From: Salinigranum marinum
GTDB taxonomy: Archaea; Halobacteriota; Halobacteria; Halobacteriales; Haloferacaceae
NCBI RefSeq assembly: GCF_024228675.1
Contig: NZ_CP100461.1
Location: forward strand, 1,550,001-1,614,000
Reading direction: 5' to 3'
Length of the DNA stretch: 64,000 nt
Notes under the pieces: generated by a model
What the model saw: only the letters and a program-made list of their open reading frames with translations
What the model was told of the DNA's origin: nothing
The model's database searches: none
Program-made: the position numbers and the translations under genes
Shown: piece by piece, positions 1-64,000 of the stretch
How the letters are laid out: each line of letters begins with the position of its first letter
Numbering within the stretch: the stretch's first letter is position 1

Positions 1-2
1 AG

Positions 3-1067
3 GGGCTCGTGCTCCCGATGGCCGTCGATCTCCGGACCGCGGTCGCCCTCGCGCCGCGGGACGACGGTCGGATCCGTCTCCGGTCGACGGAGTTCGCCGA
101 CGAGGTGGTCGTCGACGGCCTCCCCGACGATCCGATCGACGACCGGGACGACTCGTGGGCGAACTACCCGCTGGGCGTCCTCGTCGAACTCGACGCGGCG
201 GGGCTCGCGCCGGTCGGCGACGGCCTCGACCTCCTCGTGACGGGCGACGTTCCGCAGGGTGCGGGCCTCTCCTCGTCGGCCGCCCTCGAAGTGGCGACCG
301 CGGCGGCGGCCTACGGGCTCGACCCGGGGGTCGAAACCGGCACGGACCTCCCGAAGGGGCGTCTCGCGGAGGCGGCCTGGCGCGCCGAAACGGGCTTCGT
401 CGGCCTCGACTGCGGCATCATGGATCAGTACGCGAGCGCGCTCTGCCGGGCGGACGAGGCGCTCTTCTTGGACTGTCGCTCGCGCGAGACCGAGCGCGTC
501 CCGTTTCCCGACGACGACTACCGCGTGGTCGTCGTCGACACCCGCGTCGAGCACGAGCTGGCCGCGTCGGCGTACAACGACCGCGTGGCCGAGTGTCGGG
601 AGGCGGCAGAGCGGCTGAACGACCTGCTCGGCGGCGTCGACACGTTGCGCGACGTCGACCGTGACGACTTCCTCGCACACGCCGACCACCTGTCGGCCCC
701 GCTTCGCCGTCGCGTCCGCCACGTCGTCACGGAGAACGAGCGGGTACGGGCGGCCGCTGCCGCGCTCTCGGCGGGCGACTTCGACGCGGTCGGCGACCGG
801 ATGTACGAGTCCCACGCCAGCCTCCGCGACGACTACGAGGTGTCCTGCCGAGAACTCGACGCCGTGGTCGACGTCGCGTGGACGACCGACGGCGTCGTCG
901 GCGCGCGGATGACCGGCGGCGGCTTCGGCGGGAGCGTCGTCGCGCTCGTCGCCGCCGACGCCGTCGACGAGTTCTCCGCGCGCGTCGACCGGGCGCTCTC
1001 CGAGGAGGCCGATGTCCACCCGCGAACGTTCGTCTGCGCGTCCGCCGAGGGCGTCCGCCTGGAGTGA
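3..1067 (+). CDS. galK: Galactokinase, 5'-truncated by window edge
   Basis: GHMP-family sugar kinase that phosphorylates galactose with ATP in the cytoplasm. The frame is open from base 3 and begins GLVLPMAVDLRT, which fits the segment just after the missing N-terminal galactokinase signature, so about 20-30 residues lie outside the window. The GHMP ATP-binding loop PQGAGLSSSAA sits near residue 85, and the C-terminal GGGFGGS motif near residue 305. The stop is at 1065-1067. It converges on the amidase-like gene with a 15-nt gap. Gluconate dehydratase nearby suggests a sugar-catabolism cluster. Galactokinase is preferred over mevalonate or homoserine kinase because of the LPMA and CGIMDQYAS motifs. 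Confidence 0.85.
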   Translation, partial: GLVLPMAVDLRTAVALAPRDDGRIRLRSTEFADEVVVDGLPDDPIDDRDDSWANYPLGVLVELDAAGLAPVGDGLDLLVTGDVPQGAGLSSSAALEVATAAAAYGLDPGVETGTDLPKGRLAEAAWRAETGFVGLDCGIMDQYASALCRADEALFLDCRSRETERVPFPDDDYRVVVVDTRVEHELAASAYNDRVAECREAAERLNDLLGGVDTLRDVDRDDFLAHADHLSAPLRRRVRHVVTENERVRAAAAALSAGDFDAVGDRMYESHASLRDDYEVSCRELDAVVDVAWTTDGVVGARMTGGGFGGSVVALVAADAVDEFSARVDRALSEEADVHPRTFVCASAEGVRLE

Positions 1068-1082
1068 GCACGAGCGCAGCGC

Positions 1083-2039
1083 TCAGGGGAAGACGCTCTC
1101 GGGCAGGTACGCCGTCACCGTCCAGTTGGGGGCGTCGACGACCTCGCTGATCTTCAGGTCGACCGCCGCCGAACAGAGGATGTACGCCTCGCCACGGGTG
1201 AGCCCGCGCTCGGCCTCGAGGTGGTCGATCATGTGCCGGACGGCCTTCTTCGTCGCGACCATCAGGTCGTCGGCGATCCCCGCGGTGCCGTACATCGGTT
1301 CGTCCGCGCCCGTTGGGGTGAACGGCCCCGTCGTCTCCAGTTCGGGCTGGGTGATCGACTTCTCTTTCAGCACGTCGAAGCGCGCGGTGACGAACATCGG
1401 TGCTTCGATACCCGTCACGCAGACCTCACCGTCACCCTGCGCAGCGTGGCAGTCACCCGTCGAAAAGAGCGCGCCCCCGACCTCGACGGGGAGGTAGAGC
1501 GTCGACCCCGCGGTGAGGTGTTTGATGTCGAAGTTGCCGCCGGTGTCCCTGGGTGGAAGCGTGTCGTGTTCGCCGGTCTCCGCGGGGGCGACGCCCGCGA
1601 TGCCGGGGAACATGTCCAGTGGGACCTCGATGCCGTCGACGAAGTGGGCCGCGCCGTCGTCGAGATCCCAGACGTGTAGGCCCGCGTCGGCAAAGTCCTC
1701 GGGGAGGAGGCCGAGGCCCATCTCGCCGGGCATAAAGCCCGTGAAGCCCCAGCCCTTGTGCTCGAAGTCGAGGAACTCGACGGCGAGGACGTCGCCGGGT
1801 TCGGCACCCTCGACCGCGACCGGCCCCGTCAGCGGGTGGACGGGATCGAAACTCGCGGTCGCGAGGTCCTCGACGTCCGAGTCCGGGCCGACCTGCCCGT
1901 CGAGCGCGTCGCGACACTCGAAGCGAACCACCTCGCCCGGCTCGACGGTGAGAATCGGATCGAGGCTGTTGTCCCAGGCGTTGTGGATGTGCTCGTCGCC
2001 GTCGGACAGTTCGTGGTCGACCGTATAGTCGAGTGACAT
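1083..2039 (-). CDS. Acetamidase/formamidase family protein
   Basis: A 318-residue protein of the FmdA_AmdA amidase family, which hydrolyses short amides to acid plus ammonia. The physiological substrate here is unknown. Family hallmarks are the N-terminal H-NAWDNSLDPILTV-PGE stretch, the GDVLAVEFLDF segment near residue 95, and the central GGNFDIKHLTAGSTLYLPV and GDCHAAQGDGEV motifs that hold metal-binding and active-site residues. The ATG at 2039 was chosen over upstream in-frame starts because a TATA-like AGTTTTGCC lies 27-35 nt upstream (2066-2074), giving a leaderless transcript. The extra residues upstream are arginine-rich and unlike the family. It is transcribed alone. Confidence 0.8.
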   Translation of the reverse strand: MSLDYTVDHELSDGDEHIHNAWDNSLDPILTVEPGEVVRFECRDALDGQVGPDSDVEDLATASFDPVHPLTGPVAVEGAEPGDVLAVEFLDFEHKGWGFTGFMPGEMGLGLLPEDFADAGLHVWDLDDGAAHFVDGIEVPLDMFPGIAGVAPAETGEHDTLPPRDTGGNFDIKHLTAGSTLYLPVEVGGALFSTGDCHAAQGDGEVCVTGIEAPMFVTARFDVLKEKSITQPELETTGPFTPTGADEPMYGTAGIADDLMVATKKAVRHMIDHLEAERGLTRGEAYILCSAAVDLKISEVVDAPNWTVTAYLPESVFP

Positions 2040-2339
2040 GCGACAGTACGCCACGCGAGGGACCGGCAAAACTGTTGGCTCGATGGGGCCCGTCCAGTCC
2101 GGTGCTCGCGTCGACAGAACCCACGACGTGCCGGTGGCGCGCGCTGTCGCGACGCCATGTCGCGCCGGCACCGCGCGAGGGATGAGCGAACGAGCGACAG
2201 AGCGAGTGAGCGAATCGGCTGGGGAGGACTGTGGCGTCAGCGCCCTGGCAACCGCGCGGGATCCGCGTCGTCGCTGTCCGTCCGCCGGTCTCCCGCGAAC
2301 CGACGGCGGAGCCGAGAAATCTCAGAACACAGTCCGGTC
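2040..2339. other. Intergenic, promoter plus low-complexity GAGCGA tract
   Basis: There is no convincing gene here. It holds the TATA-like box for the amidase gene (2066-2074, minus strand). Bases 2181-2215 are a low-complexity run built on GAGCGA/GAGTGA hexamers, a pattern common in haloarchaeal spacers. Long open frames crossing this stretch are GC-driven antisense frames. Confidence 0.5.
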
Positions 2340-2922
2340 TCAGTTCCCACGTGACGACCGCACCCTGCTGGTGGACGGGATGTCGCAGTCCCTCGAACCG
2401 CTCGATCGCGCGCGTCCGCACGTCGATGTCGAACCAGAACCCGACGTCCAGACAGACCTTCTCCGCGAGCGTCGCCACGTCTCCCGCTGGGGCTCCGTCG
2501 TTCGTTCGCTCGTAGGAGAGTCCGAGGAGCCCACACGGGGCCGCGAACCCACTCCGGGCGAGTTTCCGTGCATCCGCCACCAGCGAGTTCCAGAACGGAT
2601 CGACGACGGTCCCGAACGCGTTCGGTTCGCGGTCCCCGTTGTCCCGCCGGAAGCGGAGCAGTTTCGCCTCGAGTGGAATCCGTCGGCCGGCCGCTTCGAC
2701 CACGAAGTCACACCGCTGGCCGCTGTGCGGGTACGCTGCCTCGCGCTCGACCGTCCAGTCGCCCGTCTCACGGAGCGCTGTGACGAGGCGTTCGAGCTGC
2801 CGCTCCTATTCGAACGCGCCGAGGCCGGGCTGCCACCGTTCGTGTTCGGCGCGTTCGTCGACAGCCGGCACGGCCGCTGCGAGGTCACGGGCCAGATCCT
2901 CGAGCGCGTTTGCGACCGACAT
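2340..2922 (-). pseudogene. PD-(D/E)xK-like nuclease-type gene with in-frame TAG
   Basis: From an ATG at 2922, preceded by a TATA-like GTTTTTG about 25-30 nt upstream, the frame reads MSVANALEDLARDLAAAV and continues to a TAG at 2806-2808, about residue 39 (...GLGAFE-stop-ERQLERLV). The same frame then continues with acidic haloarchaeal-type protein. That part includes CDFVVEAAGRRIPLEAKLL, which fits the D-(x)n-ExK core of PD-(D/E)xK nucleases. A GAG-to-TAG change would account for the stop. The 3' end is unclear because this frame stays open into the amidase gene, so a second lesion near 2340 is possible. Function is not established; the nuclease link rests on a short motif. Confidence 0.5.
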
Positions 2923-3047
2923 CTGGTGTCTCCACGGCCGCGAGCGACAAAAACGGGAGGCGGGTTCGCTTCCGAGATCTGCTCGGCGAACTCCGAAAAT
3001 CGGCGCTGTTCGGGCGCGAAGAGCCGGTTCACTCCTCGTCGAACACC

Positions 3048-3064
3048 GCGAATCGAAGATTCGC
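3048..3064. terminator. Short hairpin downstream of gluconate dehydratase
   Basis: A perfect inverted repeat GCGAATC-GAA-GATTCGC (7-bp stem, 3-nt loop) starts 25 nt past the stop of the minus-strand dehydratase gene. No T-tract follows it, so a role in termination or mRNA-end protection is only a possibility. Confidence 0.25.
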
Positions 3065-3088
3065 TTGCCCGACGAAGCGACACTGCGC

Positions 3089-4327
3089 TTACGCTTCGTC
3101 GAACAGTTCCTCGCCTTCGACCATGTGCTCTTCGACGGCGTCCATGTCGAGGGTCACGCCGAGCCCCGGCTTCTCGGGGATCTCGATGTAGCCGTCGACG
3201 ATGACGTCCTCTTCGACCAGCTCTTCCCACCAGCCCAGCTGGTAGGAGTGGTACTCCACCGCGAGGGCGTTCGGGATCGCGGTGCCGACGTGCGCGGAGG
3301 CCATCGTCGCCACGGGCGAGGAGACGTTGTGCATCGCCACCGGCACGTAGTACTGGTTGGCGACGTCGGCGATCTTCCGCGTCTCGCGCATCCCGCCCAC
3401 CTTGGGCAGGTCGGGGGCGATGATGTCGACCGCCTGGTTCTCGATCAGTCGGCGCTCTTCGGTCACTCTGTAGCGGTTCTCGCCCACGGTGATCGGCGTC
3501 GTCGTCGACTTCGTGACCTCCTCTTGCACCGCGAGGTTCTCCGGCGGGACGGGGTCTTCGAGCCACCAGACGTCGTACTCCTCGAGTGCGGCGGCGAGCC
3601 GTTTGGCGCTCCCGCCCGAGAACGTCCAGTGACAGTCGAAGGCGACGTCCGCGCGGTCCTTGACGCGCTCGGTCACCGCCTCGACGATCTCGGCTTTGTG
3701 CCGGATCTCCCCGGGGCGGAGGTGGCGGTTCGCGCGATCCTTCTCCAGCCCCGAGGGGACGTCGAGATCGAACTTCAGCGCGTCGTATCCCAACTCCTCG
3801 ACGACGCGCTCGGCCTCGTCCGCGCAGGCGTCGGGGTCGGCCTCGTCGGCCGTGTGGCAGTCGCAGTAGACCCGAACGTGGTCGCGGTACTTCCCGCCGA
3901 GGAGCTGGTACGCCGGCACGTCGAGGATCTTGCCCGCGAGGTCGTGCAGGGCGATCTCGATGCCCGCGATGGCGGTGACGGTGACGCCCTCGACGCTCCC
4001 CTCGCCGGACATCTTCTGGACCAGATGTTCGTACAGCCGATCGATGTCGAGGGGGTTCTCGCCGACGACGAACGGCTTCATCCGCTCGATGAGTTCCGGA
4101 ACGCCCGCACCCCAGTACGCCTCGCCGGTGCCGACGACGCCCGCGTCCGTGTAGACGCGAACCAGAGTCCACGGGAAGTTCCCGTCGACCATCGTCGTCT
4201 GGACGTCCGTGATCTCGACGTCGCGGCCGCCACCGCGCTCGGCCGTGACGCCCATCGTCCCCGCGGAGAGCTCCCGCATGGTGTACTCCGCGTTCGGGTC
4301 GTGGAGTGAACCGTAGTCGATTCCCAT
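3089..4327 (-). CDS. gnaD: D-gluconate dehydratase (enolase superfamily)
   Basis: A 412-residue mandelate racemase/muconate lactonizing enzyme homologue. It would dehydrate gluconate (possibly also galactonate) to 2-keto-3-deoxygluconate in the haloarchaeal semi-phosphorylative Entner-Doudoroff pathway. The N-terminal capping domain holds GTGEAYWGAG near residue 65. The barrel has metal ligands in FDCHWTF, WWLEDPVPPEN and ITVGENRY, and a histidine in VAMHNVSSP. Length and opening residues match the Haloferax enzyme as I remember it. A TATA-like GATTTACC lies about 30 nt upstream of the ATG at 4327. The substrate cannot be separated from related sugar acids by sequence alone. Confidence 0.78.
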   Translation of the reverse strand: MGIDYGSLHDPNAEYTMRELSAGTMGVTAERGGGRDVEITDVQTTMVDGNFPWTLVRVYTDAGVVGTGEAYWGAGVPELIERMKPFVVGENPLDIDRLYEHLVQKMSGEGSVEGVTVTAIAGIEIALHDLAGKILDVPAYQLLGGKYRDHVRVYCDCHTADEADPDACADEAERVVEELGYDALKFDLDVPSGLEKDRANRHLRPGEIRHKAEIVEAVTERVKDRADVAFDCHWTFSGGSAKRLAAALEEYDVWWLEDPVPPENLAVQEEVTKSTTTPITVGENRYRVTEERRLIENQAVDIIAPDLPKVGGMRETRKIADVANQYYVPVAMHNVSSPVATMASAHVGTAIPNALAVEYHSYQLGWWEELVEEDVIVDGYIEIPEKPGLGVTLDMDAVEEHMVEGEELFDEA

Positions 4328-4403
4328 GGTCGTGGGTTCACTCGATAGCTGGTAAATCTTTGGAGACGTAGGAGACGGCGTGTACGGTCCGGTCGGCGGC
4401 GCG

Positions 4404-4802
4404 TCAGGCGCTCTCGCGGTCGGCGGGGATCACGAGCGCGACGAGTTCGGTACTCGCACCCAGCCGGCGGAGGTGGTCGTCGAGCGGCATGTGTGGCGCA
4501 CGGGCGGCGCGTCGGTGGAGGTACGCGACCCGGAGAAGCCGGATCGCACCGGGGACGTCCGCGGCCGATCGGACACGATAGCGGGCCTGGTCGGGACGGC
4601 CGGGGACGCCGTCAGCGAAGCCGTCGGTCAGCAACTGGTCACGAAGCGCCGGCGTCGTCGGGACGGTGAGTTCCCCACTCGTGGCGAGTCGGGCGAGGAC
4701 GTGGCGCTCGACGCGGAACGTCACTCCATCGGGGGTCGGGTCGATGTCGACGCCGGCCCACCGGGAGACGCCGTGTGTGATGGGCGCGAGTGTCGGGTTC
4801 AT
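4404..4802 (-). CDS. Hypothetical haloarchaeal protein, 132 aa
   Basis: A soluble protein of 132 residues with no motif I recognise. Its sequence has the acidic, Asp/Arg-rich composition of real haloarchaeal proteins and a plausible start: the ATG at 4802 follows a TATA-like CAATACTT (about 4827-4835), so the message would be leaderless. The middle (RVERHVLARLATSGELTVP) looks like a strand-helix-strand unit, and the C-terminus ends STELVALVIPADRESA. It sits alone between the gluconate dehydratase and the HAD hydrolase on the same strand. Confidence 0.6.
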   Translation of the reverse strand: MNPTLAPITHGVSRWAGVDIDPTPDGVTFRVERHVLARLATSGELTVPTTPALRDQLLTDGFADGVPGRPDQARYRVRSAADVPGAIRLLRVAYLHRRAARAPHMPLDDHLRRLGASTELVALVIPADRESA

Positions 4803-4900
4803 GATCGGCGTTCCGTTCGTGGAACGAGAAGTATTGGCGCGGTGTCGGCATAAGCTTCGTCTCCCCCGACGACCATACTGTCACGGGTCCTGGACGGCTC

Positions 4901-6142
4901 TCAGAACGCCGCCAGCAGGTTCATCACGTAGACCGTCCGGAGCATCGAGGCCGCGTCCCCGGGTTCGAAGACGAGCTCGTCCGTCGCGCGGACGTGGTCG
5001 AGGACGGCCGTCGAGGAGTGTTTGGGGGCCGCACCGATACCGCAGTCGTTCTCCGCGGCCCACTTCATCACCCGAAGGTCGGACTTCGAGTCGCCCATCA
5101 TGATCAAGAACGGGTCCTCGATGCCGAGCACCTCCAGGGCGGCCTGGACGCCGCGCGGTTTGTTGAGTTCCAGCGAGCCGATCTCGGCCGCGTCCGCGTG
5201 GTAGTAGGCGACGTCGACCCGCTCGAAGATCTCGGCCACGGCGTCGGGAACGTCTTCGAGCGTGCGGTCGACCGACTCGCCCTCGCTCACCAGGACGTTC
5301 TCGATCTCGGGATCGGTGCCGGCGAAGTACGCCCGGGCGAGTTCGGGCCCATCCGTCGACACCGCGTCCGTCGTCTCCTCGACCGCCCGGCCGAGCAGGT
5401 CGAGGAGGTAGACCATCGCGCGGTCGATGATACGCTCCGCGTCGGGGGAGCCGACGTCGAAGTTCGGTTTGAGCGTAATGTTGAACTCGTTGCCCTGCAG
5501 GTGTGTGCCCTGCGCCACCTCGGCAGGCGCTTCCGAGAGGACCCGCGAGCGGACCCGGTCGAAGACCCCGATCATCTCCGGGTCGAGTTCGTCGTACAGG
5601 AGCCGTTTCGTCTCTGAGCCGTGCCCCGGAGTGAACACCCCCGTCCCGGTCTCGTAGACGATGCTCACGTCCGTCGAGTGGACGATCTCGTTGCCGAGTC
5701 CCTGGATGAGAAACCCCTTGACGTTCTCCAGGGTCTGTCCCGTGCAGATGACGATCGGGACGCCCGCCTCGTGGAACTCCGTGAGGACGGACAGCGTCTC
5801 GCGCGGGATCTCGTTGTCCGTGCTGCCCGCCGAGCGGAGCGTCTCGTCGACGTCCAACACGAGCACGTTCACCGCACGCCCGTACTTCGAGTAGAGATCC
5901 AACCCGGTGAACGCCTGGTCGCGGTTCGCCGTGGCCGCCACCTCGGCGAGCGTCTCGCCGTCGTCGAACGCCTCCCGCACCTCGTCTTTGCGCTCGGCGA
6001 GTTCGTCCGTGGCGTCCTGCCAGTAGTCGAGCGCGACGCGGGAGTCGACCGCGGGGAAGACGTCGACGAACGTCTGGAGGTCACGGATCGCCCCCGTGTC
6101 GAAGTCCTGGTAGAGGCGGTAGAGGAGGTCGTACCGTTCCAT
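4901..6142 (-). CDS. HAD-superfamily hydrolase, 413 aa
   Basis: Cytoplasmic HAD-fold phosphohydrolase of unknown substrate. HAD motif I is LDVDETL near residue 95, with Asp as the expected nucleophile. Motif II is the ICTGQ region near 132. Motif IV is MMGDSKSDLRVM near 347. The first 90 residues form a helical domain (DLLYRLYQDFDTGAIRDL) not present in minimal HAD proteins. A TATA-like GGATTTATT (6167-6175) lies about 29 nt before the ATG at 6142, supporting this start. The general fold is certain; the specific reaction is not. Confidence 0.72.
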   Translation of the reverse strand: MERYDLLYRLYQDFDTGAIRDLQTFVDVFPAVDSRVALDYWQDATDELAERKDEVREAFDDGETLAEVAATANRDQAFTGLDLYSKYGRAVNVLVLDVDETLRSAGSTDNEIPRETLSVLTEFHEAGVPIVICTGQTLENVKGFLIQGLGNEIVHSTDVSIVYETGTGVFTPGHGSETKRLLYDELDPEMIGVFDRVRSRVLSEAPAEVAQGTHLQGNEFNITLKPNFDVGSPDAERIIDRAMVYLLDLLGRAVEETTDAVSTDGPELARAYFAGTDPEIENVLVSEGESVDRTLEDVPDAVAEIFERVDVAYYHADAAEIGSLELNKPRGVQAALEVLGIEDPFLIMMGDSKSDLRVMKWAAENDCGIGAAPKHSSTAVLDHVRATDELVFEPGDAASMLRTVYVMNLLAAF

Positions 6143-6214
6143 GCGAAGGGAAGAGTCAGCGGACGGAATAAATCCGTGGGTACACTCAGCGGTTCCCGAA
6201 AGACCGGCTCAGCT

Positions 6215-6721
6215 TCACGTGAGGTATCGGTTCAACAGCAGCCAGCGTCGCCGCCAGAACTGTCTCGCCATCGAGACGGCCACGACGACGAGGAACAGCA
6301 CGGGCCAGAGAACGTCGGGGATCGCGACGATGCCTGGCGCGCCGAGTTCGCCGGCGAGAACGACGAGCATCGACACGACCGCGATCGACCGGTAGTAGCT
6401 CATCCACGTGATCCCGTACGGGGAGACGACTTCGAGGTACAGCGTCACCGCCTCGGCGCCGTCGTCGAGAGCCACGGTCTTCCTGCCCGCGTCGTACTCG
6501 ACCACCTCGTACTCGTCCAGTTTCGGGAGGTGCGTCTGGATGAGCGAGTTGTAGACGCTGTCGCGCGCGCACCGGGGCGGCGGCGACTCACCCGTCTCCT
6601 GCTCCGCGATCCGCTCGGACAGGCCTCTGACCGTCAGCTGGCCCGCGCGCGAACACAGCTCTCGGATGACTCCTCGTCGTCGTTCGTTCCGGAGCAGGTC
6701 GAAGATCTCCTCGCTGCTCAC
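6215..6721 (-). CDS. DUF7344-type winged-helix membrane protein
   Basis: A predicted regulator of 168 residues: an N-terminal winged helix-turn-helix (SSEEIFDLLRNERRRGVIREL, then LTVRGLSERIAEQE and VYNSLIQTHLPKLDEYEVV), followed by two hydrophobic segments near residues 110-150 and a basic C-terminus. The GTG at 6719-6721 is chosen because GGAGG lies just upstream with good spacing and homologues begin MSSEEIF-like. A longer start at 6799 adds poorly supported residues. It is divergent from the TasA-like operon and is the likely local regulator, an inference from position. Confidence 0.7.
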   Translation of the reverse strand: MSSEEIFDLLRNERRRGVIRELCSRAGQLTVRGLSERIAEQETGESPPPRCARDSVYNSLIQTHLPKLDEYEVVEYDAGRKTVALDDGAEAVTLYLEVVSPYGITWMSYYRSIAVVSMLVVLAGELGAPGIVAIPDVLWPVLFLVVVAVSMARQFWRRRWLLLNRYLT

Positions 6722-6991
6722 GTGCGCTCCTCCACTCCCAACGCCGATCGATGTCCCCCATCTCATACACTCTTGTTGAACAGTCAGTACCCTATACATG
6801 ATCTAGCAGACGGAACGTATGCCGGTCCCAGTGGCTGCGTAGCGTCCCCTTTCCGGGCTGTTAATCGAGAGTTTAGCGGTCGACAGGGGTACCCAGATCC
6901 CATCCAATCGGCCGTTATGTGGCCGATCGTGTAATTACTGAATACAATAAGGTTCAATGAGCTAACTGGCTCGCGACGAGCCTGAACGACG
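6722..6991. promoter_or_regulatory. Divergent control region of the TasA-like locus
   Basis: This 270-bp AT-richer spacer separates the winged-helix gene from the first fibre-like gene. The rightward side contains GTAATTACTGAATACAATAA (about 6932-6951), holding TATA-like sequence, with the ATG 40 nt further on. The leftward side has CCCTATACATGATC near 6790-6803. No coding potential was seen. Confidence 0.45.
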
Positions 6992-8107
6992 ATGGCAGAC
7001 GACAACTCAGACAGCAAGGTCACGCTGTCACGACGGAAGGCCCTCGCCGGAATCGGGAGCATCGGACTGGCCGGTGCGCTCGGTGTCGGGGGGACGTACG
7101 CACAGTTCAGCGACACTGAAGACAGAGCGGTCACGTTCACTGCTGGCGGCCTCGACGGTACGCTTGAGTGGAGTGGCTCTTACAACGGTACTGAGGTCGG
7201 AAGTGGCGGTGAGTTCTCGTCGGCAATCACTGTCGACAGCGACCTCGAAGCGTCGGGCTACAACGGAAGAGCAGTTCCGATTGACGTTCACTTCGATGAC
7301 GTGAAGCCTGGCGACTACGGCTGTGTCAATTTCAGCCTCACGGTCCAAGACAACGAGGCCTGGGTTGCCTCCGGCATCAACGTCGTGGACAACTACGACT
7401 ACAAGAACTTCGAGCCTGAGATGGGTGCAGACGACGATGTGTCGTCTACCAACGTGGACCCGGAGACGGGTGACCTCACGTCGCAGAGCGATGCTGCAAT
7501 GGTCGATGGCGAGGGTGAACTCGCTCAGAACATCTGGGCACTCCCGTACTACGACAACGACGCCAGCTGCTCGTTCTTCGACTCGAACGGGTTCACCGGT
7601 CAGTACCAAGGTGCAACGCCGACTGGATTCTGGTCGAACGCGCAGCCCAAAGACGATAGCGGGTTCACTGCGCAGGGTCAATTCGATGCAGATACCCTGC
7701 CCGGAAATCTCGACGGAATCGACCCGAGCATGGAATACTACCTCGCTCCGCGAAACCTGCTCGACATCTCGCAGAACCTCAACGCGATTGGGACTGCGCT
7801 CTGGAACGATGACGATATGACCATCGGATACCAGACCGCCAGCGGGGGCCACGCAAGCCTCGCTAAAGGGTCTGTCATGCTCGATGGAAATCAGGGAGAC
7901 TCGGGCAACAACACGCAGAGTGTCGCACCGCTCAAGCCGGGCGACACACTGAATTTCGGGTACGACTTCCACATCCCGTTCGGTGTCGGTAACGTGATTC
8001 AGGGAGACCGCTGTTCTATCAAGCTGGACTTCCAGTTCATCCAGAGCCGTCACACGGAGGCTCCTGACTTCACGTCGTACGCGCCAGATGGAACGCACAC
8101 GTCCTAA
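6992..8107 (+). CDS. SipW-dependent TasA/camelysin-like secreted protein
   Basis: A 371-residue exported protein. Residues 10-35 form a SipW-type signal peptide: SRRKALAGIGSIGLAGALG followed by TYAQFSDTED, with cleavage probably after TYA. The mature start TFTAGGLDGTLEW fits TasA/camelysin biofilm-matrix proteins. A motif DVKPGDYGC near 105 and a C-terminal PFGVGNVIQGDRC block recur in the protein at 9655. Three cysteines in these motifs could form disulfides outside the cell. It heads an operon with the signal peptidase 5 nt downstream. Its base composition is visibly less GC-rich than the flanking housekeeping genes, so acquisition by transfer is possible. Fibre formation is inferred from the family. 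Confidence 0.8.
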   Translation: MADDNSDSKVTLSRRKALAGIGSIGLAGALGVGGTYAQFSDTEDRAVTFTAGGLDGTLEWSGSYNGTEVGSGGEFSSAITVDSDLEASGYNGRAVPIDVHFDDVKPGDYGCVNFSLTVQDNEAWVASGINVVDNYDYKNFEPEMGADDDVSSTNVDPETGDLTSQSDAAMVDGEGELAQNIWALPYYDNDASCSFFDSNGFTGQYQGATPTGFWSNAQPKDDSGFTAQGQFDADTLPGNLDGIDPSMEYYLAPRNLLDISQNLNAIGTALWNDDDMTIGYQTASGGHASLAKGSVMLDGNQGDSGNNTQSVAPLKPGDTLNFGYDFHIPFGVGNVIQGDRCSIKLDFQFIQSRHTEAPDFTSYAPDGTHTS

Positions 8108-8112
8108 ACTCC

Positions 8113-8631
8113 ATGATCCGCAGGGCGGCTAAAACGGTCGCGGTGCTCGCCCTGCTGATAGTGGTAGCTGCACTGCTCGCGAACGCGTTCCCTGCTGCCG
8201 TCGGAGCGGACTACTCGTTTGTCGTCCAGTCCGGCAGTATGGAGCCGGCGATTCCGACTGGATCGGTCGTCTTCGTCAAGGACGTGCCGGCCGAGCGAAT
8301 CGACGAAGGCAACGTAATTACCTTCGCGGACGCACGAGGTCAGCCGACCACTACCCACAGAGTCGTCGAGAAACACCAGGCCGACGACTCGATCAGGTTC
8401 CGGACAAAGGGAGACAACAACGAAGATCCCGACCCCGAGCCGGTCTACAGGAGCGAGATCGTCGGGGTGGTCGCCTTCTCGATCCCCTACTTGGGATACC
8501 TGACGGCGTTCGCGAGCACGAAGACGGGGTGGATCCTCTTCGTCGTCGCTCCGGTGACGCTCCTGATCACGTCGGAGCTGTGGGAACTGTACGAGTCACT
8601 CGAAGTAGTGGACGGTGAAACAGATGAGTAA
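8113..8631 (+). CDS. Signal peptidase I, SipW/ER type
   Basis: Membrane-bound serine protease (172 aa) that should cleave the signal peptides of the neighbouring secreted proteins. It has an N-terminal membrane helix (residues 7-28). The catalytic Ser is in QSGSMEPAIPTGS near residue 42, and a His in TTTHRVVEKH near 80 replaces the Lys of bacterial LepB. An acidic TKGDNNEDPDPEP box near 100 holds the catalytic Asp. A further hydrophobic pair lies near 118-160. The Ser-His-Asp arrangement is that of archaeal, ER and SipW enzymes. It lies 5 nt after the first TasA-like gene and overlaps the next start by 8 nt, so translation is probably coupled. Confidence 0.88.
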   Translation: MIRRAAKTVAVLALLIVVAALLANAFPAAVGADYSFVVQSGSMEPAIPTGSVVFVKDVPAERIDEGNVITFADARGQPTTTHRVVEKHQADDSIRFRTKGDNNEDPDPEPVYRSEIVGVVAFSIPYLGYLTAFASTKTGWILFVVAPVTLLITSELWELYESLEVVDGETDE

Positions 8632-8812
8632 CGAATCCGAAATCACACGACGGAAGCTGCTCGCGAGTGTCGCCGTCGTCGGTGCCGGCTCGGCACTCGG
8701 TGGGGCCGGCACGCACGCCGCACTCTCCGATCGCGAGGAGGCGACGGCGTCGTTCCAGGCGGGTCGAGTGATCCTCAAAGTGAGCCCCGAGACCCAGGAG
8801 TTCGGGCCATGA
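8624..8812 (+). CDS. N-terminal fragment of split SipW-dependent protein
   Basis: A 62-residue frame holding only a SipW-type signal peptide (TRRKLLASVAVVGAGSALGG, then THAALSDREEATASFQAGR) and the first mature strands, ending VSPETQEFGP and a TGA at 8810-8812. The ATG at 8624 overlaps the peptidase stop. The next frame begins in the TGA (ATGA) in the -1 frame and continues with the linker and second domain expected of such a protein but has no signal peptide. The two frames look like one gene split by a frameshift. The ATGA junction also allows coupled translation of two products. Confidence 0.6.
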   Translation: MSNESEITRRKLLASVAVVGAGSALGGAGTHAALSDREEATASFQAGRVILKVSPETQEFGP

Positions 8813-9594
8813 CGGAGACAGCCGACTCAACGCCGGAATCGACACCGGAACCGACCGACGAGTCGACCGACACGCCGGAGCAGACGGACGATTCGACGGA
8901 GACGCCGGAGTCGGCTGAGACCGACACGCCGGAACCGGCCGAGACCGACACGCCGGAGCCGACCGAGACCGACACGCCGGAGCCGACCGAGACCGACACG
9001 CCGGAACCGGCCGAGACCGACACGCCGGAACCGGCCGAGACCGACACGCCGGAGCCGACCGAGACCGACACACCGGAGTCGACGGGTCAATCGACGGAGA
9101 CGCCGGAGTCGACCGAGACCGACACGCCGGAACCGACCGAGTCCGAAGCCGAAACGGATCAAGGCGATGAGCCTGGAGCGGTGTCGAGCGACGAGGCTTC
9201 CGGCAACCGTTCGGAGGAGTACGTCGCTGACTGGGAGGTTTCGAACGAGGGAACAGTGGACGCCGATCGTCTACTGTTGACCCGACTCTCCGTCGATGTC
9301 CGGGGGCTCAACGGCTCGACCCGCGAGGAGGCGCTCAAGTCGGCGCGGATCACCCTCGCCAGGTACGAGGGCGACGACGTGTCGGAGGTCCCCGGAACGC
9401 TCTGGGCGCTGGCCCGGGTGCTCGACGAACGCGACATCGAACTCGGCTCCGGCGAAGACGGACCGGAGCTCCCGGCACGCGAAGCGAAGGTTCGGACCTT
9501 CGAACTCGGCGTCCGATTCGACTACTCGGGACTCAGCGGCACCGGTGGCTACTCTGTCGCCGCCTCGCCCGAGTTCACGATCGAGCAGTCGTAG
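8809..9594 (+). CDS. C-terminal part of split secreted protein, Thr/Pro/Glu repeats
   Basis: A 261-residue frame. Residues 1-125 are a low-complexity linker of TPEPxETD repeats, rich in Thr, Pro, Glu and Asp, as found in exposed haloarchaeal surface proteins. Residues 140-258 form a folded domain starting EEYVADWEVSNEGTVDADRL, which resembles the strand pattern after the signal peptide in camelysin-like proteins, and ending YSVAASPEFTIEQS. No signal peptide is present in this frame, although the linker and its neighbours point to export. This supports a frameshift fusing it to the 62-residue upstream frame. Without that fusion it would remain cytoplasmic and probably non-functional. Confidence 0.6.
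   Translation: MTETADSTPESTPEPTDESTDTPEQTDDSTETPESAETDTPEPAETDTPEPTETDTPEPTETDTPEPAETDTPEPAETDTPEPTETDTPESTGQSTETPESTETDTPEPTESEAETDQGDEPGAVSSDEASGNRSEEYVADWEVSNEGTVDADRLLLTRLSVDVRGLNGSTREEALKSARITLARYEGDDVSEVPGTLWALARVLDERDIELGSGEDGPELPAREAKVRTFELGVRFDYSGLSGTGGYSVAASPEFTIEQS
8914..9081 (+). repeat. Seven tandem 24-bp repeats coding ETDTPEPx
   Basis: Seven consecutive 24-nt units (unit start GCCGAGACCGACACGCCGGA) encode A/T-ETDTPEP. Units differ at a few third positions and at the Ala/Thr codon, and the last ends in Ser. The unit length is divisible by three, so copy-number change would lengthen or shorten the linker without altering frame. Confidence 0.85.
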
Positions 9595-9639
9595 TCCCAC
9601 GACGGTTCACGGTCCACGGTTCGACTCCGTGGGTGGGAC
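9594..9639 (+). other. Stable stem structure between operon genes
   Basis: GTCCCAC (9594-9600) pairs with GTGGGAC (9633-9639), and CCACGG (9614-9619) pairs with CCGTGG (9627-9632) around the loop TTCGACT. The two helices abut, resembling an acceptor/T-arm minihelix of a tRNA, but no D or anticodon arm fits in the 13-nt remainder. It starts at the last base of the preceding stop and lies 15 nt before the next ATG, so an effect on translation or processing of the last operon gene is possible. Confidence 0.4.
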
Positions 9640-9654
9640 CTGAGGTGTGAACGC

Positions 9655-10710
9655 ATGGAACTGAGCCGACGGACGGTGCTGACATCACTGGGACTGATCG
9701 GTGGGGGTGCCACACTCGGTGGTGTTGGAACCCGGGCGCTCCTCAGTGATACCGAGGAGGTAGTGACGACGTTCTCGGCCGGCGAACTCGACGTCGAACT
9801 CGACTGGCAGGCGATCCACAACGGCACGCAGGTCGACTCGATGTCGCCGACCCAGACCGACGGCGAGGTGGCCGCAGCCTTCGAGGACGTCAAGCCGGGA
9901 GACACCGGCTGTTTCAGTCTACGCGTTCACAACGACACGAACCCCGCGTGGGTGTGGCTCGCGGTCGAGATCGACGACGAAACCGAGGGCGATCCCGATC
10001 CAGTCGACGAGACCACGTGCACGACGGTCGGCAAGATCGAGAACTACGACGGCGACACGTTCGACACCGTCGAGAACGGGCGTCAGGTCGACCCTGGTGT
10101 CTACGAGTTCGGCGTCGACGGTGAGACCGTCACGGTCGAGGTGACGATCACGGAAGAGAAGCCAGAGTCCGGCAAAGCCGACGAGGCGGTCGCGTTCACC
10201 GCCGAAGTGATCGAGGGCTCCTACGGACTGTGTGCCGTCACGGTCAAGTCGAGCACGACCACCGACACCACCACGTTCGACGACTGCACGGTCTCGACCG
10301 ACGAGATCAGGACCCCGGCGACGAACGAGCAGGGAATCGAACAGGGCATCAGTTTCGTCGAGTTCGCCGTCTGTGAGACCGAACAGTCGACGGGGTCGAA
10401 TCACACCGACCTGGCAGACGAGATCGTCGTCGATCTCTTCTGGGACGACGACCGAGACTGTGAGCTCGATTCCGACGAGACCTCGCTCTTCGAGGACGAG
10501 GCACTCAGTGATCTAGTGGACCGAACCGACGAGGCGGCAGGAGGGGTCAGGCTCGACAGCTTTCGGACCGGGACGAGGACCCTCTCCATCCGGTGGCGAC
10601 TGCCTTTCGAGGTCGGAAACGAGATACAGGGTGACGAGATCGAGCTGTCGTTCTCGATCTACGCCGAGCAGCGTCGCCACAACGACGACCCGGAGAGCCC
10701 CTGGAGTTGA
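9655..10710 (+). CDS. SipW-dependent TasA-like secreted protein 2
   Basis: A 351-residue exported protein. Its signal peptide, SRRTVLTSLGLIGGGATLGG, leads to TRALLSDTEE, with mature sequence TFSAGELDVELDW. It shares DVKPGDTGCFSLRV (near residue 82) and a C-terminal PFEVGNEIQGD plus RRH block with the first gene of the operon, so they are paralogues. It has several cysteines (GLCAVTV, FDDCTVS, RDCELDSDE) and a very acidic mid-region. It is the last gene of the four-frame operon after the stem structure. A role as a second subunit or anchor of a surface fibre is inference. Confidence 0.78.
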   Translation: MELSRRTVLTSLGLIGGGATLGGVGTRALLSDTEEVVTTFSAGELDVELDWQAIHNGTQVDSMSPTQTDGEVAAAFEDVKPGDTGCFSLRVHNDTNPAWVWLAVEIDDETEGDPDPVDETTCTTVGKIENYDGDTFDTVENGRQVDPGVYEFGVDGETVTVEVTITEEKPESGKADEAVAFTAEVIEGSYGLCAVTVKSSTTTDTTTFDDCTVSTDEIRTPATNEQGIEQGISFVEFAVCETEQSTGSNHTDLADEIVVDLFWDDDRDCELDSDETSLFEDEALSDLVDRTDEAAGGVRLDSFRTGTRTLSIRWRLPFEVGNEIQGDEIELSFSIYAEQRRHNDDPESPWS

Positions 10711-10863
10711 CGGGGTCGTGGCCGTGGCTCGGCGTCCAACTCGGTCGGCGTAGCGTTTCTCGCACCCCACGGCAGCCGCGACTGACGAACGGCACTCGGG
10801 TCGGACGGGTCGGACGCGCTCGCGAGGGAAATCCTGATACCGCGTCTCGTCATAGGCGGAGGC

Positions 10864-11307
10864 ATGACAGACTGGACAGATCGGATCGTCGGCGACCGGA
10901 TGACGGTCGATCGGGAGTTCAACGACCGTGTGATGGCCTCGGAGTTCGAGAGCCAAGAGTGGAGCCTCATCATGACCGCCGCGGAGTTCGACATCGAAAA
11001 CCCCGAGGATCCCGACGCCGCCCGGATCGTCGCCGACACCGAGAAGCTCGAAGGGATGATGCCCCACATCGAGGAAGCGAGCAAGCGGCAGCGCTCGATG
11101 GCCGGCGGGTCGCCGGGGTCGGGATCGGACGATGGCGGCGTCTTCGACACGGTGAAGAGCGCGCTCGGGCTCGGAAACGGCCAGGGGGACCAGGAGGCCA
11201 AACTCGCCGCGGCCGAACGACTCGTCCAGGAGTACGCCGACGAACTCCAGTCACACCTCGAAGCGAACGGGAAGTGGGAGCAGGTCCGCCAGTCGTACGA
11301 CGGTTAG
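10864..11307 (+). CDS. DUF5799-like haloarchaeal protein
   Basis: An acidic soluble protein of 147 residues, which I recognise with fair confidence as the haloarchaea-specific DUF5799 type. The N-terminal half (MTDWTDRIVGDRMTVDREFN and VMASEFESQEWSLIMTAAEF) is compact and conserved-looking. The middle is a Gly/Ser-rich linker near residues 80-95. The C-terminus is a helix (KLAAAERLVQEYADELQSHL). Function is unknown. Its TAG overlaps, by two bases, the stop of the convergent small gene that follows. Confidence 0.65.
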   Translation: MTDWTDRIVGDRMTVDREFNDRVMASEFESQEWSLIMTAAEFDIENPEDPDAARIVADTEKLEGMMPHIEEASKRQRSMAGGSPGSGSDDGGVFDTVKSALGLGNGQGDQEAKLAAAERLVQEYADELQSHLEANGKWEQVRQSYDG

Positions 11308-11453
11308 TACTCGTCCCCGGTGTGAAATAGCGTCAGTTCGCTCGCGCGGTAGATGTTGATGAGTTCGTTGATGATCTCGTCGTACTCCTCGTCTTCGACG
11401 CGGAGGTTGTCGAGGCGCTCGACCGTCTCGTCGTCGAGGCTAATCTGTGCCAT
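11304..11453 (-). CDS. Small ribbon-helix-helix-like protein, 49 aa
   Basis: Translation from the ATG at 11453 gives a protein beginning MAQISLDDETVERLDNLR, followed by a helical segment (YDEIINELINIYRASE) and ending HTGDEY. A short beta strand (QISL) followed by two helices is typical of CopG/MetJ-type antitoxin or regulator folds. The gene is too short for most ORF finders. It converges on the DUF5799-like gene with overlapping stops and lies 49 nt beyond the stop of the PTS IIB gene on the same strand. DNA binding is a fold-based inference. Confidence 0.65.
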   Translation of the reverse strand: MAQISLDDETVERLDNLRVEDEEYDEIINELINIYRASELTLFHTGDEY

Positions 11454-11502
11454 AGCTAATACGAAACGGCGAGCGATCTTAAATCCACCAGCGTTTCCGG
11501 AG

Positions 11503-11954
11503 TCACGAGAACAGTCGCTTCAGCCGGGCGAACAGGCCCTTCTCGCGGTCGCCGCCCCGTCGCGACGGCTCCGCCGCCCCTGTGTCCGCGTCCGCATCCG
11601 CGTCCGCGTCGTCGCCGTCGCGGTCATCACTGCCCGTGGTCGTCCCCGCACCGTCCTCGACGAGTCGCTCGGCCTCCCGGATGACGCCCGCGGCGTCGTT
11701 GACGCCGTCTTTCACCGTCTTCTTGACGAGGGGCTTGCCCTCGAACCGGTCGCGCTGGACGGCGGTGTCGGCCGTGATGATAACGGCGTCCGCGTTCGCG
11801 ATGTCGTCGGCAGTGAGTTCGTTCTGCGCGCCCATCGATCCCTGTACCTCGACTTTGATCTCGTGACCCAGCTCCTCGGCGGTCGTTTCGAGGTTCTCCG
11901 CGGCCATCTGGCTGTGTGCGATGCCGGTCGGACAGGCGGTGACCGCGACGAGCT

Positions 11955-11958
<4 letters not shown>
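11503..11958 (-). CDS. ptfB: PTS fructose-type EIIB component
   Basis: A 151-residue phosphocarrier. The first 105 residues are a PTS_IIB fructose domain with the phosphorylated Cys in AVTACPTGIAHSQMAAENLE (residue 9). In the family, phosphate passes from IIA to this Cys and then to the sugar on the membrane IIC. Residues 106-140 are an Asp/Ala-rich tail, and the last residues (EKGLFARLKRLFS) form a short amphipathic helix that could touch the membrane. The start overlaps the EI stop by 4 nt (ATGA), so the set is an operon. No IIC gene is present in this window. Confidence 0.88.
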
Positions 11959-13666
<1,708 letters not shown>

Positions 13667-13670
<4 letters not shown>

Positions 13671-14140
13671 CCGGACACCGCCTCCTTCAGCGCGCTGCGG
13701 ACGCCCGCGACGGAGTCGGCCGTGCGAAGCGAGTCGCGGACCGACTCGTGCATGAGCGCCCGCGAGAGCGAACTCAGGATCTCGAGATGTTCCTCCCCGC
13801 CCTCGGCCGGCACGAGGAGCATGAACAGCAGGTGTGCCGGTTCGTCGTCCATCGCGTCGAAGTCGATGCCCGCCTCGGAGCGGCCGAACACGACCGCCGG
13901 CTCCGACACCGCGGTCGTCTTCGCGTGGGGGATGCCGATGCCGAATCCGACGCCGGTCGTCGCCTCCTCCTCGCGCTGGAGCAGGTCGGCGAGCGCCTGT
14001 TCGCGGTCCTCCACGCGGCCGGCCTCGACCGCGACGTCGAGGAGGAACTCGATACACGCCTCCTTCGACGCGGGTGGATCGGCGAGCGTTACCAGTTCGG
14101 GCGGTGTCAGGCGGTCGATGTCGGTTGGGTCGATTGTCAT
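13667..14140 (-). CDS. ptfA: PTS fructose-type EIIA component
   Basis: A 157-residue IIA(Fru/Ntr) domain protein, with phospho-His in GFGIGIPHAKTTAV near residue 73 and the characteristic LLFMLLVPAEGGEEHLEILS block near 105. It would accept phosphate from HPr and pass it to the IIB Cys. It is the first gene of the EIIA-EI-EIIB operon. In Haloferax the fructose operon also contains HPr and IIC; here the next genes on both sides are unrelated to sugar transport. It could therefore serve an unlinked IIC or a regulatory, IIA(Ntr)-like role. Confidence 0.88.
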
Positions 14141-14569
14141 TGGCTTCGTGATCGGGTGGGTCTGTCAGTCGTCACGTCCGCGGCGGGTGACGGCGCGACG
14201 ACGGCGGACGGGAGCCGTTCGTCTCGACGGGGCGGTGCGAGGTCGGGGTCCCCTCATCTCTCGCTTCTGTGGCGCTGGCGACGGCGGCCTTGCCGGGGTC
14301 GAAACACACGTTCTGTCGACGACGGATCCCATACTACATCACGATCGTTCGGCGTACTGTGCAAAAATATTTTTGGATATGATTGTTTTTGATTGAAATG
14401 TGTGAAGCAATAATGTGCGACACATCCAGCCCCGGAGGCCTCACGGTCTGGGTTCGCGCGCGCCCCGCCCGGAAGTCCGGGGTTCGCCCGCTCGGGGAGA
14501 CCTGTCGGTGGCTCAGATGGTCGACCGTCGGGAGTCGACACGGACGCGTCGGCCGCCTCGAAGGGGACG
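14141..14569. promoter_or_regulatory. Spacer upstream of PTS operon with AT-rich palindrome
   Basis: No gene was found in this 429-bp stretch, where pfkB and IIC genes would be expected from Haloferax gene order. Bases 14362-14375 (CAAAAATATTTTTG) are a perfect 14-bp palindrome in an AT-rich patch (14361-14412) that would supply a TATA box or operator about 220 nt before the IIA start. The rest is GC-rich and non-coding. Confidence 0.45.
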
Positions 14570-15328
14570 TTACTCGGCGATCACGACGGAGACCTCCGAC
14601 GCCTCGAACCGGTCGTGGTGGTCGGGGATCGGCGCGTCCGTAATGAACACGTCCACGTCGTCCAGGTGGGCGAACTGGACGAAGCTCTGCCGCGACAGCT
14701 TCGACGAGTCCGAGACGAGCACGACCCGCTTCGAGCGCTCGACCATCAGCTGTTTCATGCGGGCTTCGTCCTCGTTCGGCGTCGTCAGGCTCCCGTCGTC
14801 GTGGATCGCGTTCGTCCCGAGAAAGAGCAAGTCGAAGTTCAGTCGCCCCATGAACGACTCCGCCGTCGGGCCGACAAGCGCGCGGGTTCGCCGACGGAGC
14901 GTTCCGCCGGTGAGCTTCACCTCGTTCTCTTCCTTGCCGAGTTCGACCGCCAGCCGCGGGGAGTTCGTCACCGCGAGGAACGACCCGTCCTTCGGGGCCG
15001 CGCGGGCGACCTCCATCGTGGTCGTTCCCGAGTCGAAGAAGACGACCGACCCGTCGATGATCTCGTCGATCGCGTGGTCGGCGATGGCCCGCTTGGCGTC
15101 GAGGTTCTGGATCTCGCGCTGGTCGTACGTCTGCTCCCCGCCGACCGACATGACGGGGACCGCCCCGCCGTGGGAGCGGTCGACGAGCCCGCGCTCTTCG
15201 AGTTCCGTGAGGTCGCGGCGGATGGTGGCCTTCGAGACGTCGAGCGCGCTGGCGAGTTCGTCGACCGACTGGCCGCCCTGTTCGGTCACCCGTTCGGCGA
15301 TCCGTCGTCTGCGCTCTGCCGGTAACAT
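14570..15328 (-). CDS. glpR: DeoR/GlpR-family transcription regulator
   Basis: A 252-residue repressor-type protein. The N-terminal winged helix-turn-helix has RRRIAERVTEQGGQSVDELA, then LDVSKATIRRDLTELEERGL. The C-terminal DeoR effector domain has the sugar-phosphate loop FFDSGTTTMEVARAA near residue 95 and GGTLRRRTRALVGP near 148. In Haloferax, GlpR represses fructose and glucose metabolic genes (established knowledge). Here it lies upstream of the PTS operon, but the pfkB partner gene is missing. A TATA-like TTAAGAAG lies about 43 nt upstream of the ATG (15367-15374). Confidence 0.85.
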   Translation of the reverse strand: MLPAERRRRIAERVTEQGGQSVDELASALDVSKATIRRDLTELEERGLVDRSHGGAVPVMSVGGEQTYDQREIQNLDAKRAIADHAIDEIIDGSVVFFDSGTTTMEVARAAPKDGSFLAVTNSPRLAVELGKEENEVKLTGGTLRRRTRALVGPTAESFMGRLNFDLLFLGTNAIHDDGSLTTPNEDEARMKQLMVERSKRVVLVSDSSKLSRQSFVQFAHLDDVDVFITDAPIPDHHDRFEASEVSVVIAE

Positions 15329-15458
15329 CGTTTGGGGTTGCTCGTTCGTGTGTCGGTCCGCGTCCTTCTTAACGATTACCCGGTCCGAACGCGCGTGTCG
15401 GTGTTTGTTTCGACCCGCGAGTCCTGGAACGTATACTCGGGTGGACTGGAGGGTCGGC

Positions 15459-16439
15459 TCAGTCCAGTCGGGAGAGCACCGCGGCGGTCACGTCGTCGGT
15501 CGAGGCGTCGCCGCCGAGGTCGGGCGTCCGCGGTCCCTCGGCGAGGACCGCTTCGACCGCGCCGTTCACCGCGTCGGCCTCGTCCGTGTACCCGAGCGAG
15601 TCCAAGAGCATCGCCGCCGAGAGGATGGTCGCCGACGGGTTGGCGACGCCCTGTCCCGCGATGTCGGGGGCCGTCCCGTGGACGGGCTCGAAGAGCCCGC
15701 GGTCGGGACCGAGGTTCGCCGACGGGAGCAGTCCGAGCCCGCCGACGAGCCCCGCCGCGAGGTCCGACAGGACGTCGCCCGCGAGGTTCGGGCAGACGAT
15801 GACGCCGTACTCCTCGGGGTGGAGACACAGGTGCATGGCCAGCGCGTCCATCAGCGCGTCCTCGGTCTCGACGCCGCGCTTCTCGGCGACCGTCTCGACG
15901 GCCTCCTTGAACCGCCCGTCGGTCTCCCGCATGACGTTCGCCTTGTGTGCGACGGTGAACCCCTCGAAATCACCCTCCTCGGCGTATTCGCAGGCAAAGC
16001 GCGCGAGCCGCCGCGACGCCGACCCCGTGACGACCCGGGTGAGCGTCGAGACGTCCTCGGTCAGCCGGTGTTCGTGGCCGCCGTAGACGCCTTCAGTGTT
16101 CTCACGGAGGAAGACGAGATCCGTCTCGGGTTTGAGCGCGTCGACGCCCGGATACGCCCGCGCGGGACGGACGTTGACGAACGAGCCGACGGCCCGCCGA
16201 AGCGGGATGACGACGTCTGCGGCGGTCTCGCCGGCCGCGCCGAACAGCGTGGCGTCGGCGGAGGCGGCGAGGTCGAACGTTTCTTCGGGGAGGGCCTCGC
16301 CCTCCGATTCGCGGACGTGGTCGCCCGCCCGCGCCTCGATGAACTCGAAGTCGCCGACTGCCTCCAGCACCTCGCGCGCGGCCGGGACCACTTCCTGTCC
16401 GATACCGTCACCGGGAACCACGACGATTTCGTCGGTCAT
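15459..16439 (-). CDS. leuB: 3-isopropylmalate dehydrogenase
   Basis: A 326-residue beta-decarboxylating dehydrogenase that oxidises 3-isopropylmalate with NAD in leucine synthesis. Signatures are [11 protein letters not shown] at the N-terminus, [14 protein letters not shown] near residue 112, the substrate and metal Asp residues in [20 protein letters not shown] near 215-235, and [18 protein letters not shown] near 255. Length is close to archaeal LeuB. It is the promoter-distal gene of the ilv/leu cluster but is separated from leuD by an oppositely oriented hypothetical gene, so it has its own promoter. Isocitrate or tartrate dehydrogenase is less likely given the leu context. Confidence 0.9.
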
Positions 16440-16556
16440 GCTTACCCAGGTGTGCGGCCCCGTGATGAATGGGTCGGTCCGTGCGCGGGCGCGTCTGACG
16501 GGTGACCGACTGAGACTTATGCGTGGGGGCGTCGACTGACGGCGTATGCACCGCCG

Positions 16557-16955
16557 ATGGCGGACACGGGCGACCGCTCACCGGACACCGTCGCGGTCAC
16601 CGGAGGCAGGCCGACGATGAGCGAGGAACCCACCGAATCCGACGGGGAACCGGGGAACCGGCACGTCTCGATCGAGATCCTCGAACCCCCGGCACCCGAC
16701 GGAACGCCGGCGCTCGATCCGGAGACCCGCGTCGATACGATGGTCAAAGATCGGCTCCTCCCGACGGCCAGACTCGAAGACGGCCGCTACGTCGCGTGGT
16801 GGTTCGACACCGACGCGCCCGAGCCGTACGACCCGGCGACGAGCGAGTGGGTCGTCGCACCGACGCGGTTTCTCGCCGCGGCGACCTTCCGCGAGTTGAC
16901 GGAGGACCCCGCCCGGTTCGACGAGCTCGTCGGCGGCGAAGAAGAGCCGGCGTAA
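16557..16955 (+). CDS. Hypothetical acidic protein between leuB and leuD
   Basis: A 132-residue soluble protein of unknown function on the opposite strand to the leu genes. The first 40 residues are disordered and acidic. The rest ([69 protein letters not shown]) looks folded. A TATA-like ACTTATG at 16514-16520 would start transcription near 16540, just before the ATG at 16557; an internal ATG at 16617 is the alternative start. It is divergent from leuB with a 117-bp spacer and converges on leuD. Confidence 0.55.
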
Positions 16956-17104
16956 CCCCTTCAGCCCGCCCGAAGGATCGGATGGGCTCTTCTCGCCGTC
17001 AGGGATCGAGCGGATCACGGCGGGCGTCGAGTGAGTCGATCGTGAACTGTCGGCGCCACGAACGACGGCCACGGCGACCACGGTGACGCCGTGAGCCCGT
17101 CAGG

Positions 17105-17722
17105 TCAGGATTCGAGTTCGAGATACGGGAGCGAGCCCGCCAGGTCGCGCACGGCGTTCTTGTTCGAGCGCATCAGCGCCGTGGTGTCCCACTCGCCGTC
17201 GACGAGCGCCTTCCGCTGTGCGTCGTCGACCGTGACGTCGACCACGGTGTCCCCGTAGGTGACCGTCTCGGCCGCGACGTCGACCTCGATCTCGGCGTGC
17301 GGGTTCTCGTCGACGAACGCCTGGATGGTCTCGATCGTCTCCGAGTCCGCGGTGACAGTCGGGATGCCGAGCGCGAGGCAGTTGCCGGCGAAGATCTCGG
17401 CGAACGATTCGCCGATGACGGCGTCGATGCCCCAGCGCATGAGCGCCTGCGGGGCGTGTTCGCGCGAGGAGCCACAACCGAAGTTGGCGTTGACAACGAG
17501 TACCGAGGAGTCCTGGAACCGCTCCTCGTTGAACGGATGCTCCTTCGGTGTGTCGTCGTCCTCGTACCGCAGGTCGAAGAACGCGAACTCGCCGAGGCCG
17601 TCGAAGGTGACGACCTTCATGAAGCGCGCCGGGATGATCTGGTCGGTGTCGATGTCGTTGCCGCGGATCGGAACCCCACTCCCCGACACGTAGTCGACCT
17701 CTGGGATCTCGACGTCGCTCAT
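17105..17722 (-). CDS. leuD: 3-isopropylmalate dehydratase small subunit
   Basis: A 205-residue swivelling-domain subunit that pairs with LeuC to interconvert 2- and 3-isopropylmalate. Signatures are RGNDIDTDQIIPARFMK near residue 20 and FGCGSSREHAPQAL near 80, which bind substrate. The C-terminus is slightly extended. It lies 55 nt downstream of leuC on the same strand, in keeping with a two-subunit operon. Confidence 0.92.
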   Translation of the reverse strand: MSDVEIPEVDYVSGSGVPIRGNDIDTDQIIPARFMKVVTFDGLGEFAFFDLRYEDDDTPKEHPFNEERFQDSSVLVVNANFGCGSSREHAPQALMRWGIDAVIGESFAEIFAGNCLALGIPTVTADSETIETIQAFVDENPHAEIEVDVAAETVTYGDTVVDVTVDDAQRKALVDGEWDTTALMRSNKNAVRDLAGSLPYLELES

Positions 17723-17777
17723 GCGACCACCTCCAGAGCGTCGCTCTGGCGTACTCGCATTCGCTCGCGTCGCTCGC

Positions 17778-19199
17778 TCATGCGACGGCCACCTCCTTGA
17801 GGTCGCGCACGTCAGTCACTTCCCCTTTGATCGCCGCGGCGGCGACCATCCGTGGGTTCATCAGCACCGTGCGGCCGTCCTTCGACCCTTGCCGGCCGAT
17901 GAAGTTCCGGTTCGACGACGACGCGCAGGCCTCGTCGCCCTGTAGCTGGTCCTCGTTCATGCCGAGACACATCGAACAGCCCGCGTTCCGCCAGTCGAAG
18001 CCGGCCTCGGTGAAGATCTCTTTGAGCCCTTCCTCCTCGGCTGCGCGCTGGACGCGCTGGCTGCCGGGGACGACCATGGCGCGGACGTCCGGGTGGACCT
18101 GTCGCCCCTCGACGATGGTGGCGGCGCGACGGAGGTCCGCCAGCCGCGAGTTCGTACAGGAGCCGAGGAAGGCGACGTCGATCTTGTAGCCGTCCATCGT
18201 GTCGCCCGGCGTGACGCGCATGTGTTCCTGCGCGCGGCGGGCGGTGTCCTGTTTCGCCTCCGGGAGCTCCTCTGGAGCCGGGATCGGCTCCGTGATGCCG
18301 ATGCCCTGTCCGGGCGTCGTTCCCCACGTGACGACGGGTTCGAGTTCGTCGCCGTCGATGACGACGACGTCGTCGTACTCGGCGTCGTCGTCCGATCTGA
18401 CTGACTCCCAGTACGGCTTCAGTTCCTCGAACCGCTCGGGATCGTCTCTGAACTCGTCGGTCTCGGCGAGCCACTCGTAGGTGGTCTGGTCGGGGTTGAC
18501 GTAGCCCGCGCGGGCACCGCCCTCGATGGACATGTTGCAGATGCTCATCCGCCCCTCCATGCCGAGCGACTCGATGGCCTCGCCGGCGTACTCGTAGACG
18601 TAGCCGACACCCCCTTCGGTGCCCAGCCGACGAATGATCTCGAGGATGATGTCCTTCGCCTCGACGCCCGCTCCGAGCTCCCCGGTGACCTCGATCTTGC
18701 GGACCTTCTGCTTCTCCATGGCGATACAGCCCGTCGCCAGCACGTCGCGGATCTGCGAGGTGCCGATCCCGAACGCGAGCGCGCCGAACGCGCCGTGGGT
18801 CGACGTGTGACTGTCACCACAGACGATAGTCTTGCCGGGCTGGGTGATGCCCTGCTCCGGCCCGATGACGTGGACGATGCCCTGGTTCCCCGTCGTGGGG
18901 TCGTCGAACTCGATCCCCGACTCACGGACGTTCTCCTCGAGTTCCGACATCATCTCCTCGGCCGCCGAATCGCCGTAGGGACGCGACTGGTCCGCCGTGG
19001 GAACGATGTGGTCGACGGTCGCGTGCGTCAGTTCGGGGAACGCCACCTCAAGCCCACGCTCACGGAGCATCCCGAACGCCTGGGGACTCGTCACCTCGTG
19101 GATGAGGTGCAACCCGACGAACAGCTGTGTCTGTCCCGTCGGGAGCGTCGTCACCGTGTGGCGGTCCCATACCTTGTCGTACAGTGTTCCTTCACTCAT
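17778..19199 (-). CDS. leuC: 3-isopropylmalate dehydratase large subunit
   Basis: A 473-residue aconitase-family subunit carrying the [4Fe-4S] cluster. Cluster ligands are visible in [14 protein letters not shown] near residue 350 and [13 protein letters not shown] near 412. Other signatures are [13 protein letters not shown] near 62 and [20 protein letters not shown] near 125. Its ATG (19197-19199) lies inside the end of the preceding 85-residue gene (8-nt overlap), suggesting translational coupling within the ilvC-leuC-leuD unit. Confidence 0.94.
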
Positions 19200-19449
19200 C
19201 AGTACTGTTCCCTGTTACTTGCTCGACCGGTTTGACCCCGTCGGTGGTCTGTTCACCGTTTTTGGATCCGCGCGTCCACACCTCGTTCGCCCCGTCGCCG
19301 TCGGGGGCTTCGTGGGCGACGTCTCGCATCTCGTCGTCCTCGGTGCCGCCGTCGGCGGCCGCGGGCCCGCGCGCGAAGACGCCGCCGTTCGCGCCGAACG
19401 CCTCCCCCGTGTGGGGGTTCGTGTGCTCGATTTCGTCCATTCGTGTCAT
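19192..19449 (-). CDS. Small acidic protein between ilvC and leuC
   Basis: An 85-residue hydrophilic protein beginning [19 protein letters not shown] and ending TGNSTDE. The [22 protein letters not shown] segment looks like a short conserved motif, and the rest is disordered and acidic. The start at 19449 is 2 nt after the ilvC stop and the stop overlaps the leuC start, so it is translated with both. An in-frame ATG at 19440 is also possible. Haloferax has a small gene at the same place, as far as I recall. Function is unknown; a role tied to branched-chain amino-acid synthesis is suggested only by position. Confidence 0.68.
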
Positions 19450-19451
19450 CG

Positions 19452-20504
19452 CTACTCTCCCAGTGTGATCTTCTCGTCGTCGGCCGTCTCCTCGTCCTCC
19501 TCGTCGGCCCACGCGAACAGCCCACGGAGGCGCGCACCGACCTCCTCGATCTCGTGGTTCTCCTCCTGTGCGCGGAGCTGCCAGTACTTCGGTCGGTTGG
19601 CCTGGTTCTCGGTGATCCACTCCTGGGCGAACTCCCCGTTCTGGACCTCTTCGAGGATCGCTTCCATGTTCTCCCGGGCGTGGTCGTCGATGACACGGTC
19701 CCCGCGGGTGAGTCCGCCGAACTCGGCGGTGTCGGAGACCGACCCCCACATCGCGCCGAGCCCGCCCTCGTACATCAGGTCGACGATGAGTTTCATCTCG
19801 TTGAGACACTCGAAGTACGCCATCTCCTTCGAGTAGCCCGCGTCGACGAGCGTCTCGTACCCCTGTTTGATGAGCGAGGCGATCCCGCCGCAGAGGACGG
19901 CCTGCTCGCCGAAGAGGTCCGTCTCGGTCTCCTCGCGGAACGTGGTTTCGACGACGCCGGCGCGCGTACAGCCGATGGCGTGGGCGTACGCCAGCGCCTC
20001 CGCTTTGGCCTCGCCGGTTGCGTCTTGGTACACCGCGAGGAGGCCGGGTGTGCCCTCGCCGTTCTCGTAGTTGCGGCGGACGAGGTGGCCCGGGGACTTC
20101 GGCGCGATCATGGTCACGTCGACGTCCTCGGGGGGGAGGATCTGGTTGTAGTGGATGTTGAAGCCGTGGGCGAACTGCAGGGTGTTGCCCGGTTCGAGTT
20201 CGTCGCTGATGTCGTCGAACACCGCCGGCTGGACCGTGTCGGGGACCAGCACGGAGACGATCTCCGCCTGAGCGGCCGCCTCGACGGGCGTCGCCACCCG
20301 GAGGCCGTCGGCTTCGGCCGCCGCGCGCGAGGAGGAGTCCTCACGGAGGCCGACGACCACGTCGATCCCCGAGTCGGCGAGGTTCTGCGCGTGGGCGTGG
20401 CCCTGGCTCCCGTAGCCGAGGACAGCGACCGTCTTGTCGTCGATCTGTGAGCGATCCGCGTCGTCGTCGTAGTATACGTCGATGGTGAAGTCTGCGTCTG
20501 ACAT
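19452..20504 (-). CDS. ilvC: Ketol-acid reductoisomerase
   Basis: A 350-residue class I enzyme that converts acetolactate to dihydroxyisovalerate with NAD(P)H and Mg2+. The nucleotide loop is [17 protein letters not shown] near residue 28. The metal and substrate region includes [16 protein letters not shown] near 205 and the [13 protein letters not shown] block near 260. It follows ilvN in the operon (57-nt gap) and precedes the 85-residue protein by 2 nt. The C-terminus is extended with acidic residues, usual for halophiles. Confidence 0.94.
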
Positions 20505-20561
20505 GTGTAGTAGTCGGATAGGTGGGAAACTGTGATTTTTACGTTTCGGTCCCGTTCTGCC

Positions 20562-21221
20562 TCACTCGTCGGGCCAGTGTTTCGCTGTCGCGTTCGCGCC
20601 CGCCTCCAGCGCGGCCGTCCCGGTCCGGACGATCTCGCGGACGCCGAAGCGCTCGAACGTGTCGAGCGCGTTCTCGATCGTGTTCTTCGGCCCCGTCACC
20701 TCGACCGTGATCGCGTCCGCGCACGCGTCGACGACCCGCCCGTCGTACATCTCCGCGACGGCGGCGATCTGGTCGGGGTGTTCGCCCTCGATCTTGATCA
20801 GCGCGAGTTCGCGCCGGACCGCCTCGTCCGTGAGTTCGGTCACCGAGATGACCGGCACGAGTTTCTCTAACTGCTTTTTGGCCTGCTCGATGCCCGGTTC
20901 GGGCTCGCGGATGACGAGCGTGATCCGCGAGTACTCCTCGCTCTGGGTCGTCCCGACGGTGAGCGACTCGATGTTGAACTGCCGGCGGGCGAACAGCCCC
21001 GAGGCGCGGGCGAGCACGCCCGGCTCGTTGAGGACCAACGCCGAGAGCACCGCCTCGCGGGTGTCGGGCTCGGCCTCGACCTCGGGGTCGATGCGGATGC
21101 CCTGGCTGTTGCGTCGCCCCTGTGGGTGGGGCCGCTCGTCCGGTCCAGGGCCTTTCAGTCCCGTCCGGTGGACGTTCTCGGCGGTGTTCGACTCGGTCTC
21201 GGTCGTCCGATCGGAGCTCAT
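20562..21221 (-). CDS. ilvN: Acetolactate synthase regulatory (small) subunit
   Basis: A 219-residue ACT-domain subunit that confers branched-chain amino-acid feedback on IlvB. The first 50 residues are an unstructured acidic extension. The ACT domain begins AVLSALVLNEPGVLARASGLFARR near residue 55, with FNIESLTVGTTQ after it. The C-terminal domain (ALIKIEGEHPDQIAAVAEMYDGR) follows. The ATG at 21221 overlaps the ilvB stop (ATGA), which fixes the start and indicates coupled synthesis of the two subunits. Confidence 0.92.
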   Translation of the reverse strand: MSSDRTTETESNTAENVHRTGLKGPGPDERPHPQGRRNSQGIRIDPEVEAEPDTREAVLSALVLNEPGVLARASGLFARRQFNIESLTVGTTQSEEYSRITLVIREPEPGIEQAKKQLEKLVPVISVTELTDEAVRRELALIKIEGEHPDQIAAVAEMYDGRVVDACADAITVEVTGPKNTIENALDTFERFGVREIVRTGTAALEAGANATAKHWPDE

Positions 21222-23023
21222 AGCTGGTCCTCCGAGAGCGCGAACTTGCCGTTGGGTGCGCCCGAGGCGACCATCGGGTAGACGTTCTCGCCCGGATCGA
21301 CGTGGAAGTCGATGACCGAGGGCCCGTCGTACGCCAACGCCTCCGAGACGGCGTCGACCACCTGATCGTAGTCGTCGACGCGCCAGCCGCGCGCGCCGAA
21401 CGCTTCGGCGAGGCGGTCGAACTCGGGACACCAGTTGTACTCGGCGGCCATGTGTCGGCCCTCGTAGAAGGCGTCCTGCCACTGTCGCACCATCCCGATG
21501 TACTCGTTGTTGAGCACTGCGACGGTGATATCCATGTTCTCGCGCACGGCCACGGAGAGCTCCTGCATCGTCATCAGGAAGGAGCCGTCGCCGTCGAAAC
21601 ACACGACCGAGCGGTCCTCCTGGCCCATCTGGTCCGCGGCGAGGCGCGCGCCGATCGCCGCCGGGAGGCCGTAGCCCATCGTTCCTAGTCCATGAGAGGA
21701 GACCCACGTCCGCGGCTCGCGGTACGTCCAGTACTGCGAGGCCCACATCTGGTGCTGGCCCACGCCCGTCGTAACGATCGTGTCGTCGGCGGTGGCCTCG
21801 TCGAACGCCTCGACGACGAACTGCGGTTTGAGGGGTTCGTCCGACGGCGCCGCGTAGTCCATCGGGTACTCCTCCTTCCACTGCCCGCACTGCTCGCGCC
21901 ACTCGCGGGCGTCCGGCGAGTGCTCCATCGCGGTGTCGACCTGGTCGATGACGCGGCCCGCGTCGCCGACGAGCGGGTAGTCCGCGTGGATGTTCTTCGA
22001 GATCTCCGCGGGGTCGATGTCGATGTGGAGCACCTCGGCCTCGGGCGCGAACGAGTCGATGCCGCCGGTGAGCCGGTCGTCGAACCGGGTTCCGACCGCG
22101 ATCAGCAGGTCCGTGTGGGTGATCGCCATGTTCGCGTAGCCGGTGCCGTGCATGCCGGCCCACGACAGGCAGAGCTCGTGATCCTCGGGGAAGCTCCCGA
22201 TGCCGGGCATCGTCGTCACCACGGGGATGCCGTGATCGATGGCGAACGCGCGGGCGGTTTTGGAGGCGTTGGCCTTGATGACGCCGCCGCCGAACAGCAG
22301 CAGGGGCTTCTCGGCGTTCTCGATGGCCCTCGCCGCGACCTTCACGTCCTGCTCGTCGGCCTCCATCTGCGGGTTGTACGTCTTCGGCGGGCGGGCCGGA
22401 CCGGGTTCGCGGCCTGCCTCGCCCTGCGTGACGTCCTTCGGGAGGTCGACCAGCGTCGGTCCCGGACGGCCCATGCCGGCGAGGGCGAACGCCTCGCCGA
22501 CCGTATCGCCGACCGTGTCCGCGTCGCCCGCGAAGTAGTTGTGTTTCGTGATGGGCGCGGTGACGCCGATGGTGTCGGTCTCCTGGAAGGCGTCCGAGCC
22601 GACCATGTCGCTCGGCACCTGCCCGGTGAGCGCGAGCACGGCGTCCGAATCCATGTTCGCGTCGGCGATGCCCGTGACGAGGTTCGTCGCGCCGGGACCC
22701 GACGTGGCGAGACAGACCCCCGGCTCCCCCTTGACGACGCCGTACGCGTCGGCGGCGTGGGACGCCCCCTGCTCGTGGGCCATCATCACGTGGCGGATCG
22801 GCGAGTCGTAGAGGGCGTCGTAGACGGGCATGATGGCACCGCCCTGGACGCCGAACGCCGCTTCCACGCCCGCGGCTTCGAGGGCGCGGACCACGGACGA
22901 GGCACCGGTGGTCACCGGCGGTCGTTCGTCGTCCGCGTCGTCCGTTCGTGGCTGTTCCTCCGTGTCGGCCGCCCCGTGTGTGGGGTCGTCCGTCTCGGGT
23001 GTCGGTGTCGCACGTTCGCTCAT
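21218..23023 (-). CDS. ilvB: Acetolactate synthase catalytic (large) subunit
   Basis: A 601-residue thiamine-diphosphate enzyme that condenses pyruvate to acetolactate, the first step for valine and leucine. The catalytic Glu is in MMAHEQGASHAADAYG near residue 82. The FAD region follows in the middle domain. The ThDP/Mg signature is CFDGDGSFLMTMQELSVA, ending with NNEYIGMV near 515. The N-terminal 35 residues are an acidic extension. It heads an ilvB-ilvN-ilvC-x-leuC-leuD operon and is preceded by a long 5' leader with a candidate leader peptide and hairpins. Confidence 0.94.
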   Translation of the reverse strand: MSERATPTPETDDPTHGAADTEEQPRTDDADDERPPVTTGASSVVRALEAAGVEAAFGVQGGAIMPVYDALYDSPIRHVMMAHEQGASHAADAYGVVKGEPGVCLATSGPGATNLVTGIADANMDSDAVLALTGQVPSDMVGSDAFQETDTIGVTAPITKHNYFAGDADTVGDTVGEAFALAGMGRPGPTLVDLPKDVTQGEAGREPGPARPPKTYNPQMEADEQDVKVAARAIENAEKPLLLFGGGVIKANASKTARAFAIDHGIPVVTTMPGIGSFPEDHELCLSWAGMHGTGYANMAITHTDLLIAVGTRFDDRLTGGIDSFAPEAEVLHIDIDPAEISKNIHADYPLVGDAGRVIDQVDTAMEHSPDAREWREQCGQWKEEYPMDYAAPSDEPLKPQFVVEAFDEATADDTIVTTGVGQHQMWASQYWTYREPRTWVSSHGLGTMGYGLPAAIGARLAADQMGQEDRSVVCFDGDGSFLMTMQELSVAVRENMDITVAVLNNEYIGMVRQWQDAFYEGRHMAAEYNWCPEFDRLAEAFGARGWRVDDYDQVVDAVSEALAYDGPSVIDFHVDPGENVYPMVASGAPNGKFALSEDQL

Positions 23024-23050
23024 GTGTTACGTTTCTCGGCTTGGCCTGAT

Positions 23051-23069
23051 GGGGTGATCGACACACCCC
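23051..23069 (-). promoter_or_regulatory. Hairpin just upstream of ilvB
   Basis: A 6-bp stem (GGGGTG/CACCCC) with a 7-nt loop ends 28 nt before the ilvB start codon, inside the predicted 5' leader. No T-tract follows, so if active it is more likely to affect translation or pausing than to act as an intrinsic terminator. Confidence 0.35.
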
Positions 23070-23114
23070 GATGTGTTCGGTGGACGGTACGATCGGCGCG
23101 GAGAAGAGTGAGTG

Positions 23115-23133
23115 AGGGGCCTAGGCAGCCCCT
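23115..23133 (-). promoter_or_regulatory. Hairpin overlapping the end of the ilvB leader ORF
   Basis: On the minus strand AGGGGC-TGCCTAG-GCCCCT forms a 6-bp stem with a 7-nt loop. The loop contains the stop codon of the 32-residue leader ORF, and the 5' arm starts at the leader's last Val codon. A ribosome paused on the Ile-Val codons would block the hairpin, as in classical attenuators. This function is an inference. Confidence 0.4.
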
Positions 23134-23219
23134 ACAATCGACCGAATAGCGGCGGCACCGACCCGGAGAGCGCGTGCGCTCGTCGGCCGAGCGCCGCCTT
23201 CGCGGGTGAGATGCCTCAT
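23121..23219 (-). CDS. Candidate 32-aa leader peptide of the ilvB operon
   Basis: A 33-codon frame whose ATG (23219) coincides with the predicted transcription start, 29 nt from the TATA-like box centre, so it would be translated leaderless. It begins MRHLTREGGARP and ends ALRVGAAAIRSIVGAA. Five Leu, Val or Ile codons fall in its last 15 positions. Its stop lies in the loop of a hairpin, 97 nt before ilvB. This arrangement resembles branched-chain amino-acid leader peptides of bacteria. The evidence is placement and composition only; conservation is untested. Confidence 0.45.
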   Translation of the reverse strand: MRHLTREGGARPTSARALRVGAAAIRSIVGAA

Positions 23220-23244
23220 CGTATCGGGACCGATACGCTCGGGT

Positions 23245-23252
23245 CATAAAAC
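23245..23252 (-). promoter_or_regulatory. TATA-like box of the ilvB operon
   Basis: GTTTTATG on the minus strand, an archaeal TATA-type element. It places transcription start near 23220, exactly at the ATG of the candidate leader peptide and about 197 nt before ilvB. The long leader is unusual for this window, where most messages appear leaderless. Confidence 0.55.
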
Positions 23253-23362
23253 CCTTTCGTGAGCGACGCGGGAGCGACCGCGGCCCCCGGCCGCCACGCG
23301 CCCGCACCGGACCGACGCGGACCTGTCGCTCGCGACGTGACGCGAACGAGGCCGGGACCATG

Positions 23363-24605
<1,243 letters not shown>

Positions 24606-24630
24606 TGTACTTCCTTCCAGACCACGGCCC

Positions 24631-24639
24631 TACATAAAG
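24631..24639 (-). promoter_or_regulatory. TATA-like box of leuA
   Basis: CTTTATGTA on the minus strand, centred 30 nt before the ATG at 24605. It predicts a leaderless transcript beginning at or next to that ATG, which is the main reason for preferring this start even though the frame is broken downstream. Confidence 0.6.
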
Positions 24640-24861
24640 GTGTCCTTCCCGTCGTGAGGCGTGCACCGCACCGCAACCAGCCGTATCAGCGGCACAGGCC
24701 CTCTCGACGCAGGACGTGTCGTTGCTGTGTGTTTCTCGATCGGAGTCGCCGGCGTCACAGGAGCGGACGCCAGCGTCGCAGGAGCGGACGCCGCCGTCCC
24801 GGTCGGTGGTGTCGATCCGCCGTCTCGGTGCGTTTACACTATCGCAGGGCGAAGTGGGCGT

Positions 24862-25335
24862 ATGGCACCTTCGACCGCAAGCGCGCTCGACCAGGCAGCG
24901 ATCGACGCGTTCCTCGCGAGTCAGCCGACGGGAACCCTCTCGTTCGCGAAAGAAAACGAGTCCTACGCCGTGCCGGTGGGGTTTACCTACGCACCGGAGA
25001 CCGGGGATATCTACTTCCGACTCGGTTACGCCCCGGGGAGTCGCAAGCGCGAGTATATCGAAGCCACGGACCGCGCGACGTTCGTCGTCGCCGCCGAGAC
25101 GGACACGGGCTGGCAAAGCGTCGTCGCGCGTGGCAGGCTGGAACACCGAAACACCGTCGAGGATCTCGCGAAACACCGGCTGCCCGGCGAGTCTGTCAGC
25201 CAGGCCGACCGCGAACTCGCGATCCCGTTCTACCACGTCTTCGAGGCCCCCGACGAGATGGTGTTCGCGCTCGTCCGTCTCGAGGTGGACGAACTCACCG
25301 GCGTCGCGGAAGCCACAGACGACGGTCGAAGCTAG
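24862..25335 (+). CDS. Pyridoxamine 5'-phosphate oxidase-fold flavoprotein
   Basis: A 157-residue split-barrel FMN-binding protein. The segments FLASQPTGTLSFAKENESYAVP (near 15-36), GDIYFRLGYAPGSRKREYI (50-68) and ATFVVAAETDTGWQSVVARG (75-95) match the general PNPOx-like family (nitroimidazole-resistance and flavin-reductase relatives). The actual substrate is unknown. The ATG at 24862 is preferred over an upstream in-frame ATG because the extra residues there read from non-coding, repetitive sequence. It is divergent from leuA and apparently monocistronic. Confidence 0.78.
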   Translation: MAPSTASALDQAAIDAFLASQPTGTLSFAKENESYAVPVGFTYAPETGDIYFRLGYAPGSRKREYIEATDRATFVVAAETDTGWQSVVARGRLEHRNTVEDLAKHRLPGESVSQADRELAIPFYHVFEAPDEMVFALVRLEVDELTGVAEATDDGRS

Positions 25336-25667
25336 CGCCGTTCTGCGTCGCGGGCGCGTTGTCCCACTTTCAGCGGCAAAGTGTCGCTGTCACACGTGCG
25401 CTCGCGGCGGAGACGGATCCCGGAGGCCTCGACGGCGGAGGCGGACTCGGTGTGAGATCGAGGGGTCTGACGTCGAATCGCGAGGACGACACTCGGCCGA
25501 CCCGTGAACCGCCCGTCGGAACTCCCACGTGAACTGCGCCGAACCCCCATCCGTGTCCATCGCACAACCCGCCTCCGGCGTAGTATCCGACGGGGGGCTG
25601 CAGAGACGGTTCGTCCGCCCACGAGGCCCGACAGAACGTTTTTCTCGTGCGACCGCAACCGACCGGT
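25336..25667. other. Intergenic, nothing recognised
   Basis: A 332-bp stretch with no convincing gene. A TTTTTCTC tract at 25639-25646 lies 22-29 nt before the next ATG and is probably part of that gene's promoter. Open frames on the minus strand are low-complexity Ser/Arg products of GC-rich antisense sequence. Confidence 0.4.
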
Positions 25668-25958
25668 ATGAGCGACTTCGACCTCGATCTCCGCGGCGCC
25701 GAGGAGTACCTCGACACTGACGACATCGAGGGGAACGTGATACTCGGAATCCTCGACGGCTCGACGCCGCCCGGCGAGTGGACCGCCGCCGTCGAGGGCG
25801 GGAGCGTCCTCTTTCTCGCCATCGAAGGGGATCTCAACCAGCTCGCGGCCGGCTTCGCTCGCGACATCAGGGACATGGGCGGGGAGCTGATGCACTTCCG
25901 GCGGTTCCTCGTCGTCGCCCCTCCGGGCGTGAGCATCGACACCGATCGCCTCTCCTGA
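25668..25958 (+). CDS. DUF5779-like haloarchaeal protein
   Basis: A 96-residue protein of unknown function that I assign, with moderate confidence, to the haloarchaeal DUF5779 family. It begins MSDFDLDLRGAEEYLDTDD, with VILGILDGSTPPGEW at 25-40 and two strand-helix units (GSVLFLAIEGDLNQLAAGFA; GGELMHFRRFLVVAPPG). The ATG at 25668 follows a T-rich promoter element, and the upstream ATG at 25647 lies in that element. It stands alone between the flavoprotein and the convergent VOC protein. Confidence 0.65.
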   Translation: MSDFDLDLRGAEEYLDTDDIEGNVILGILDGSTPPGEWTAAVEGGSVLFLAIEGDLNQLAAGFARDIRDMGGELMHFRRFLVVAPPGVSIDTDRLS

Positions 25959-26121
25959 AGTTCATATACCGGTGAGCGGCCACCGGTCACGTGCGCTGAC
26001 TCCCACCGACGGGCACCGCGCGAAGTGACGGCACACTGCCCGTCGGGTCGCTCGCGTGTCGTCCGTTCGCCCGCTCTTCGGCCGCGGACCTTCGGAGGTG
26101 AGTTGCTCTCCCACCAGCGAG

Positions 26122-26811
26122 CTACGCGTCCGACTCGCCGACGAACGTTAGGACGTGGCCGTCGGCCTCGCGGACGCGAACACCGTGCTCGACCGGCTCG
26201 GGGTCGGCGTCGGGGGCGACCGCCCGCGCGGCCCCCGTGGGATCGTCGGCGACGAACCCGAGGTCGACGTGGACGCCGCCACGCGCGTCGGCGATTCCCA
26301 ACTGCGGTTCCCAGAGTTCGAGGTCAACGGGCCCACGGAGCCGAACTCGGCGACGATCGTCGCCGCGGTCGACGACCTCGAAGCCGAGCGCGCGGTAGCG
26401 CTCGACTGCTGCGGGGAGGTCTTCGACCTCCAGGACGACCTCGAAGACACCGACGAGGTCGTCCGTCGACGCGTCGGCGACGGTGCCGACCTCGACGCAG
26501 TGGTCGTCCGGATCGTCGACGTACAGCGAGCGCGACCCGCCGAAGTCGAACGCCACGGTGGGGAGCGATGAGAGCCGCGCCTCCCACGTCTCGTAGGCGT
26601 CCGCGCCAGTCGCAAAGGCGTAGTGGACGTGGAGCCCGCCCCGTGGAACGCCGCTCGGCCGTCGGAGCACGACCGCGGTCTCGCCGGTCCGGAAGACCAC
26701 CTCCGTCTCGGACTGTGCGGTCGGTTCGAGGCCGAGGTGTTCGGTGTAGAACGAGCGCGCCCGGTCGAGGTGTTTCACTTCGAGCGCGAGATGTGTGAGC
26801 GTGGAGAGCAT
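26122..26811 (-). CDS. Two-domain VOC (glyoxalase/dioxygenase) protein
   Basis: A 229-residue protein with two vicinal-oxygen-chelate repeats. The first begins LTHLALEVKHLDRARSFYTE and has a metal-site pattern (His in THLALEV, His in GLHVHYAFA, Glu in HCVEVGTV near 120). The second begins VGVFEVVLEVEDLPAAVERY near 133 and lacks some of these ligands. Members are dioxygenases, glyoxalases or resistance proteins; the substrate here is unknown. The ATG at 26811 (MLSTLTHLALE) matches the family start, and a longer frame to 26949 adds an unrelated leader. Confidence 0.8.
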   Translation of the reverse strand: MLSTLTHLALEVKHLDRARSFYTEHLGLEPTAQSETEVVFRTGETAVVLRRPSGVPRGGLHVHYAFATGADAYETWEARLSSLPTVAFDFGGSRSLYVDDPDDHCVEVGTVADASTDDLVGVFEVVLEVEDLPAAVERYRALGFEVVDRGDDRRRVRLRGPVDLELWEPQLGIADARGGVHVDLGFVADDPTGAARAVAPDADPEPVEHGVRVREADGHVLTFVGESDA

Positions 26812-26990
26812 CACTCTCGTTTCGACAGCCGTCGAGTTATACTGTCGGTCGGTTTCGTCGGCCCGAACCCTCGGTCCGAACCCACTCGCAATCGAACCGA
26901 CCGAGGCGCTCGGGTCGGATCCGCGGTGTCGAGGCGTCGCGGTGGCCATGGATCCGGCCGACCGCGTCGTGTTCGAGAGCCGGCTCCGGG

Positions 26991-26999
26991 TTTTTTATG
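26991..26999 (+). promoter_or_regulatory. TATA-like box before the 241-aa gene
   Basis: TTTTTTATG centred 29 nt before the ATG at 27024, giving a leaderless transcript. It rules out the ATG-like start at 26997, which lies within the box. Confidence 0.6.
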
Positions 27000-27023
27000 C
27001 GCGTCCGGTCCCTCCCTCCGACC

Positions 27024-27749
27024 ATGCCGATGAAGGGCCGCGGAACGGGTCAGTTGCGGGAGATCGACCGGTGGGACGGCGGCGTCGGGTGGCTCGCGCA
27101 CCCCGAGGAGGGGATGCAGCGCGCGAGCCACGCCCTCGCCGTCGGCAGTTCGGAGCGGAGCTCCGCGGGCAGCCGGACGGAGTCCGGTGACGACGAGGCG
27201 TGGGTCGTCGACCCCGTCGACGCGCCGGGGCTCGACGACCTGCTCGCCTCCGTCGGCGACGTCGCCGGCGTCGTGGTCTGTCTCGACCGACACAAACGCG
27301 ACGCGGCCGCGGTCGCCCGTCGCCACGACGTCCCGGTGTACGTCCCCGACTGGATGACCGGTGTGGCGTCGAAACTCGACGCGCCGACGGAACGGTTCGG
27401 GCGCGAGCTCGCTGACACCGGCTACCGCGCCCTGACGATCGTGGACCGGTCGTTGCCCCCGTGGCAGGAGGTCGGGCTCTACCACGACGAGACGGGGACG
27501 CTCGTGGTCCCCGAGGCGCTCGGCACGGCGTCGTACTTCTGCGCCCCAGGGGAACCCCTCGGCGTCCACCCGATGCTCCGCCCCGCACCGCCGAAGCGGG
27601 CGTTCCGCGGGCTCGACCCCGAGCGCGTGCTCGTCGGACACGGCGAGGGCGTCTTCGACGACGCCGCGACCGCCGTCCACGACGCGCTCGACAACGCCCG
27701 GTCGCGGCTGCCCGCCGCCTACGCCAGGGCGTTTCGGGAACTGTTGTAA
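27024..27749 (+). CDS. Degenerate metallo-beta-lactamase-fold-like protein
   Basis: A 241-residue soluble protein. It shows the layout of a metallo-hydrolase: an early strand with DEAWVVDPVDAPGLDDLL near 60, GVVVCLDRHKRDAAAVARRH near 85 at the place of the HxHxDH metal motif, and VLVGHGEGVF near 210 resembling the final ligand loop. The metal motif is only partly kept (DRHKRD), so catalysis is doubtful. The promoter position fixes the start at 27024. Function is unknown; the fold assignment is an inference from motif spacing. Confidence 0.55.
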   Translation: MPMKGRGTGQLREIDRWDGGVGWLAHPEEGMQRASHALAVGSSERSSAGSRTESGDDEAWVVDPVDAPGLDDLLASVGDVAGVVVCLDRHKRDAAAVARRHDVPVYVPDWMTGVASKLDAPTERFGRELADTGYRALTIVDRSLPPWQEVGLYHDETGTLVVPEALGTASYFCAPGEPLGVHPMLRPAPPKRAFRGLDPERVLVGHGEGVFDDAATAVHDALDNARSRLPAAYARAFRELL

Positions 27750-27797
27750 CACGGCAGCTTCGACACGCTTTTTCAGTCCGGAGCCCCTACTAAGCGC

Positions 27798-28298
27798 GTG
27801 TACGGCGAGCGCGACACCTCGACCGCGGACGACGACGACGCCCACGACGGCGACGCCGGTGACGACAACCGGCCGATATACGTCACGAGCGGCCTCCTCG
27901 ACGTCCTGCTCGACATGAGCGAGAGCGCCGAGCCAGAGCCGCTCAGCGTGGTTCTGACACCGACTCGTGCCGGGGCGTTCGAGGCGGACCTCGGGATCGA
28001 CGCGGAGACGCCGGTGCTGACGCACTTTTACCTCCCGGAGGCGGGACGGTCCGTCACCGCGGTGTTCGGTCTCGATCTGTCGACGCCGGCGGGGCGGGGC
28101 CGGGCGCGCTTCCACGCCCACCCGCAGGGACCGCGCGAACCGACGAAGCGAGACGACTTCGCGGCCGCGGTGCTCGTCGCCGTCCCGCCGTGGGAGCGGA
28201 TGGCGGTCCGGGCGTACGATCGATCGGGGAACCGGCTCGCACTCAGAGAGATCGACGCGGTGCCGCCGGAGGAGACGCTCGGGGACGTCGCTCCCTGA
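27798..28298 (+). CDS. JAMM/MPN-like protein
   Basis: A 166-residue protein with a GTG start and a disordered acidic N-terminus (residues 1-25). Residues 28-150 parallel archaeal JAMM deubiquitinase-like proteases: a GLLDVLLDMSESAEPEPLSV helix-strand, FYLPEAGRSVTAVFGLDLSTP, then FHAHPQGPREPTKRDDF matching HxHP-(x)n-P(S/T)xxD, and AYDRSGNRLALREID at the end. The two His and the Asp that bind zinc are present, Ser is replaced by Thr, and the catalytic Glu position appears to be Pro. It may be an inactive binder of small archaeal modifiers or a divergent protease. It converges directly on the next gene. Confidence 0.55.
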   Translation: MYGERDTSTADDDDAHDGDAGDDNRPIYVTSGLLDVLLDMSESAEPEPLSVVLTPTRAGAFEADLGIDAETPVLTHFYLPEAGRSVTAVFGLDLSTPAGRGRARFHAHPQGPREPTKRDDFAAAVLVAVPPWERMAVRAYDRSGNRLALREIDAVPPEETLGDVAP

Positions 28299-28508
28299 CT
28301 ACTCGAGGTACCCGAGGTCGACGAGTTGGTCGGCGATCTCTTCGAACTCCGCTTCGGTCAGGCCACCGGTCCGTTCGTACTGGATGACGATACTCCGGAG
28401 CAGGAACCGAACGAGATCGCTCGTCGAGGAGAAACTCGTCCCCTCGATCGTCTCGTCGACGCGTTCGGCGAGGTCTTTCGGGATCGAGACCGTTGTGTAC
28501 TCTGCCAT
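28299..28508 (-). CDS. Ribbon-helix-helix (CopG-type) regulator, 69 aa
   Basis: A small DNA-binding-type protein. The strand is TTVSIPKDLAERVDETI and the helices are FSSTSDLVRFLLRSIVIQYE and EAEFEEIADQLVDLGYLE. TTVSIP followed by two helices is the RHH/CopG pattern; such proteins bind operators as dimers of dimers. The ATG at 28508 is chosen because longer frames read into Arg/Ser-rich spacer. The stop abuts the stop of the JAMM-like gene. Target unknown. Confidence 0.8.
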   Translation of the reverse strand: MAEYTTVSIPKDLAERVDETIEGTSFSSTSDLVRFLLRSIVIQYERTGGLTEAEFEEIADQLVDLGYLE

Positions 28509-28621
28509 GGTCGGGGAAGGGGGCCGGTGTCGGTTACCGTTTGCGGACCGTCGCCGCCGGAGCGCCGGTTCGGCGACCGGCTTCGGGGGTTTTTCAACGG
28601 AGGACCGCGTAGCGAGAGCCA

Positions 28622-28945
28622 ATGGGAGTCAGGCCACCACAACAGGACGGGTCCGACGCAGATCACATCGAGTTCGGGATCGCGGCGCTCGAACCGCACC
28701 TCGACGAGCGGATCGACTACCCCGCGACCGGTGAGGAGATCATCAGGTCGATCGGTGACGTGCAGGTGCCGTACGACGCCTCCGGCGGGACAGTCGCGTT
28801 GTCGGAGATACTCGACTCGGCCCCCGCGACGACGTACGAGTCCAGGCGGGACCTCCTCGACACGCTGCACCCGGTGTTCGAGGAGTACCGCTCCGCCGCG
28901 TCGAACAGCCTCGTGGGCCGGCTCCGCGGCCTGTTGCCGTTCTGA
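28622..28945 (+). CDS. DUF5789 family protein
   Basis: A 107-residue protein of the haloarchaeal DUF5789 type, recognised from the repeating pattern HLDERIDYPATGEEIIRSIG followed by DVQVPYDASGGTVALSEIL and YESRRDLLDTLHPVFEEYR. Function is unknown. It is divergent from the RHH regulator, which might control it, and converges on aglJ. Confidence 0.75.
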   Translation: MGVRPPQQDGSDADHIEFGIAALEPHLDERIDYPATGEEIIRSIGDVQVPYDASGGTVALSEILDSAPATTYESRRDLLDTLHPVFEEYRSAASNSLVGRLRGLLPF

Positions 28946-28994
28946 GCCCGACCGGTCGCCCGCCGATCACCGACTCCCGTCTCTCGCCTCTTCG

Positions 28995-29912
28995 TCACTC
29001 CTCTTCGAGCCGCTCCAGCCGCCGCATCTGCTCGCGGTGCAACGAGAAGATGAGATCGGAGAGCACCCCGAACATCAGCAACTGGACACCGAAGAGGATG
29101 CCGAGCGCGGAGACGACCGCGATCGCCTCGTGGCCGATACCGCGGGTGAACCACTCGACGCCAACCCAGATCCCGATCAGGACGCCGACGGCCATGGAGA
29201 GCGTGCCGATGCTCCCGAAGTAAAACAGCGGGTTGTTCGTCTTCGCCCGTCGGTACAGTTCGAGGAGGATGATACCGCCGTCGCGAAGCGGGCTGAGGTT
29301 GGTGTTCGACCCCGACGGCCGGGGGAGGTACGTGATGGGAACGACCATCGTCTCGATCCGGTGTTTCGCGCACTCGACGGCCATCTCCGTCTCGATACCG
29401 AATCCCTCCGCGGAGAGCGTCATCTCCTCGAACGATTCGCGAGTAAAGGCCCGGTAGCCCGAGAGGATGTCGCCGAAGTCGGTGCCGTGGATGAACGCGA
29501 ACGCCCGGTTGAACAGTCGGTTTCCGACCCGGTTCAGCCGCGTCATCGCCCCGTCGTGCATGTCCGCGAAGCGGTCGCCGATCACGTGCTCGTAGCCCTC
29601 GTCGAGCGGGGCCACCATCGCGGCGGCGTCCGACGGGAGGTAGGTCCCGTCGCCGTCGACCATCAGCACGTACGGCGCGTCGATGTGGTCGCGGACCGCC
29701 TCACGGACCGCCTGACCCTTTCCGTCCGCCGACTGGAGGACCACGTGCGCGCCGGCGTCCCTCGCGGCCTCCCGAGTCCCGTCGGTGGAGCCGCCGTCGA
29801 CGACGAGCACGTTCTCGAACCCCTCCTCGCGGTAGCCGCTGACGACCTCGCCGATCGTCTCGCTCTCGTCGAGTGTCGGCACGAGAACGCAGACGTCGTC
29901 ACGATGGGGCAT
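28995..29912 (-). CDS. aglJ: Dolichyl-phosphate hexosyltransferase AglJ
   Basis: A 305-residue GT2 enzyme that, in Haloferax, adds the first hexose to dolichyl phosphate in N-glycan assembly. The GT-A start is VCVLVPTLDESETIGEVVSG, with GGSTDGTRE near 40 and the DGDGTYLP metal motif near 88. QSADGKGQAVREAV is the conserved nucleotide-sugar segment. Two C-terminal membrane helices (about 225-250 and 262-285) anchor it. A TATA-like ATTTAAAAC (29932-29940) puts the transcription start at the ATG at 29912. It is at the left end of the glycosylation island. Confidence 0.88.
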   Translation of the reverse strand: MPHRDDVCVLVPTLDESETIGEVVSGYREEGFENVLVVDGGSTDGTREAARDAGAHVVLQSADGKGQAVREAVRDHIDAPYVLMVDGDGTYLPSDAAAMVAPLDEGYEHVIGDRFADMHDGAMTRLNRVGNRLFNRAFAFIHGTDFGDILSGYRAFTRESFEEMTLSAEGFGIETEMAVECAKHRIETMVVPITYLPRPSGSNTNLSPLRDGGIILLELYRRAKTNNPLFYFGSIGTLSMAVGVLIGIWVGVEWFTRGIGHEAIAVVSALGILFGVQLLMFGVLSDLIFSLHREQMRRLERLEEE

Positions 29913-30041
29913 CAACGGCGCTAACGTCCATGTTTTAAATAACACTTCCGCTCTCGCTCCCCTCGTCCGACCGCCGGATGGCCGCTCCCGATGCCACCCA
30001 CCATAGATATATCCGGGCGACTGTCCAATCAGAACGGGAGT

Positions 30042-31199
30042 ATGTATGCAGTCATCCTCGCGGCAGGTGAGGGGATGCGTCTCAGACCGCTCACCCGCAC
30101 GAGGCCGAAACCGATGATCCCAATCGCCAACCGTCCCCTCCTCGAACACGTCGTCGAGGCCGTCGCCGACGCGGGTCTGGAGAAGCTGGTGCTCGTGGTC
30201 GGCTACAAGCGCGAGCGCATCCAGAGCCACTTCGGCGACGGCGACGACTGGGGGGTGGAGATCACCTACGCCGTCCAGGAGAAGCAGCTGGGTACCGGGC
30301 ACGCGGTCGAACAGGCCGAGCCACACCTCGACGGGGAGTTCGTCGTCCTGAACGGCGACCGGATCATCGACAGCGCGCTCGTTTCGCGTGTCGCCGACGA
30401 ATCGACGCCGGCACCCGCGGTCGCCGTCAGCCGGTCGGAGACGCCGAGTTCGTACGGGGTCGTCGAGGTCGACGGCGACCGGGTGGTCTCCGTCGAGGAG
30501 AAACCACCGGAGTACGCGGCGCGGAGCGACCTCATCAACGCCGGCGTCTACAAGTTCACGAGCGACGTGTTCGACGCCATTCGGGGAGTAGAGACGCCGG
30601 GCGAGTCACCGATCACCGCTGCGCTCGAACGTCTGGCGGCCGAGGGGACGGTCCGGGCGGTTCGCTACGGCGGGCGGTGGCTCGACGTCTCCGAGCCGTG
30701 GGACCTGCTCTCGGTGAACGGCAGCGTCCTCGACGAGACCAACGGCCGGATCGACCGTGCGGCCGCCGTCCACGACGCCGCGACCGTGGCCGGTCCGGTC
30801 GACGTCGCCGACGACGTCCACGTCCATCCGAACGCGACGCTCCTAGCGGGCTCGAGCCTCGGTGCCAACGCCGAGATCGGCGCGAACGCCGTGGTGTCGA
30901 ACTCGGTGATCCTCCCCGACGCGACCGTCGAGGCGGGTGCCGTGGTCCAGGACTGCGTCGTCGGCTCGAACACCGTCGTCGGGCCCAACTGCACGGTCGA
31001 AGGCGGCCTCGCGACCGTCGCGCTCGCGGGCGAACTGTACGAGTCGGTCCGTCTCGGTGCCGTCGTCGGCGACAACGTCACCATCGGTGGCGGGGTGACG
31101 CTCGCGCCGGGGACGATCATCGGCAACGGTGCCCGGATCCACGAGGGGACGACGGTCGACGGTCACCTCGAAGACGGCGCGGCGGTCAGGAGGGGCTGA
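30042..31199 (+). CDS. Sugar-1-P nucleotidylyltransferase/acetyltransferase, GlmU-like
   Basis: A 385-residue two-domain enzyme. Residues 1-230 are a nucleotidylyltransferase with MYAVILAAGEGMRLRPLT and KPMIPIANRPLLEH. Residues 255-380 are a left-handed beta-helix acyltransferase domain of hexapeptide repeats. Archaeal relatives make UDP-GlcNAc from glucosamine-1-P. GlmS lies 1 nt downstream, which supports this pathway. A TATA-like TAGATATATC at 30004-30013 supports the ATG at 30042. Glucose-1-P thymidylyltransferase activity is an alternative. Confidence 0.83.
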   Translation: MYAVILAAGEGMRLRPLTRTRPKPMIPIANRPLLEHVVEAVADAGLEKLVLVVGYKRERIQSHFGDGDDWGVEITYAVQEKQLGTGHAVEQAEPHLDGEFVVLNGDRIIDSALVSRVADESTPAPAVAVSRSETPSSYGVVEVDGDRVVSVEEKPPEYAARSDLINAGVYKFTSDVFDAIRGVETPGESPITAALERLAAEGTVRAVRYGGRWLDVSEPWDLLSVNGSVLDETNGRIDRAAAVHDAATVAGPVDVADDVHVHPNATLLAGSSLGANAEIGANAVVSNSVILPDATVEAGAVVQDCVVGSNTVVGPNCTVEGGLATVALAGELYESVRLGAVVGDNVTIGGGVTLAPGTIIGNGARIHEGTTVDGHLEDGAAVRRG

Positions 31200-31200
31200 G

Positions 31201-33003
31201 ATGTGTGGCATTATCGGCTACGCCGGCGAGCAACGGGCGCTTCCGATCCTCCGGACCGGACTGGAGAACCTCGAGTACCGCGGCTACGACTCCGTCGGCG
31301 TCGCACTCGGCGGGGATGACGGACTCCGACTGTTCAAACAGGCCGGCCGGATCGCCGACCTCGCGCTCCCCGCAGACGACGACGCCACCGTCGGCGTCGG
31401 GCACACGCGCTGGAGCACCCACGGCAAGCCGACGGACGCGAACGCCCACCCGCACACCGACTGCACGGGTGACGTCGCCGTCGTCCACAACGGCATCATC
31501 GAGAACTACGACAGCCTCCGCGAGGAGTTGGGCGACCACGCGTTCACCTCCGAGACCGACACGGAGGTGGTGCCGCACCTCGTCGAGACGTTCCGCGACG
31601 CGGGCCACGACCTGCCCGAAGCGGTCGCACGTACCCTCGACCGCCTCGAAGGGACGTTCGCGCTCGGGGTCGTGGCAGCCGACTTCGACGGGATCGTCGC
31701 CGCGCGACGGGACAACCCCCTCGTCGTGGGACACGGCGAGACGGGCAACTTCATCGCGAGCGACGTCACCGCCTTCCTCGAACACACCCGCGAGGTGACG
31801 TACGTCGAGGACGGCGACGTCGCGGTGCTCTCGGAGGGAGGCGTCGAGATCACGAACGACGGTCGCGCCGTCGACCGCCCCAGAGAACGCGTCGAGTGGG
31901 AGGCCGAGGCCGCCGAGAAGAGCGGCTACGACCACTACATGCTCAAGGAGATCCACGAGCAACCCACGGCGCTCCGACAGACCCTGTCGGGTCGAATCGA
32001 CGAACTCAACGGCGAGGCCGAGATCGAGATCGACCTCCCGAAGGAGTACCTCAACTCCCTCGACGAGGTGACGTTCATCGCCTGCGGGACGTCGTATCAC
32101 GCGGGGCTGTACGCCGCACAGCTCGTCGAATCGCTCGCCGACGTGCGCGCCAGCGCGGAGGTCGCGAGCGAGTACGAGTTCGACGGGGGCCGCGACCCGT
32201 GGCGGACGCTCGTCGTCCCGGTCACCCAGAGCGGCGAGACGGCCGACACCCTCTCCGCGCTCCGGCGCGCCAAGCGCGCCGGGGCCCGCAGTCTCGCGGT
32301 GACGAACACCCTCGGGAGCACCGTGACCCGCGAAGCCGACGACACCGTCTTCATCCGCGCCGGCCCCGAGATCGGCGTCGCGGCGACCAAGACGTTCGTC
32401 TCGCAGGTCGCGACGCTCGCACTGTTGACCGTCTCGGTCGCCCGCGCGCGCGGAACGATGTCGACGACCGAGGCCATCGAGTTCCTCTCCAACGTCCGAC
32501 AGCTCCCCGGGGCTGTCCAGCGAGTGCTCGACGCCGAAGCGGCGGTCAGGGACGCGGCCGAGACGTACGCCGACGGCGGGGCGTTCTTCTTCATCGGCCG
32601 GAAGCTCGGCTACCCCGTCGCGCTCGAAGGCGCACTGAAGCTGAAGGAGATCGCGTACGTCCACGCCGAGGGGTTCGCGGCGGGGGAGCTGAAACACGGC
32701 CCACTGGCGCTCGTCACGTCCGACTCGCCCGTGCTCGCGGTCCTCTCGCAGGGGGCGAACGCGCACGCGACGCTCAACAACGTCAAAGAAGTCGAGTCGC
32801 GCGGCGCGCCCGTGCTCGGCTGTACCTCGGTCGCGGACGCCGAGAAGTTCCTCGACCGCTCCTTCGAGGTGCCCGAACTCGGCGCGCTCTCGCCGCTCGT
32901 CGCGAACGTCTGTTTCCAGCTGTTCGCCTACCACGTGGCGAAGCTCAAAGGCCGATCGATCGACAAACCCCGGAACCTCGCGAAGAGCGTCACCGTCGAG
33001 TGA
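31201..33003 (+). CDS. glmS: Glutamine-fructose-6-P aminotransferase
   Basis: A 600-residue enzyme that makes glucosamine-6-phosphate from fructose-6-P and glutamine. It starts with Met-Cys (MCGIIGYAG), where Cys2 becomes the N-terminal nucleophile of the glutaminase domain. GHTRWSTHGKPTDANAHPH lies near 75. Two SIS sugar-isomerase domains follow (FIACGTSYHAGLYAAQL near 285; FFFIGRKLGYPVALEGALKL near 460). The end LAKSVTVE is the classic GlmS C-terminus. It forms a two-gene operon with the GlmU-like gene. Confidence 0.96.
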   Translation: MCGIIGYAGEQRALPILRTGLENLEYRGYDSVGVALGGDDGLRLFKQAGRIADLALPADDDATVGVGHTRWSTHGKPTDANAHPHTDCTGDVAVVHNGIIENYDSLREELGDHAFTSETDTEVVPHLVETFRDAGHDLPEAVARTLDRLEGTFALGVVAADFDGIVAARRDNPLVVGHGETGNFIASDVTAFLEHTREVTYVEDGDVAVLSEGGVEITNDGRAVDRPRERVEWEAEAAEKSGYDHYMLKEIHEQPTALRQTLSGRIDELNGEAEIEIDLPKEYLNSLDEVTFIACGTSYHAGLYAAQLVESLADVRASAEVASEYEFDGGRDPWRTLVVPVTQSGETADTLSALRRAKRAGARSLAVTNTLGSTVTREADDTVFIRAGPEIGVAATKTFVSQVATLALLTVSVARARGTMSTTEAIEFLSNVRQLPGAVQRVLDAEAAVRDAAETYADGGAFFFIGRKLGYPVALEGALKLKEIAYVHAEGFAAGELKHGPLALVTSDSPVLAVLSQGANAHATLNNVKEVESRGAPVLGCTSVADAEKFLDRSFEVPELGALSPLVANVCFQLFAYHVAKLKGRSIDKPRNLAKSVTVE

Positions 33004-33060
33004 GCCGGTCTGCCGACGGCCGCGCACCTCACTTTCCCTCTCTCCACGACCGGGCGGCGA

Positions 33061-34044
33061 CTACGAGTCGAGTACGAGCGGTTCGTACCAGTCGCGGTTC
33101 TGGCGGTACCAGTCGATGAACTTCGAGACGCCTTCGCGGATGCTCGTCGTCGGCCGGTAGTCGATGAGTTCCCGGGCTTTCGAGACGTCCGAGTGGGTGT
33201 GTCTGGCGTCGGCTTCCTGGGCGTCGTCGTAGACGATCTCGACGTCCGCGCCCGTCTCGTCGACGACGTACTGCGCGAGGTCGGTGATGGTGATGTTGCC
33301 CGTCGAGCCGATGTTCATCGTCTCGACGTCCGCGGCGTCGGTGTCGAGAAGAGCGAGGTTCGCCTCGACGATGTCGTCGACGTACGTGAAGTCCCGCGTC
33401 TGTTTCCCGTCGCCGTAGATCACGGGCGGATCGCCGTTCAGACACCGGGAGACGAAGTTCGAGATGGCCATGTTCGGCCGCATGCGCGGCCCGTAGACCG
33501 TGAAGTACCGGAGGTTCACGCATGGGAGGTCGAACAGATCCGACCAGACGTTGCAGTAGTGTTCCGCCGTGAGTTTGGTGACGCCGTACGGGGAGCGCGG
33601 GTTCGTGGGGTGGTCCTCGTCGTACGGGAGGTATTCGTCCCGCCCGTAGACCGAAGACGAAGAGGCGTGGACGAACCGCTCGACCCCGGCGTCGGCGGCT
33701 ACCTCGAGCAGATCGAGGAGGCCGGTCGTGTTGATCTCGTGGACGCGCTTCGGCGCCTCGACGCTCGCCCGAACGCCGGCCTGTGCCGCCTGGTGGTAGA
33801 CGAACTCGACGTCGTGCTCGTCGAAGACCTCTGCGACCAGTTCCTCGTCGAGGATGGAGCCGTCGACCGCGGTGTAGCTGTCGCCGCCGAGGTCGCGACA
33901 GACCTCGATGTTGCGTCGCTTGATGCCGACGTCGTAGTACGGTTCGAGGTTGTCGAGGACGACGACGTCGTGGCCCTCACTCAGGAGCCCTTCGGTGATG
34001 TGTGAGCCGATGAAGCCGGCTCCCCCGGTAACGAGTACGCGCAT
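33061..34044 (-). CDS. NAD-dependent nucleotide-sugar epimerase/dehydratase
   Basis: A 327-residue extended SDR enzyme. The Rossmann motif is MRVLVTGGAGFIGSHI. The Ser-Tyr-Lys catalytic set is in HASSSSVYGRD near 122 and SPYGVTKLTAEHY near 147. The DFTYVDDIVEANLALL block lies near 233. Its closest known classes are UDP-glucuronate or UDP-galactose 4-epimerases. AglM nearby makes UDP-glucuronate, so a UDP-hexuronate epimerase is plausible. The ATG at 34044 aligns with the motif; an upstream ATG adds six residues. Confidence 0.85.
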   Translation of the reverse strand: MRVLVTGGAGFIGSHITEGLLSEGHDVVVLDNLEPYYDVGIKRRNIEVCRDLGGDSYTAVDGSILDEELVAEVFDEHDVEFVYHQAAQAGVRASVEAPKRVHEINTTGLLDLLEVAADAGVERFVHASSSSVYGRDEYLPYDEDHPTNPRSPYGVTKLTAEHYCNVWSDLFDLPCVNLRYFTVYGPRMRPNMAISNFVSRCLNGDPPVIYGDGKQTRDFTYVDDIVEANLALLDTDAADVETMNIGSTGNITITDLAQYVVDETGADVEIVYDDAQEADARHTHSDVSKARELIDYRPTTSIREGVSKFIDWYRQNRDWYEPLVLDS

Positions 34045-34125
34045 TTCCTTCGTCTCCCACATCCAGCCGGGGTCTTTTGTCGATTCCGGTCGGCGAGAGC
34101 GTGGCTCACGCCGGCCGGTCGCGGC

Positions 34126-34938
34126 TCACGTCTCGGTGGCGTCACCCTCTTCGATCGCCTGTTCGGCACCCGAACCCGCGTCTGCGTCCGCGGGAGTGTT
34201 GCTCCCCTCGGCGGTCGCCCGCCCGTCGAGTTCCCGGAGCCGCTGTTCGGCGCGCGCGCGGTCCTCGGGGTAGCCGACGTCGATGCGCCACCCCTCCATC
34301 CGGATGGCGTCGATCGTCCGACCCGACTGGATGAGGAGGTCGATGGCGTCGGGGAGTTCGTACTCGCCACGGGCCGACGGCTGGACGAGGTGGCAGGCGT
34401 GGAAGATTGCCGGCGAGAACGTGTAAAAGCCCGTCATGACGAGGTTCGACGGCGGGTCGTCGGGCTTTTCCATCACCTCGACGATCTCGCCGTACTCGTT
34501 CGTCCGGAGGACGCCGTATCTGGACGCCTCCTCGATGGGAACCTGCTCGACGAGAAAGGCCGCGTCGGTCCGCGTCTCCTGCTGTCGGTTGACCACGTCC
34601 TGGATGTTCGCCCGGAAGACGTTGTCGCCGAGCATCAACACGAAGTCGTCGTCGATGTGCTCCTCGACGGTGAGGAGCGCGTGTGCGAGCCCAAGCTGTT
34701 TGCGCTGGTGGGCGTACGTGATCGGGACCCCGCGGTACTCGTCGCCGAACCGCTCGATGATCCGCTCCTTGAGGTAGCCGACGACGACGACGAACTCGTC
34801 GATGCCGACGTCGATCAGCGTGTCGAACACGTCCGCGAGGATCGGCCGGTCGTCCACCTCGACGAGCACTTTCGGTTTGTCTTCGGTCAGCGGCCGGAGC
34901 CGGGTGCCCTTCCCGGCGGCGAGGACGACTGCTTTCAT
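34126..34938 (-). CDS. aglF: UTP-glucose-1-P nucleotidyltransferase AglF
   Basis: A 270-residue nucleotidyltransferase; in Haloferax, AglF makes UDP-glucose for the glycan. Motifs are MKAVVLAAGKGTRLRPLTEDKPKV at the N-terminus, LGDNVFRANIQDV near 106 and EGWRIDVGYPEDR near 220. Residues 240-270 are an acidic, disordered tail. A TATA-like GGTTTTTATCAC (34963-34974) lies about 30 nt upstream, giving a leaderless message. It is divergent from a methyltransferase gene. Confidence 0.85.
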   Translation of the reverse strand: MKAVVLAAGKGTRLRPLTEDKPKVLVEVDDRPILADVFDTLIDVGIDEFVVVVGYLKERIIERFGDEYRGVPITYAHQRKQLGLAHALLTVEEHIDDDFVLMLGDNVFRANIQDVVNRQQETRTDAAFLVEQVPIEEASRYGVLRTNEYGEIVEVMEKPDDPPSNLVMTGFYTFSPAIFHACHLVQPSARGEYELPDAIDLLIQSGRTIDAIRMEGWRIDVGYPEDRARAEQRLRELDGRATAEGSNTPADADAGSGAEQAIEEGDATET

Positions 34939-35065
34939 ATATCTCGCCGTTCGGCAGGTGGTGTGATAAAAACCACTCGTTCACCGTCGGCCGGCCTCTC
35001 GGTCGAGAGAGCGGCTCACGCACCTGAACCCAAACTGTTTTACCCGGATTCCAAGGAGAGTGACC

Positions 35066-35845
35066 ATGGCGACCCAGGTAATCTACGACCGCCTCTCCGA
35101 GCGATTCGACTCGCCGGAGACCCCGCCGTGGTACGACGACGCGGTCCTCCGGTTGCGCGGTGGTGCGTACCGGTCGTACGGGCTCTACCTCTACAATCTC
35201 GTCCGGCGGACACCCTCGATCGAAACGATCGTCAACGTCGGGACCGCGCGCGGCTTCTCGGCGGTCTGCGCCGCGCGGGCGGTCGCCGACCGCGAGGCGG
35301 GCGGAGCGGTCCACACCATCGACGTACAGTCGCCCGGCGAACCGCGCGACTGGCACGTGAAGAAACACGACGATGACGACCCGGCCCGCGGGAGACAGAT
35401 GACCGTCCACGAACTCGTCGAACCGTTCGCAACCGACGGGGGGCTCCCCCTCCGACACCACACCGGTGACTCGCTGGCGATCCTCTCGGAGTGGGACGGC
35501 GGATCGATCGACCTGATCTTCCACGACGGCCGACATACGTACGAACACGTCCGCCGGGAGATCGAGCTCGGAACCGAACGCGGTGGTCAGACCCCCCCGA
35601 TCCACGTCTTCGACGACTGTTTCCTCTACGAGAACGAGTGGACGCGATGGTTCGTCACCGACACCGGCCCGTTCGAGTATCTCAACAGCCTGCCGTACCT
35701 CCGCCGGCTCCCGGAGTACGCCCTCATCCGGAAACGAGCCGCGGGCGTCGCGCGGGCGGTCGGCGAGGCGTTCGAGGACGGTGAGTGGGGTCGCCTGGAG
35801 ATCGTCCGGGACGACTGGGCCCCGATCACCGCGCTCGTCCCCTGA
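35066..35845 (+). CDS. Class I SAM-dependent methyltransferase
   Basis: A 259-residue methyltransferase of the Methyltransf_24-like group. The SAM loop is IVNVGTARGFSAVCAARAV near 57-75. VHTIDVQSPGEP lies near 90, and DLIFHDGRHTYEHVRREIEL near 152 carries the metal/catalytic-type Asp-His. It probably methylates a sugar of the N-glycan, judged only from its position in the island. The ATG at 35066 lies 26 nt from a TATA-like TGTTTTACC (35036-35044); the GTG two codons earlier is less likely. Confidence 0.75.
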   Translation: MATQVIYDRLSERFDSPETPPWYDDAVLRLRGGAYRSYGLYLYNLVRRTPSIETIVNVGTARGFSAVCAARAVADREAGGAVHTIDVQSPGEPRDWHVKKHDDDDPARGRQMTVHELVEPFATDGGLPLRHHTGDSLAILSEWDGGSIDLIFHDGRHTYEHVRREIELGTERGGQTPPIHVFDDCFLYENEWTRWFVTDTGPFEYLNSLPYLRRLPEYALIRKRAAGVARAVGEAFEDGEWGRLEIVRDDWAPITALVP

Positions 35846-35882
35846 CGCGCTCGGAACCGTTCGTCCCGCCGTCGCTGGCGGG

Positions 35883-37322
35883 TCAGGCCCAGTCGGGAGC
35901 GACCGGGAGGTTCTCGTGGACGACGGTCCGCACGCGGGCGGACAGTCCGTACAGGACGACACCGTAGACGACCGCGCCGACGAGAGCGTAGAACACAGTT
36001 CCGATCGTCGGCGGCCCGGGCAACGTCGCCGGGGTTCGCACCTGGAGCATCGCCCCGACGGCCACGCCCATGACGAGTGCCGCGACCACCTGTCGAGCGA
36101 CTTCGCCGACAGGGAGCGAGACCGAAACGGACGACGCCACCAGCCGGTACCCCAGGGCGAACCCCAGCAGGGCCGTGAGCCCGCTCGCGACCGCGGCCCC
36201 TTCGTAGCCGACGGTCGGCACCAGCCAGACGTTGAGGAGCAGGTTCGCGACGATGAACACCGCGTTGACGCGGAACGCCTGCCCCGGCCGGTCGAGGGCG
36301 TTGAGCATCGTCACGGTCTGGGTCATGTACACGTAGAACAGCTGACTCACGACTAACAGCACCAGGATCCATCGTGCAACCGTGAACTCGGGGCCGTAGA
36401 TACGAAGCACGTCCCCGCCGATGAGGGCGCTGCCGACGATCCCGGGAACGAGGAGGAGCCCCGAGAAGGCGATCCCGTCCGAGAACAGCGACGCCGCCAA
36501 CTCGGGATCGTCGGCGCTGTCGGCGGTACTCAGCGCAGGGAACAGCGTCCGAATCACCGAGACGCCGAACAGCGCCAGGATCGCGGCGACGTTGAACGAA
36601 ACCTGGTAGAACCCGACGAACTGCGACGCCGCGAACGCGCCGATGACGACCGTGTCGAGGTAGATGTACGTCTTCGACTGGAACCCCTGGATCCACGCGT
36701 ATCTGGCGAACGAGAGGATGCTTTCGAGGTCGGCTCGTTCGGGGCGAACGAACTGCACGTTGAGGAGCACCGCCCCGAGCGTGACGACGACGAGGAGCCC
36801 GACGATCTTCCCCGTGAGGGCACCGACCAGCCCCAGTCCCAGCGCGACGAGCAGGACCTGTACCGCACCGCCGAACGTCTGGTCTACCGGATCGAGCAGC
36901 GAGGAGACGTGGACACGCTGTTGGCCCATCAGCCCGGCTTTCACAAGTGAGTAGAGGCTTCCGAGGCCGACGATGGCGATCAGGAACGGCGTCACCGGCT
37001 CGCCGACGAACGAGTCGATCCGGCCGCGGAACAGCAGCATGAGTCCGAGGGCAACCACGGTGATCGCTCCCTGAATGACGACACCGGCGCTCAGATATCT
37101 CGCGCCGTCGCCCTCGGCCGCGCTCATCCGCTTCGTCACCGACGTGACGACCCCCGCGGTCGAGAACATCCTGACCCAGTTCTGCACCGCTAGCGCCAGG
37201 AAGTACATCCCGAGTACGGCCGCCCCGAGTTCGCGAGAGACGAAGACGATGGCGAGAAAGCCGATGATCGATCCGAGGAACTGCGCGGCGAACGTCACCA
37301 GCGACGACTGTCCGAGTCTCAT
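35883..37322 (-). CDS. Polysaccharide/lipid-linked oligosaccharide flippase
   Basis: A 479-residue integral membrane protein of the MOP/Wzx (AglR-like) superfamily with about 14 hydrophobic segments spread along its length. It begins MRLGQSSLVTFAAQFLGSII, the usual opening of archaeal Wzx-type proteins. It would move dolichyl-phosphate-linked sugar across the membrane to the outside, where AglB acts. It lies 25 nt downstream of a GT2 gene on the same strand and converges on the methyltransferase gene. AglR of Haloferax occupies an equivalent place. Confidence 0.82.
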   Translation of the reverse strand: MRLGQSSLVTFAAQFLGSIIGFLAIVFVSRELGAAVLGMYFLALAVQNWVRMFSTAGVVTSVTKRMSAAEGDGARYLSAGVVIQGAITVVALGLMLLFRGRIDSFVGEPVTPFLIAIVGLGSLYSLVKAGLMGQQRVHVSSLLDPVDQTFGGAVQVLLVALGLGLVGALTGKIVGLLVVVTLGAVLLNVQFVRPERADLESILSFARYAWIQGFQSKTYIYLDTVVIGAFAASQFVGFYQVSFNVAAILALFGVSVIRTLFPALSTADSADDPELAASLFSDGIAFSGLLLVPGIVGSALIGGDVLRIYGPEFTVARWILVLLVVSQLFYVYMTQTVTMLNALDRPGQAFRVNAVFIVANLLLNVWLVPTVGYEGAAVASGLTALLGFALGYRLVASSVSVSLPVGEVARQVVAALVMGVAVGAMLQVRTPATLPGPPTIGTVFYALVGAVVYGVVLYGLSARVRTVVHENLPVAPDWA

Positions 37323-37347
37323 GACTGGTGAGTCCGGTCGGCCGTCG

Positions 37348-38352
37348 TCATCGCTGGGCCCAGGTGGCGTTGTGCACCGCGGTGGCCAGGTTTAGCACTC
37401 TTCGGACGGTCCACCGGAGCGCGGCGAGCGCGCGCGGACCCGCGAAACTGAGCGCGTACGGCAGATACGCGCTCGTGGCGGGGTCGGCCTGCCGTATCGC
37501 CTCCTCGGCCTCCGAACGGGCCATCTCGGGGTGGCCGTACCGGAGATACCGCGCGGCCAGCGCCCGGTGGAACGCCGCCCGCTGCGAGGCCGACAGGTGG
37601 TCGTAGAGCGTCTCGATGCCCTCGGCGCGGACCGTGGCCACGGTCTCCGGATCGAGAACGCCGGTCGACTGTCCTCGCGCGAGAAACGCGTACAGCGTCG
37701 ACTCGTCCCGCCGGCTGAAGTAGACGCTCTCCTCGTGTTCGCGGAGCACGTACAGCGGGTCGGCAACGTTCGCCAGTTCGTGATCCACGGCCAGCCGGAG
37801 CCACAGGTCGTAATCCTGTGAGTACCTGAAGAACTCGTCGTAGCCGTCGACGTCGGCGAACGCCCGCCGTCGGCCCATGACAGACCCGTGAATCAGATGG
37901 TTCTTGCGCTGGAGGTCGGCCAGCGAGGGGTCCGATCGGACGAGCCGTCTGTCGACCGTCTCGCCGGCCGCGTCGACGAGTCGCGCCCCGGTGCCGACGA
38001 CGGCGACGTCCGGGTGGCTGTCGAGATACGCGACCTGGCGCTCGAACCGGGTGCGCTCCGAGCGGTCGTCGGCGTCCTGGCGGGCGACGAACTCACCGGT
38101 GGCGGCGTCGAGCGCGCGGTTCAGCGACCACGTCAGTCCCCGGTTCTCCTCGTTCCGGAGCAGCCGTATCCGGTCGTCCTCCTCTGCGTACTCCGCGACG
38201 ACGTCCGCCGTTCCGTCCGTTGAGGCGTCGTCGATCACGAGGAACTCGAAGTCCGCGTACGTCTGGTCGAGGACGCTCTCGATCGACTCCCTGAGGTACG
38301 GGAGGCCGTTGTACACGCCCATGAGGACACTGACGCGCGGTGGGCCCGTCAC
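37348..38352 (-). CDS. Glycosyltransferase family 2 (AglE-like)
   Basis: A 334-residue GT-A enzyme: VSVLMGVYNGLPYLRESIES at the start, FLVIDDASTDGTADVVAEY near 36, and the metal motif VARQDADDRSERTRFERQ near 92 (DAD). ENRGLTWSLNRAL is the conserved acceptor loop. YSQDYDLWLRLA near 182 is the GT2 ED-like catalytic region. The C-terminus is cytoplasmic-looking with a weakly hydrophobic end. It precedes the flippase. The sugar transferred cannot be told from sequence; AglE resemblance is by size and context. Confidence 0.8.
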   Translation of the reverse strand: MTGPPRVSVLMGVYNGLPYLRESIESVLDQTYADFEFLVIDDASTDGTADVVAEYAEEDDRIRLLRNEENRGLTWSLNRALDAATGEFVARQDADDRSERTRFERQVAYLDSHPDVAVVGTGARLVDAAGETVDRRLVRSDPSLADLQRKNHLIHGSVMGRRRAFADVDGYDEFFRYSQDYDLWLRLAVDHELANVADPLYVLREHEESVYFSRRDESTLYAFLARGQSTGVLDPETVATVRAEGIETLYDHLSASQRAAFHRALAARYLRYGHPEMARSEAEEAIRQADPATSAYLPYALSFAGPRALAALRWTVRRVLNLATAVHNATWAQR

Positions 38353-38414
38353 GACGGGGATGTTCCCGAACGGGGCGTATCAGCTATTCGGTCTCGGCTC
38401 GCGTCCCCGTCCGA

Positions 38415-39356
38415 TCAGAAGTACCCCAGGTCTTCGAGATGCTGTCGGCGTTCGGCGGCGACCGACTCGTCTCCGAGAGGCGCTTCCTCGTCCGTATCGG
38501 TGTTCCGGTCGAGGTTCGCCGTCGTCGCGTCCGCAACGAGGCTCCGAAGCACGGACGGAACCTCGCTGATGGGCGTGCCGTCGTCGATTCCGAGCGGCCG
38601 ACTGCTCGCCGCGTAGGCGTACGCGCCCTTACCATCCGGACCGTGGACCCCGTCGACCATCCCGTGATCGGAGAGGAGGACGACGACACCGTCGTCGCCG
38701 ACCGCGTCGCACACCTCCTCGACGAGGTCCGCGTACCGACGGTACCAGGCTTCGACCCGCGCTTCGTCCGTGTTCTGTGCGACGTGCTGGACCGCGTCCA
38801 GCGCGTAGAAGTGAGTCATCACCACGTCCGTCTCGTCGAGCGCCGCCAGCGTCGCCGCCCGTTTGACCTCGTGTTCCACCTCGCAGGCGTGCCAGAACCC
38901 TCGGGTCGGCTGGATCGACTCCGCGCGCATCTGCCCGGAGAGGGCGCTTCGGACCTCGGTCGCGACCGTCATCTCCGAGAGCCCCGGGACGCTGATCGCC
39001 GCCGGCGTGTCGGCCGCGGCGAGAAAGGAGTCGGCGACGGTGAGACTCCGACCGATCTCGTCGAAGACGCGGATCTCGTCGAAGAGGCTCCCGAGTCGCT
39101 GGCGGACGCCCTCGGGGAGTCCCACCGAGCGTGCGAGACGTGAGAGCCGCTGCGGCGTGGACACCTCGGCGTCGCCGTGGTTCGGGTGGTTCCCGTCCAG
39201 CAGGATGGGCCAGATGATCTTCGTGTGGACCTCCGCCCCCGTGAGTCCTTCCAGGTCGAGTTTCGCGTTCTCGGCGAGGCGGAGCGTCGGGAGGTCGTAT
39301 CGGTCCCGAACCCGGTCCACATCCAATGAGTCCAGTCCGAGGATCGCGACTTTCAT
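38415..39356 (-). CDS. Alkaline-phosphatase-superfamily hydrolase
   Basis: A 313-residue metal-dependent phosphodiesterase/phosphatase-like protein. It opens MKVAILGLDSLDVDRV with the first metal Asp. A candidate nucleophile Thr lies in GAEVHTKIIWPILLDGNHP near 43. The DVVMTHFYALDAVQHVAQNT block near 180 and VVLLSDHGMVDGVHGPDGKG near 227 supply further metal ligands (D, H, D, H). No signal peptide is seen. In this island it may hydrolyse a nucleotide-sugar or lipid-phosphate; this is inference. It lies 62 nt before the GT2 gene on the same strand. Confidence 0.72.
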   Translation of the reverse strand: MKVAILGLDSLDVDRVRDRYDLPTLRLAENAKLDLEGLTGAEVHTKIIWPILLDGNHPNHGDAEVSTPQRLSRLARSVGLPEGVRQRLGSLFDEIRVFDEIGRSLTVADSFLAAADTPAAISVPGLSEMTVATEVRSALSGQMRAESIQPTRGFWHACEVEHEVKRAATLAALDETDVVMTHFYALDAVQHVAQNTDEARVEAWYRRYADLVEEVCDAVGDDGVVVLLSDHGMVDGVHGPDGKGAYAYAASSRPLGIDDGTPISEVPSVLRSLVADATTANLDRNTDTDEEAPLGDESVAAERRQHLEDLGYF

Positions 39357-39501
39357 TCGCTACCCGGTTCCGCGTCGATTCAGTTAAGCCCTCACACTCG
39401 TCTCCGATGTGACCGACGACGCTCGGTCCCGTCGTTCGAGAGCGAAGCGGGCGTCTCCGAGCCAGAACGCACCGGGTCGAGAGCCCGAGTCGCCGGGCCG
39501 A

Positions 39502-40761
39502 TCACACCTCTTCCGAAGAGCGATTCTCTGCACCCTGATCTGCTTGCTGCGCCCGATCGGCGGTAGCGCGGTCGTACGCCGACTGGCACAGCGTCGCACA
39601 CGGGCCGATCCCCATCGCCCAGCCGAGGGGTGCGAGGACACGTGAGTGAACGGCCAGGTAGCGAAGGGCACGGTAGCCGTGGGATCCGTCTCCACGTTCG
39701 TCGAAGACGGACACCGCCGTCGTTGGAGGGGCGTCGACCTCCGATGGACACCGCTCCGGAGCGGTCGCCGGCGTGACGAACTCGATGCTGTCGTCGACGT
39801 CGAGCAGTTCGAACGGGTACAGCAACCGGGCGCAGACGTGACAGTCGTCGTCGTACAGGACGGTCAGTGGTTCGGGCCGCCAGAGGCGGCCGTAGATGTC
39901 GTCCCACGGCAGGAACAGCGTGAACAGTAGGTACTGATCGAAAAAGAGGATGTGCATCCCGACCGCGATGAAGGTGTGCATCCCCAACAGCCCAACCACG
40001 GCGGGCCACAGCGGGGCGCCGAGCACGACGACGAAGACGAACCCGAGTTCGAGAACGAGCGTCCCCGCGCCCGCGCCGAGCGCCAGGACCTCGTGTTCGA
40101 TGATGAACCGGCCCACGGGCGGAACCCCGTCGAGATACATGTACGAGTCGGTGAGGATAGTGCGTGAGAGGTTCCCTGCGGTGGCCCACTGGGCCCCGCC
40201 GTCGAGGATCTTGCCCAGCCCGGTGAAGAAGTAGACGAACGCGACGACGAGCAGCGTCCACTGCAACGCGGAGTGACGGTAGGTCTCGGGCGTGTCGGTG
40301 GTGAGGCGTCTGTTGAGCGAGGCCGTCGACCACCCGGCCGTGCGCCGGATCGCGTCCACCGAGAGGCGGTCTTCCGAACTGAACAGTGCGAAGAGCAAGA
40401 GCAGGTACACGACCGGGAGGAACGTGCTCCCCTGGTTCGAAACGGCGTAGTGGACACCGCTGAGGTACGCGAGGAGTACCGCACTCAGAAAGCCGGTCGC
40501 GGCGAGTCGGTACCCGACGACGACGGCCAAAATGAGACCGACTGTGACCGCGACGAGCGCCGGGAGCACGTCCAGTACGACCGGGGAGACGAGGTACGCG
40601 TGCGGGCTCTCGGCGAAGACGACGTACGGATACGTCGAGAGCGCGAGCCACTCGTACGAGAGCAGCTTCCAGACGGCGTAGAGCCCTGTGAGCACCCGAA
40701 CGACTGCGAGGTTCACCGGGCTCGCTCGATCCGGGTTGCGCCAGTAGTTTGAGGGTGTCAT
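39502..40761 (-). CDS. HTTM-DCC fusion membrane protein, start rewritten by IS
   Basis: A 419-residue protein. Residues 10-290 hold about eight membrane helices of the HTTM type (relatives of vitamin-K-dependent gamma-carboxylase). Residues 298-400 are a DCC1-like thioredoxin-fold domain with YDDDCHVCARLL. The insertion sequence upstream ends inside codon 4: the present ATG (40759-40761) is part of the IS terminal repeat and gives MTPSNYW. Before insertion the gene read ATG CTC GTA AAC TAC TGG (MLVNYW) from 41836, overlapping the upstream gene's stop. The reading frame is preserved. The biochemical role is unknown. Confidence 0.75.
   Translation of the reverse strand: MTPSNYWRNPDRASPVNLAVVRVLTGLYAVWKLLSYEWLALSTYPYVVFAESPHAYLVSPVVLDVLPALVAVTVGLILAVVVGYRLAATGFLSAVLLAYLSGVHYAVSNQGSTFLPVVYLLLLFALFSSEDRLSVDAIRRTAGWSTASLNRRLTTDTPETYRHSALQWTLLVVAFVYFFTGLGKILDGGAQWATAGNLSRTILTDSYMYLDGVPPVGRFIIEHEVLALGAGAGTLVLELGFVFVVVLGAPLWPAVVGLLGMHTFIAVGMHILFFDQYLLFTLFLPWDDIYGRLWRPEPLTVLYDDDCHVCARLLYPFELLDVDDSIEFVTPATAPERCPSEVDAPPTTAVSVFDERGDGSHGYRALRYLAVHSRVLAPLGWAMGIGPCATLCQSAYDRATADRAQQADQGAENRSSEEV
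40741..40750. repeat. Target-site duplication, left copy
   Basis: CCAGTAGTTT, identical to 41819-41828 on the other side of the insertion sequence. Joining the two flanks at one copy restores the original HTTM-DCC start region. Confidence 0.93.
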
Positions 40762-41818
40762 AGAAGAGTTCTCACACCGTGATCACGGTACTTCCCGGAT
40801 TGTCTCCACGTTCGTAGTTGGTGATTGCGACGACGAGGCGAAGGCACAGGGCGAGAAATACCTGCGCCCGTGCGTGGACGCGGCCTCGGGCGTGCGTTCG
40901 CCCGAGGCCGCAGTCCTTCACTGATTCGTTGGTTCGTTCGACTCCACTACGGCGGTTGTACGTCTCATCCAACGTGGACTGCTTCAACTGAACGTCCTCG
41001 CCGTGTTCGGTGATGCGGTCTTCGACCCTGTACTCAATGTCTTTCGGGTCATCAGCGTTCCGGGCGTTGTATGGAGCGACTGGCACGACCCCTGCGGTCA
41101 GCAGGTGGTCGTGCCAGTCGAGCGTGTCGTAGGCGCTGTCACCGACCATCCAGATCGGTGTGGCGACGGCGAGCGCGTCACGCGTGACGCGCATCGCCGT
41201 CTCTTCTGGCGCTTGCTTACTCTCGGTGAACTCCGCTCCGATCGGGATCTTTTGCCCGGTCGAGACGATCGTACAGCCGTAGCCGTAGTAGTACTCGTCG
41301 TCGGTTGGATCGTAGCACTTTGAGGCGTCTGGATCGGCGGGCATCGCCCTCACGTCTGTTGAATCGATACAGTAGGTCAAGTCGAGCAGGCCGCGCCGGG
41401 CGGCCTGCTCGACGAGGTGGTCGAACACCTTGTCAACGACGTGTTCAAGATCGGTGAGAAAGCGATCGACCGCGTCTCTCGACGGCGGTCGATCGAATCC
41501 ACAGCTCAGCCAGACGACCGTGTTCCGAAGCTCTCGTTCAACGGGACGAATGCCGTAGATGTCCTTGTAGTAGCAGTGGAGAAAGCCACGCATCAGTTCT
41601 GGTGGTTCGTGGTCTCGTGTTCGCCCCGTCTTCGCCGGGGCGAACACGTCGAACTCTTCGAGAAACTCGAAAGAGAGGTGCTCGAACAGCGCTAGCGTCT
41701 CTGTCTCCACGGCATTGAAGAACGAGTCTACCGAAGGATCATCTTGCAGGGTCGCTGAACTCATCCACCTCAGCGTTCACCCTGCTCTTTGGTGTGCTAA
41801 TCGTTCTATGACACCCTC
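40751..41818 (-). mobile_element. Insertion sequence, 1068 bp, IS4/IS5-type
   Basis: Ends are 28-bp imperfect inverted repeats beginning GAGGGTGTCATAGAA (40751-40778 and 41791-41818; the first 15 bp are identical, 23 of 28 overall). It is flanked by a 10-bp direct repeat CCAGTAGTTT at 40741-40750 and 41819-41828, the target duplication. One transposase gene fills the element. The identical duplications and intact transposase suggest a recent insertion. It sits at the 5' end of the HTTM-DCC gene. Confidence 0.95.
40772..41764 (-). CDS. Transposase, IS4/IS5-type DDE
   Basis: A 330-residue DDE transposase. Catalytic residues fit TYCIDSTDVRAMP (first Asp, near 132), PIWMVGDSAYDTLDW (second Asp, near 207) and YNRRSGVERTNESVKDCGLG (Glu, near 282). 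The N-terminal LMRGFLHCYYKDIYGIRPVERELR fits the family DNA-binding region. Its stop lies inside the left terminal repeat. It is intact and probably active. I cannot place it in a named ISH group without a database. Confidence 0.92.
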   Translation of the reverse strand: MSSATLQDDPSVDSFFNAVETETLALFEHLSFEFLEEFDVFAPAKTGRTRDHEPPELMRGFLHCYYKDIYGIRPVERELRNTVVWLSCGFDRPPSRDAVDRFLTDLEHVVDKVFDHLVEQAARRGLLDLTYCIDSTDVRAMPADPDASKCYDPTDDEYYYGYGCTIVSTGQKIPIGAEFTESKQAPEETAMRVTRDALAVATPIWMVGDSAYDTLDWHDHLLTAGVVPVAPYNARNADDPKDIEYRVEDRITEHGEDVQLKQSTLDETYNRRSGVERTNESVKDCGLGRTHARGRVHARAQVFLALCLRLVVAITNYERGDNPGSTVITV

Positions 41819-41828
41819 CCAGTAGTTT
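41819..41828. repeat. Target-site duplication, right copy
   Basis: CCAGTAGTTT, the partner of 40741-40750. It also contains two of the three bases of the stop codon (41827-41829) of the upstream membrane-protein gene, so that gene was not damaged. Confidence 0.93.
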
Positions 41829-42456
41829 ACGAGCATTCGTCTCCGTGAACCGTGAACGCTGCCTCGGCGTCGTACCGTTCCAGTTCGCGACCGTCGGGGG
41901 TGACCCCGACGGTGACGGCGTACCCACGGACAGCCGTGATGCGATCGATTCCGTCGAGGTGCCGCGGCTGCCACCGGAACCCGAACTGATGCCGCGGGAA
42001 CTTCACCGCCTCGACGATCGACGGCTCGCCGACTTCGGCCCTGTACGACCGCGCCCGGTCGAGGAGATAACAGCCCATCTGCCGCCGTTGCTCCGCCGTG
42101 TACTCCGTCGCCATCTGTGCGGTCAACCGCTTGACCGGCGTCGCGAGGATCGGTGGAGCCGCCCGGGCGTCGTATTTCAGCTCGTCACCGTCGGCGTCGA
42201 CCACGCGGAGCTCGTAGAACGACTCCTCGGTGGAGCGCTCGCCCGGATACAGGTGCCAGTTGAAGAAGGGCCACGCGAACAGCCCGGTCGACCCGCTCAA
42301 CAGGAGGAAGACCAAAAATAGCGCGATGAACCCCTGGCGCGAGACCGAGCGGTCGCGGAAGTAGATCGCCACACCCGCGGCGGCAAAGAAACACAGGAAG
42401 AACGCCAGCCGCAACAGCTGTGTCGGGAACTGGCTGAGGAGTTCGCGGAGGATCAT
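41827..42456 (-). CDS. Membrane-anchored hypothetical protein, HTTM partner
   Basis: A 209-residue protein with two N-terminal membrane helices (about 13-33 and 42-65), then a polar domain starting NWHLYPGERSTEESFYELRV. That domain ends with two strands (GYAVTVGVTPDGRELERYD; AAFTVHGDECS). The topology puts the domain outside or inside depending on orientation; it is not determined here. Its stop codon overlapped the original start of the HTTM-DCC gene by 8 nt, so the two were translated together before the insertion. Family unknown. Confidence 0.68.
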   Translation of the reverse strand: MILRELLSQFPTQLLRLAFFLCFFAAAGVAIYFRDRSVSRQGFIALFLVFLLLSGSTGLFAWPFFNWHLYPGERSTEESFYELRVVDADGDELKYDARAAPPILATPVKRLTAQMATEYTAEQRRQMGCYLLDRARSYRAEVGEPSIVEAVKFPRHQFGFRWQPRHLDGIDRITAVRGYAVTVGVTPDGRELERYDAEAAFTVHGDECS

Positions 42457-42463
42457 CGTAACG

Positions 42464-43252
42464 CTACTCTGTTTCGTTCGCCCGGTACACCCGTTTCGTC
42501 TCGTCCGCTTCGACCAGCGTCATCGACGAGGCGTCGAGCCGTTCGCGAAGCGCGACGATGTCGTCGGCGATCTCCGTATGTTCGGACTTCGTGTCGTGGA
42601 GTTCGAGTACCAGCAGCGAGCAGTACTCTTCGACGAGGGCCAGTTCGTCGAGCAGGTCGACCTCGGCACCCTCGATGTCGACGATCAGCGCGAACTCGTC
42701 GAGGTCGAACCGTTCGCGAAGTTCGCGAAGCGAGGTCGCAGGGACCTCGACGCCCGCGTCGGACGAACTCCGCGTCGAGTTGCTCCAGAAGTGCGGGTGC
42801 GTGTACAGCGTCGCCGTTGATTGACCCGGCGCATACGCGCCGTGGACGATCTCGAAGGCGGCGTCGTTCCGGCGGCGGGTGTCCTCCAACACCGGAATCA
42901 ACCGTTCGTTGGCCTCAACCACGACGTGAGTCGTCCCCGGGTCGAGTAGTCGATCGGTGTACGCCCCGATGAACCCGAGCCCGCCGCCGAGTTCGACGAG
43001 TGGCGTCGAGCGATCCAGGTAGCGATCCAGCAGCTGTTTCTCGCCGATCTCGTAGTGGTTGCGTGCGATCGCCGCCTTGATCCGCCGCGTGACGACCGGC
43101 GGTTCGAGGTCAAGGGTGACACCGTGGTAGGTGACGATATCACCGCGGAACTCGGCCAGTCGGCCGTACAAGGGGTTAAGGATCGACTCCTTGACGCCGC
43201 CGAGCGTGTCGACGAGGCTGCGATCCGGTACCCGTTGATCGTTGCCAGTCAT
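42464..43252 (-). CDS. FkbM family methyltransferase
   Basis: A 262-residue SAM-dependent methyltransferase of the FkbM type. The SAM motif is TPLVELGGGLGFIGAYTDRLL near 85-105. HVVVEANERLIPVLEDTRRR is near 112. The hallmark acidic motif FALIVDIEGAEVDLLDELAL is near 190. FkbM enzymes O-methylate small molecules and glycans, so glycan methylation is probable here. The ATG at 43252 overlaps the asnB stop (ATGA), fixing the start. Confidence 0.85.
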   Translation of the reverse strand: MTGNDQRVPDRSLVDTLGGVKESILNPLYGRLAEFRGDIVTYHGVTLDLEPPVVTRRIKAAIARNHYEIGEKQLLDRYLDRSTPLVELGGGLGFIGAYTDRLLDPGTTHVVVEANERLIPVLEDTRRRNDAAFEIVHGAYAPGQSTATLYTHPHFWSNSTRSSSDAGVEVPATSLRELRERFDLDEFALIVDIEGAEVDLLDELALVEEYCSLLVLELHDTKSEHTEIADDIVALRERLDASSMTLVEADETKRVYRANETE

Positions 43253-45159
43253 GTCGATGGAGACCGCACACGTTCGGGCGCCGAGTCGGAGTCGGCGGGG
43301 TTGGCCCACTCCCGATACCACAGCTCGAACGAGATGAGCAGCCAGAGCTTCGCCTGGTCGCGCGCACTCCCGGTCGACCTCGCGAGCAGGGCGTCGAGCG
43401 CGTCCTGTTCGAAGACGCCGTCTGCGGCCGCCCGGGAGTTCCGGACGAGGTGGAGATGTTCGTCGATGAACCCCAGTTCGTCGAGCGGGGCTGAAAAACC
43501 CTGTTTCTCCCGGTCGAGGATCGAATCCGGCAACACCCGGCGGGCGACTCGCTTCAGCAGGTGTTTCTTCTCCCCGTCGTCGAACAGCGTCTCCTCGTCG
43601 AGCGCGAGCGTGTACGTGAGCAGTCGGTGATCGAGGAACGGGACCCGCACCTCCAGGGAGTTTGCCATGCTCGCGCGGTCGACTTTCACCAGGATATCAT
43701 CGACCATGAACGTCTGTGCGTCGAACCGTTGCAGGTCGGGGATGGAGTCGAGTCCGGACGACGCTCGCGCCGCGAGCACGTCGTCGGCGTCGCTCAGTTC
43801 CGCCGCCAGGTCGTCGCTCAACAGCTCCGTCACCTCGCTCGTCTCGAACCGCGGCGCCATGAGATGTCGGTACCGGTCGAGGCCCGAGCGGTCGAAAGGT
43901 TCGAGCCGCGAGCGAACCGCGTCGACGTACCGGTTGTCGAGCGACGACGGGACGACCCCCAGGAGCCCGTCGAGCGCGCCGAACAGCCCCGCGAAGTCGC
44001 CGAGTGCCTCGTACCGGCGGTGCCGGCTGTACCAGTTGTAGCCGGCGAAGGCCTCGTCGCCACCGTCACCCGAGAGCGCGACTTTGAACTCCTCGCTGAT
44101 CGCCTCCATGATCATGAACGTCGGGAAGATCGAACTGTCGCCGATCGGCTCGTCGTAGTAGTACATGAGCCGTTCGGCGAGGTCCGACAGGTCCTGCGAG
44201 GAGAGCGTTCGTTCCGTGTGGGCCGTCCCGAACGCGCCCGCGACGGTGCGAGCGTGCGGGAGTTCGTCGTCGGTCCCGTCGAACCCCAGCGAGTAGGTCG
44301 AGGTCTCGTCGAGGTGGCGGCTGGCGAAGGCCGTCACGAGACTCGAATCTAGTCCCCCGCTCAGGAGGACGCTCAGCGGGACGTCGCTGACGAGGTGTTC
44401 TGCGACCGCGTCGTCGAGCAGTCCTTCGACGACGGCCTCGGGGTCGTCTGCTCGATCCAACTCGGCTCGTCGAGCGTCGACCGCCTCGTCGAGGCTCCAG
44501 TACTCCGTGAGCTCCGTCGTGCCGTCCTCGTGGACGAGGAGGTGGCCGGGTGGGAGCTTCCGGATGCCCTGCCAGATCGATCGGGGAGCCGGCACGTACC
44601 GGTACAGCAGGAAGTCGTGGACGGCCGCCGGGTCGACCTCCCGCGGGACGGCGGGGTCTCGGACGATCGACTTCAGTTCCGAGGCGAAGACGAACCGATC
44701 GTCGACGTCGTAGTAGTAACACGGCTTGATACCCAGGCGGTCGCGGGCGACGACCAGTCGCTCCTCGCGTTCGTCCCAGATGGCGAAGACGAACATCCCC
44801 CGGAACCGCTCGACGCAGTCGGTCCCCCACTCCTCGTAGGCGTGGAGGATGACTTCGGTGTCGGTCTCGCTGGTGAACTCGTGACCCCGCGCCTGTAGCT
44901 CCTCGCGGACGGGCTGGTAGTTGTACGTCTCGCCGTTGTAGACGATCCAGACGTCGCCCGTCTCGTTCGTGAGTGGCATGTCCCCCGCCGCGCTCGTGTC
45001 GATGATCGAGAGGCGGCGCGAGCCGAGTGCCACGCGCTCGTCGTCGCTCGTGTAGACGCCACGCCCGTCGGGCCCTCGGTGGGTGAGTTCGTCGAGCATC
45101 GCGTCGAACAGGTCGAGATCGAGGGGGTCGGCCGCGATTTCACCGGTGATGCCACACAT
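43249..45159 (-). CDS. asnB: Asparagine-synthetase-type amidotransferase
   Basis: A 636-residue glutamine-hydrolysing amidotransferase. The N-terminal Met-Cys-Gly (MCGITGEIA) supplies the Cys nucleophile, and RRLSIIDTSAAGDMPL lies near 52. The synthetase domain has the ATP loop SVLLSGGLDSSLVTAFASRH near 265 and ALSGDGGDEAFAGYNWYSRH near 355. Family members make asparagine, but copies inside glycan clusters amidate uronic acids. Here it sits between a GT4 gene (1-nt gap) and FkbM (ATGA overlap). The glycan role is inferred from context. Confidence 0.85.
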   Translation of the reverse strand: MCGITGEIAADPLDLDLFDAMLDELTHRGPDGRGVYTSDDERVALGSRRLSIIDTSAAGDMPLTNETGDVWIVYNGETYNYQPVREELQARGHEFTSETDTEVILHAYEEWGTDCVERFRGMFVFAIWDEREERLVVARDRLGIKPCYYYDVDDRFVFASELKSIVRDPAVPREVDPAAVHDFLLYRYVPAPRSIWQGIRKLPPGHLLVHEDGTTELTEYWSLDEAVDARRAELDRADDPEAVVEGLLDDAVAEHLVSDVPLSVLLSGGLDSSLVTAFASRHLDETSTYSLGFDGTDDELPHARTVAGAFGTAHTERTLSSQDLSDLAERLMYYYDEPIGDSSIFPTFMIMEAISEEFKVALSGDGGDEAFAGYNWYSRHRRYEALGDFAGLFGALDGLLGVVPSSLDNRYVDAVRSRLEPFDRSGLDRYRHLMAPRFETSEVTELLSDDLAAELSDADDVLAARASSGLDSIPDLQRFDAQTFMVDDILVKVDRASMANSLEVRVPFLDHRLLTYTLALDEETLFDDGEKKHLLKRVARRVLPDSILDREKQGFSAPLDELGFIDEHLHLVRNSRAAADGVFEQDALDALLARSTGSARDQAKLWLLISFELWYREWANPADSDSAPERVRSPST

Positions 45160-45160
45160 C

Positions 45161-46375
45161 TCACTCGGTCACCCCTGCCAGGGACAGGATTCGCTTACAC
45201 CGGTCACGCCATGAGTACCGTGTCGCCGTCTCATAAGCGTTCCGCGAGAGCCGGTCGGCCAGCGCCTCGTCGTCGAGGGCGCGTTCGACGAACGCGGCCA
45301 GTTCGTCGATGTCGTTCGGCGCCGCGAGCAGCGCGTCCTGTTCGTGTTCGACGGTTCGGCTGACAGCGGGAATGTCGCTGGAGACGACCGGCCGCCTCGA
45401 CGCGAGATACTCGAACAGTTTCAGCGGCGACGTCGACTCCAGATCCATCAACGTGACCTCTCGTTCGGTGTCGTACGGCATCAACAGCACGTCGGCGGCC
45501 GCGAGGTACGTCGGGACGAGGCAGTTCTCGACGTGGCCCGAGAAGTGAGCGTTCTCGGCGTTGAGGTCGGCCGCCACACCGCGCCACTTCGCGACGTCGT
45601 CGTCGGAGCCACCGACGAGTTGGAACCGTCGGTCGGGCAGGCGCGCGGCGACGCGCAGGACGTGTTCGATCCCCTTGTCGGCGTGTAGCGAGCCGAGGTA
45701 CATCACGACGTCGCTGTCCTGCGGGAGCGACACCCGCTCCCGGGCAGTGTGCTTGTCGGGCGCGGCGTCGAACTGCGCCAAGTCGACGCCGTCTTGCAGG
45801 ACAGCGACCTTCTCCTCGGGGACGCCAGCGTCGACGAAGTTCGTCTTCAGCCGCTCGGAGATCGTCACGAGCAGGCGGAACTCCGGCGACGTGCTGTTGC
45901 GAACGGCTCGTTTGAGCGACGGTTTCCGGATGCGCGGCGTGTGTGTCTCCATGACGGTCGGGACACCGCGTTCGACGGCGTAGTTGACCGCTCGGTACGA
46001 CCGGCAGTAGCAGACGTCGACGCCCGCGTCGACGCAGCGGTCGACGATGGCGCGTTCGGGGTCGGCCACCCGCCGGGCGGCCCCGAACGTCGCGTACGTC
46101 AGCGCGTCGAGCGCGAGCCCCAGTGGCCAGACGTCGCGAAGGTAGTACGGCGTCCGGTCGGTGAAAAAGCGGACGTCGATCGACGAGTCGATCCCGTAGT
46201 AGTCGGTCACGGACGATACCTCGCGGCGGTGTCGTCTCTCGGACAGCCGCTCGACGGTGAGCAGTTCGACGTCGTGTCCCAGTTGTGCGAAGCCGTTGGC
46301 GTTCTTCGCGACCGCGACACTGTGTGCCCACTGCGAGGGAACGTGACCCGAACTGACGACGGCGACCCGCATCAA
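45161..46375 (-). CDS. Glycosyltransferase family 4 (first)
   Basis: A 404-residue GT-B enzyme. The N-terminal domain begins VAVVSSGHVPSQWAHSVAVAKNANG. The donor domain has DVVMYLGSLHADKGIEHVLRVA near 225 and the acidic EX7E region in PLKLFEYLASRRPVVSSDIP near 318. The ATG at 46375 overlaps the stop of the upstream GT4 gene (ATGA), so both are cotranslated. The sugar is unknown. It belongs to the aglG-led operon. Confidence 0.85.
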   Translation of the reverse strand: MMRVAVVSSGHVPSQWAHSVAVAKNANGFAQLGHDVELLTVERLSERRHRREVSSVTDYYGIDSSIDVRFFTDRTPYYLRDVWPLGLALDALTYATFGAARRVADPERAIVDRCVDAGVDVCYCRSYRAVNYAVERGVPTVMETHTPRIRKPSLKRAVRNSTSPEFRLLVTISERLKTNFVDAGVPEEKVAVLQDGVDLAQFDAAPDKHTARERVSLPQDSDVVMYLGSLHADKGIEHVLRVAARLPDRRFQLVGGSDDDVAKWRGVAADLNAENAHFSGHVENCLVPTYLAAADVLLMPYDTEREVTLMDLESTSPLKLFEYLASRRPVVSSDIPAVSRTVEHEQDALLAAPNDIDELAAFVERALDDEALADRLSRNAYETATRYSWRDRCKRILSLAGVTE

Positions 46376-47565
46376 CTCTCCTCCCGAACGAGCCGCCCGT
46401 ACAGCGCCGCCTCACGCCCGGCGATCGTGTCGAGGCTGTACTCCGTATCGATCGTCCGCCGGGCGTTCGTCCCCAGTTCCTCCCGGAGCGCCGCGTCGGT
46501 GATCACTCTATCGATCGCCGCCCGAAGCGACGCTGGATCGGTCTCACAGAGCAGTCCGTCCGTCCCGTGGGTGACAACCTCGTTGATCCCCTGTACGTCG
46601 GTGCCGACGACCGCCAGCCCGCAGGACATCGCTTCGAGCAGGGTTTTCGGCATCCCTTCGAACTTCGACGGGAGGACGAACGCCTCGTGTTCGTTCAACA
46701 GCGCCGGGAGGTCGTGGTTCGGGACCCGCCCCACGAAGGTCACGTCGGCACCGACCTCGTCGGCCAGCTCGGCCAGATCGTCGCGGAGTGCTCCGTCCCC
46801 GACGACCGTCAGGCGGTACGGCGTCGGGCCGAGAGCGCGGACGAGCGCGCGAAGGTTCTTCTGTGGAGCGAGTCGGCCCACGAAACAGAGGCTGTTCGGG
46901 CGTGTCTCGACGTCTATCGGCCGGAAGACGTCGGTCTCGATGTAGTTCGGGAGCATGAGATGTTCGCCGCGAACCCAGTACCGGTCTTCGACGGACGCGT
47001 GCCCGCGGGGAGAGGAGGTGAACACGGCGTCTGCGAAGCAGTACGCCACCGCCTCGAGCGTGGTCGCCACGACGCGGATCGGGAGCGGCTTGTCGAGTTC
47101 GTCGTAGAACGTCGAGAGGACGTAGCCCGTCCGGACGACCAGCGCCGGACCGCAGAGGTACTTCGCGAGAAGCGCGGTCCACGAACCGAGCATCTGGTTC
47201 GTCTTCACCACGTCGACCTCCCGGAGGAGCCGGTAGTGGACGAGGGGGGCGAGAAACGAGTACAGCAGGTCGTTGTGGACGCGGCGCTTCGGGACGATCT
47301 CCACGTTGTCGGCGAGGTGGTCCGTGTACGCGCGGTCGGACGCGTCGCCGTACGTGAAGAGGTAGACGTGGTCGGCGTGATCGGCGAGGCGGTTGTAGAC
47401 GGCCACCTCGCGGTCGAGCATGCCGTCTTCGAACCACGCGCGTATCGTCACGCCGAAGGTGAAAAACAGCGCGATCGTCACGCCGTCGACCGCGGCGGTC
47501 GGTTCCGCTGCGCCGTCGAGTGGCGCGTCGTCAGTCGTCGTGTGAGCGTCGTCGGGTGCGTGCAT
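46372..47565 (-). CDS. Glycosyltransferase family 4 (second)
   Basis: A 397-residue GT-B enzyme. An acidic 25-residue leader precedes TIALFFTFGVTIRAWFEDGM. LCFVGRLAPQKNLRALVRALG near 225 and the EX7E-type motif in LPSKFEGMPKTLLEAMSCGLAV near 305 are the donor-site signatures. The ATG at 47565 fits the family start; the longer frame runs into the aglG gene. It lies 17 nt after aglG. Confidence 0.85.
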   Translation of the reverse strand: MHAPDDAHTTTDDAPLDGAAEPTAAVDGVTIALFFTFGVTIRAWFEDGMLDREVAVYNRLADHADHVYLFTYGDASDRAYTDHLADNVEIVPKRRVHNDLLYSFLAPLVHYRLLREVDVVKTNQMLGSWTALLAKYLCGPALVVRTGYVLSTFYDELDKPLPIRVVATTLEAVAYCFADAVFTSSPRGHASVEDRYWVRGEHLMLPNYIETDVFRPIDVETRPNSLCFVGRLAPQKNLRALVRALGPTPYRLTVVGDGALRDDLAELADEVGADVTFVGRVPNHDLPALLNEHEAFVLPSKFEGMPKTLLEAMSCGLAVVGTDVQGINEVVTHGTDGLLCETDPASLRAAIDRVITDAALREELGTNARRTIDTEYSLDTIAGREAALYGRLVREES

Positions 47566-47582
47566 TGGTGTCGTAGTGGGAC

Positions 47583-48512
47583 TCAGTCGGTGCGGACAGC
47601 CTGGACGATCGCGTAGAGGTAGCCGAGGCCGACGAGGGCGGTGAACGCGAGGAGCGAGAGCAGTTGGAGCCCGTCGGCGACCGACGGCGACCGCACGAGC
47701 GAGGCGGCCCGCCCGGGGAGCGACTCCGTGAGGAGAAACCGGAGGAAGTCGGTCTCCTCGTCGTCGTCGTTGTCTGGGAGAATCGTCGCCATGGTCCGCT
47801 TCGAGTACCCCTGCCAGAACGCGCGGTCGACGAGCCACCGTGGGTCGGTCCGGTAGTCGAACACCTTGTGTTCGACGACGGCGTCGGGGTCGTACCAGAC
47901 GCCCTGTCCGTACCGCTCTCGCACCCGTGCGGCGAACTCCGTCTCCTCGCCCTGGAGGTTCTTCTCCCCCGAGCGTCCCAGGTTCGTCTCGAACCCACCG
48001 AGTTCCTCGAACACCTCGCGCCGAAAGGAGATGTTCGAGCCGAACGTGTTGCGCACCTCCTGCTCGTCGGTCGGGAAGCCGCGGTGGGTGACGCCGACGA
48101 GCCAGTCGAACTCCGCGGGGAGGAACGACGGCCGCCCGGCGACCCACCGACCGGCCATCCGCCCGCCGGCCGCGACGGCGCCGTGGTGGTCGTACAGGTC
48201 GACGAGGCGCTCGATCCAGTCGGGGTGGGCGACGGCGTCGTCATCCATGAACGCGACGACGTCGCCGGCGGCGAGATCGACCCCGACGTTGCGGCTCTCC
48301 GAGAGCCCCCTGTTCCGGTCGTTGCAGTGGATCACGACGTCGTCGTGGCTCCCGTACCGATCTCGAACCTGCCCGGCGAGCGTCTCGTCGCCGTCGACGA
48401 CGACCACCAGTTCGACGTCGTCGTACGTCTGCGCCAAGAGGCTGTTGGCGGCGTCGACGAAGTGGTCGAACACCGCCGGCGAGTACGTGCAGATGACGAC
48501 GGAAACCTTCAC
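47583..48512 (-). CDS. aglG: Dolichyl-phosphate-glucose glucuronosyltransferase AglG-like
   Basis: A 309-residue GT2 enzyme; in Haloferax, AglG adds the second sugar, a glucuronate. The start is VSVVICTYSPAVFDHFVDAAN. ELVVVVDGDETLA lies near 38, VVAFMDDDAVAHPDW (DDD metal motif) near 90, and a GEETEFAARVRERYG catalytic region near 192. One C-terminal membrane helix is at about 283-303. A TATA-like ACATATGAGA (48535-48544) supports leaderless expression from 48512. It heads the minus-strand operon and is divergent from aglM, which makes its donor. Confidence 0.83.
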   Translation of the reverse strand: MKVSVVICTYSPAVFDHFVDAANSLLAQTYDDVELVVVVDGDETLAGQVRDRYGSHDDVVIHCNDRNRGLSESRNVGVDLAAGDVVAFMDDDAVAHPDWIERLVDLYDHHGAVAAGGRMAGRWVAGRPSFLPAEFDWLVGVTHRGFPTDEQEVRNTFGSNISFRREVFEELGGFETNLGRSGEKNLQGEETEFAARVRERYGQGVWYDPDAVVEHKVFDYRTDPRWLVDRAFWQGYSKRTMATILPDNDDDEETDFLRFLLTESLPGRAASLVRSPSVADGLQLLSLLAFTALVGLGYLYAIVQAVRTD

Positions 48513-48693
48513 TGGGCGGCATCTCTCGACCGCGTCTCATATGTCTTCTCGTCTTCGCCGGTGACGCGCGTCGGTCGAACGGACGGGTCGGTCGAACGGA
48601 TGGATCGGCCGGTCCCATCGCTGGGACGGCGTGGCCCACTCCAGGTCGCCGATAGACGGCGGCTTTTTCTCACTGCTCGTTCGACGGACAGTC

Positions 48694-49998
48694 ATGCAGA
48701 TCAGCGTCATCGGGAGCGGCTACGTGGGGACGACGCTCGCGGCCTGTCTGGCCGATCTCGGCCACGACGTCGTCAACGTCGACATCGACGAGGGTATCGT
48801 CGACACGATCAACGACGGGAAGCCACCGATCCACGAGGACCGACTGCCGGAGCTCGTCGCGCGACACGTCACCGACACGGGGCGGCTCCGGGCGACGACC
48901 GACTACGAGGCGGTGCTCGAGACGGACGTGACGTTCGTCGCCCTCCCGACGCCCTCCGACGCCAGCGGACGCATCGACCTCTCGATCATGGAGGCCGGAG
49001 CCGAACAGCTCGGGGAGACGCTCGCCGCGAAGGAGGGGTGGCACACGGTCGTCGTCAAGAGCACGGTCGTTCCGGGGACGACCCAAGACCTGATTGCGCC
49101 CACGATCGAGGCCGCGAGCGGCAAGACGCTCGGCGAGACGGTCGGGGTGGGGATGAACCCCGAGTTCCTCCGCGAGGGGACCGCGGTGGCCGACTTCCTC
49201 GACCCCGACAAGGTCGTTCTCGGAGCAGACGACGACCGGACCCTTCGCGACCAGCGCGCGCTCTACGAGTCGCTCACGGAACGGAGCGAGACGACGGTCG
49301 TCGAGACGGGAACGAGGGAGGCTGAGATGATGAAGTACGCGAACAACGCCTTCCTCGCGGCGAAGGTTTCGCTCATCAACGATCTCGGGAACATCTGCAA
49401 GGAACTCGGGGTCGACACATACGAGATCGCCGACGCGATGGGGCTCGACGACCGCATCCAGCGTGCCTTCCTCGACTCGGGGCTCGGCTGGGGCGGATCG
49501 TGTTTCCCGAAGGACGTCGCGGCCATCACCGCCGCCGCGCGGGACGCGGGCTACGAGCCGCCCATGTTGAGCGCCGCCGTCGAGGTGAACGACCTGATGC
49601 CCCAGCGGCTGCTGTCGCTCCTCGACGACCACGTCGACGTCGCGGGGAAACGGGTCGCACTGCTCGGACTGGCGTTCAAGCCCGGCACCGACGACGTTCG
49701 GGAGACGCGGTCGGCGGCGCTCCTCCGCGGGCTCTCCGAGCGGGGTGCGGAGGTCGTCGCCCACGACCCCGCCGCGGTCGAGACGTTCCGGGCGTCGTTC
49801 CCCGACCTCGACTTCGCGGCCGTCGACACGCCGGAAGAAGCGCTCGACGGCGCACACGCCTGCATCGTGGCGACCGCCTGGCCGGCGTACGCGGCGCTCG
49901 ACGCCGCGTTCGACGCGATGGCCACGCCGCTCGTCCTCGACGGTCGCCACTGCGTCGAACCCCGCGAGGGGATCGTCTACGAGGGGTTGACCTGGTGA
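48694..49998 (+). CDS. aglM: UDP-glucose 6-dehydrogenase AglM
   Basis: A 434-residue enzyme that oxidises UDP-glucose to UDP-glucuronate with two NAD. It starts MQISVIGSGYVGTTLAACLADLG. The catalytic Cys is in GLGWGGSCFPKDVAAI near 270, and a conserved Lys/Asn helix, EMMKYANNAFLAAKVS, near 210. ALLGLAFKPGTDDVRETRS near 328 is the UDP-binding C-domain signature. A T-rich promoter element, GGCTTTTTCT (48661-48670), lies about 28 nt upstream of the ATG. It neighbours aglG and aglB as in Haloferax. Confidence 0.92.
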   Translation: MQISVIGSGYVGTTLAACLADLGHDVVNVDIDEGIVDTINDGKPPIHEDRLPELVARHVTDTGRLRATTDYEAVLETDVTFVALPTPSDASGRIDLSIMEAGAEQLGETLAAKEGWHTVVVKSTVVPGTTQDLIAPTIEAASGKTLGETVGVGMNPEFLREGTAVADFLDPDKVVLGADDDRTLRDQRALYESLTERSETTVVETGTREAEMMKYANNAFLAAKVSLINDLGNICKELGVDTYEIADAMGLDDRIQRAFLDSGLGWGGSCFPKDVAAITAAARDAGYEPPMLSAAVEVNDLMPQRLLSLLDDHVDVAGKRVALLGLAFKPGTDDVRETRSAALLRGLSERGAEVVAHDPAAVETFRASFPDLDFAAVDTPEEALDGAHACIVATAWPAYAALDAAFDAMATPLVLDGRHCVEPREGIVYEGLTW

Positions 49999-50155
49999 GC
50001 GTGCGGACGCCGGGCGACACCGGCTGACGCTGACGGTCCTTCGTCGTGCGGGGACGCCGGTCGGAGTCACTGATCGGCGGCCGCCAGACGGGGCGAGAGA
50101 ACACCGCACGCCGGTGCGTACGTCGGCGTAACCCCACGACGCGTGGCGTTTCACA

Positions 50156-50165
50156 AGGCTTATGC
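50156..50165 (+). promoter_or_regulatory. TATA-like box of aglB
   Basis: AGGCTTATGC centred about 29 nt before the ATG at 50190, predicting a leaderless aglB transcript. It argues against the upstream in-frame start at 50046. Confidence 0.55.
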
Positions 50166-50189
50166 GCGCGATGGCGGTCCACACGAACA

Positions 50190-53100
50190 ATGAGTCAGCG
50201 TAGCGAGCGTGCCGAGGAGGTGTCCGTCGCCGACGGGCAGTCCGTCCTCGACACCTTCGAAGACTGGTTCCACGTCCCCGTTCTCTTCGTGGCGATGGCG
50301 TTCATGGTGGCCATCCGCCTCCAACGGATGGACACGTTCACGCAGGACGGGACGGTTTACTTCCGCGGAAACGACGCATGGTACCACCTGCGTGAGGTGA
50401 ACTACACGGTCCGGAACTGGCCGGCGACGATGCCGTTCGACCCCTGGACGTACTTCCCGTACGGAACGAGCGTCGGGCAGTTCGGGACGCTGTACGACCA
50501 GATCGTCGCCACGGTTGCGCTCGTCGTCGGGTTCGGATCGCCCAGTCAGTCGCTCGTCTCGACGACGCTTCTCGTCGCCCCCGTGGCGTTCGGTGCGCTC
50601 GCGGTGATCCCGACGTACTACCTCGGCGCGCGCCTCGGTGGTCGCGCCGGCGGCCTGTTCGGCGTGGTCATCCTGGCGCTCCTGCCCGGGACGTTCCTCC
50701 AGCGGACGATCGTCGGCTTCGCCGACCACAACGGGGCGGAGCCGTTCTTCCAGGCGCTCGCCGTGCTGGCGCTCGTCGTCGCGCTCTCGGTCGCCGCGGA
50801 GGAGAAGCCGATCTGGGAACTCGTCACCGCCCGGGAGGTCGACGAACTCCGCCGACCGGCGATCTACGCCGCCCTCGCCGGCGTGGCGATGGCGGGCTAC
50901 ATGTGGGTGTGGCCGCCGGGCATCCTCCTCGTCGGGATCTTCGGCGTCTTCCTCCCGCTCAAGATCGCGAGCACGGTCGTCGCCGGCCGGACGCCCGACC
51001 CCATCGCGTTCGTCGGCGCGGTCGCGGGCGGCGTCACGGCCGTCCTCATGTTGATCCCGCTGCAGACGCTGTCGTTCGCGTCGGCCGAGTTCTCGCTCCT
51101 CCAGGTGGCTGCCCCGGCCGCGGTCGCCGCCAGCGCCGTCGGCTTCGCGTGGCTCGCCCGCCAGTGGGAGCACCGCGACGTCGACCCGGCGCTGTTCCCA
51201 CTCGGCGTGTTCGGCGTCGCCGTCATCGGATTCGGCGTCGTCGCGCTCGTGGTCCCCTCGACGCTCGACGCCGTCCAGGGTGGCCTCTTCCGCATCGTCG
51301 GCTTCTCGCAGGCGGCCGCGACTCGTACCATCGGCGAGGCACAGGCGTTCCTCTCGCCCGGCACCCTCCAGCAGCAGTCCGTCGACGCGACGGGGCGGAT
51401 CCTCCTGGAGTACGGCTTCACCCTCTTCACTGGCGTCGCGGCCGCGGTCTGGCTGCTCGCCAAGCCGCTCGTCGACGAGGGGGAGACGCGCCAGTTGGCG
51501 TACGTCGGCGGGGCGCTCGCCGTCGTTGCGTTGATCTTTCTCGTTCCGAGCGTGTTCGGCACGATCGGCGACTTCGTCGGGCTGAACTCGCAGGTCACCA
51601 GCCTCATCGTCGTGGCGCTTCTGCTCGTCGGCGCGACGTTGCTCACGGACTACGACTCCGACCGCCTGCTGATCGTCGTCTGGGCGGCGTTCATCACGGC
51701 GGCAGCGTTCACGCAGGTCCGGTTCAACTACTACCTCGCCGTGGTCGTCGCGGTGATGAACGCGCACCTGCTCGGCGAACTCCTACGCATGATCGACCTC
51801 CAGTCGCTCCCGAAGTCGGTGTCGGAGATCAGCGCGTGGCAGGTCATCACTGTCGGCGTCGTCGTCATGCTCGTCCTCGCGCCGGTGCTCGTGGTTCCGC
51901 TAAACGTCCGCAACACGGGCAACCCAGAGTTCGACAGCAGCACGACCGCGTGGGAGACGGCCCAGGGGAACGCCCCCGGGAGCGTCCTCGAGTGGGACGG
52001 GAGCCTCCGGTGGATGGCGAACGAGACGCCCGCGGAGGGGACCCTCGGCGGCGCGTCGAACGAGATGGACTACTACGGCACGTTCGAGCGAACCGAGGAC
52101 TTCGCGTACCCGGATGGGGCGTACGGCGTCCAGTCGTGGTGGGACTACGGCCACTGGATCACGGTCCGCGGCGAGCGGATCCCGAACGCCAACCCGTTCC
52201 AGGAGGGGGCGCGTGAAGCCGCGAACTACCTGCTCGCGCCCACGGAGGAGCAGGCAGAGACGGTGTTGGCCCGACAGAGCGAGGAGGGCAACGACACGCG
52301 GTTCGTCATGGTCGACTGGCAGATGGCCTCGCCCAACTCGAAGTTCGGCGCGCCGGTCGTCTTCTACGACGAGCAGAACGTCTCCCGCGAGGACTTCGTC
52401 AACCAGATGTATACCCAGAACTTCCGCGGGAGCATCACCGTCCGCGACCAGCGGTACTACGAGAGCCAGATGATCCGGCTGTACCACTACCACGGGAGCG
52501 CGGTCGAGCCGCGGCCCGTCGTGGTCGACTGGGAGAACCGCCAGGCGCAGACCCAGACCGGCCAGAACATCGATGTTCGGACGTTCCCGAGTAACCGGAC
52601 GGACAGCGTCCGCGAGTTCCGGAACATGACCCAGGCGCGCGCGTACGTCGAGCAAGACGGGAGCGCCCAGGTCGGCGGTATCGGTGCGTTGCCCTCCGAG
52701 CGAGTGCCAGCACTACAACACTACCGGCTCGTGAAGGTCAGCAACGAGTCGGCGGTCAGTTCGGGGTCGTACCAGCGGCAGTACCTCCTCACCCAGCAGC
52801 TGACGGGCTATCCGGCGGCCCGAACGTTCGTCACGAACCCCTCGTGGCTGAAGACGTTCGAGCGGGTTCCGGGTGCGCGCGTCGAGGGGAGCGGTGCACC
52901 GCCGAACGCGAACGTGACCGCCGAGGTCGAGATGCGCGCCCCGACCGGCAACTACACCTTCACCTACCGACAGCAGGCGCAGGCGAACGCCGACGGCGAG
53001 TTCACGATGGTGCTACCGTACTCGACGACCGGCTACGACGACTACGGACCGGACAACGGGTACACCAACGTGAGCGTCCGCGCGACCGGCCCGTACACTA

Positions 53101-53426
53101 TCAGCACGCCCGGCGAACTCGTCGAACTCAACGGCTCCGCGGGCGTCGAGCAGTACCGGTCGAACCTCACCGTGAGCGAGGGACAGGTCAACGGCGACCA
53201 GCAGGGGACGGTCGACGTGACCCTCGAGCGCGAGACGAACGAACTGTCGTTCAGCGACGTCGAGGCCGGTGTCGAGCCGACGACACCGACGACCCCAACG
53301 GCACCGACCACGCCGTCGACGACCGCGACCGGCGCGGCGGACGCGCCGGCGGAGCCGGCGTCCGACGCGACCGCCGAGCGCGTTGCGCCGTCCGCTCCGA
53401 TCGATCCCGCAGCGCGCGTCCGCTGA
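50190..53426 (+). CDS. aglB: Oligosaccharyltransferase AglB (STT3 family)
   Basis: A 1078-residue membrane enzyme that transfers lipid-linked glycan to Asn in N-x-S/T sequons on the outer face. Residues 28-575 hold about 13 membrane helices, with acidic loop motifs FRGNDAWYHL near 60 and FADHNGAEPFF near 180 that bind the metal and lipid-phosphate. The signature WWDYG occurs as QSWWDYGHWITVRG near 650. A large outer domain follows. The last 55 residues are a Thr/Pro/Ala-rich tail, an unusual low-complexity extension. The ATG at 50190 is set by the TATA box. A DUF368 gene follows after 1 nt. Confidence 0.95.
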   Translation: MSQRSERAEEVSVADGQSVLDTFEDWFHVPVLFVAMAFMVAIRLQRMDTFTQDGTVYFRGNDAWYHLREVNYTVRNWPATMPFDPWTYFPYGTSVGQFGTLYDQIVATVALVVGFGSPSQSLVSTTLLVAPVAFGALAVIPTYYLGARLGGRAGGLFGVVILALLPGTFLQRTIVGFADHNGAEPFFQALAVLALVVALSVAAEEKPIWELVTAREVDELRRPAIYAALAGVAMAGYMWVWPPGILLVGIFGVFLPLKIASTVVAGRTPDPIAFVGAVAGGVTAVLMLIPLQTLSFASAEFSLLQVAAPAAVAASAVGFAWLARQWEHRDVDPALFPLGVFGVAVIGFGVVALVVPSTLDAVQGGLFRIVGFSQAAATRTIGEAQAFLSPGTLQQQSVDATGRILLEYGFTLFTGVAAAVWLLAKPLVDEGETRQLAYVGGALAVVALIFLVPSVFGTIGDFVGLNSQVTSLIVVALLLVGATLLTDYDSDRLLIVVWAAFITAAAFTQVRFNYYLAVVVAVMNAHLLGELLRMIDLQSLPKSVSEISAWQVITVGVVVMLVLAPVLVVPLNVRNTGNPEFDSSTTAWETAQGNAPGSVLEWDGSLRWMANETPAEGTLGGASNEMDYYGTFERTEDFAYPDGAYGVQSWWDYGHWITVRGERIPNANPFQEGAREAANYLLAPTEEQAETVLARQSEEGNDTRFVMVDWQMASPNSKFGAPVVFYDEQNVSREDFVNQMYTQNFRGSITVRDQRYYESQMIRLYHYHGSAVEPRPVVVDWENRQAQTQTGQNIDVRTFPSNRTDSVREFRNMTQARAYVEQDGSAQVGGIGALPSERVPALQHYRLVKVSNESAVSSGSYQRQYLLTQQLTGYPAARTFVTNPSWLKTFERVPGARVEGSGAPPNANVTAEVEMRAPTGNYTFTYRQQAQANADGEFTMVLPYSTTGYDDYGPDNGYTNVSVRATGPYTISTPGELVELNGSAGVEQYRSNLTVSEGQVNGDQQGTVDVTLERETNELSFSDVEAGVEPTTPTTPTAPTTPSTTATGAADAPAEPASDATAERVAPSAPIDPAARVR

Positions 53427-53427
53427 G

Positions 53428-54405
53428 ATGAACCGCCGCGACGCGGCCCTCGGCTGGCTCATCATCTACCTGAAGGGGATCTGTATGGGGACCGCCGACG
53501 CGGTGCCGGGCGTCTCGGGCGGGACGATCGCCCTCGTGACGGGCATCTACGAACGGCTCATCGGCGCGATCACCGCCGTCTCCCCCGGTCGGTTGCGGGA
53601 GTTCCTGGGGGTCGTCGTGCCCGGTGAGACGCGGGCCGACGCGTGGCGAGCCGCCCGCGAGATGGACCTCGTGTTCCTGGCGGTGCTGGGAACGGGCGTC
53701 GTGACGGCCGTCATCACGGTCACGCGGGTCGTCGACACGGCCATCGAGACGGTACCCGTGCTCACGTTCGGCTTCTTCTTCGGGCTGATCGCCGCCTCGG
53801 CGGTGGTGTTGTGGAGCGACGTGCAGTTCGACACGCGGGGCCGTGTGGTCGCCGCGGTCGCGGGCTTCTCCTTCGCGTTCGTCGTCTCCGGACGCGCCGC
53901 CGCGGCGTTCGGTCACCGTCCGCTGGTGACCTTTTTCGCCGGTATGATCGCCGTCAGCGCGCTCGTCCTGCCCGGTATCTCCGGGTCGCTCATCCTCATC
54001 CTCATCGGCCAGTACGAGTTCATGATCGGGACGCTGCGGGAGGCGGTCGACGGGCTGTTGGCGGTCGCGCTCGGGGGGAGTGTCCCCGGTCTCGGCCCCT
54101 CGCTCGTCACCGTCGTGACGTTCGTCACTGGGGCGCTCGTTGGGCTGTTCACCACCTCACACGTCGTCCAGTGGGCGCTCAGCCGCCGCCGCGAGGCGAC
54201 GCTCGCCTTCCTCGTCAGCCTCATCGTGGGTGCGTTGCGCGCACCGATCGCCGACGTGAGCCGTCGGCTCGCCGAGGCCAACCGCGGCTGGACGCCGGAG
54301 CTCGTCGGCACGTTCCTCGCCGCCGCGGTGGTCGGCGGCGTGATCGTCGTCCTCGTCGAGCGGAGCACGTCGTTGGGACTCGGCGACGGGTCGGACGCGG
54401 CGTAA
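53428..54405 (+). CDS. DUF368 (PopT-type) polyprenyl-phosphate transporter
   Basis: A 325-residue membrane protein with about eight to ten hydrophobic segments. It contains two copies of the family motif: TADAVPGVSGGTIALVTGIYE near 22 and LVLPGISGSLILILIGQYE near 177, as expected for an inverted-repeat transporter. In bacteria, DUF368 proteins were shown to move undecaprenyl phosphate back across the membrane. The gene is 1 nt after aglB, so it probably recycles the dolichyl phosphate released by AglB. This archaeal role is an inference. Confidence 0.85.
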   Translation: MNRRDAALGWLIIYLKGICMGTADAVPGVSGGTIALVTGIYERLIGAITAVSPGRLREFLGVVVPGETRADAWRAAREMDLVFLAVLGTGVVTAVITVTRVVDTAIETVPVLTFGFFFGLIAASAVVLWSDVQFDTRGRVVAAVAGFSFAFVVSGRAAAAFGHRPLVTFFAGMIAVSALVLPGISGSLILILIGQYEFMIGTLREAVDGLLAVALGGSVPGLGPSLVTVVTFVTGALVGLFTTSHVVQWALSRRREATLAFLVSLIVGALRAPIADVSRRLAEANRGWTPELVGTFLAAAVVGGVIVVLVERSTSLGLGDGSDAA

Positions 54406-54457
54406 CGGAAACGGAGCACGCGGCAGAAAAGAACCAGCAGGGCGGCGGCCGGGTTCG

Positions 54458-54613
54458 TTACTCGCGGGCGACGGCGATGTTCCGGACGTCGCCGCCGCAG
54501 GCGGGGCACGTCTCCAAGCGGTGGTCGCTCGTCGTCCGGGCCCCACAGGCCTGACACTCGTAGTAGCCGTGTGTACTCTTGTGCGGGTCGATCGAGGCGT
54601 TGTGCAGTACCAT
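54458..54613 (-). CDS. Small zinc-ribbon (rubrerythrin-like) protein, 51 aa
   Basis: Translation from 54613 gives MVLHNASIDPHKSTHGYYEC and then QACGARTTSDHRLETCPACG, ending VRNIAVARE. The two CxxC knuckles (YECQACG; TCPACG) with spacing 15 form a rubredoxin/zinc-ribbon. Such short haloarchaeal proteins are common and easily missed. It converges on the DUF368 gene. Function is unknown; metal binding is safe to infer. Confidence 0.78.
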   Translation of the reverse strand: MVLHNASIDPHKSTHGYYECQACGARTTSDHRLETCPACGGDVRNIAVARE

Positions 54614-54794
54614 GTCATACGGATGTCTGGACAACGGCTTAATCCTTCTCCCTATACCTCCATTAACGATATAATGTCATAATGCAACGCGCAAACACTG
54701 GAGGAAAATTGGATAAACGTCTATTCAGTTCGGGGCGTCGGGGTCCCGGCTTCGTCACCACGGATCGCGACCGTCGGTACCGATCCCGGACCGG

Positions 54795-55355
54795 TCAGGC
54801 CTCGCGGCGAACGACGCAGACGAACGTCTCGCGGCGGTCGACGGCGTGGGTCGTCACGAAGCCGGCGTCGGCGAACGCGGAGACGGCGTGACCGAGGGCG
54901 TACCGTTCGTCGGTCGGCGGCCCGTCGACCCCGTCACCTTCGGCGGACCAGTCGACGGTGACGACACGGCCGCCGGGACGGACCACGCGGGCGAGTTCGG
55001 CCAGCGACTCGTCGGTGGCGAACTCGTGGTAGGTCATCGTCGAGAACGCGGCGTCGAGCGTGTCGTCGGCAAAGGGGAGGTCCGCGACCTCGGCGGTGAC
55101 GAGGTCGACGGGTTCGGGGAGCCCCTGCTCGCGGTAGATGTCGTGCATCGCCGTCTGGACGTCGACGGCGTACAGCGTCTCCACGAACGGCGCGAGCTCG
55201 TCGGTGTAAAAGCCCGTCCCGCTCCCGAGATCCGCGACGACGTCCGTCGGCGCGGGGTCGACGAGCGAGAGCAACTCCTCGCGCGAGCAAAAGCGGTACC
55301 GCCCGGGGTCTTCGAGCGCGTCGGCGCGGTCGACGTCGAACGTGTGAAAGCCCAT
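54795..55355 (-). CDS. Class I SAM-dependent methyltransferase
   Basis: A 186-residue Methyltransf_11-type enzyme. The SAM motif is DVVADLGSGTGFYTDELAPF near 38. The acidic second motif is ETLYAVDVQTAMHDIYRE near 60. VADLPFADDTLDAAFSTMTYHEF near 90 is the catalytic segment, and ELARVVRPGGRVVTVDW near 120 is the final family motif. The substrate is unknown. It is divergent from the GNAT gene with a 27-nt spacer. Confidence 0.85.
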   Translation of the reverse strand: MGFHTFDVDRADALEDPGRYRFCSREELLSLVDPAPTDVVADLGSGTGFYTDELAPFVETLYAVDVQTAMHDIYREQGLPEPVDLVTAEVADLPFADDTLDAAFSTMTYHEFATDESLAELARVVRPGGRVVTVDWSAEGDGVDGPPTDERYALGHAVSAFADAGFVTTHAVDRRETFVCVVRREA

Positions 55356-55382
55356 ACCGAGGGGACGGGCGGCGGTAGCCTA

Positions 55383-55967
55383 ATGCCTCCGGAACGCGCG
55401 CGAAGAGTCGTGTTCAGCGTCCGCGACGCCGACCCCACCGACGGAGCCGCGATCCGTGCCGTCGCCGGCCCGTCCTGGCACGCCGCGTACGACGACCGGC
55501 TCGGAGCCGCGGCCGTCGACCGCCTCGTCGACGCCTGGTACGCCCCGGGCGACCTCAGGCGTGAGATCGCCGACCGCGGTCCGTTCGTCGTCGCCGAGCG
55601 TGCGTCGGGCGTGATCGGGTTCGCCCAGGGGCGGCACGTGGCCGGCGGCGACGGCGCGCTGTCGCGACTGTACGTCCACCCCGGCGCGTGGGGCCGTGGC
55701 GTGGGGACGGCGCTGTTGGGGGCGACGGCCAGACGCCTCCACCCCGCGGGGACGCTCCGGGCGGTCGTCATGGCGGCCAACGCCGTCGGTCGTGCGTTCT
55801 ACGACCGCCACGGGTTCACCCTCCGCGAGCGGCGGGTGACGAGGCTGGAGGGGCTCTCATTCGAGGTGGTCGTCCTCGTGGCGCCGCTGGGACCGCTCTG
55901 TGCGCTCTCGCCCGGCGTCGACCGTGCGGTCGCCGCCGACGCCGACGGGGACCGCACGGCGGACTGA
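55383..55967 (+). CDS. GNAT family N-acetyltransferase
   Basis: A 194-residue protein with a GNAT fold. The N-terminal strand-helix is VRDADPTDGAAIRAVAGPSW. The acetyl-CoA loop is LYVHPGAWGRGVGTALLGA near 98-116 (R/Q-x-x-G-x-G/A type), and NAVGRAFYDRHGFTLRERR is near 135. The last 35 residues are an Ala/Asp-rich tail. It starts at 55383, next to the divergent methyltransferase start. Substrate unknown. Confidence 0.8.
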   Translation: MPPERARRVVFSVRDADPTDGAAIRAVAGPSWHAAYDDRLGAAAVDRLVDAWYAPGDLRREIADRGPFVVAERASGVIGFAQGRHVAGGDGALSRLYVHPGAWGRGVGTALLGATARRLHPAGTLRAVVMAANAVGRAFYDRHGFTLRERRVTRLEGLSFEVVVLVAPLGPLCALSPGVDRAVAADADGDRTAD

Positions 55968-56003
55968 GACAGGGTTAAATCCCTGGCGAACGGCGCTGTC
56001 CGT

Positions 56004-56189
56004 ATGACTCACGGCGACCTGCGACGGCCGACCGACCGTGCCTGCGAACGGTGCGGCCGTCGGGAGATCTGGGACACGACGGCCGAAAGCTGGCGGATCG
56101 TCGTCGAGGACGGCGAGCGACGCGCCGGCAACACCTACTGTATCCACGAGTGGGACATCAACGGGCGGTTCGCCCCCTTCGAGGACTGA
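56004..56189 (+). CDS. HEWD family small protein, 61 aa
   Basis: A short haloarchaeal protein with a zinc-knuckle-like DRACERCGRREIW segment and the name-giving HEWD tetrapeptide in YCIHEWDINGRF. Cys 14, Cys 17 and Cys 46 are candidate metal ligands. Function is unknown. It lies 2 nt before the CutA gene and is probably cotranscribed. Confidence 0.8.
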   Translation: MTHGDLRRPTDRACERCGRREIWDTTAESWRIVVEDGERRAGNTYCIHEWDINGRFAPFED

Positions 56190-56191
56190 TC

Positions 56192-56500
56192 GTGCCGACG
56201 GCGTACGTCACCGCGCCGCCCGACGCGGCGGGCGAGATCGCTCGGACGGTCGTCGAGGAGCGACTCGCCGCCTGCGTCAACCGCGTGCGCTGTGAATCGA
56301 CGTACCGCTGGGCGGGCGAGGTGGTCGAGGACGACGAGGTGATCCTGCTGTTGAAGACCACCGACGAGCGGTACGACGACCTCGTCGCTCGCGTCGTCGA
56401 CTGTCACCCGTACGACGTCCCCTGCGTCGAGCGGTTCGACGAGGCGGACGTGCTCGACGAGTTCGGCTCCTGGATCGAGGCGTCGACGCGGACGGACTGA
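56192..56500 (+). CDS. cutA: Divalent-cation tolerance protein CutA
   Basis: A 102-residue trimeric CutA-fold protein with a GTG start. Its hallmarks are TAYVTAPPDAAGEIARTVVE, RLAACVNRV, VILLLKTTDERYDDLVARV and HPYDVPCVERFD. CutA proteins have been linked to copper tolerance, but their molecular job is unsettled. It is 2 nt after the HEWD gene and 5 nt before the convergent phosphatase gene. Confidence 0.88.
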   Translation: MPTAYVTAPPDAAGEIARTVVEERLAACVNRVRCESTYRWAGEVVEDDEVILLLKTTDERYDDLVARVVDCHPYDVPCVERFDEADVLDEFGSWIEASTRTD

Positions 56501-56505
56501 CCACC

Positions 56506-57174
56506 CTACGTGCGGACCGACTCCAGCACTGCGAGCGTGCCGTCCATGTAGCCCGCGTCGAGCACGACGTCGGCGGCTTCTCCGGCGACCGGGTCGGCGT
56601 TCGCCACCGCGAACGACCGGCCCGCGACCGCGAACGTCGACGCGTCGTTCTCGCTGTCACCGACGGCGACGAACGTCCCGGGGTCGACGCCGAGTTCCGC
56701 CGCGACGAGTTCGAGGCCGTTCCCCTTCTCGACGCCGGGCGTCTTCACGTGGTACGCGTAGCCGGTGTCGACCACCTCCATCTCGTACTCGGCGGCGACC
56801 TCCCGGAGGAGGCTCTCGTCGGCCGCCATCGAGACGATGAGTTCCGTCTCGCGCCACCGGTTTGCGAGGTCGGCGTCGCCCCAACCGGTGTCGCCGCCGC
56901 GGGCTTCGAACGTCTCGATCACGCGTTCGGCGCGCGCGCGGTCGCCGGCGAACCGGACGGTGTCGCCGACACAGACGACGCCGCCGTTTTCGGCGACGAC
57001 CGTCTCGGGAATCCCGACGAAGTGACAGAGGGCGATCGGATACGGGAACGACTTCCCCGTGGCGAGGACGACCGGCGCGTCCCACGCCGGAAGCACGTCG
57101 AAGGCGCGCGGATCAACGGCACCGCCGGGCGTGGTGAGCGTCCCGTCGATGTCGAGCGCGAGGGGTGGTGTCAT
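56506..57174 (-). CDS. Phosphoglycolate phosphatase (archaeal HAD type)
   Basis: A 222-residue HAD enzyme, class IIB, that hydrolyses 2-phosphoglycolate. Motif I is LALDIDGTLT, motif II is VLATGKSFPYP near 37, motif III lies in VKTPGVEKGNGLELVAAELG near 143, and motif IV is VAVGDSENDASTFAVAG near 168. Sequence and length fit archaeal PGP, though related sugar phosphatases cannot be excluded. Confidence 0.85.
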   Translation of the reverse strand: MTPPLALDIDGTLTTPGGAVDPRAFDVLPAWDAPVVLATGKSFPYPIALCHFVGIPETVVAENGGVVCVGDTVRFAGDRARAERVIETFEARGGDTGWGDADLANRWRETELIVSMAADESLLREVAAEYEMEVVDTGYAYHVKTPGVEKGNGLELVAAELGVDPGTFVAVGDSENDASTFAVAGRSFAVANADPVAGEAADVVLDAGYMDGTLAVLESVRT

Positions 57175-57252
57175 GCCCGTCGGTCGGCGGGCGGCGGTGA
57201 AAGAAGCGTCGTTCGCCCGTCGGCTCGGCGGGCGTGCGGCGGCGAGAGCCGG

Positions 57253-58425
57253 TCAGACAGTCGCGTCGACCAGTCGCCGGAAGACGCGGGTCGGGAACTG
57301 CGGTTCGAGCCGACTCGGTGGCCGGCCGAGTCCGTTATCTCCCTCGGTCTCGACCCGTTTGACGATGCCGGCCTCCGCGAGTTCGTAGAGGACGCGCTTG
57401 ACCGTGGTCGCCGAGAGGCCGACCTGGGGGTCGGCGGTGAGCGCGTCCGTCGCGGCGGTGACCGACGACACCGAGGCCGCGTCAAGGTCGAGGAGTCGAA
57501 GCAGGATCCGCTGGCGGTTCACCGGCAGGGCGAGGACGCGACCGAGCGACACGGACTGCCACGGGACCGCCTCCATCCCGACCTCGAGGTCGGCCGTCCT
57601 GATCCGGTTCGCGCCGCGTTCGAGCGCGTGGTCTGCCGCGCCACAGACGGCCGCGAGGGCGTCGTGGGCGTCGCCGTCGGCCCACGACGCCACGTCGCGG
57701 ATGTCGCCGTGCGACAGCGCGCCGCGCGCGAGGCCGAGCGAGGCTCGCTGGGTGAGCAGGTCGACCAGCGCGTGCCGTTCGTACCGCGCCACTTCGACCG
57801 TCTCGGTGACGCCGGCCGCGACCGGGTCGGAGTCCTCTCCCGGCGGCTCGCGGCCGACCGCGACGTACGAGACGGCGGGCAGGTCGAGCAGTTCCGAGAG
57901 ACGTTCGACGGAGAACGTGTCGGACTCGTCGAGGTGGTCGACCGCGACGACGGCCTGCGTCGAGCCGCTGAGTTCGTCGTCGAGTCGGTCGCGGAGGTCG
58001 GCCGTCCCGACCCCACCCTCCGGGACCGACTCCTCGACGATGCTGTCGAGTACGTCGTGGTACAGCGCGAACTCGCTGGTGGCGTACCGAGCGTCGACGT
58101 AGACGAACGCCGTGGTCGGCGGCGCGACGGCGCGGGTGGTCGTGAGGATCGTCGACCGGCGCCGGTTGTTCTGTTCGGAGAGCCGCCCGAACAGTGCGCT
58201 GATGACCGCCGACTTGCCGGCACCCTTGGGGCCCCAGACGTACGCGTCGTCGGGCTGTCCGCTATCGAACGTCGGATCGAGCACGTCGAGCAGGCGTTCG
58301 AGGACTGGCCCGCGTCCGTTCGGCTCGGCCAGGTGGGTGACGGGGCTCAGTACGTCGAAATCACGGACGAGTGCGCGTTCGCTCTCGCCGCGTCGACGTC
58401 GTTCGATGCGTTCGTCGAGGTCCAT
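57253..58425 (-). CDS. Orc1/Cdc6-type AAA+ ATPase
   Basis: A 390-residue replication-initiator-like ATPase. Walker A is VWGPKGAGKSAVISALFG near 70, Walker B is AVVAVDHLDESD near 155, and sensor II lies in SWADGDAHDALAAV near 240. A C-terminal winged helix (QVGLSATTVKRVLYELAEAG near 345) would bind origin DNA. The ATG at 58425 is preferred because the extra upstream frame is Arg/Gln-rich spacer. Haloarchaea carry many Cdc6 paralogues, several not linked to origins. No origin repeat was seen nearby. Confidence 0.8.
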   Translation of the reverse strand: MDLDERIERRRRGESERALVRDFDVLSPVTHLAEPNGRGPVLERLLDVLDPTFDSGQPDDAYVWGPKGAGKSAVISALFGRLSEQNNRRRSTILTTTRAVAPPTTAFVYVDARYATSEFALYHDVLDSIVEESVPEGGVGTADLRDRLDDELSGSTQAVVAVDHLDESDTFSVERLSELLDLPAVSYVAVGREPPGEDSDPVAAGVTETVEVARYERHALVDLLTQRASLGLARGALSHGDIRDVASWADGDAHDALAAVCGAADHALERGANRIRTADLEVGMEAVPWQSVSLGRVLALPVNRQRILLRLLDLDAASVSSVTAATDALTADPQVGLSATTVKRVLYELAEAGIVKRVETEGDNGLGRPPSRLEPQFPTRVFRRLVDATV

Positions 58426-58572
58426 GCCGGGTGTGGTGCGGGGTGTCACGTGACGGGTCTGTCGTGCGCTACCGGGTCGATGCTGCTGCGACACGTCTTC
58501 TGAGAGAGCCGTCGAAAGCACGGTCGGAGAACGATTCGTCAGATCGGAGCCACGCCGGAACGGCGAGGGCGA

Positions 58573-59667
58573 CTACAGCCCCAGCGTCGGAACCCAGACG
58601 CTGGTGCTGAAGACGCCAGCGATGGCCAGGAGCGCGATGACGAGCGTGTTCACCACGATGGCCGCGGCCGGCGGGTCGAAGTGCGTGTCGGCGTGTGCGT
58701 AGAAGATCCGCTGGACGACCTCGCCGGTGAGGGCGCCACTGACACCGAAGACACCGGCGACGACCATCGCGGCCGCGCCGACTTCGGCGGCACCGCCCGT
58801 GACGGCCAGGGCGGCCGTCGAGGCGGGGAGCGTGATGTGATGGGTCACTGGGATCTTCGCGACGCCGAGGTTGAGGAACGTCAGCGACGCGGCGCTGATC
58901 CCGAAGCCAAGGAACGCACTCCCGGTCGTCAGCGCGATGACGCCGCCGAGGAGACCGGCCACGAGGCCGATCATGGCGACGTTACCCCACTCGTACTGGT
59001 GGCCGAGCCACGGCTCGACCGCCAGGCGTTCTTTGACCTCGCCGCCGTCGGTGGCGGCCGCACCGCCACTCGACCGCATCTCGCCGCGCTCGAACGGCCC
59101 CATGTCGAAGAGGCCGCCGCCGCGGACGGTCCCGATCAGATCGTAGCCGAACACGAGGCGGTGTGCGACCGCCGAGAGGACGACGGCGATGGCGATCGGG
59201 TCCCACGGGAGACCGACCGTCCCCGAGATGGCCGTGATGATGTACCCGAGGATGCCGAAGAGCCCACCCACAACGAGCACGTCGGGCTGGGTCCCCAGCG
59301 CCGCCGGGATGTTCTTCGCCTCGTGGTAGTCGAAGCCGAACTCGTCCATGTACCCCTTCTTCGCGGCGTAGGCCGCGGCGGCCGCACCGCCGGCGAAGGA
59401 GATGTGTGGACCGAACACGGTCCCGAACGCGATGGAACCGGTGATGCCCGGCGCGCCCAGGTTGGCGGCCGAGACGGCCTCGGCGCTCCCGACCGCGCTC
59501 ACCGCGAGGTTGGCCGCCTCACCGGCGATGACCATGAAGCCGGTGAAACAGAACGCCGGCAGGGCGCCGATCGCCGCACCGAACGCACCGCCTGCAAACG
59601 CCGCGAGCAACAGCCCGGGGTTCGCGATGGCGTCGATGATCGCCGAGGCTTGCAGGAGGAACGTCAT
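58573..59667 (-). CDS. GlpX-type membrane protein of the glycerol operon
   Basis: A 364-residue membrane protein with about ten hydrophobic, Gly/Ala-rich segments, beginning MTFLLQASAIIDAIANPGLL. In haloarchaea a protein of this type follows glpK and has been proposed to take part in glycerol uptake; it is unrelated to bacterial GlpX phosphatase. The hydrophilic loop at about 190-225 is cytoplasmic-like. The ATG immediately follows the glpK stop, with no gap, so it is translated in the same operon. Transport is a proposal, not shown by sequence. Confidence 0.7.
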   Translation of the reverse strand: MTFLLQASAIIDAIANPGLLLAAFAGGAFGAAIGALPAFCFTGFMVIAGEAANLAVSAVGSAEAVSAANLGAPGITGSIAFGTVFGPHISFAGGAAAAAYAAKKGYMDEFGFDYHEAKNIPAALGTQPDVLVVGGLFGILGYIITAISGTVGLPWDPIAIAVVLSAVAHRLVFGYDLIGTVRGGGLFDMGPFERGEMRSSGGAAATDGGEVKERLAVEPWLGHQYEWGNVAMIGLVAGLLGGVIALTTGSAFLGFGISAASLTFLNLGVAKIPVTHHITLPASTAALAVTGGAAEVGAAAMVVAGVFGVSGALTGEVVQRIFYAHADTHFDPPAAAIVVNTLVIALLAIAGVFSTSVWVPTLGL

Positions 59668-61215
59668 CTAGTCGTCACCACCGTCGCGAGCCCAGTCCTC
59701 CGAGCGGGCGACCGCCTCGTTCCAGCGCTCGTAGTTCGACTCGTAGTCGGCGTCGTCGTCGGGCTCGAACTCGCGGTCGACCTGCCAGTTGTCGCGGAGT
59801 TCGTCGATCGTGTCCCAGTAGCCCACCGCGAGCCCCGCGGCGTACGCGGAGCCGAGGGCGGTGGTCTCGTCGACGACCGGGCGCACGATGTCGGTGTCTA
59901 TGATGTCCGCCTGCAGTTGGCAAAGGAAGTTGTTCTTCACTGCACCGCCGTCGACGCGGAGCGCACCCATGTCGATGCCGGAGTCGGCCTCCATCGCCTC
60001 GGCGACGTCGCGCGTCTGGTACGCGATGGATTCGAGCGTCGCGCGGACGACGTGTTCGCGCCGCGTCCCACGCGTCATGCCGACGATGGTCCCGCGAGCA
60101 CGGCCGTCCCAGTGCGGCGCGCCGAGCCCGGCGAACGCGGGGACGACGTAGACATCGTCCGTGGATTCAACCGAGCGCGCGAGCTCTTCGGTCTCGGCGG
60201 CGCTGTCGATGAGTGTCATGTCCTCGAGCCACTCGATCGCCGCGCCGGTGATGAAGATCGCCCCCTCAAGGGCGTACTGGACCGGCTCGCCGGACCGCTG
60301 GAAGCCGATCGTAGTGAGGAGACCGTGCTCGGAGGCGACAGCCTCGTTCCCGGTATTCATCAGCATGAACGAACCGGTGCCGTAGGTGTTCTTCGCGTCA
60401 CCCTCGTCGAAGCAGGTCTGGCCGAACAGCGCGGCCTGCTGGTCGCCGAGTGCGCCGGCGACTGGGATGTCGGCGTCGAGGAAGTCGGGTGACGTCTCGC
60501 CCGTGCTGCCGTAGTACTCGTCGTCCGACGACGGGCGGACCTCGGGCAGCATCGAGGCAGGGACGTTGAACTCCTCGAGGAGCTCCTCGTCCCACTCGTT
60601 GTCGTGGATGTTGTACAGCATCGTCCGCGAGGCGTTGGTGACGTCCGTGATGTGGTTGCCCGTGAGCTTGTAGATCAGCCACGAGTCGATCGTCCCCATC
60701 ATCAGTTCGCCGGCCTCGGCGCGGTCGCGGATGTCTTCGGGCCGCGAGCGCGACAGCTTGATCGGGTCCGCGTTGTCGAGGATCCACTCGGCCTTCGTCG
60801 CAGAGAAGTACGCGTCACACTCCAGACCGGTCTTGCCACGGATCCACTCGACCTTGTCCTCCTCCTGGATCTCTTCGACGCGGTCCGTGGTCCGGCGGTC
60901 CTGCCAGACGAGCGCGTTGTGGACCGGCTTTCCCGTCTCGGCGTCCCACACCACGGTCGTCTCGCGCTGGTTCGTGATGCCGAGCGCTTCGAGCTGCTCG
61001 GCGTCGAGGCCGGCCTCGTCGAGCGCCGTGTTGATGACGTGCTTCGTGTTCCGCCAGATCTCCGTCGCGTCGTGCTCTACCCAGCCCGGCTCGGGGTAGA
61101 TCTGTTCGTGCTTCTCGTAGGCGTTCGCGATCACTTCACCCGCGTGATCGAACACCATGAAGCGCGTTCCTGTCGTCCCTTGGTCGATCGCACCGACGTA
61201 TGTGTCCTGACTCAT
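59668..61215 (-). CDS. glpK: Glycerol kinase
   Basis: A 515-residue FGGY-family kinase that makes glycerol-3-phosphate. It opens YVGAIDQGTTGTRFMVFDHAG. ITNQRETTVVWDAETGKPVHNA lies near 80, GTIDSWLIYKLTGN near 175, the ATP-domain motif AKNTYGTGSFMLMNTG near 267 and VDGGAVKNNFLCQLQADI near 420. Length is normal. A TATA-like GATAAAGAAAC at 61251-61261 lies upstream. Divergent glpA makes the next step's enzyme. Confidence 0.95.
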   Translation of the reverse strand: MSQDTYVGAIDQGTTGTRFMVFDHAGEVIANAYEKHEQIYPEPGWVEHDATEIWRNTKHVINTALDEAGLDAEQLEALGITNQRETTVVWDAETGKPVHNALVWQDRRTTDRVEEIQEEDKVEWIRGKTGLECDAYFSATKAEWILDNADPIKLSRSRPEDIRDRAEAGELMMGTIDSWLIYKLTGNHITDVTNASRTMLYNIHDNEWDEELLEEFNVPASMLPEVRPSSDDEYYGSTGETSPDFLDADIPVAGALGDQQAALFGQTCFDEGDAKNTYGTGSFMLMNTGNEAVASEHGLLTTIGFQRSGEPVQYALEGAIFITGAAIEWLEDMTLIDSAAETEELARSVESTDDVYVVPAFAGLGAPHWDGRARGTIVGMTRGTRREHVVRATLESIAYQTRDVAEAMEADSGIDMGALRVDGGAVKNNFLCQLQADIIDTDIVRPVVDETTALGSAYAAGLAVGYWDTIDELRDNWQVDREFEPDDDADYESNYERWNEAVARSEDWARDGGDD

Positions 61216-61562
61216 TGTTGTAGCACCCTGTGTGTGCCAGCCCGTGCCGGACGTTTCTTTATCTGAGGTCCGGCAGTATCCGTAAACAGTGTGAAAGAGT
61301 GTGATAAACTTTGCTAATTCGTCGGCGGTCGAACACGTCTCCGGCGATCCTAAACAGTCAATGCACGCTCGCGCACGCAGGGAGTATGGAGAATGTATCG
61401 GAGCGTCTCGGCTTCGTGGAGGCGTTTCCGGCGATCACCGGAGCGACGGTCACGCAGGGGGGTGAACACCGGATCGCGGTTCGTGATACCACGGGTAGTA
61501 CGTACCGAGTCCGGAGGAGGGGTAAAGTAAAGTAGTCCGCGTTCTCAGCCTTACAAAGATTA
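61216..61562. promoter_or_regulatory. glpK/glpA divergent control region
   Basis: A 347-bp region holding promoters for both directions (GATAAAGAAAC for glpK; GATAAACTTT near 61302 for the rightward side), a 49-codon frame, and TCGTC-GGCG-GTCGA at 61319-61332. The last resembles the inverted repeat reported for Haloferax GlpR, as I remember it. The match could be chance in GC-rich DNA. Confidence 0.45.
61386..61535 (+). CDS. Possible 49-aa small protein ahead of glpA
   Basis: A frame from the ATG at 61386 begins MENVSERLGFVEAFPAITG and ends TYRVRRRGKVK, with a TAG at 61533-61535. It lies 27 nt before glpA and about 30 nt after an AT-rich CCTAAACAG. The basic end is unusual for a halophile, and no family is recognised. 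It may be a real small protein, a leader ORF for glpA, or chance. Confidence 0.4.
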   Translation: MENVSERLGFVEAFPAITGATVTQGGEHRIAVRDTTGSTYRVRRRGKVK

Positions 61563-63296
61563 ATGACAGACACACCAGAGGTCCTGGTCATCGGTGGGGG
61601 TTCGACGGGCACAGGGATCGTCCGCGACCTGGCGATGCGGGGCATGGACGCCACGCTCGTCGAGCAGGGGAACCTCACGCACGGCACGACGGGACGAATG
61701 CACGGGCTGCTGCACAGCGGCGGTAGGTACGCGGTCACCGACCAGCCGAGCGCGAAGGAGTGCATCGAGGAGAACCGGGTGCTGCGAGAGATTGCGAGCC
61801 ACTGCGTCGAGATGACCGGTGGCCTGTTCGTCAAGCGACCGGAGGACACCGAGGAGTACTTCGAGAAGAAGCTCCAGGGCTGTCACGACTGCGGCATCCC
61901 GACCGAGGTGCTCTCGAACGAGGAGGCCCGCCAGTTGGAGCCGTACCTCGCGAAGGACATCGACAAGGCCATCCGGGTGCCGGACGGAGCGATCGATCCG
62001 TTCCGGCTCTGCGTCGCCAATGCCGCCTCCGCGGAGGAACACGGCGCGCGCATCGAGACCCACTCGAAGGTCGTCGACGTGCTCGTCGAGGCGGGCGAGG
62101 TCGTCGGCGTCGAGGTCGAACACGCCTCGGGGCAGGGCAAGCGCGTCCACGGCAAGACGGCCCAGCGCGAGAAGATCTACGCCGACTACGTGGTGAACGC
62201 CACCGGCGCGTGGGCAGGGCGCGTCGGCGACATGGCAGGCGTCGACATCGAGGTCCGCCCGTCGAAGGGCGTCATGACGATAATGAACGTCCGGCAGGTC
62301 GACACGGTCATCAACCGCTGTCAACCGAAGGGGAACGCGGACATCATCGTCCCGCACGAGACCACGGCCATCCTCGGAACGACCGACGAGGAGGTCGAAG
62401 ACCCCGAGGATTACCCCGAGGAGGAGTGGGAGGTCGATCTCATGATCTCCGAACTGTCGAAGCTCGTGCCGATGCTCAAGGAGGCCCGGACCATCCGGTC
62501 GTTCTGGGGCGTTCGGCCGCTGTACGAGCCGCCGGGGACGGGGACGACGGACCCGACCGACATCACGCGGGACTTCTTTCTCCTCGACCACGACGACCGC
62601 GACGATCTGCCGGGGATGACGAGCATCGTCGGCGGGAAGTTCACGACGTACCGGATGATGGCCGAGAAGATCACGGACCACGTCTGCGAGAAGTTCGGCG
62701 ACACCACCGAGTGTCGGACCGCGGACGTCCCGCTCCCCGGGAGCGAGGACTTCTCCGTGCTCCGTGACTACATGGACGAGTTCGGCCTCCGGTCGCCAAT
62801 CGGTCGGCGCTCCGTCCAGCGGCTGGGGTCGCGCGCCGACGAGGTGCTGAAGACCGAGGGTCCGAACCCGACCGTCTGCGAGTGTGAGGGCGTCACCCGC
62901 GCGGAGGTCAGAGACGGGATCAAGCAGGCCGGGTCGGACCTCAACGCCGTTCGCATCCGCACGCGGGCGTCGATGGGTAACTGCCAGGGGGCCTTTTGCT
63001 GTCACCGAATGGCGAACGAACTCGCCATGGAGTACCCCGAACCGGTCGCCCGCGAGGCGCTGGACGAACTCTACCAGGAGCGCTGGAAGGGCGAGCGACA
63101 CGCGCTCTGGGGCGAGCAGCTCTCGCAGGCAATGCTGAAACACCTGCTGCACGCGACGACCATGAACCGCGACGGCGACCCGGTCCGAACGGGCACCGAG
63201 GTTGACTTCGGCGCGTTCGACGGCGGGCCGGCGGTCGGAGAGGACTCGACGGCGGAGCGAGCGGCGGCTGACGGAGGCCGGCAGGATGCCGATTAG
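61563..63296 (+). CDS. glpA: Glycerol-3-phosphate dehydrogenase subunit A
   Basis: A 577-residue FAD enzyme that oxidises glycerol-3-P to dihydroxyacetone-P, feeding electrons through GlpBC to quinone. The FAD motif is [20 protein letters not shown] near 8-27. [10 protein letters not shown] lies near 50 and [17 protein letters not shown] near 355. The C-terminal BFD-like [2Fe-2S] domain has [11 protein letters not shown] near 439 and [10 protein letters not shown] near 471. Ser/Ala-rich residues end it. It is the first gene of glpABC; glpB overlaps its end by 11 nt. Confidence 0.94.
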
Positions 63297-64000
63297 CGAG
63301 GACGTCATCGTGGTCGGCGGCGGGATCGCGGGCTCCGTCGCGGCGCTATCGGCCGCGGAGACGGGAGTCAGCGTGCGGCTCATCTCCCACAAGAAGAGCA
63401 CGCTTCGACACGCCAGCGGGCTGATCGACGTGCTCGGCTACACGGCCGACGGCTCGGGGCCGCTCGCCGACCCCTACGAGGCGCTCGATTCGCTCCCCGA
63501 GGGTCACCCCTACCGCGTCGTCGGGAGCGACGCGGTCCGCGAGGGACTGGCGCTGTTCGATCAAATCGCCGGCGACGAGTACCTCGGTGGCCACACGGAC
63601 ACGAACGCGCTCGTCCCGACCCACGGCGGCGCGGTGAAGCCGACGGCGCGGTATCCGCGAGCGGCCGCCGGCGGGATCGCCTCCGACGACCGCGACATGC
63701 TGCTCGTTGGATTCGAGTCGATGACCGACTTCGAGGCGTCGCTGGCCGCGGACCACCTCGACGCCGCGGGCGTCCCGTTCGACGTCACCGGGGTGACCGT
63801 CGAGTTCCCGAAGACGTTCCGGGCGGACGCGAAGGTCACCCGCTTCGCGAAGGCGCTCGACACCGACGAGGATGTCGGGAGCCGTGGGACGCGCGAGGCG
63901 CTCGCGGCGGCCGTCGAACCCCACCTCGACGGGGCCGAACGCGTCGGCTTCCCCTCGCTCTTGGGCGACGACCACCGACACGAGGTGCGCGACGACCTCG
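63286..64000 (+). CDS. glpB: Glycerol-3-phosphate dehydrogenase subunit B, 3'-truncated
   Basis: A frame from the ATG at 63286, open to the window end, gives 238 codons. It begins [20 protein letters not shown], an FAD/NAD-binding Rossmann motif. [14 protein letters not shown] near 38 is typical of GlpB, followed by [19 protein letters not shown]. GlpB links GlpA to the membrane subunit GlpC. The start overlaps the glpA stop (11 nt), a coupling arrangement usual in this operon. The end lies outside the window. Confidence 0.9.

Follow-up and report, generated by a model that had tools for sequence, protein, structure and literature searches.

Leader-peptide attenuation is a textbook mechanism of bacteria. 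In branched-chain amino acid (BCAA) biosynthesis it is known from ilvBN and ilvGMEDA of E. coli and from ilvBNC of Corynebacterium (PMC10272879, PMC11857589), where a translated leader lies between the promoter and ilvB, codons for the end products stand at the 3' end of the leader and a GC-rich hairpin adjoins them. The putative leader that we describe upstream of ilvB in Salinigranum marinum has a similar arrangement, but it is archaeal and predicted to be leaderless, and only an Ile-Val pair is universal among its codons. It also differs from the bacterial attenuators in its single hairpin, which has the Val codon in the 5' arm, the stop codon in the loop and no antiterminator that we could find, and in its tail, a G-free T/C tract instead of an oligo-U run. 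Since a competing structure was sought and not found, this leader should not be classed as a classical terminator/antiterminator attenuator. The short BCAA leaders of Actinobacteria (compare PMC1262725) offer another parallel: at the Acidimicrobiia ilvB loci L108-L112, uORFs with Ile/Leu/Val codons precede ilvB, but these are bacterial, 10-12 codons long, without the GTAGGGG hairpin and unrelated in sequence.

Most transcripts of haloarchaea are leaderless, and structured 5' leaders are accordingly believed to be rare among them (PMC4983044). The dRNA-seq study of H. volcanii published in 2016 tabulated uORFs before pheS and trpS as small proteins, ilvB not being included; these are, like the ilvB leader, short ORFs in long 5' UTRs of haloarchaea, but they were given without a regulatory reading or cognate codons (PMC4983044). 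In H. volcanii, the terminators between genes consist of a T stretch with a TC dinucleotide, and one hairpin that was put to the test stopped 59% of transcripts in vivo (PMC7237163). The end of the ilvB leader is similar to these terminators in combining a hairpin with a T-run followed by C, whereas the described ones had been located at 3' ends and within coding regions, and none was mapped as a regulated terminator acting prematurely in a leader. Our search of the open-access literature found no account of an archaeal amino-acid leader peptide; as subscription journals and preprints lay outside this search, priority is unproven. No Rfam covariance model, those of the bacterial BCAA leaders and the T-box included, matched positions 22900-23450 up to E = 1.

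The leader and its operon in Salinigranum marinum

The window analyzed here is the whole stretch of 64,000 nucleotides of S. marinum DNA, and all of its features described below are on the minus strand. The ilvB leader was read from the sequence in the leuA-ilvB intergenic region. The TATA-like box reported by the first-pass annotation is present at 23260-23246, where a BRE-like element (CGAAAGGG) is joined to the TATA box TTTTAT, and it is invariant in four Salinigranum genomes. The TATA box starts at -32 relative to the leader ATG (23219), which fits leaderless spacing, and in 91 surveyed loci the AT-richest hexamer begins at -31/-32 from this codon; the spacing argues for a transcription start at or beside the ATG. 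The same annotation had called a leaderless ORF of 32 residues, which we recovered as uORF1 (23219-23121, 32 codons), predicted to be leaderless and to encode the leader peptide MRHLTREGGARPTSARALRVGAAAIRSIVGAA; its frame, start and C-terminus are kept across the order. The 3' end of the ORF reads ATT CGG TCG ATT GTA GGG GCT GCC TAG and contains the putative control codons ATT GTA (Ile-Val, 23133-23138), assigned by codon conservation and rarity, and the TAG stop codon (23121-23123). The five Leu/Val/Ile residues counted among the last 15 are L, V, I, I and V, as had been claimed, a number that is unremarkable alone; what exceeds chance is the conservation of the leader, which is described in the next section.

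The first gene after the leader is ilvB (21218-23023), which encodes the acetolactate synthase large subunit and matches the Pfam families TPP_enzyme_N, M and C. It is followed by ilvN (about 20562-21221), ilvC (19452-20504), leuC (17778-19199), leuD (17105-17722) and leuB (15459-16439), all identified by Pfam matches and together spanning 15459-21221. Gene order and strand suggest that ilvBNC-leuCDB is co-transcribed.

Two other elements of the intergenic region were considered and rejected. The perfect palindrome CGTATCGG-TC-CCGATACG (23220-23237), located between the TATA box and the leader ATG, had suggested a repressor operator; it is only partially retained in congeners, and family-wide there is no excess of inverted repeats. 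The second 6-bp hairpin annotated before ilvB, GGGGTG/CACCCC (23051-23069; arms 23069-23064 and 23056-23051), exists in the window, but it is missing from the other three Salinigranum genomes and therefore probably arose by chance. It was discarded as a part of the mechanism, and a bacterial-type two-hairpin switch is thus unsupported.

Conservation of the leader and selection on its reading frame

The four Salinigranum genomes share the promoter, the ATG, the hairpin and the C-terminus SIVGA[A/V] before the stop, with the leader frame preserved through a 12-nt difference in length. In nearly all of about 75 haloarchaeal ilvB loci (from Halobellus, Halorubrum, Halogranum, Halorussus, Haladaptatus, Halonotius, Halohasta, Haloplanus and others), the uORF peptide ends in [L]IIVGA[A/V] or IIVGV, followed by the stop. 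We sampled another 60 regions, covering 16 family codes of the haloarchaeal order, and found a typical leader before ilvB in 50 of them, four variants and six regions without a leader. Two of the variants (L123 and L159) have compensated stems; in the other two (L164 and L165, family f13) the stop lies beyond the 3' arm, the whole hairpin would be translated and the leader ends in ...VRIVGALPR. The regions without a leader comprise two second ilvB copies (L173 and L174, in two genomes), genome G009 and three genomes that belong to the deep families f9 and f11. In other families of the phylum the leader was found in 0 of 20 regions sampled.

The comparison with relatives that the first-pass annotation had proposed shows that both the ORF and the hairpin are kept across the haloarchaeal order, and the interpretation given there thus withstands the refutation by non-conservation that it had named. 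Its expectation for the Ile/Val/Leu codons held in part: the terminal Ile-Val pair is universal, but the other Leu/Val codons are unconserved. The host genome has nine other matches to GTAGGGG(N4-12)CCCC, none of which was recognized as such a leader, and across the order the background of the GTAGGGG hairpin word is not above that of a reversed control, with no enrichment elsewhere in these genomes.

Selection was analyzed in 135 non-redundant loci. GTAGGGG was the sole word used to locate them; all figures are conditional on it, and the loci are not phylogenetically independent. Within this limit, ATGs up to 140 nt upstream of the hairpin are distributed as 176, 23 and 13 among the three frames, and a stop in the leader frame occurs within four codons of GGG in 133 of the 135 loci and in neither of the other frames. 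All three stop codons are used (TAG 81, TAA 34 and TGA 18), the gap from GGG to the stop is one or two codons and the loop varies in length. The codon that precedes GTA is ATT in 92 loci, ATC in 37 and another one in six, so that ATT/ATC-GTA is present in 129 of the 135, and the codon that follows GGG always encodes Ala or Val. ATT and GTA are rare in the ilvB, ilvC and leuA genes of the window, where ATT makes up 1 of the 60 Ile codons and GTA 4 of the 124 for Val. The conserved GTA GGG codons could stem from the hairpin alone. In the N-terminal half of Halorubrum-type leaders pN/pS is 1.35; in the C-terminal half it is 0.5, against 1.87 and 0.98 for the other frames there. The N-terminus drifts freely and the length of the leader differs widely among genera; this free N-terminus, taken with the constrained C-terminus, indicates that the selected product is the end of the leader and not the peptide as such. 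From these sequence comparisons it is nearly certain that selection acts on the ilvB leader. Two features expected of an attenuator were found, a short ORF under reading-frame selection between the promoter and ilvB, and codons for the end products of the pathway at its 3' end.

The hairpin, the proposed attenuation and its rivals

The leader hairpin is formed by GUAGGGGC and GCCCCUCAC, and its loop holds the stop codon. The 5' arm (GTAGGGGC, 23135-23128), which doubles as the Val-Gly-Ala codons, is supported by GTAGGGG in the 135 loci and by the variants L123 and L159, where altered arms carry compensating changes; the 3' arm (GCCCCTCAC, 23120-23112, GCCCCT(C)AC) is supported by pairing statistics across 133 loci. 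TAG lies between these arms, as the first-pass annotation had placed it. In the Salinigranum window the hairpin has a fold energy of -15.4 kcal/mol, or z = -2.6 when dinucleotide shuffles serve as the reference. The pair that flanks GGGG/CCCC is C-G in 86 of the 133 loci, U-A in 29 and U-G in six, and is unpaired in 12. It varies with the type of stop and with whether the codon is one for Ala (GCN) or Val (GTN), TAG directly before CCCC accompanying GCN codons and mostly TAA or TGA accompanying GTN. When the phylogenetic tree was considered, about four of six independent changes of the variable pair were matched and none was opposed (p = 0.125), so that the covariation of this pair alone is in the right direction but just suggestive and not significant.

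The hairpin is conserved, and it is followed by a pyrimidine-rich, almost G-free tract (TCACTCACTCTTCTCC, 23100-23115) that was defined by base composition across loci. At most positions from +2 to +16 after the hairpin G accounts for about 1-5%, while T reaches 51, 65 and 61% at +12 to +14 and C 64% at +15, producing a TTTC peak 12-15 nt past the hairpin arm in a short T/C tract with a T run of about 3. This G-free TTTC tract resembles haloarchaeal terminators. A classical antiterminator was sought downstream as a competing structure and was rejected, since the complementarity of the 3' arm to the spacer is lower than in shuffled spacers (3.9 vs 4.5) and no antiterminator is apparent.

On balance, we favor as probable the reading that the leader is a ribosome-controlled, one-hairpin attenuator of ilvBNC-leuCDB. 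Transcription would begin on or immediately beside the start codon of the leaderless leader ORF, which is presumed to be translated, and a ribosome would trail the RNA polymerase through the leader until it meets the Ile-Val codons (ATT/ATC-GTA), which sit exactly at the beginning of the GC-rich 5' arm. If charged Ile-tRNA or Val-tRNA were scarce, the ribosome would stall on Ile-Val and cover GUAGGGG, no hairpin would form and transcription would go on into the operon. If both were plentiful, the ribosome would reach the stop codon in the loop and depart, and the hairpin would close behind the polymerase; with the polymerase on the G-free TTTC tract, this would bring an early end of transcription. 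A single hairpin would suffice without an antiterminator, the stalled ribosome taking the role of the latter. Amino-acid sensing by stalling is the likely part of this scheme, and premature termination of transcription is the output that analogy with terminators suggests. Some observations count against an attenuator: the two universal control codons are few for such a device, the T run of about 3 is shorter than that of the T5C terminator assayed in H. volcanii, and the leader is absent from G009 and from the three deep-family genomes.

The main rival keeps the same sensor and changes its output, so that the stalled ribosome or the hairpin would set the translation or the stability of the ilvB mRNA through a second uORF coupled to ilvB by an ATGA overlap; we judge it unlikely. 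Most genera carry such a uORF2: an ATG-started ORF ends at the ilvB ATGA in 79 of 116 loci of the relatives, where shuffles predict 12.1, the uORF2 frame holds 97 of the 122 ATGs in the spacers, and many loci have an SD-like GGAGG before ilvB. Salinigranum, however, has no ATG-started uORF2, just a GTG-started candidate that overlaps the ilvB start (23020-23064) and is proposed from sequence alone. In addition, the distance between the hairpin and the ilvB ATG is 76-360 nt (median 148), and the below-shuffle complementarity of its 3' arm to the spacer (3.9 vs 4.5) indicates that the ilvB start is not sequestered by pairing.

An arrest peptide, whose C-terminal I-V-G-A would stall the ribosome on free BCAA or another effector and not on an empty tRNA, could explain why C-terminal residues and not codons alone are kept, with Ala or Val always after GGG; it is improbable, as the hairpin arm GUAGGGG[C/U] dictates V-G-A, synonymous Ile codons exchange freely and the residues further back, which would contact the tunnel, are unconserved (pN/pS 1.35). 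If the GTAGGGG..CCCCTAC palindrome, an inverted repeat with near-invariant arms, were instead a DNA or RNA site for protein binding, the frame would be incidental, which is hard to reconcile with the in-frame ATG excess, with an in-frame stop kept by all three stop codons despite the varying loop length, with the compensated arms of L123 and L159 and with a word that is not enriched elsewhere in the genomes; we regard this as highly improbable. Least credible of all is a small protein with its own function: such proteins are common in haloarchaea (PMC4983044) and the ORF is conserved, but its N-terminal half is unconserved and without purifying selection, and its length varies widely across genera.

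Predicted leaders at other amino-acid genes

Before pheS, a conserved uORF ending in GFGFFFA(x) and a stop was observed at L183-L212, the copy of the host genome being L204, and in some genomes its stop is inside a hairpin loop; this uORF is a predicted phenylalanine leader peptide. One class of trpS genes (L213-L226) has a conserved uORF with WRW, for example MQSAPTCWRWRAPGADSLAFAA, which is a predicted tryptophan leader peptide. In the other trpS class (L232, L234, L236, L237, L239 and L242) a small ORF, MVFAL...VGRLTP, stands directly before the gene and overlaps its start by ATGA in three of the six loci, like uORF2 at ilvB. A Trp leader was also sought at trpC in the same genomes and none was found. 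The cognate leaders of pheS and of one trpS class speak in favor of the attenuator reading at ilvB.

The start of leuA (24532-24607, minus strand) has no ATG, GTG or TTG in its own frame after the leuA promoter. An ORF that begins at a leaderless ATG (MSNNMDVEDTSSGSPAGRVLPGHTGNHF) overlaps leuA out of frame, and GGTCGAGTTCTTC is kept from genus to genus. An overlapping ORF stands in this frame relation to leuA in 43 of 44 loci, and 37 loci are without a usual start in the LeuA frame within the transcript. LeuA may be made by a programmed +1 frameshift at CTT-C or may begin at a non-standard codon, and our literature search found no paper on either at leuA. LeuA (23363-24601) matches HMGL-like and HCS_D2 but not the C-terminal regulatory domain of LeuA in Pfam. 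Among the loci L152, L153, L156 and L273-L292, the deep families f9 and f11 and several families outside the haloarchaea, which are without the leader, have ilvB immediately after a leuA-like gene with a C-terminus that resembles the LeuA regulatory domain. Leader control may have replaced allosteric control of LeuA.

We tentatively propose, as a possibility that we hold with less than even confidence, that a general system of leader ORFs sensing amino acids arose within the haloarchaea themselves, comprising Ile-Val at ilvB, Phe at pheS, Trp at trpS and possibly a +1 frameshift at leuA that responds to leucine. In this system a ribosome that initiates leaderless would directly control early termination by the Pol II-like RNA polymerase of archaea, using a single hairpin without any antiterminator. 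If the attenuation proposed for ilvB is true, a one-hairpin attenuator can work without an antiterminator. It would also mean that the coupling of ribosome and RNA polymerase in archaea is close enough for codon-level sensing, in a core biosynthetic operon and throughout the order, with cognate leaders at pheS and trpS besides, and this coupling would be directly testable in Haloferax volcanii.

Follow-up and report, generated by a model that had tools for sequence, protein, structure and literature searches.

A PopT-like DUF368 gene paired with aglB in Halobacteria is a candidate for the return of dolichyl phosphate in N-glycosylation

In bacteria, DUF368 proteins have been reported to return undecaprenyl phosphate (Und-P) (PMC12826051, PMC9876793), and strains that lose both DUF368 and DedA proteins keep Und-P outside (PMC12826051). 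An archaeal member, HVO_RS12060 of Haloferax volcanii, was reported to partly complement a vca0040 mutant of Vibrio cholerae for growth under alkaline conditions (PMC9876793). The haloarchaeal protein described here shares with PopT/VCA0040 the Pfam family (PF04018), both PG[VI]SG motifs and a two-repeat plan; it differs from it in being encoded together with an oligosaccharyltransferase and in its expected cargo, dolichyl phosphate (DolP) instead of undecaprenyl phosphate. The DedA/UptA undecaprenyl-phosphate flippases (PF09335) have the same proposed role in recycling carrier-lipid phosphates, but they form another Pfam family, and among the loci whose aglB neighbours were listed no gene for them was recognised next to aglB.

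For Haloferax and Halobacterium, dolichyl monophosphate has been described as the carrier on which the glycan is put together and from which AglB transfers it outside the cell (PMC3871713, PMC11980604, PMC4476749). AglR, Agl15 and Agl29, the proposed flippases of glycan-charged DolP, serve membrane steps of haloarchaeal N-glycosylation, as the DUF368 protein would; they act outward on charged carriers, whereas the DUF368 protein is proposed to return the bare carrier. In the available parts of the literature on both pathways, nothing is said about how DolP gets back to the cytoplasm once N-glycosylation has taken place. The agl clusters of Haloferax volcanii (HVO_1517-HVO_1531) and Halobacterium salinarum (VNG1048G-VNG1068G) are anchored by aglB, like the locus described here, and in the accessible portions of PMC3871713 and PMC4335974 they end with aglM (HVO_1531) and aglB (VNG1068G), respectively. 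Since the described limits stop at these genes, a popT gene just beyond the edge would presumably go uncounted. An aglM-like gene may lie between aglB and popT in relatives of these clusters, and HVO_RS12060 is predicted to adjoin aglM. No paper on a link between aglB and DUF368 was found in the open-licence literature, and the companion paper on PopT may already note aglB; its abstract (Roney and Rudner 2022) reportedly mentions syntenic analyses. The Vibrio DUF368 paper, in the sections available, mentions neither aglB nor synteny (PMC9876793).

The window analysed here is a 64,000-nucleotide stretch of the Salinigranum marinum genome, in which aglB occupies positions 50190 to 53426 of the forward strand (open frame from 50046, with ATG 50190 as the preferred start). 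Its product matches the Pfam profiles STT3 (PF02516), AglB core (PF22627) and AglB_L1 (PF18079) and scores 923.2 bits against archaeo_STT3 (TIGR04154, cut-off 450). The TGA stop codon of aglB ends at 53426, and the single base G at 53427 parts it from the ATG of the DUF368 gene at 53428, so that the spacing of one nucleotide given in the initial annotation is exact. Upstream of aglB lies an aglM-type UDP-glucose 6-dehydrogenase gene on the same strand (48694 to 49998, scanned from 48688; 713 bits against NF041297, cut-off 670). A family 2 glycosyltransferase gene (47583 to 48512; PF00535, E 4.2e-25) diverges from the aglM-aglB pair and is followed on the reverse strand by genes for a family 1 glycosyltransferase (46372 to 47430; PF00534, E 1.1e-34) and a group 1 glycosyltransferase (45161 to 46375; PF13692, E 9.8e-22).

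The popT-like gene itself is an intact frame of 325 codons on the forward strand, from the ATG at 53428 to a TAA stop ending at 54405, and it is the only DUF368 gene detected in a search of its genome. Residues 20–274 match PF04018 with 208.7 bits (E 1.3e-61) against a gathering cut-off of 26 bits, which bears out the family assignment made initially; no other Pfam family, DedA/UptA (PF09335) included, was reported for the protein at E 0.001. Against the NCBIfam polyprenyl-phosphate-transporter equivalogs NF052564 and NF052563 it scores 185.4 and 86.9 bits, below the cut-off of 400 bits. Judged from these profile scores, the protein is a member of PF04018 outside both equivalogs.

Both PG[VI]SG motifs are intact, as had been annotated: PGVSG at residues 27–31 (codons 53506 to 53520, forward strand) and PGISG at residues 182–186 (codons 53971 to 53985, forward strand). 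In an alignment of 53 bacterial and archaeal sequences, the P, G, S and G of both motifs never vary. The N- and C-terminal halves are homologous to each other (hhalign probability 98%, E 1.5e-13), and the structure model, for which 53 sequences were aligned, has high confidence (mean pLDDT 92.8, pTM 0.87). In this model, the helices are interrupted at both motifs. Searches for relatives in the PDB returned no sequence match at E 1 and no Foldseek match at E 0.001. The best VIA-align row (7z6n_B, Z 9.0, rmsd 4.2, 159 aligned residues) perhaps reflects a mere common helical arrangement, and the BbZIP and MFS rows, with Z values of 6–9, are not counted as relatives. No clear match in the PDB emerged from these searches.

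A survey of 145 Halobacteria genomes found DUF368 and the AglB core in 144 each, and the two together in 143. In 95 of these 143 genomes, DUF368 is immediately downstream of aglB and in the same orientation, and in five more it lies 2.7–3.4 kb past the AglB core. The adjacency occurs in nine of ten families, the tenth being represented by a single genome (G021) with AglB and without DUF368. Of 68 rows in which the distance from the aglB stop to the DUF368 start could be measured, 37 give -4 to +6 nt and 63 give at most 157 nt; some genomes enter these rows more than once, through repeated or partial loci. Among named Halobacteria records, aglB is directly upstream of DUF368 in 11 of 18 loci, and the genera with the pair include Halorubrum, Halolamina, Haladaptatus, Haloglomus, Halorhabdus and Halostagnicola. 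In 22 of the 143 genomes, however, DUF368 is on the aglB contig at a distance of at least 123 kb, and in 18 the genes are on different contigs; these 40 genomes count against reading the linked copy as the recycler. For the remaining three, DUF368 could not be placed among the matches listed. In three of the five loci with separated genes (L089, L090 and L107), the intervening gene belongs to a UDP-glucose dehydrogenase cluster; in L105 two other genes intervene, and in L106 DUF368 was missed by the gene caller.

Beyond Halobacteria the picture is different. Within 196 genomes of the phylum Halobacteriota, 28 of the 163 outside the class (counted from the listing) carry DUF368, in none of them adjacent to STT3 and in four of them 12–20 kb away from it. 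Among Thermoplasmatota, DUF368 is present in 19 of 116 genomes, and in four of these 19 one or two genes separate DUF368 from an STT3 gene located some 5 kb upstream in the same orientation. Methanobacteriota carry it far more widely (104 of 120 genomes), and of 47 sampled DUF368-bearing genomes, 44 have STT3, none within 30 kb of DUF368. Because of these counts (0/28, 0/44 and 4/19), the link between aglB and DUF368 can be regarded as characteristic of haloarchaea, with a less tight counterpart in one group of Thermoplasmatota. As a pan-archaeal rule it was rejected: linkage across archaea, by which the initial annotation was to be judged, holds in Halobacteria and fails as a general archaeal feature. 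Many Methanobacteriota have pseudomurein walls, and DUF368 may serve wall-precursor carriers there.

Phylogenetic analysis separates two kinds of haloarchaeal copy. A quick tree comprised 107 rows; for a careful tree of 86 sequences, 21 of these rows were left out, three as long branches and the rest as near-duplicates or by thinning. In the latter, a single clade (bootstrap 96, SH-aLRT 94), here called type B, unites 19 standalone copies, whereas aglB-linked copies are spread over the remaining Halobacteria branches (type A, to which the gene in the window belongs). Unlinked haloarchaeal copies fall into type B in 19 of 24 cases, the other five being scattered among linked copies. The presence of linked copies across families together with the confinement of most unlinked ones to a single clade fits an ancestral aglB-popT pair. 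The type B clade is drawn from three families, a distribution that suggests horizontal spread, and in several genomes it accompanies a second DUF368 copy. Both types differ at position 16, just before the first conserved glycine (Lys16 in the window, codon 53473 to 53475 of the forward strand). A basic residue, Lys or Arg, occupies this position in 57 of 60 type A sequences (the three exceptions are all threonine), in 28 of 28 archaea outside Halobacteria and in 30 of 31 bacteria. It is lost in all 19 type B sequences, which have Tyr (8), Ile (7) or Val (4) instead. No glycosylation genes were recognised beside type B copies in the loci examined.

From these data a recycling cycle can be proposed. 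The glycan would be assembled on DolP inside the cell and then flipped out, AglB would move it to asparagines at the outer face, and DolP would stay behind in the outer leaflet without the need for a phosphatase. That DolP itself is left there would follow from the chemistry, since the donor of AglB is a DolP-glycan. The initial annotation had named dolichyl (pyro)phosphate as the released product; dolichyl monophosphate stands as the main product, while pyrophosphate was set aside, because the haloarchaeal donors reported are DolP species, in Haloferax among others, with one proposed exception in Halobacterium (PMC4476749, PMC3871713). The DUF368 protein, with one broken helix at PG[VI]SG in each of its two repeats, would then carry DolP to the inner leaflet for reuse. 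The linked protein is thus likely, though by no means certain, to be a PopT-type polyprenyl-phosphate transporter that forms one unit with AglB and returns DolP after its use. We infer DolP as the substrate, and equally the direction and driving force of transport and the standing of this copy as main recycler.

A bolder version of this proposal is advanced only tentatively and may well prove wrong. AglB and the linked PopT could constitute a dedicated release-and-return module, in which AglB passes the used dolichyl phosphate on to the protein encoded beside it in the operon; type B would be a second, standalone lineage that lost the near-universal basic residue ahead of the first motif, took the place of the linked copy in parts of two families and changed its cargo or energy coupling.

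The recycling step had initially been described as missing in archaeal N-glycosylation and filled by DUF368. This is too strong a statement, since DedA proteins, which recycle undecaprenyl phosphate in bacteria too, are universal in Halobacteria, being found in 145 of 145 genomes with seven matches in the genome of the window. DedA proteins could therefore do most of the DolP recycling, with DUF368 acting as a conditional helper at high pH or high Na+ and owing its place beside aglB to inheritance and a common need. In line with this, the DUF368 protein of Vibrio cholerae is reported to matter only under alkaline, Na+-rich conditions (PMC9876793), and DUF368 and a DedA orthologue are described as nearly mutually exclusive in Pseudomonas (PMC12893004), so that each can apparently replace the other. 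Yet Halobacteria retain DUF368 in 144 of 145 genomes although DedA is universal. Moreover, replacement of a lost popT by a DedA-like gene beside aglB was not recognised in the loci of seven unlinked genomes, as judged by cluster comparison and reading; a few DedA genes lie 7–20 kb from aglB in the Halobacteria survey. An auxiliary role of DUF368 behind DedA is considered unlikely.

A further alternative concerns the breadth and direction of transport. One Halobacteria genome (G118, locus L064), scored as 100% complete, keeps a type B DUF368 gene, and no AglB was detected in it with PF22627, PF02516 or the AglB protein of the window as query; it represents a natural AglB-negative case. Since this genome has DUF368 without AglB and DedA occurs in all 145 genomes, the role of DUF368 may be shared with DedA or be wider than AglB. 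The same genome, its converse G021 (AglB without DUF368) and the universal DedA all speak against a role exclusive to AglB. DUF368 could thus move DolP-linked sugars outward, or serve several DolP pathways, such as those for exopolysaccharide or DolP-mannose, and not AglB in particular. The location of standalone type B copies apart from any recognised glycosylation gene and the frequent occurrence of DUF368 in Methanobacteriota, without aglB linkage in those examined, are compatible with this view. On the other hand, AglR, Agl15 and Agl29 are the proteins credited with outward flipping (PMC3871713, PMC11980604), bacterial members of the DUF368 family act on the carrier when it bears no glycan, and the linkage partner of DUF368 is the very enzyme that releases the carrier, which makes this explanation improbable.

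With regard to gene order, the 37 directly adjacent loci were compared, separated loci being left out. The gene callings are heuristic, with DUF368 missed in four of 45 linked loci (the window excerpt, L106, L110 and L146). The genes following DUF368 fall into 30 sequence clusters, the largest with four members, and those preceding aglB into 17, with 27 of 37 in the opposite orientation. The pair is stable in variable surroundings, and its occurrence in Halobacteria is not due to chance. Part of a wider neighbourhood is kept as well: the gene before aglB belongs to a family 2 glycosyltransferase cluster in 16 loci, and glycerol-operon-like genes of clusters c5 and c10 follow aglB-popT at a distance of a few kb in 11 (for example L099, L100 and L144), forming a wider ancestral neighbourhood with the pair. 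Although such remnants would suit a pairing inherited as gene order only, without shared function, this is very improbable in view of the persistence of the pair over nine families amid scrambled flanks, often with overlapping or abutting codons, and of the comparable arrangement in four Thermoplasmatota genomes.

If DolP return by the linked DUF368 protein is accepted as the preferred reading, the conserved aglB-popT pair names a candidate gene for this step in tractable hosts. The contrast between type A and type B (Lys/Arg16 versus Tyr, Ile or Val) is a natural one that bears on mechanism. Were the proposal true, the range of DUF368 transporters would reach beyond wall-building bacteria to protein glycosylation, with a bearing on the return of dolichyl phosphate in eukaryotes, which are reported to be without DUF368 (PMC9876793).

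Several minor observations were made on the loci surveyed. Downstream in the window, glycerol-operon-like genes occupy 59668 to 63296, with members of clusters c5 and c10 (an FAD oxidoreductase and a 4Fe-4S CCG protein). Adjoining a gene that reads as glycerol-kinase-like, a 364-residue membrane-like protein is encoded at 58573 to 59667 on the reverse strand, with no Pfam match at E 0.001. In the four Thermoplasmatota loci (L180, L220, L221 and L222), the order, with gene names read from sequence, is phosphoribosyl-pyrophosphate-synthetase-like, aglB, in some cases a small gene, dihydroorotase-like, DUF368 and phosphatase-like. In several loci of Halobacteriota outside the class (L047, L049, L053-L056, L061, L062 and L126), DUF368 is found near a phosphoglycerate-mutase-like gene, a sugar epimerase gene and genes for 2-oxoacid:ferredoxin oxidoreductase. 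The neighbours of type B and methanogen popT genes (peptidases, thermosome, phosphoglycerate mutase, epimerase and 2-oxoacid oxidoreductase subunits) were considered as functional clues and gave no consistent lead. The only surveyed Halobacteria genome without DUF368, G021, has two DedA matches and AglB at positions 7911–10721 of locus L063, followed by a gene that reads as PIN-domain-like. In Halonotius roseus (G315, the genome of locus L143), the AglB match at C2:226723-229683 contains one in-frame TAA, which may represent a sequencing error, the end of the frame or a decaying gene.
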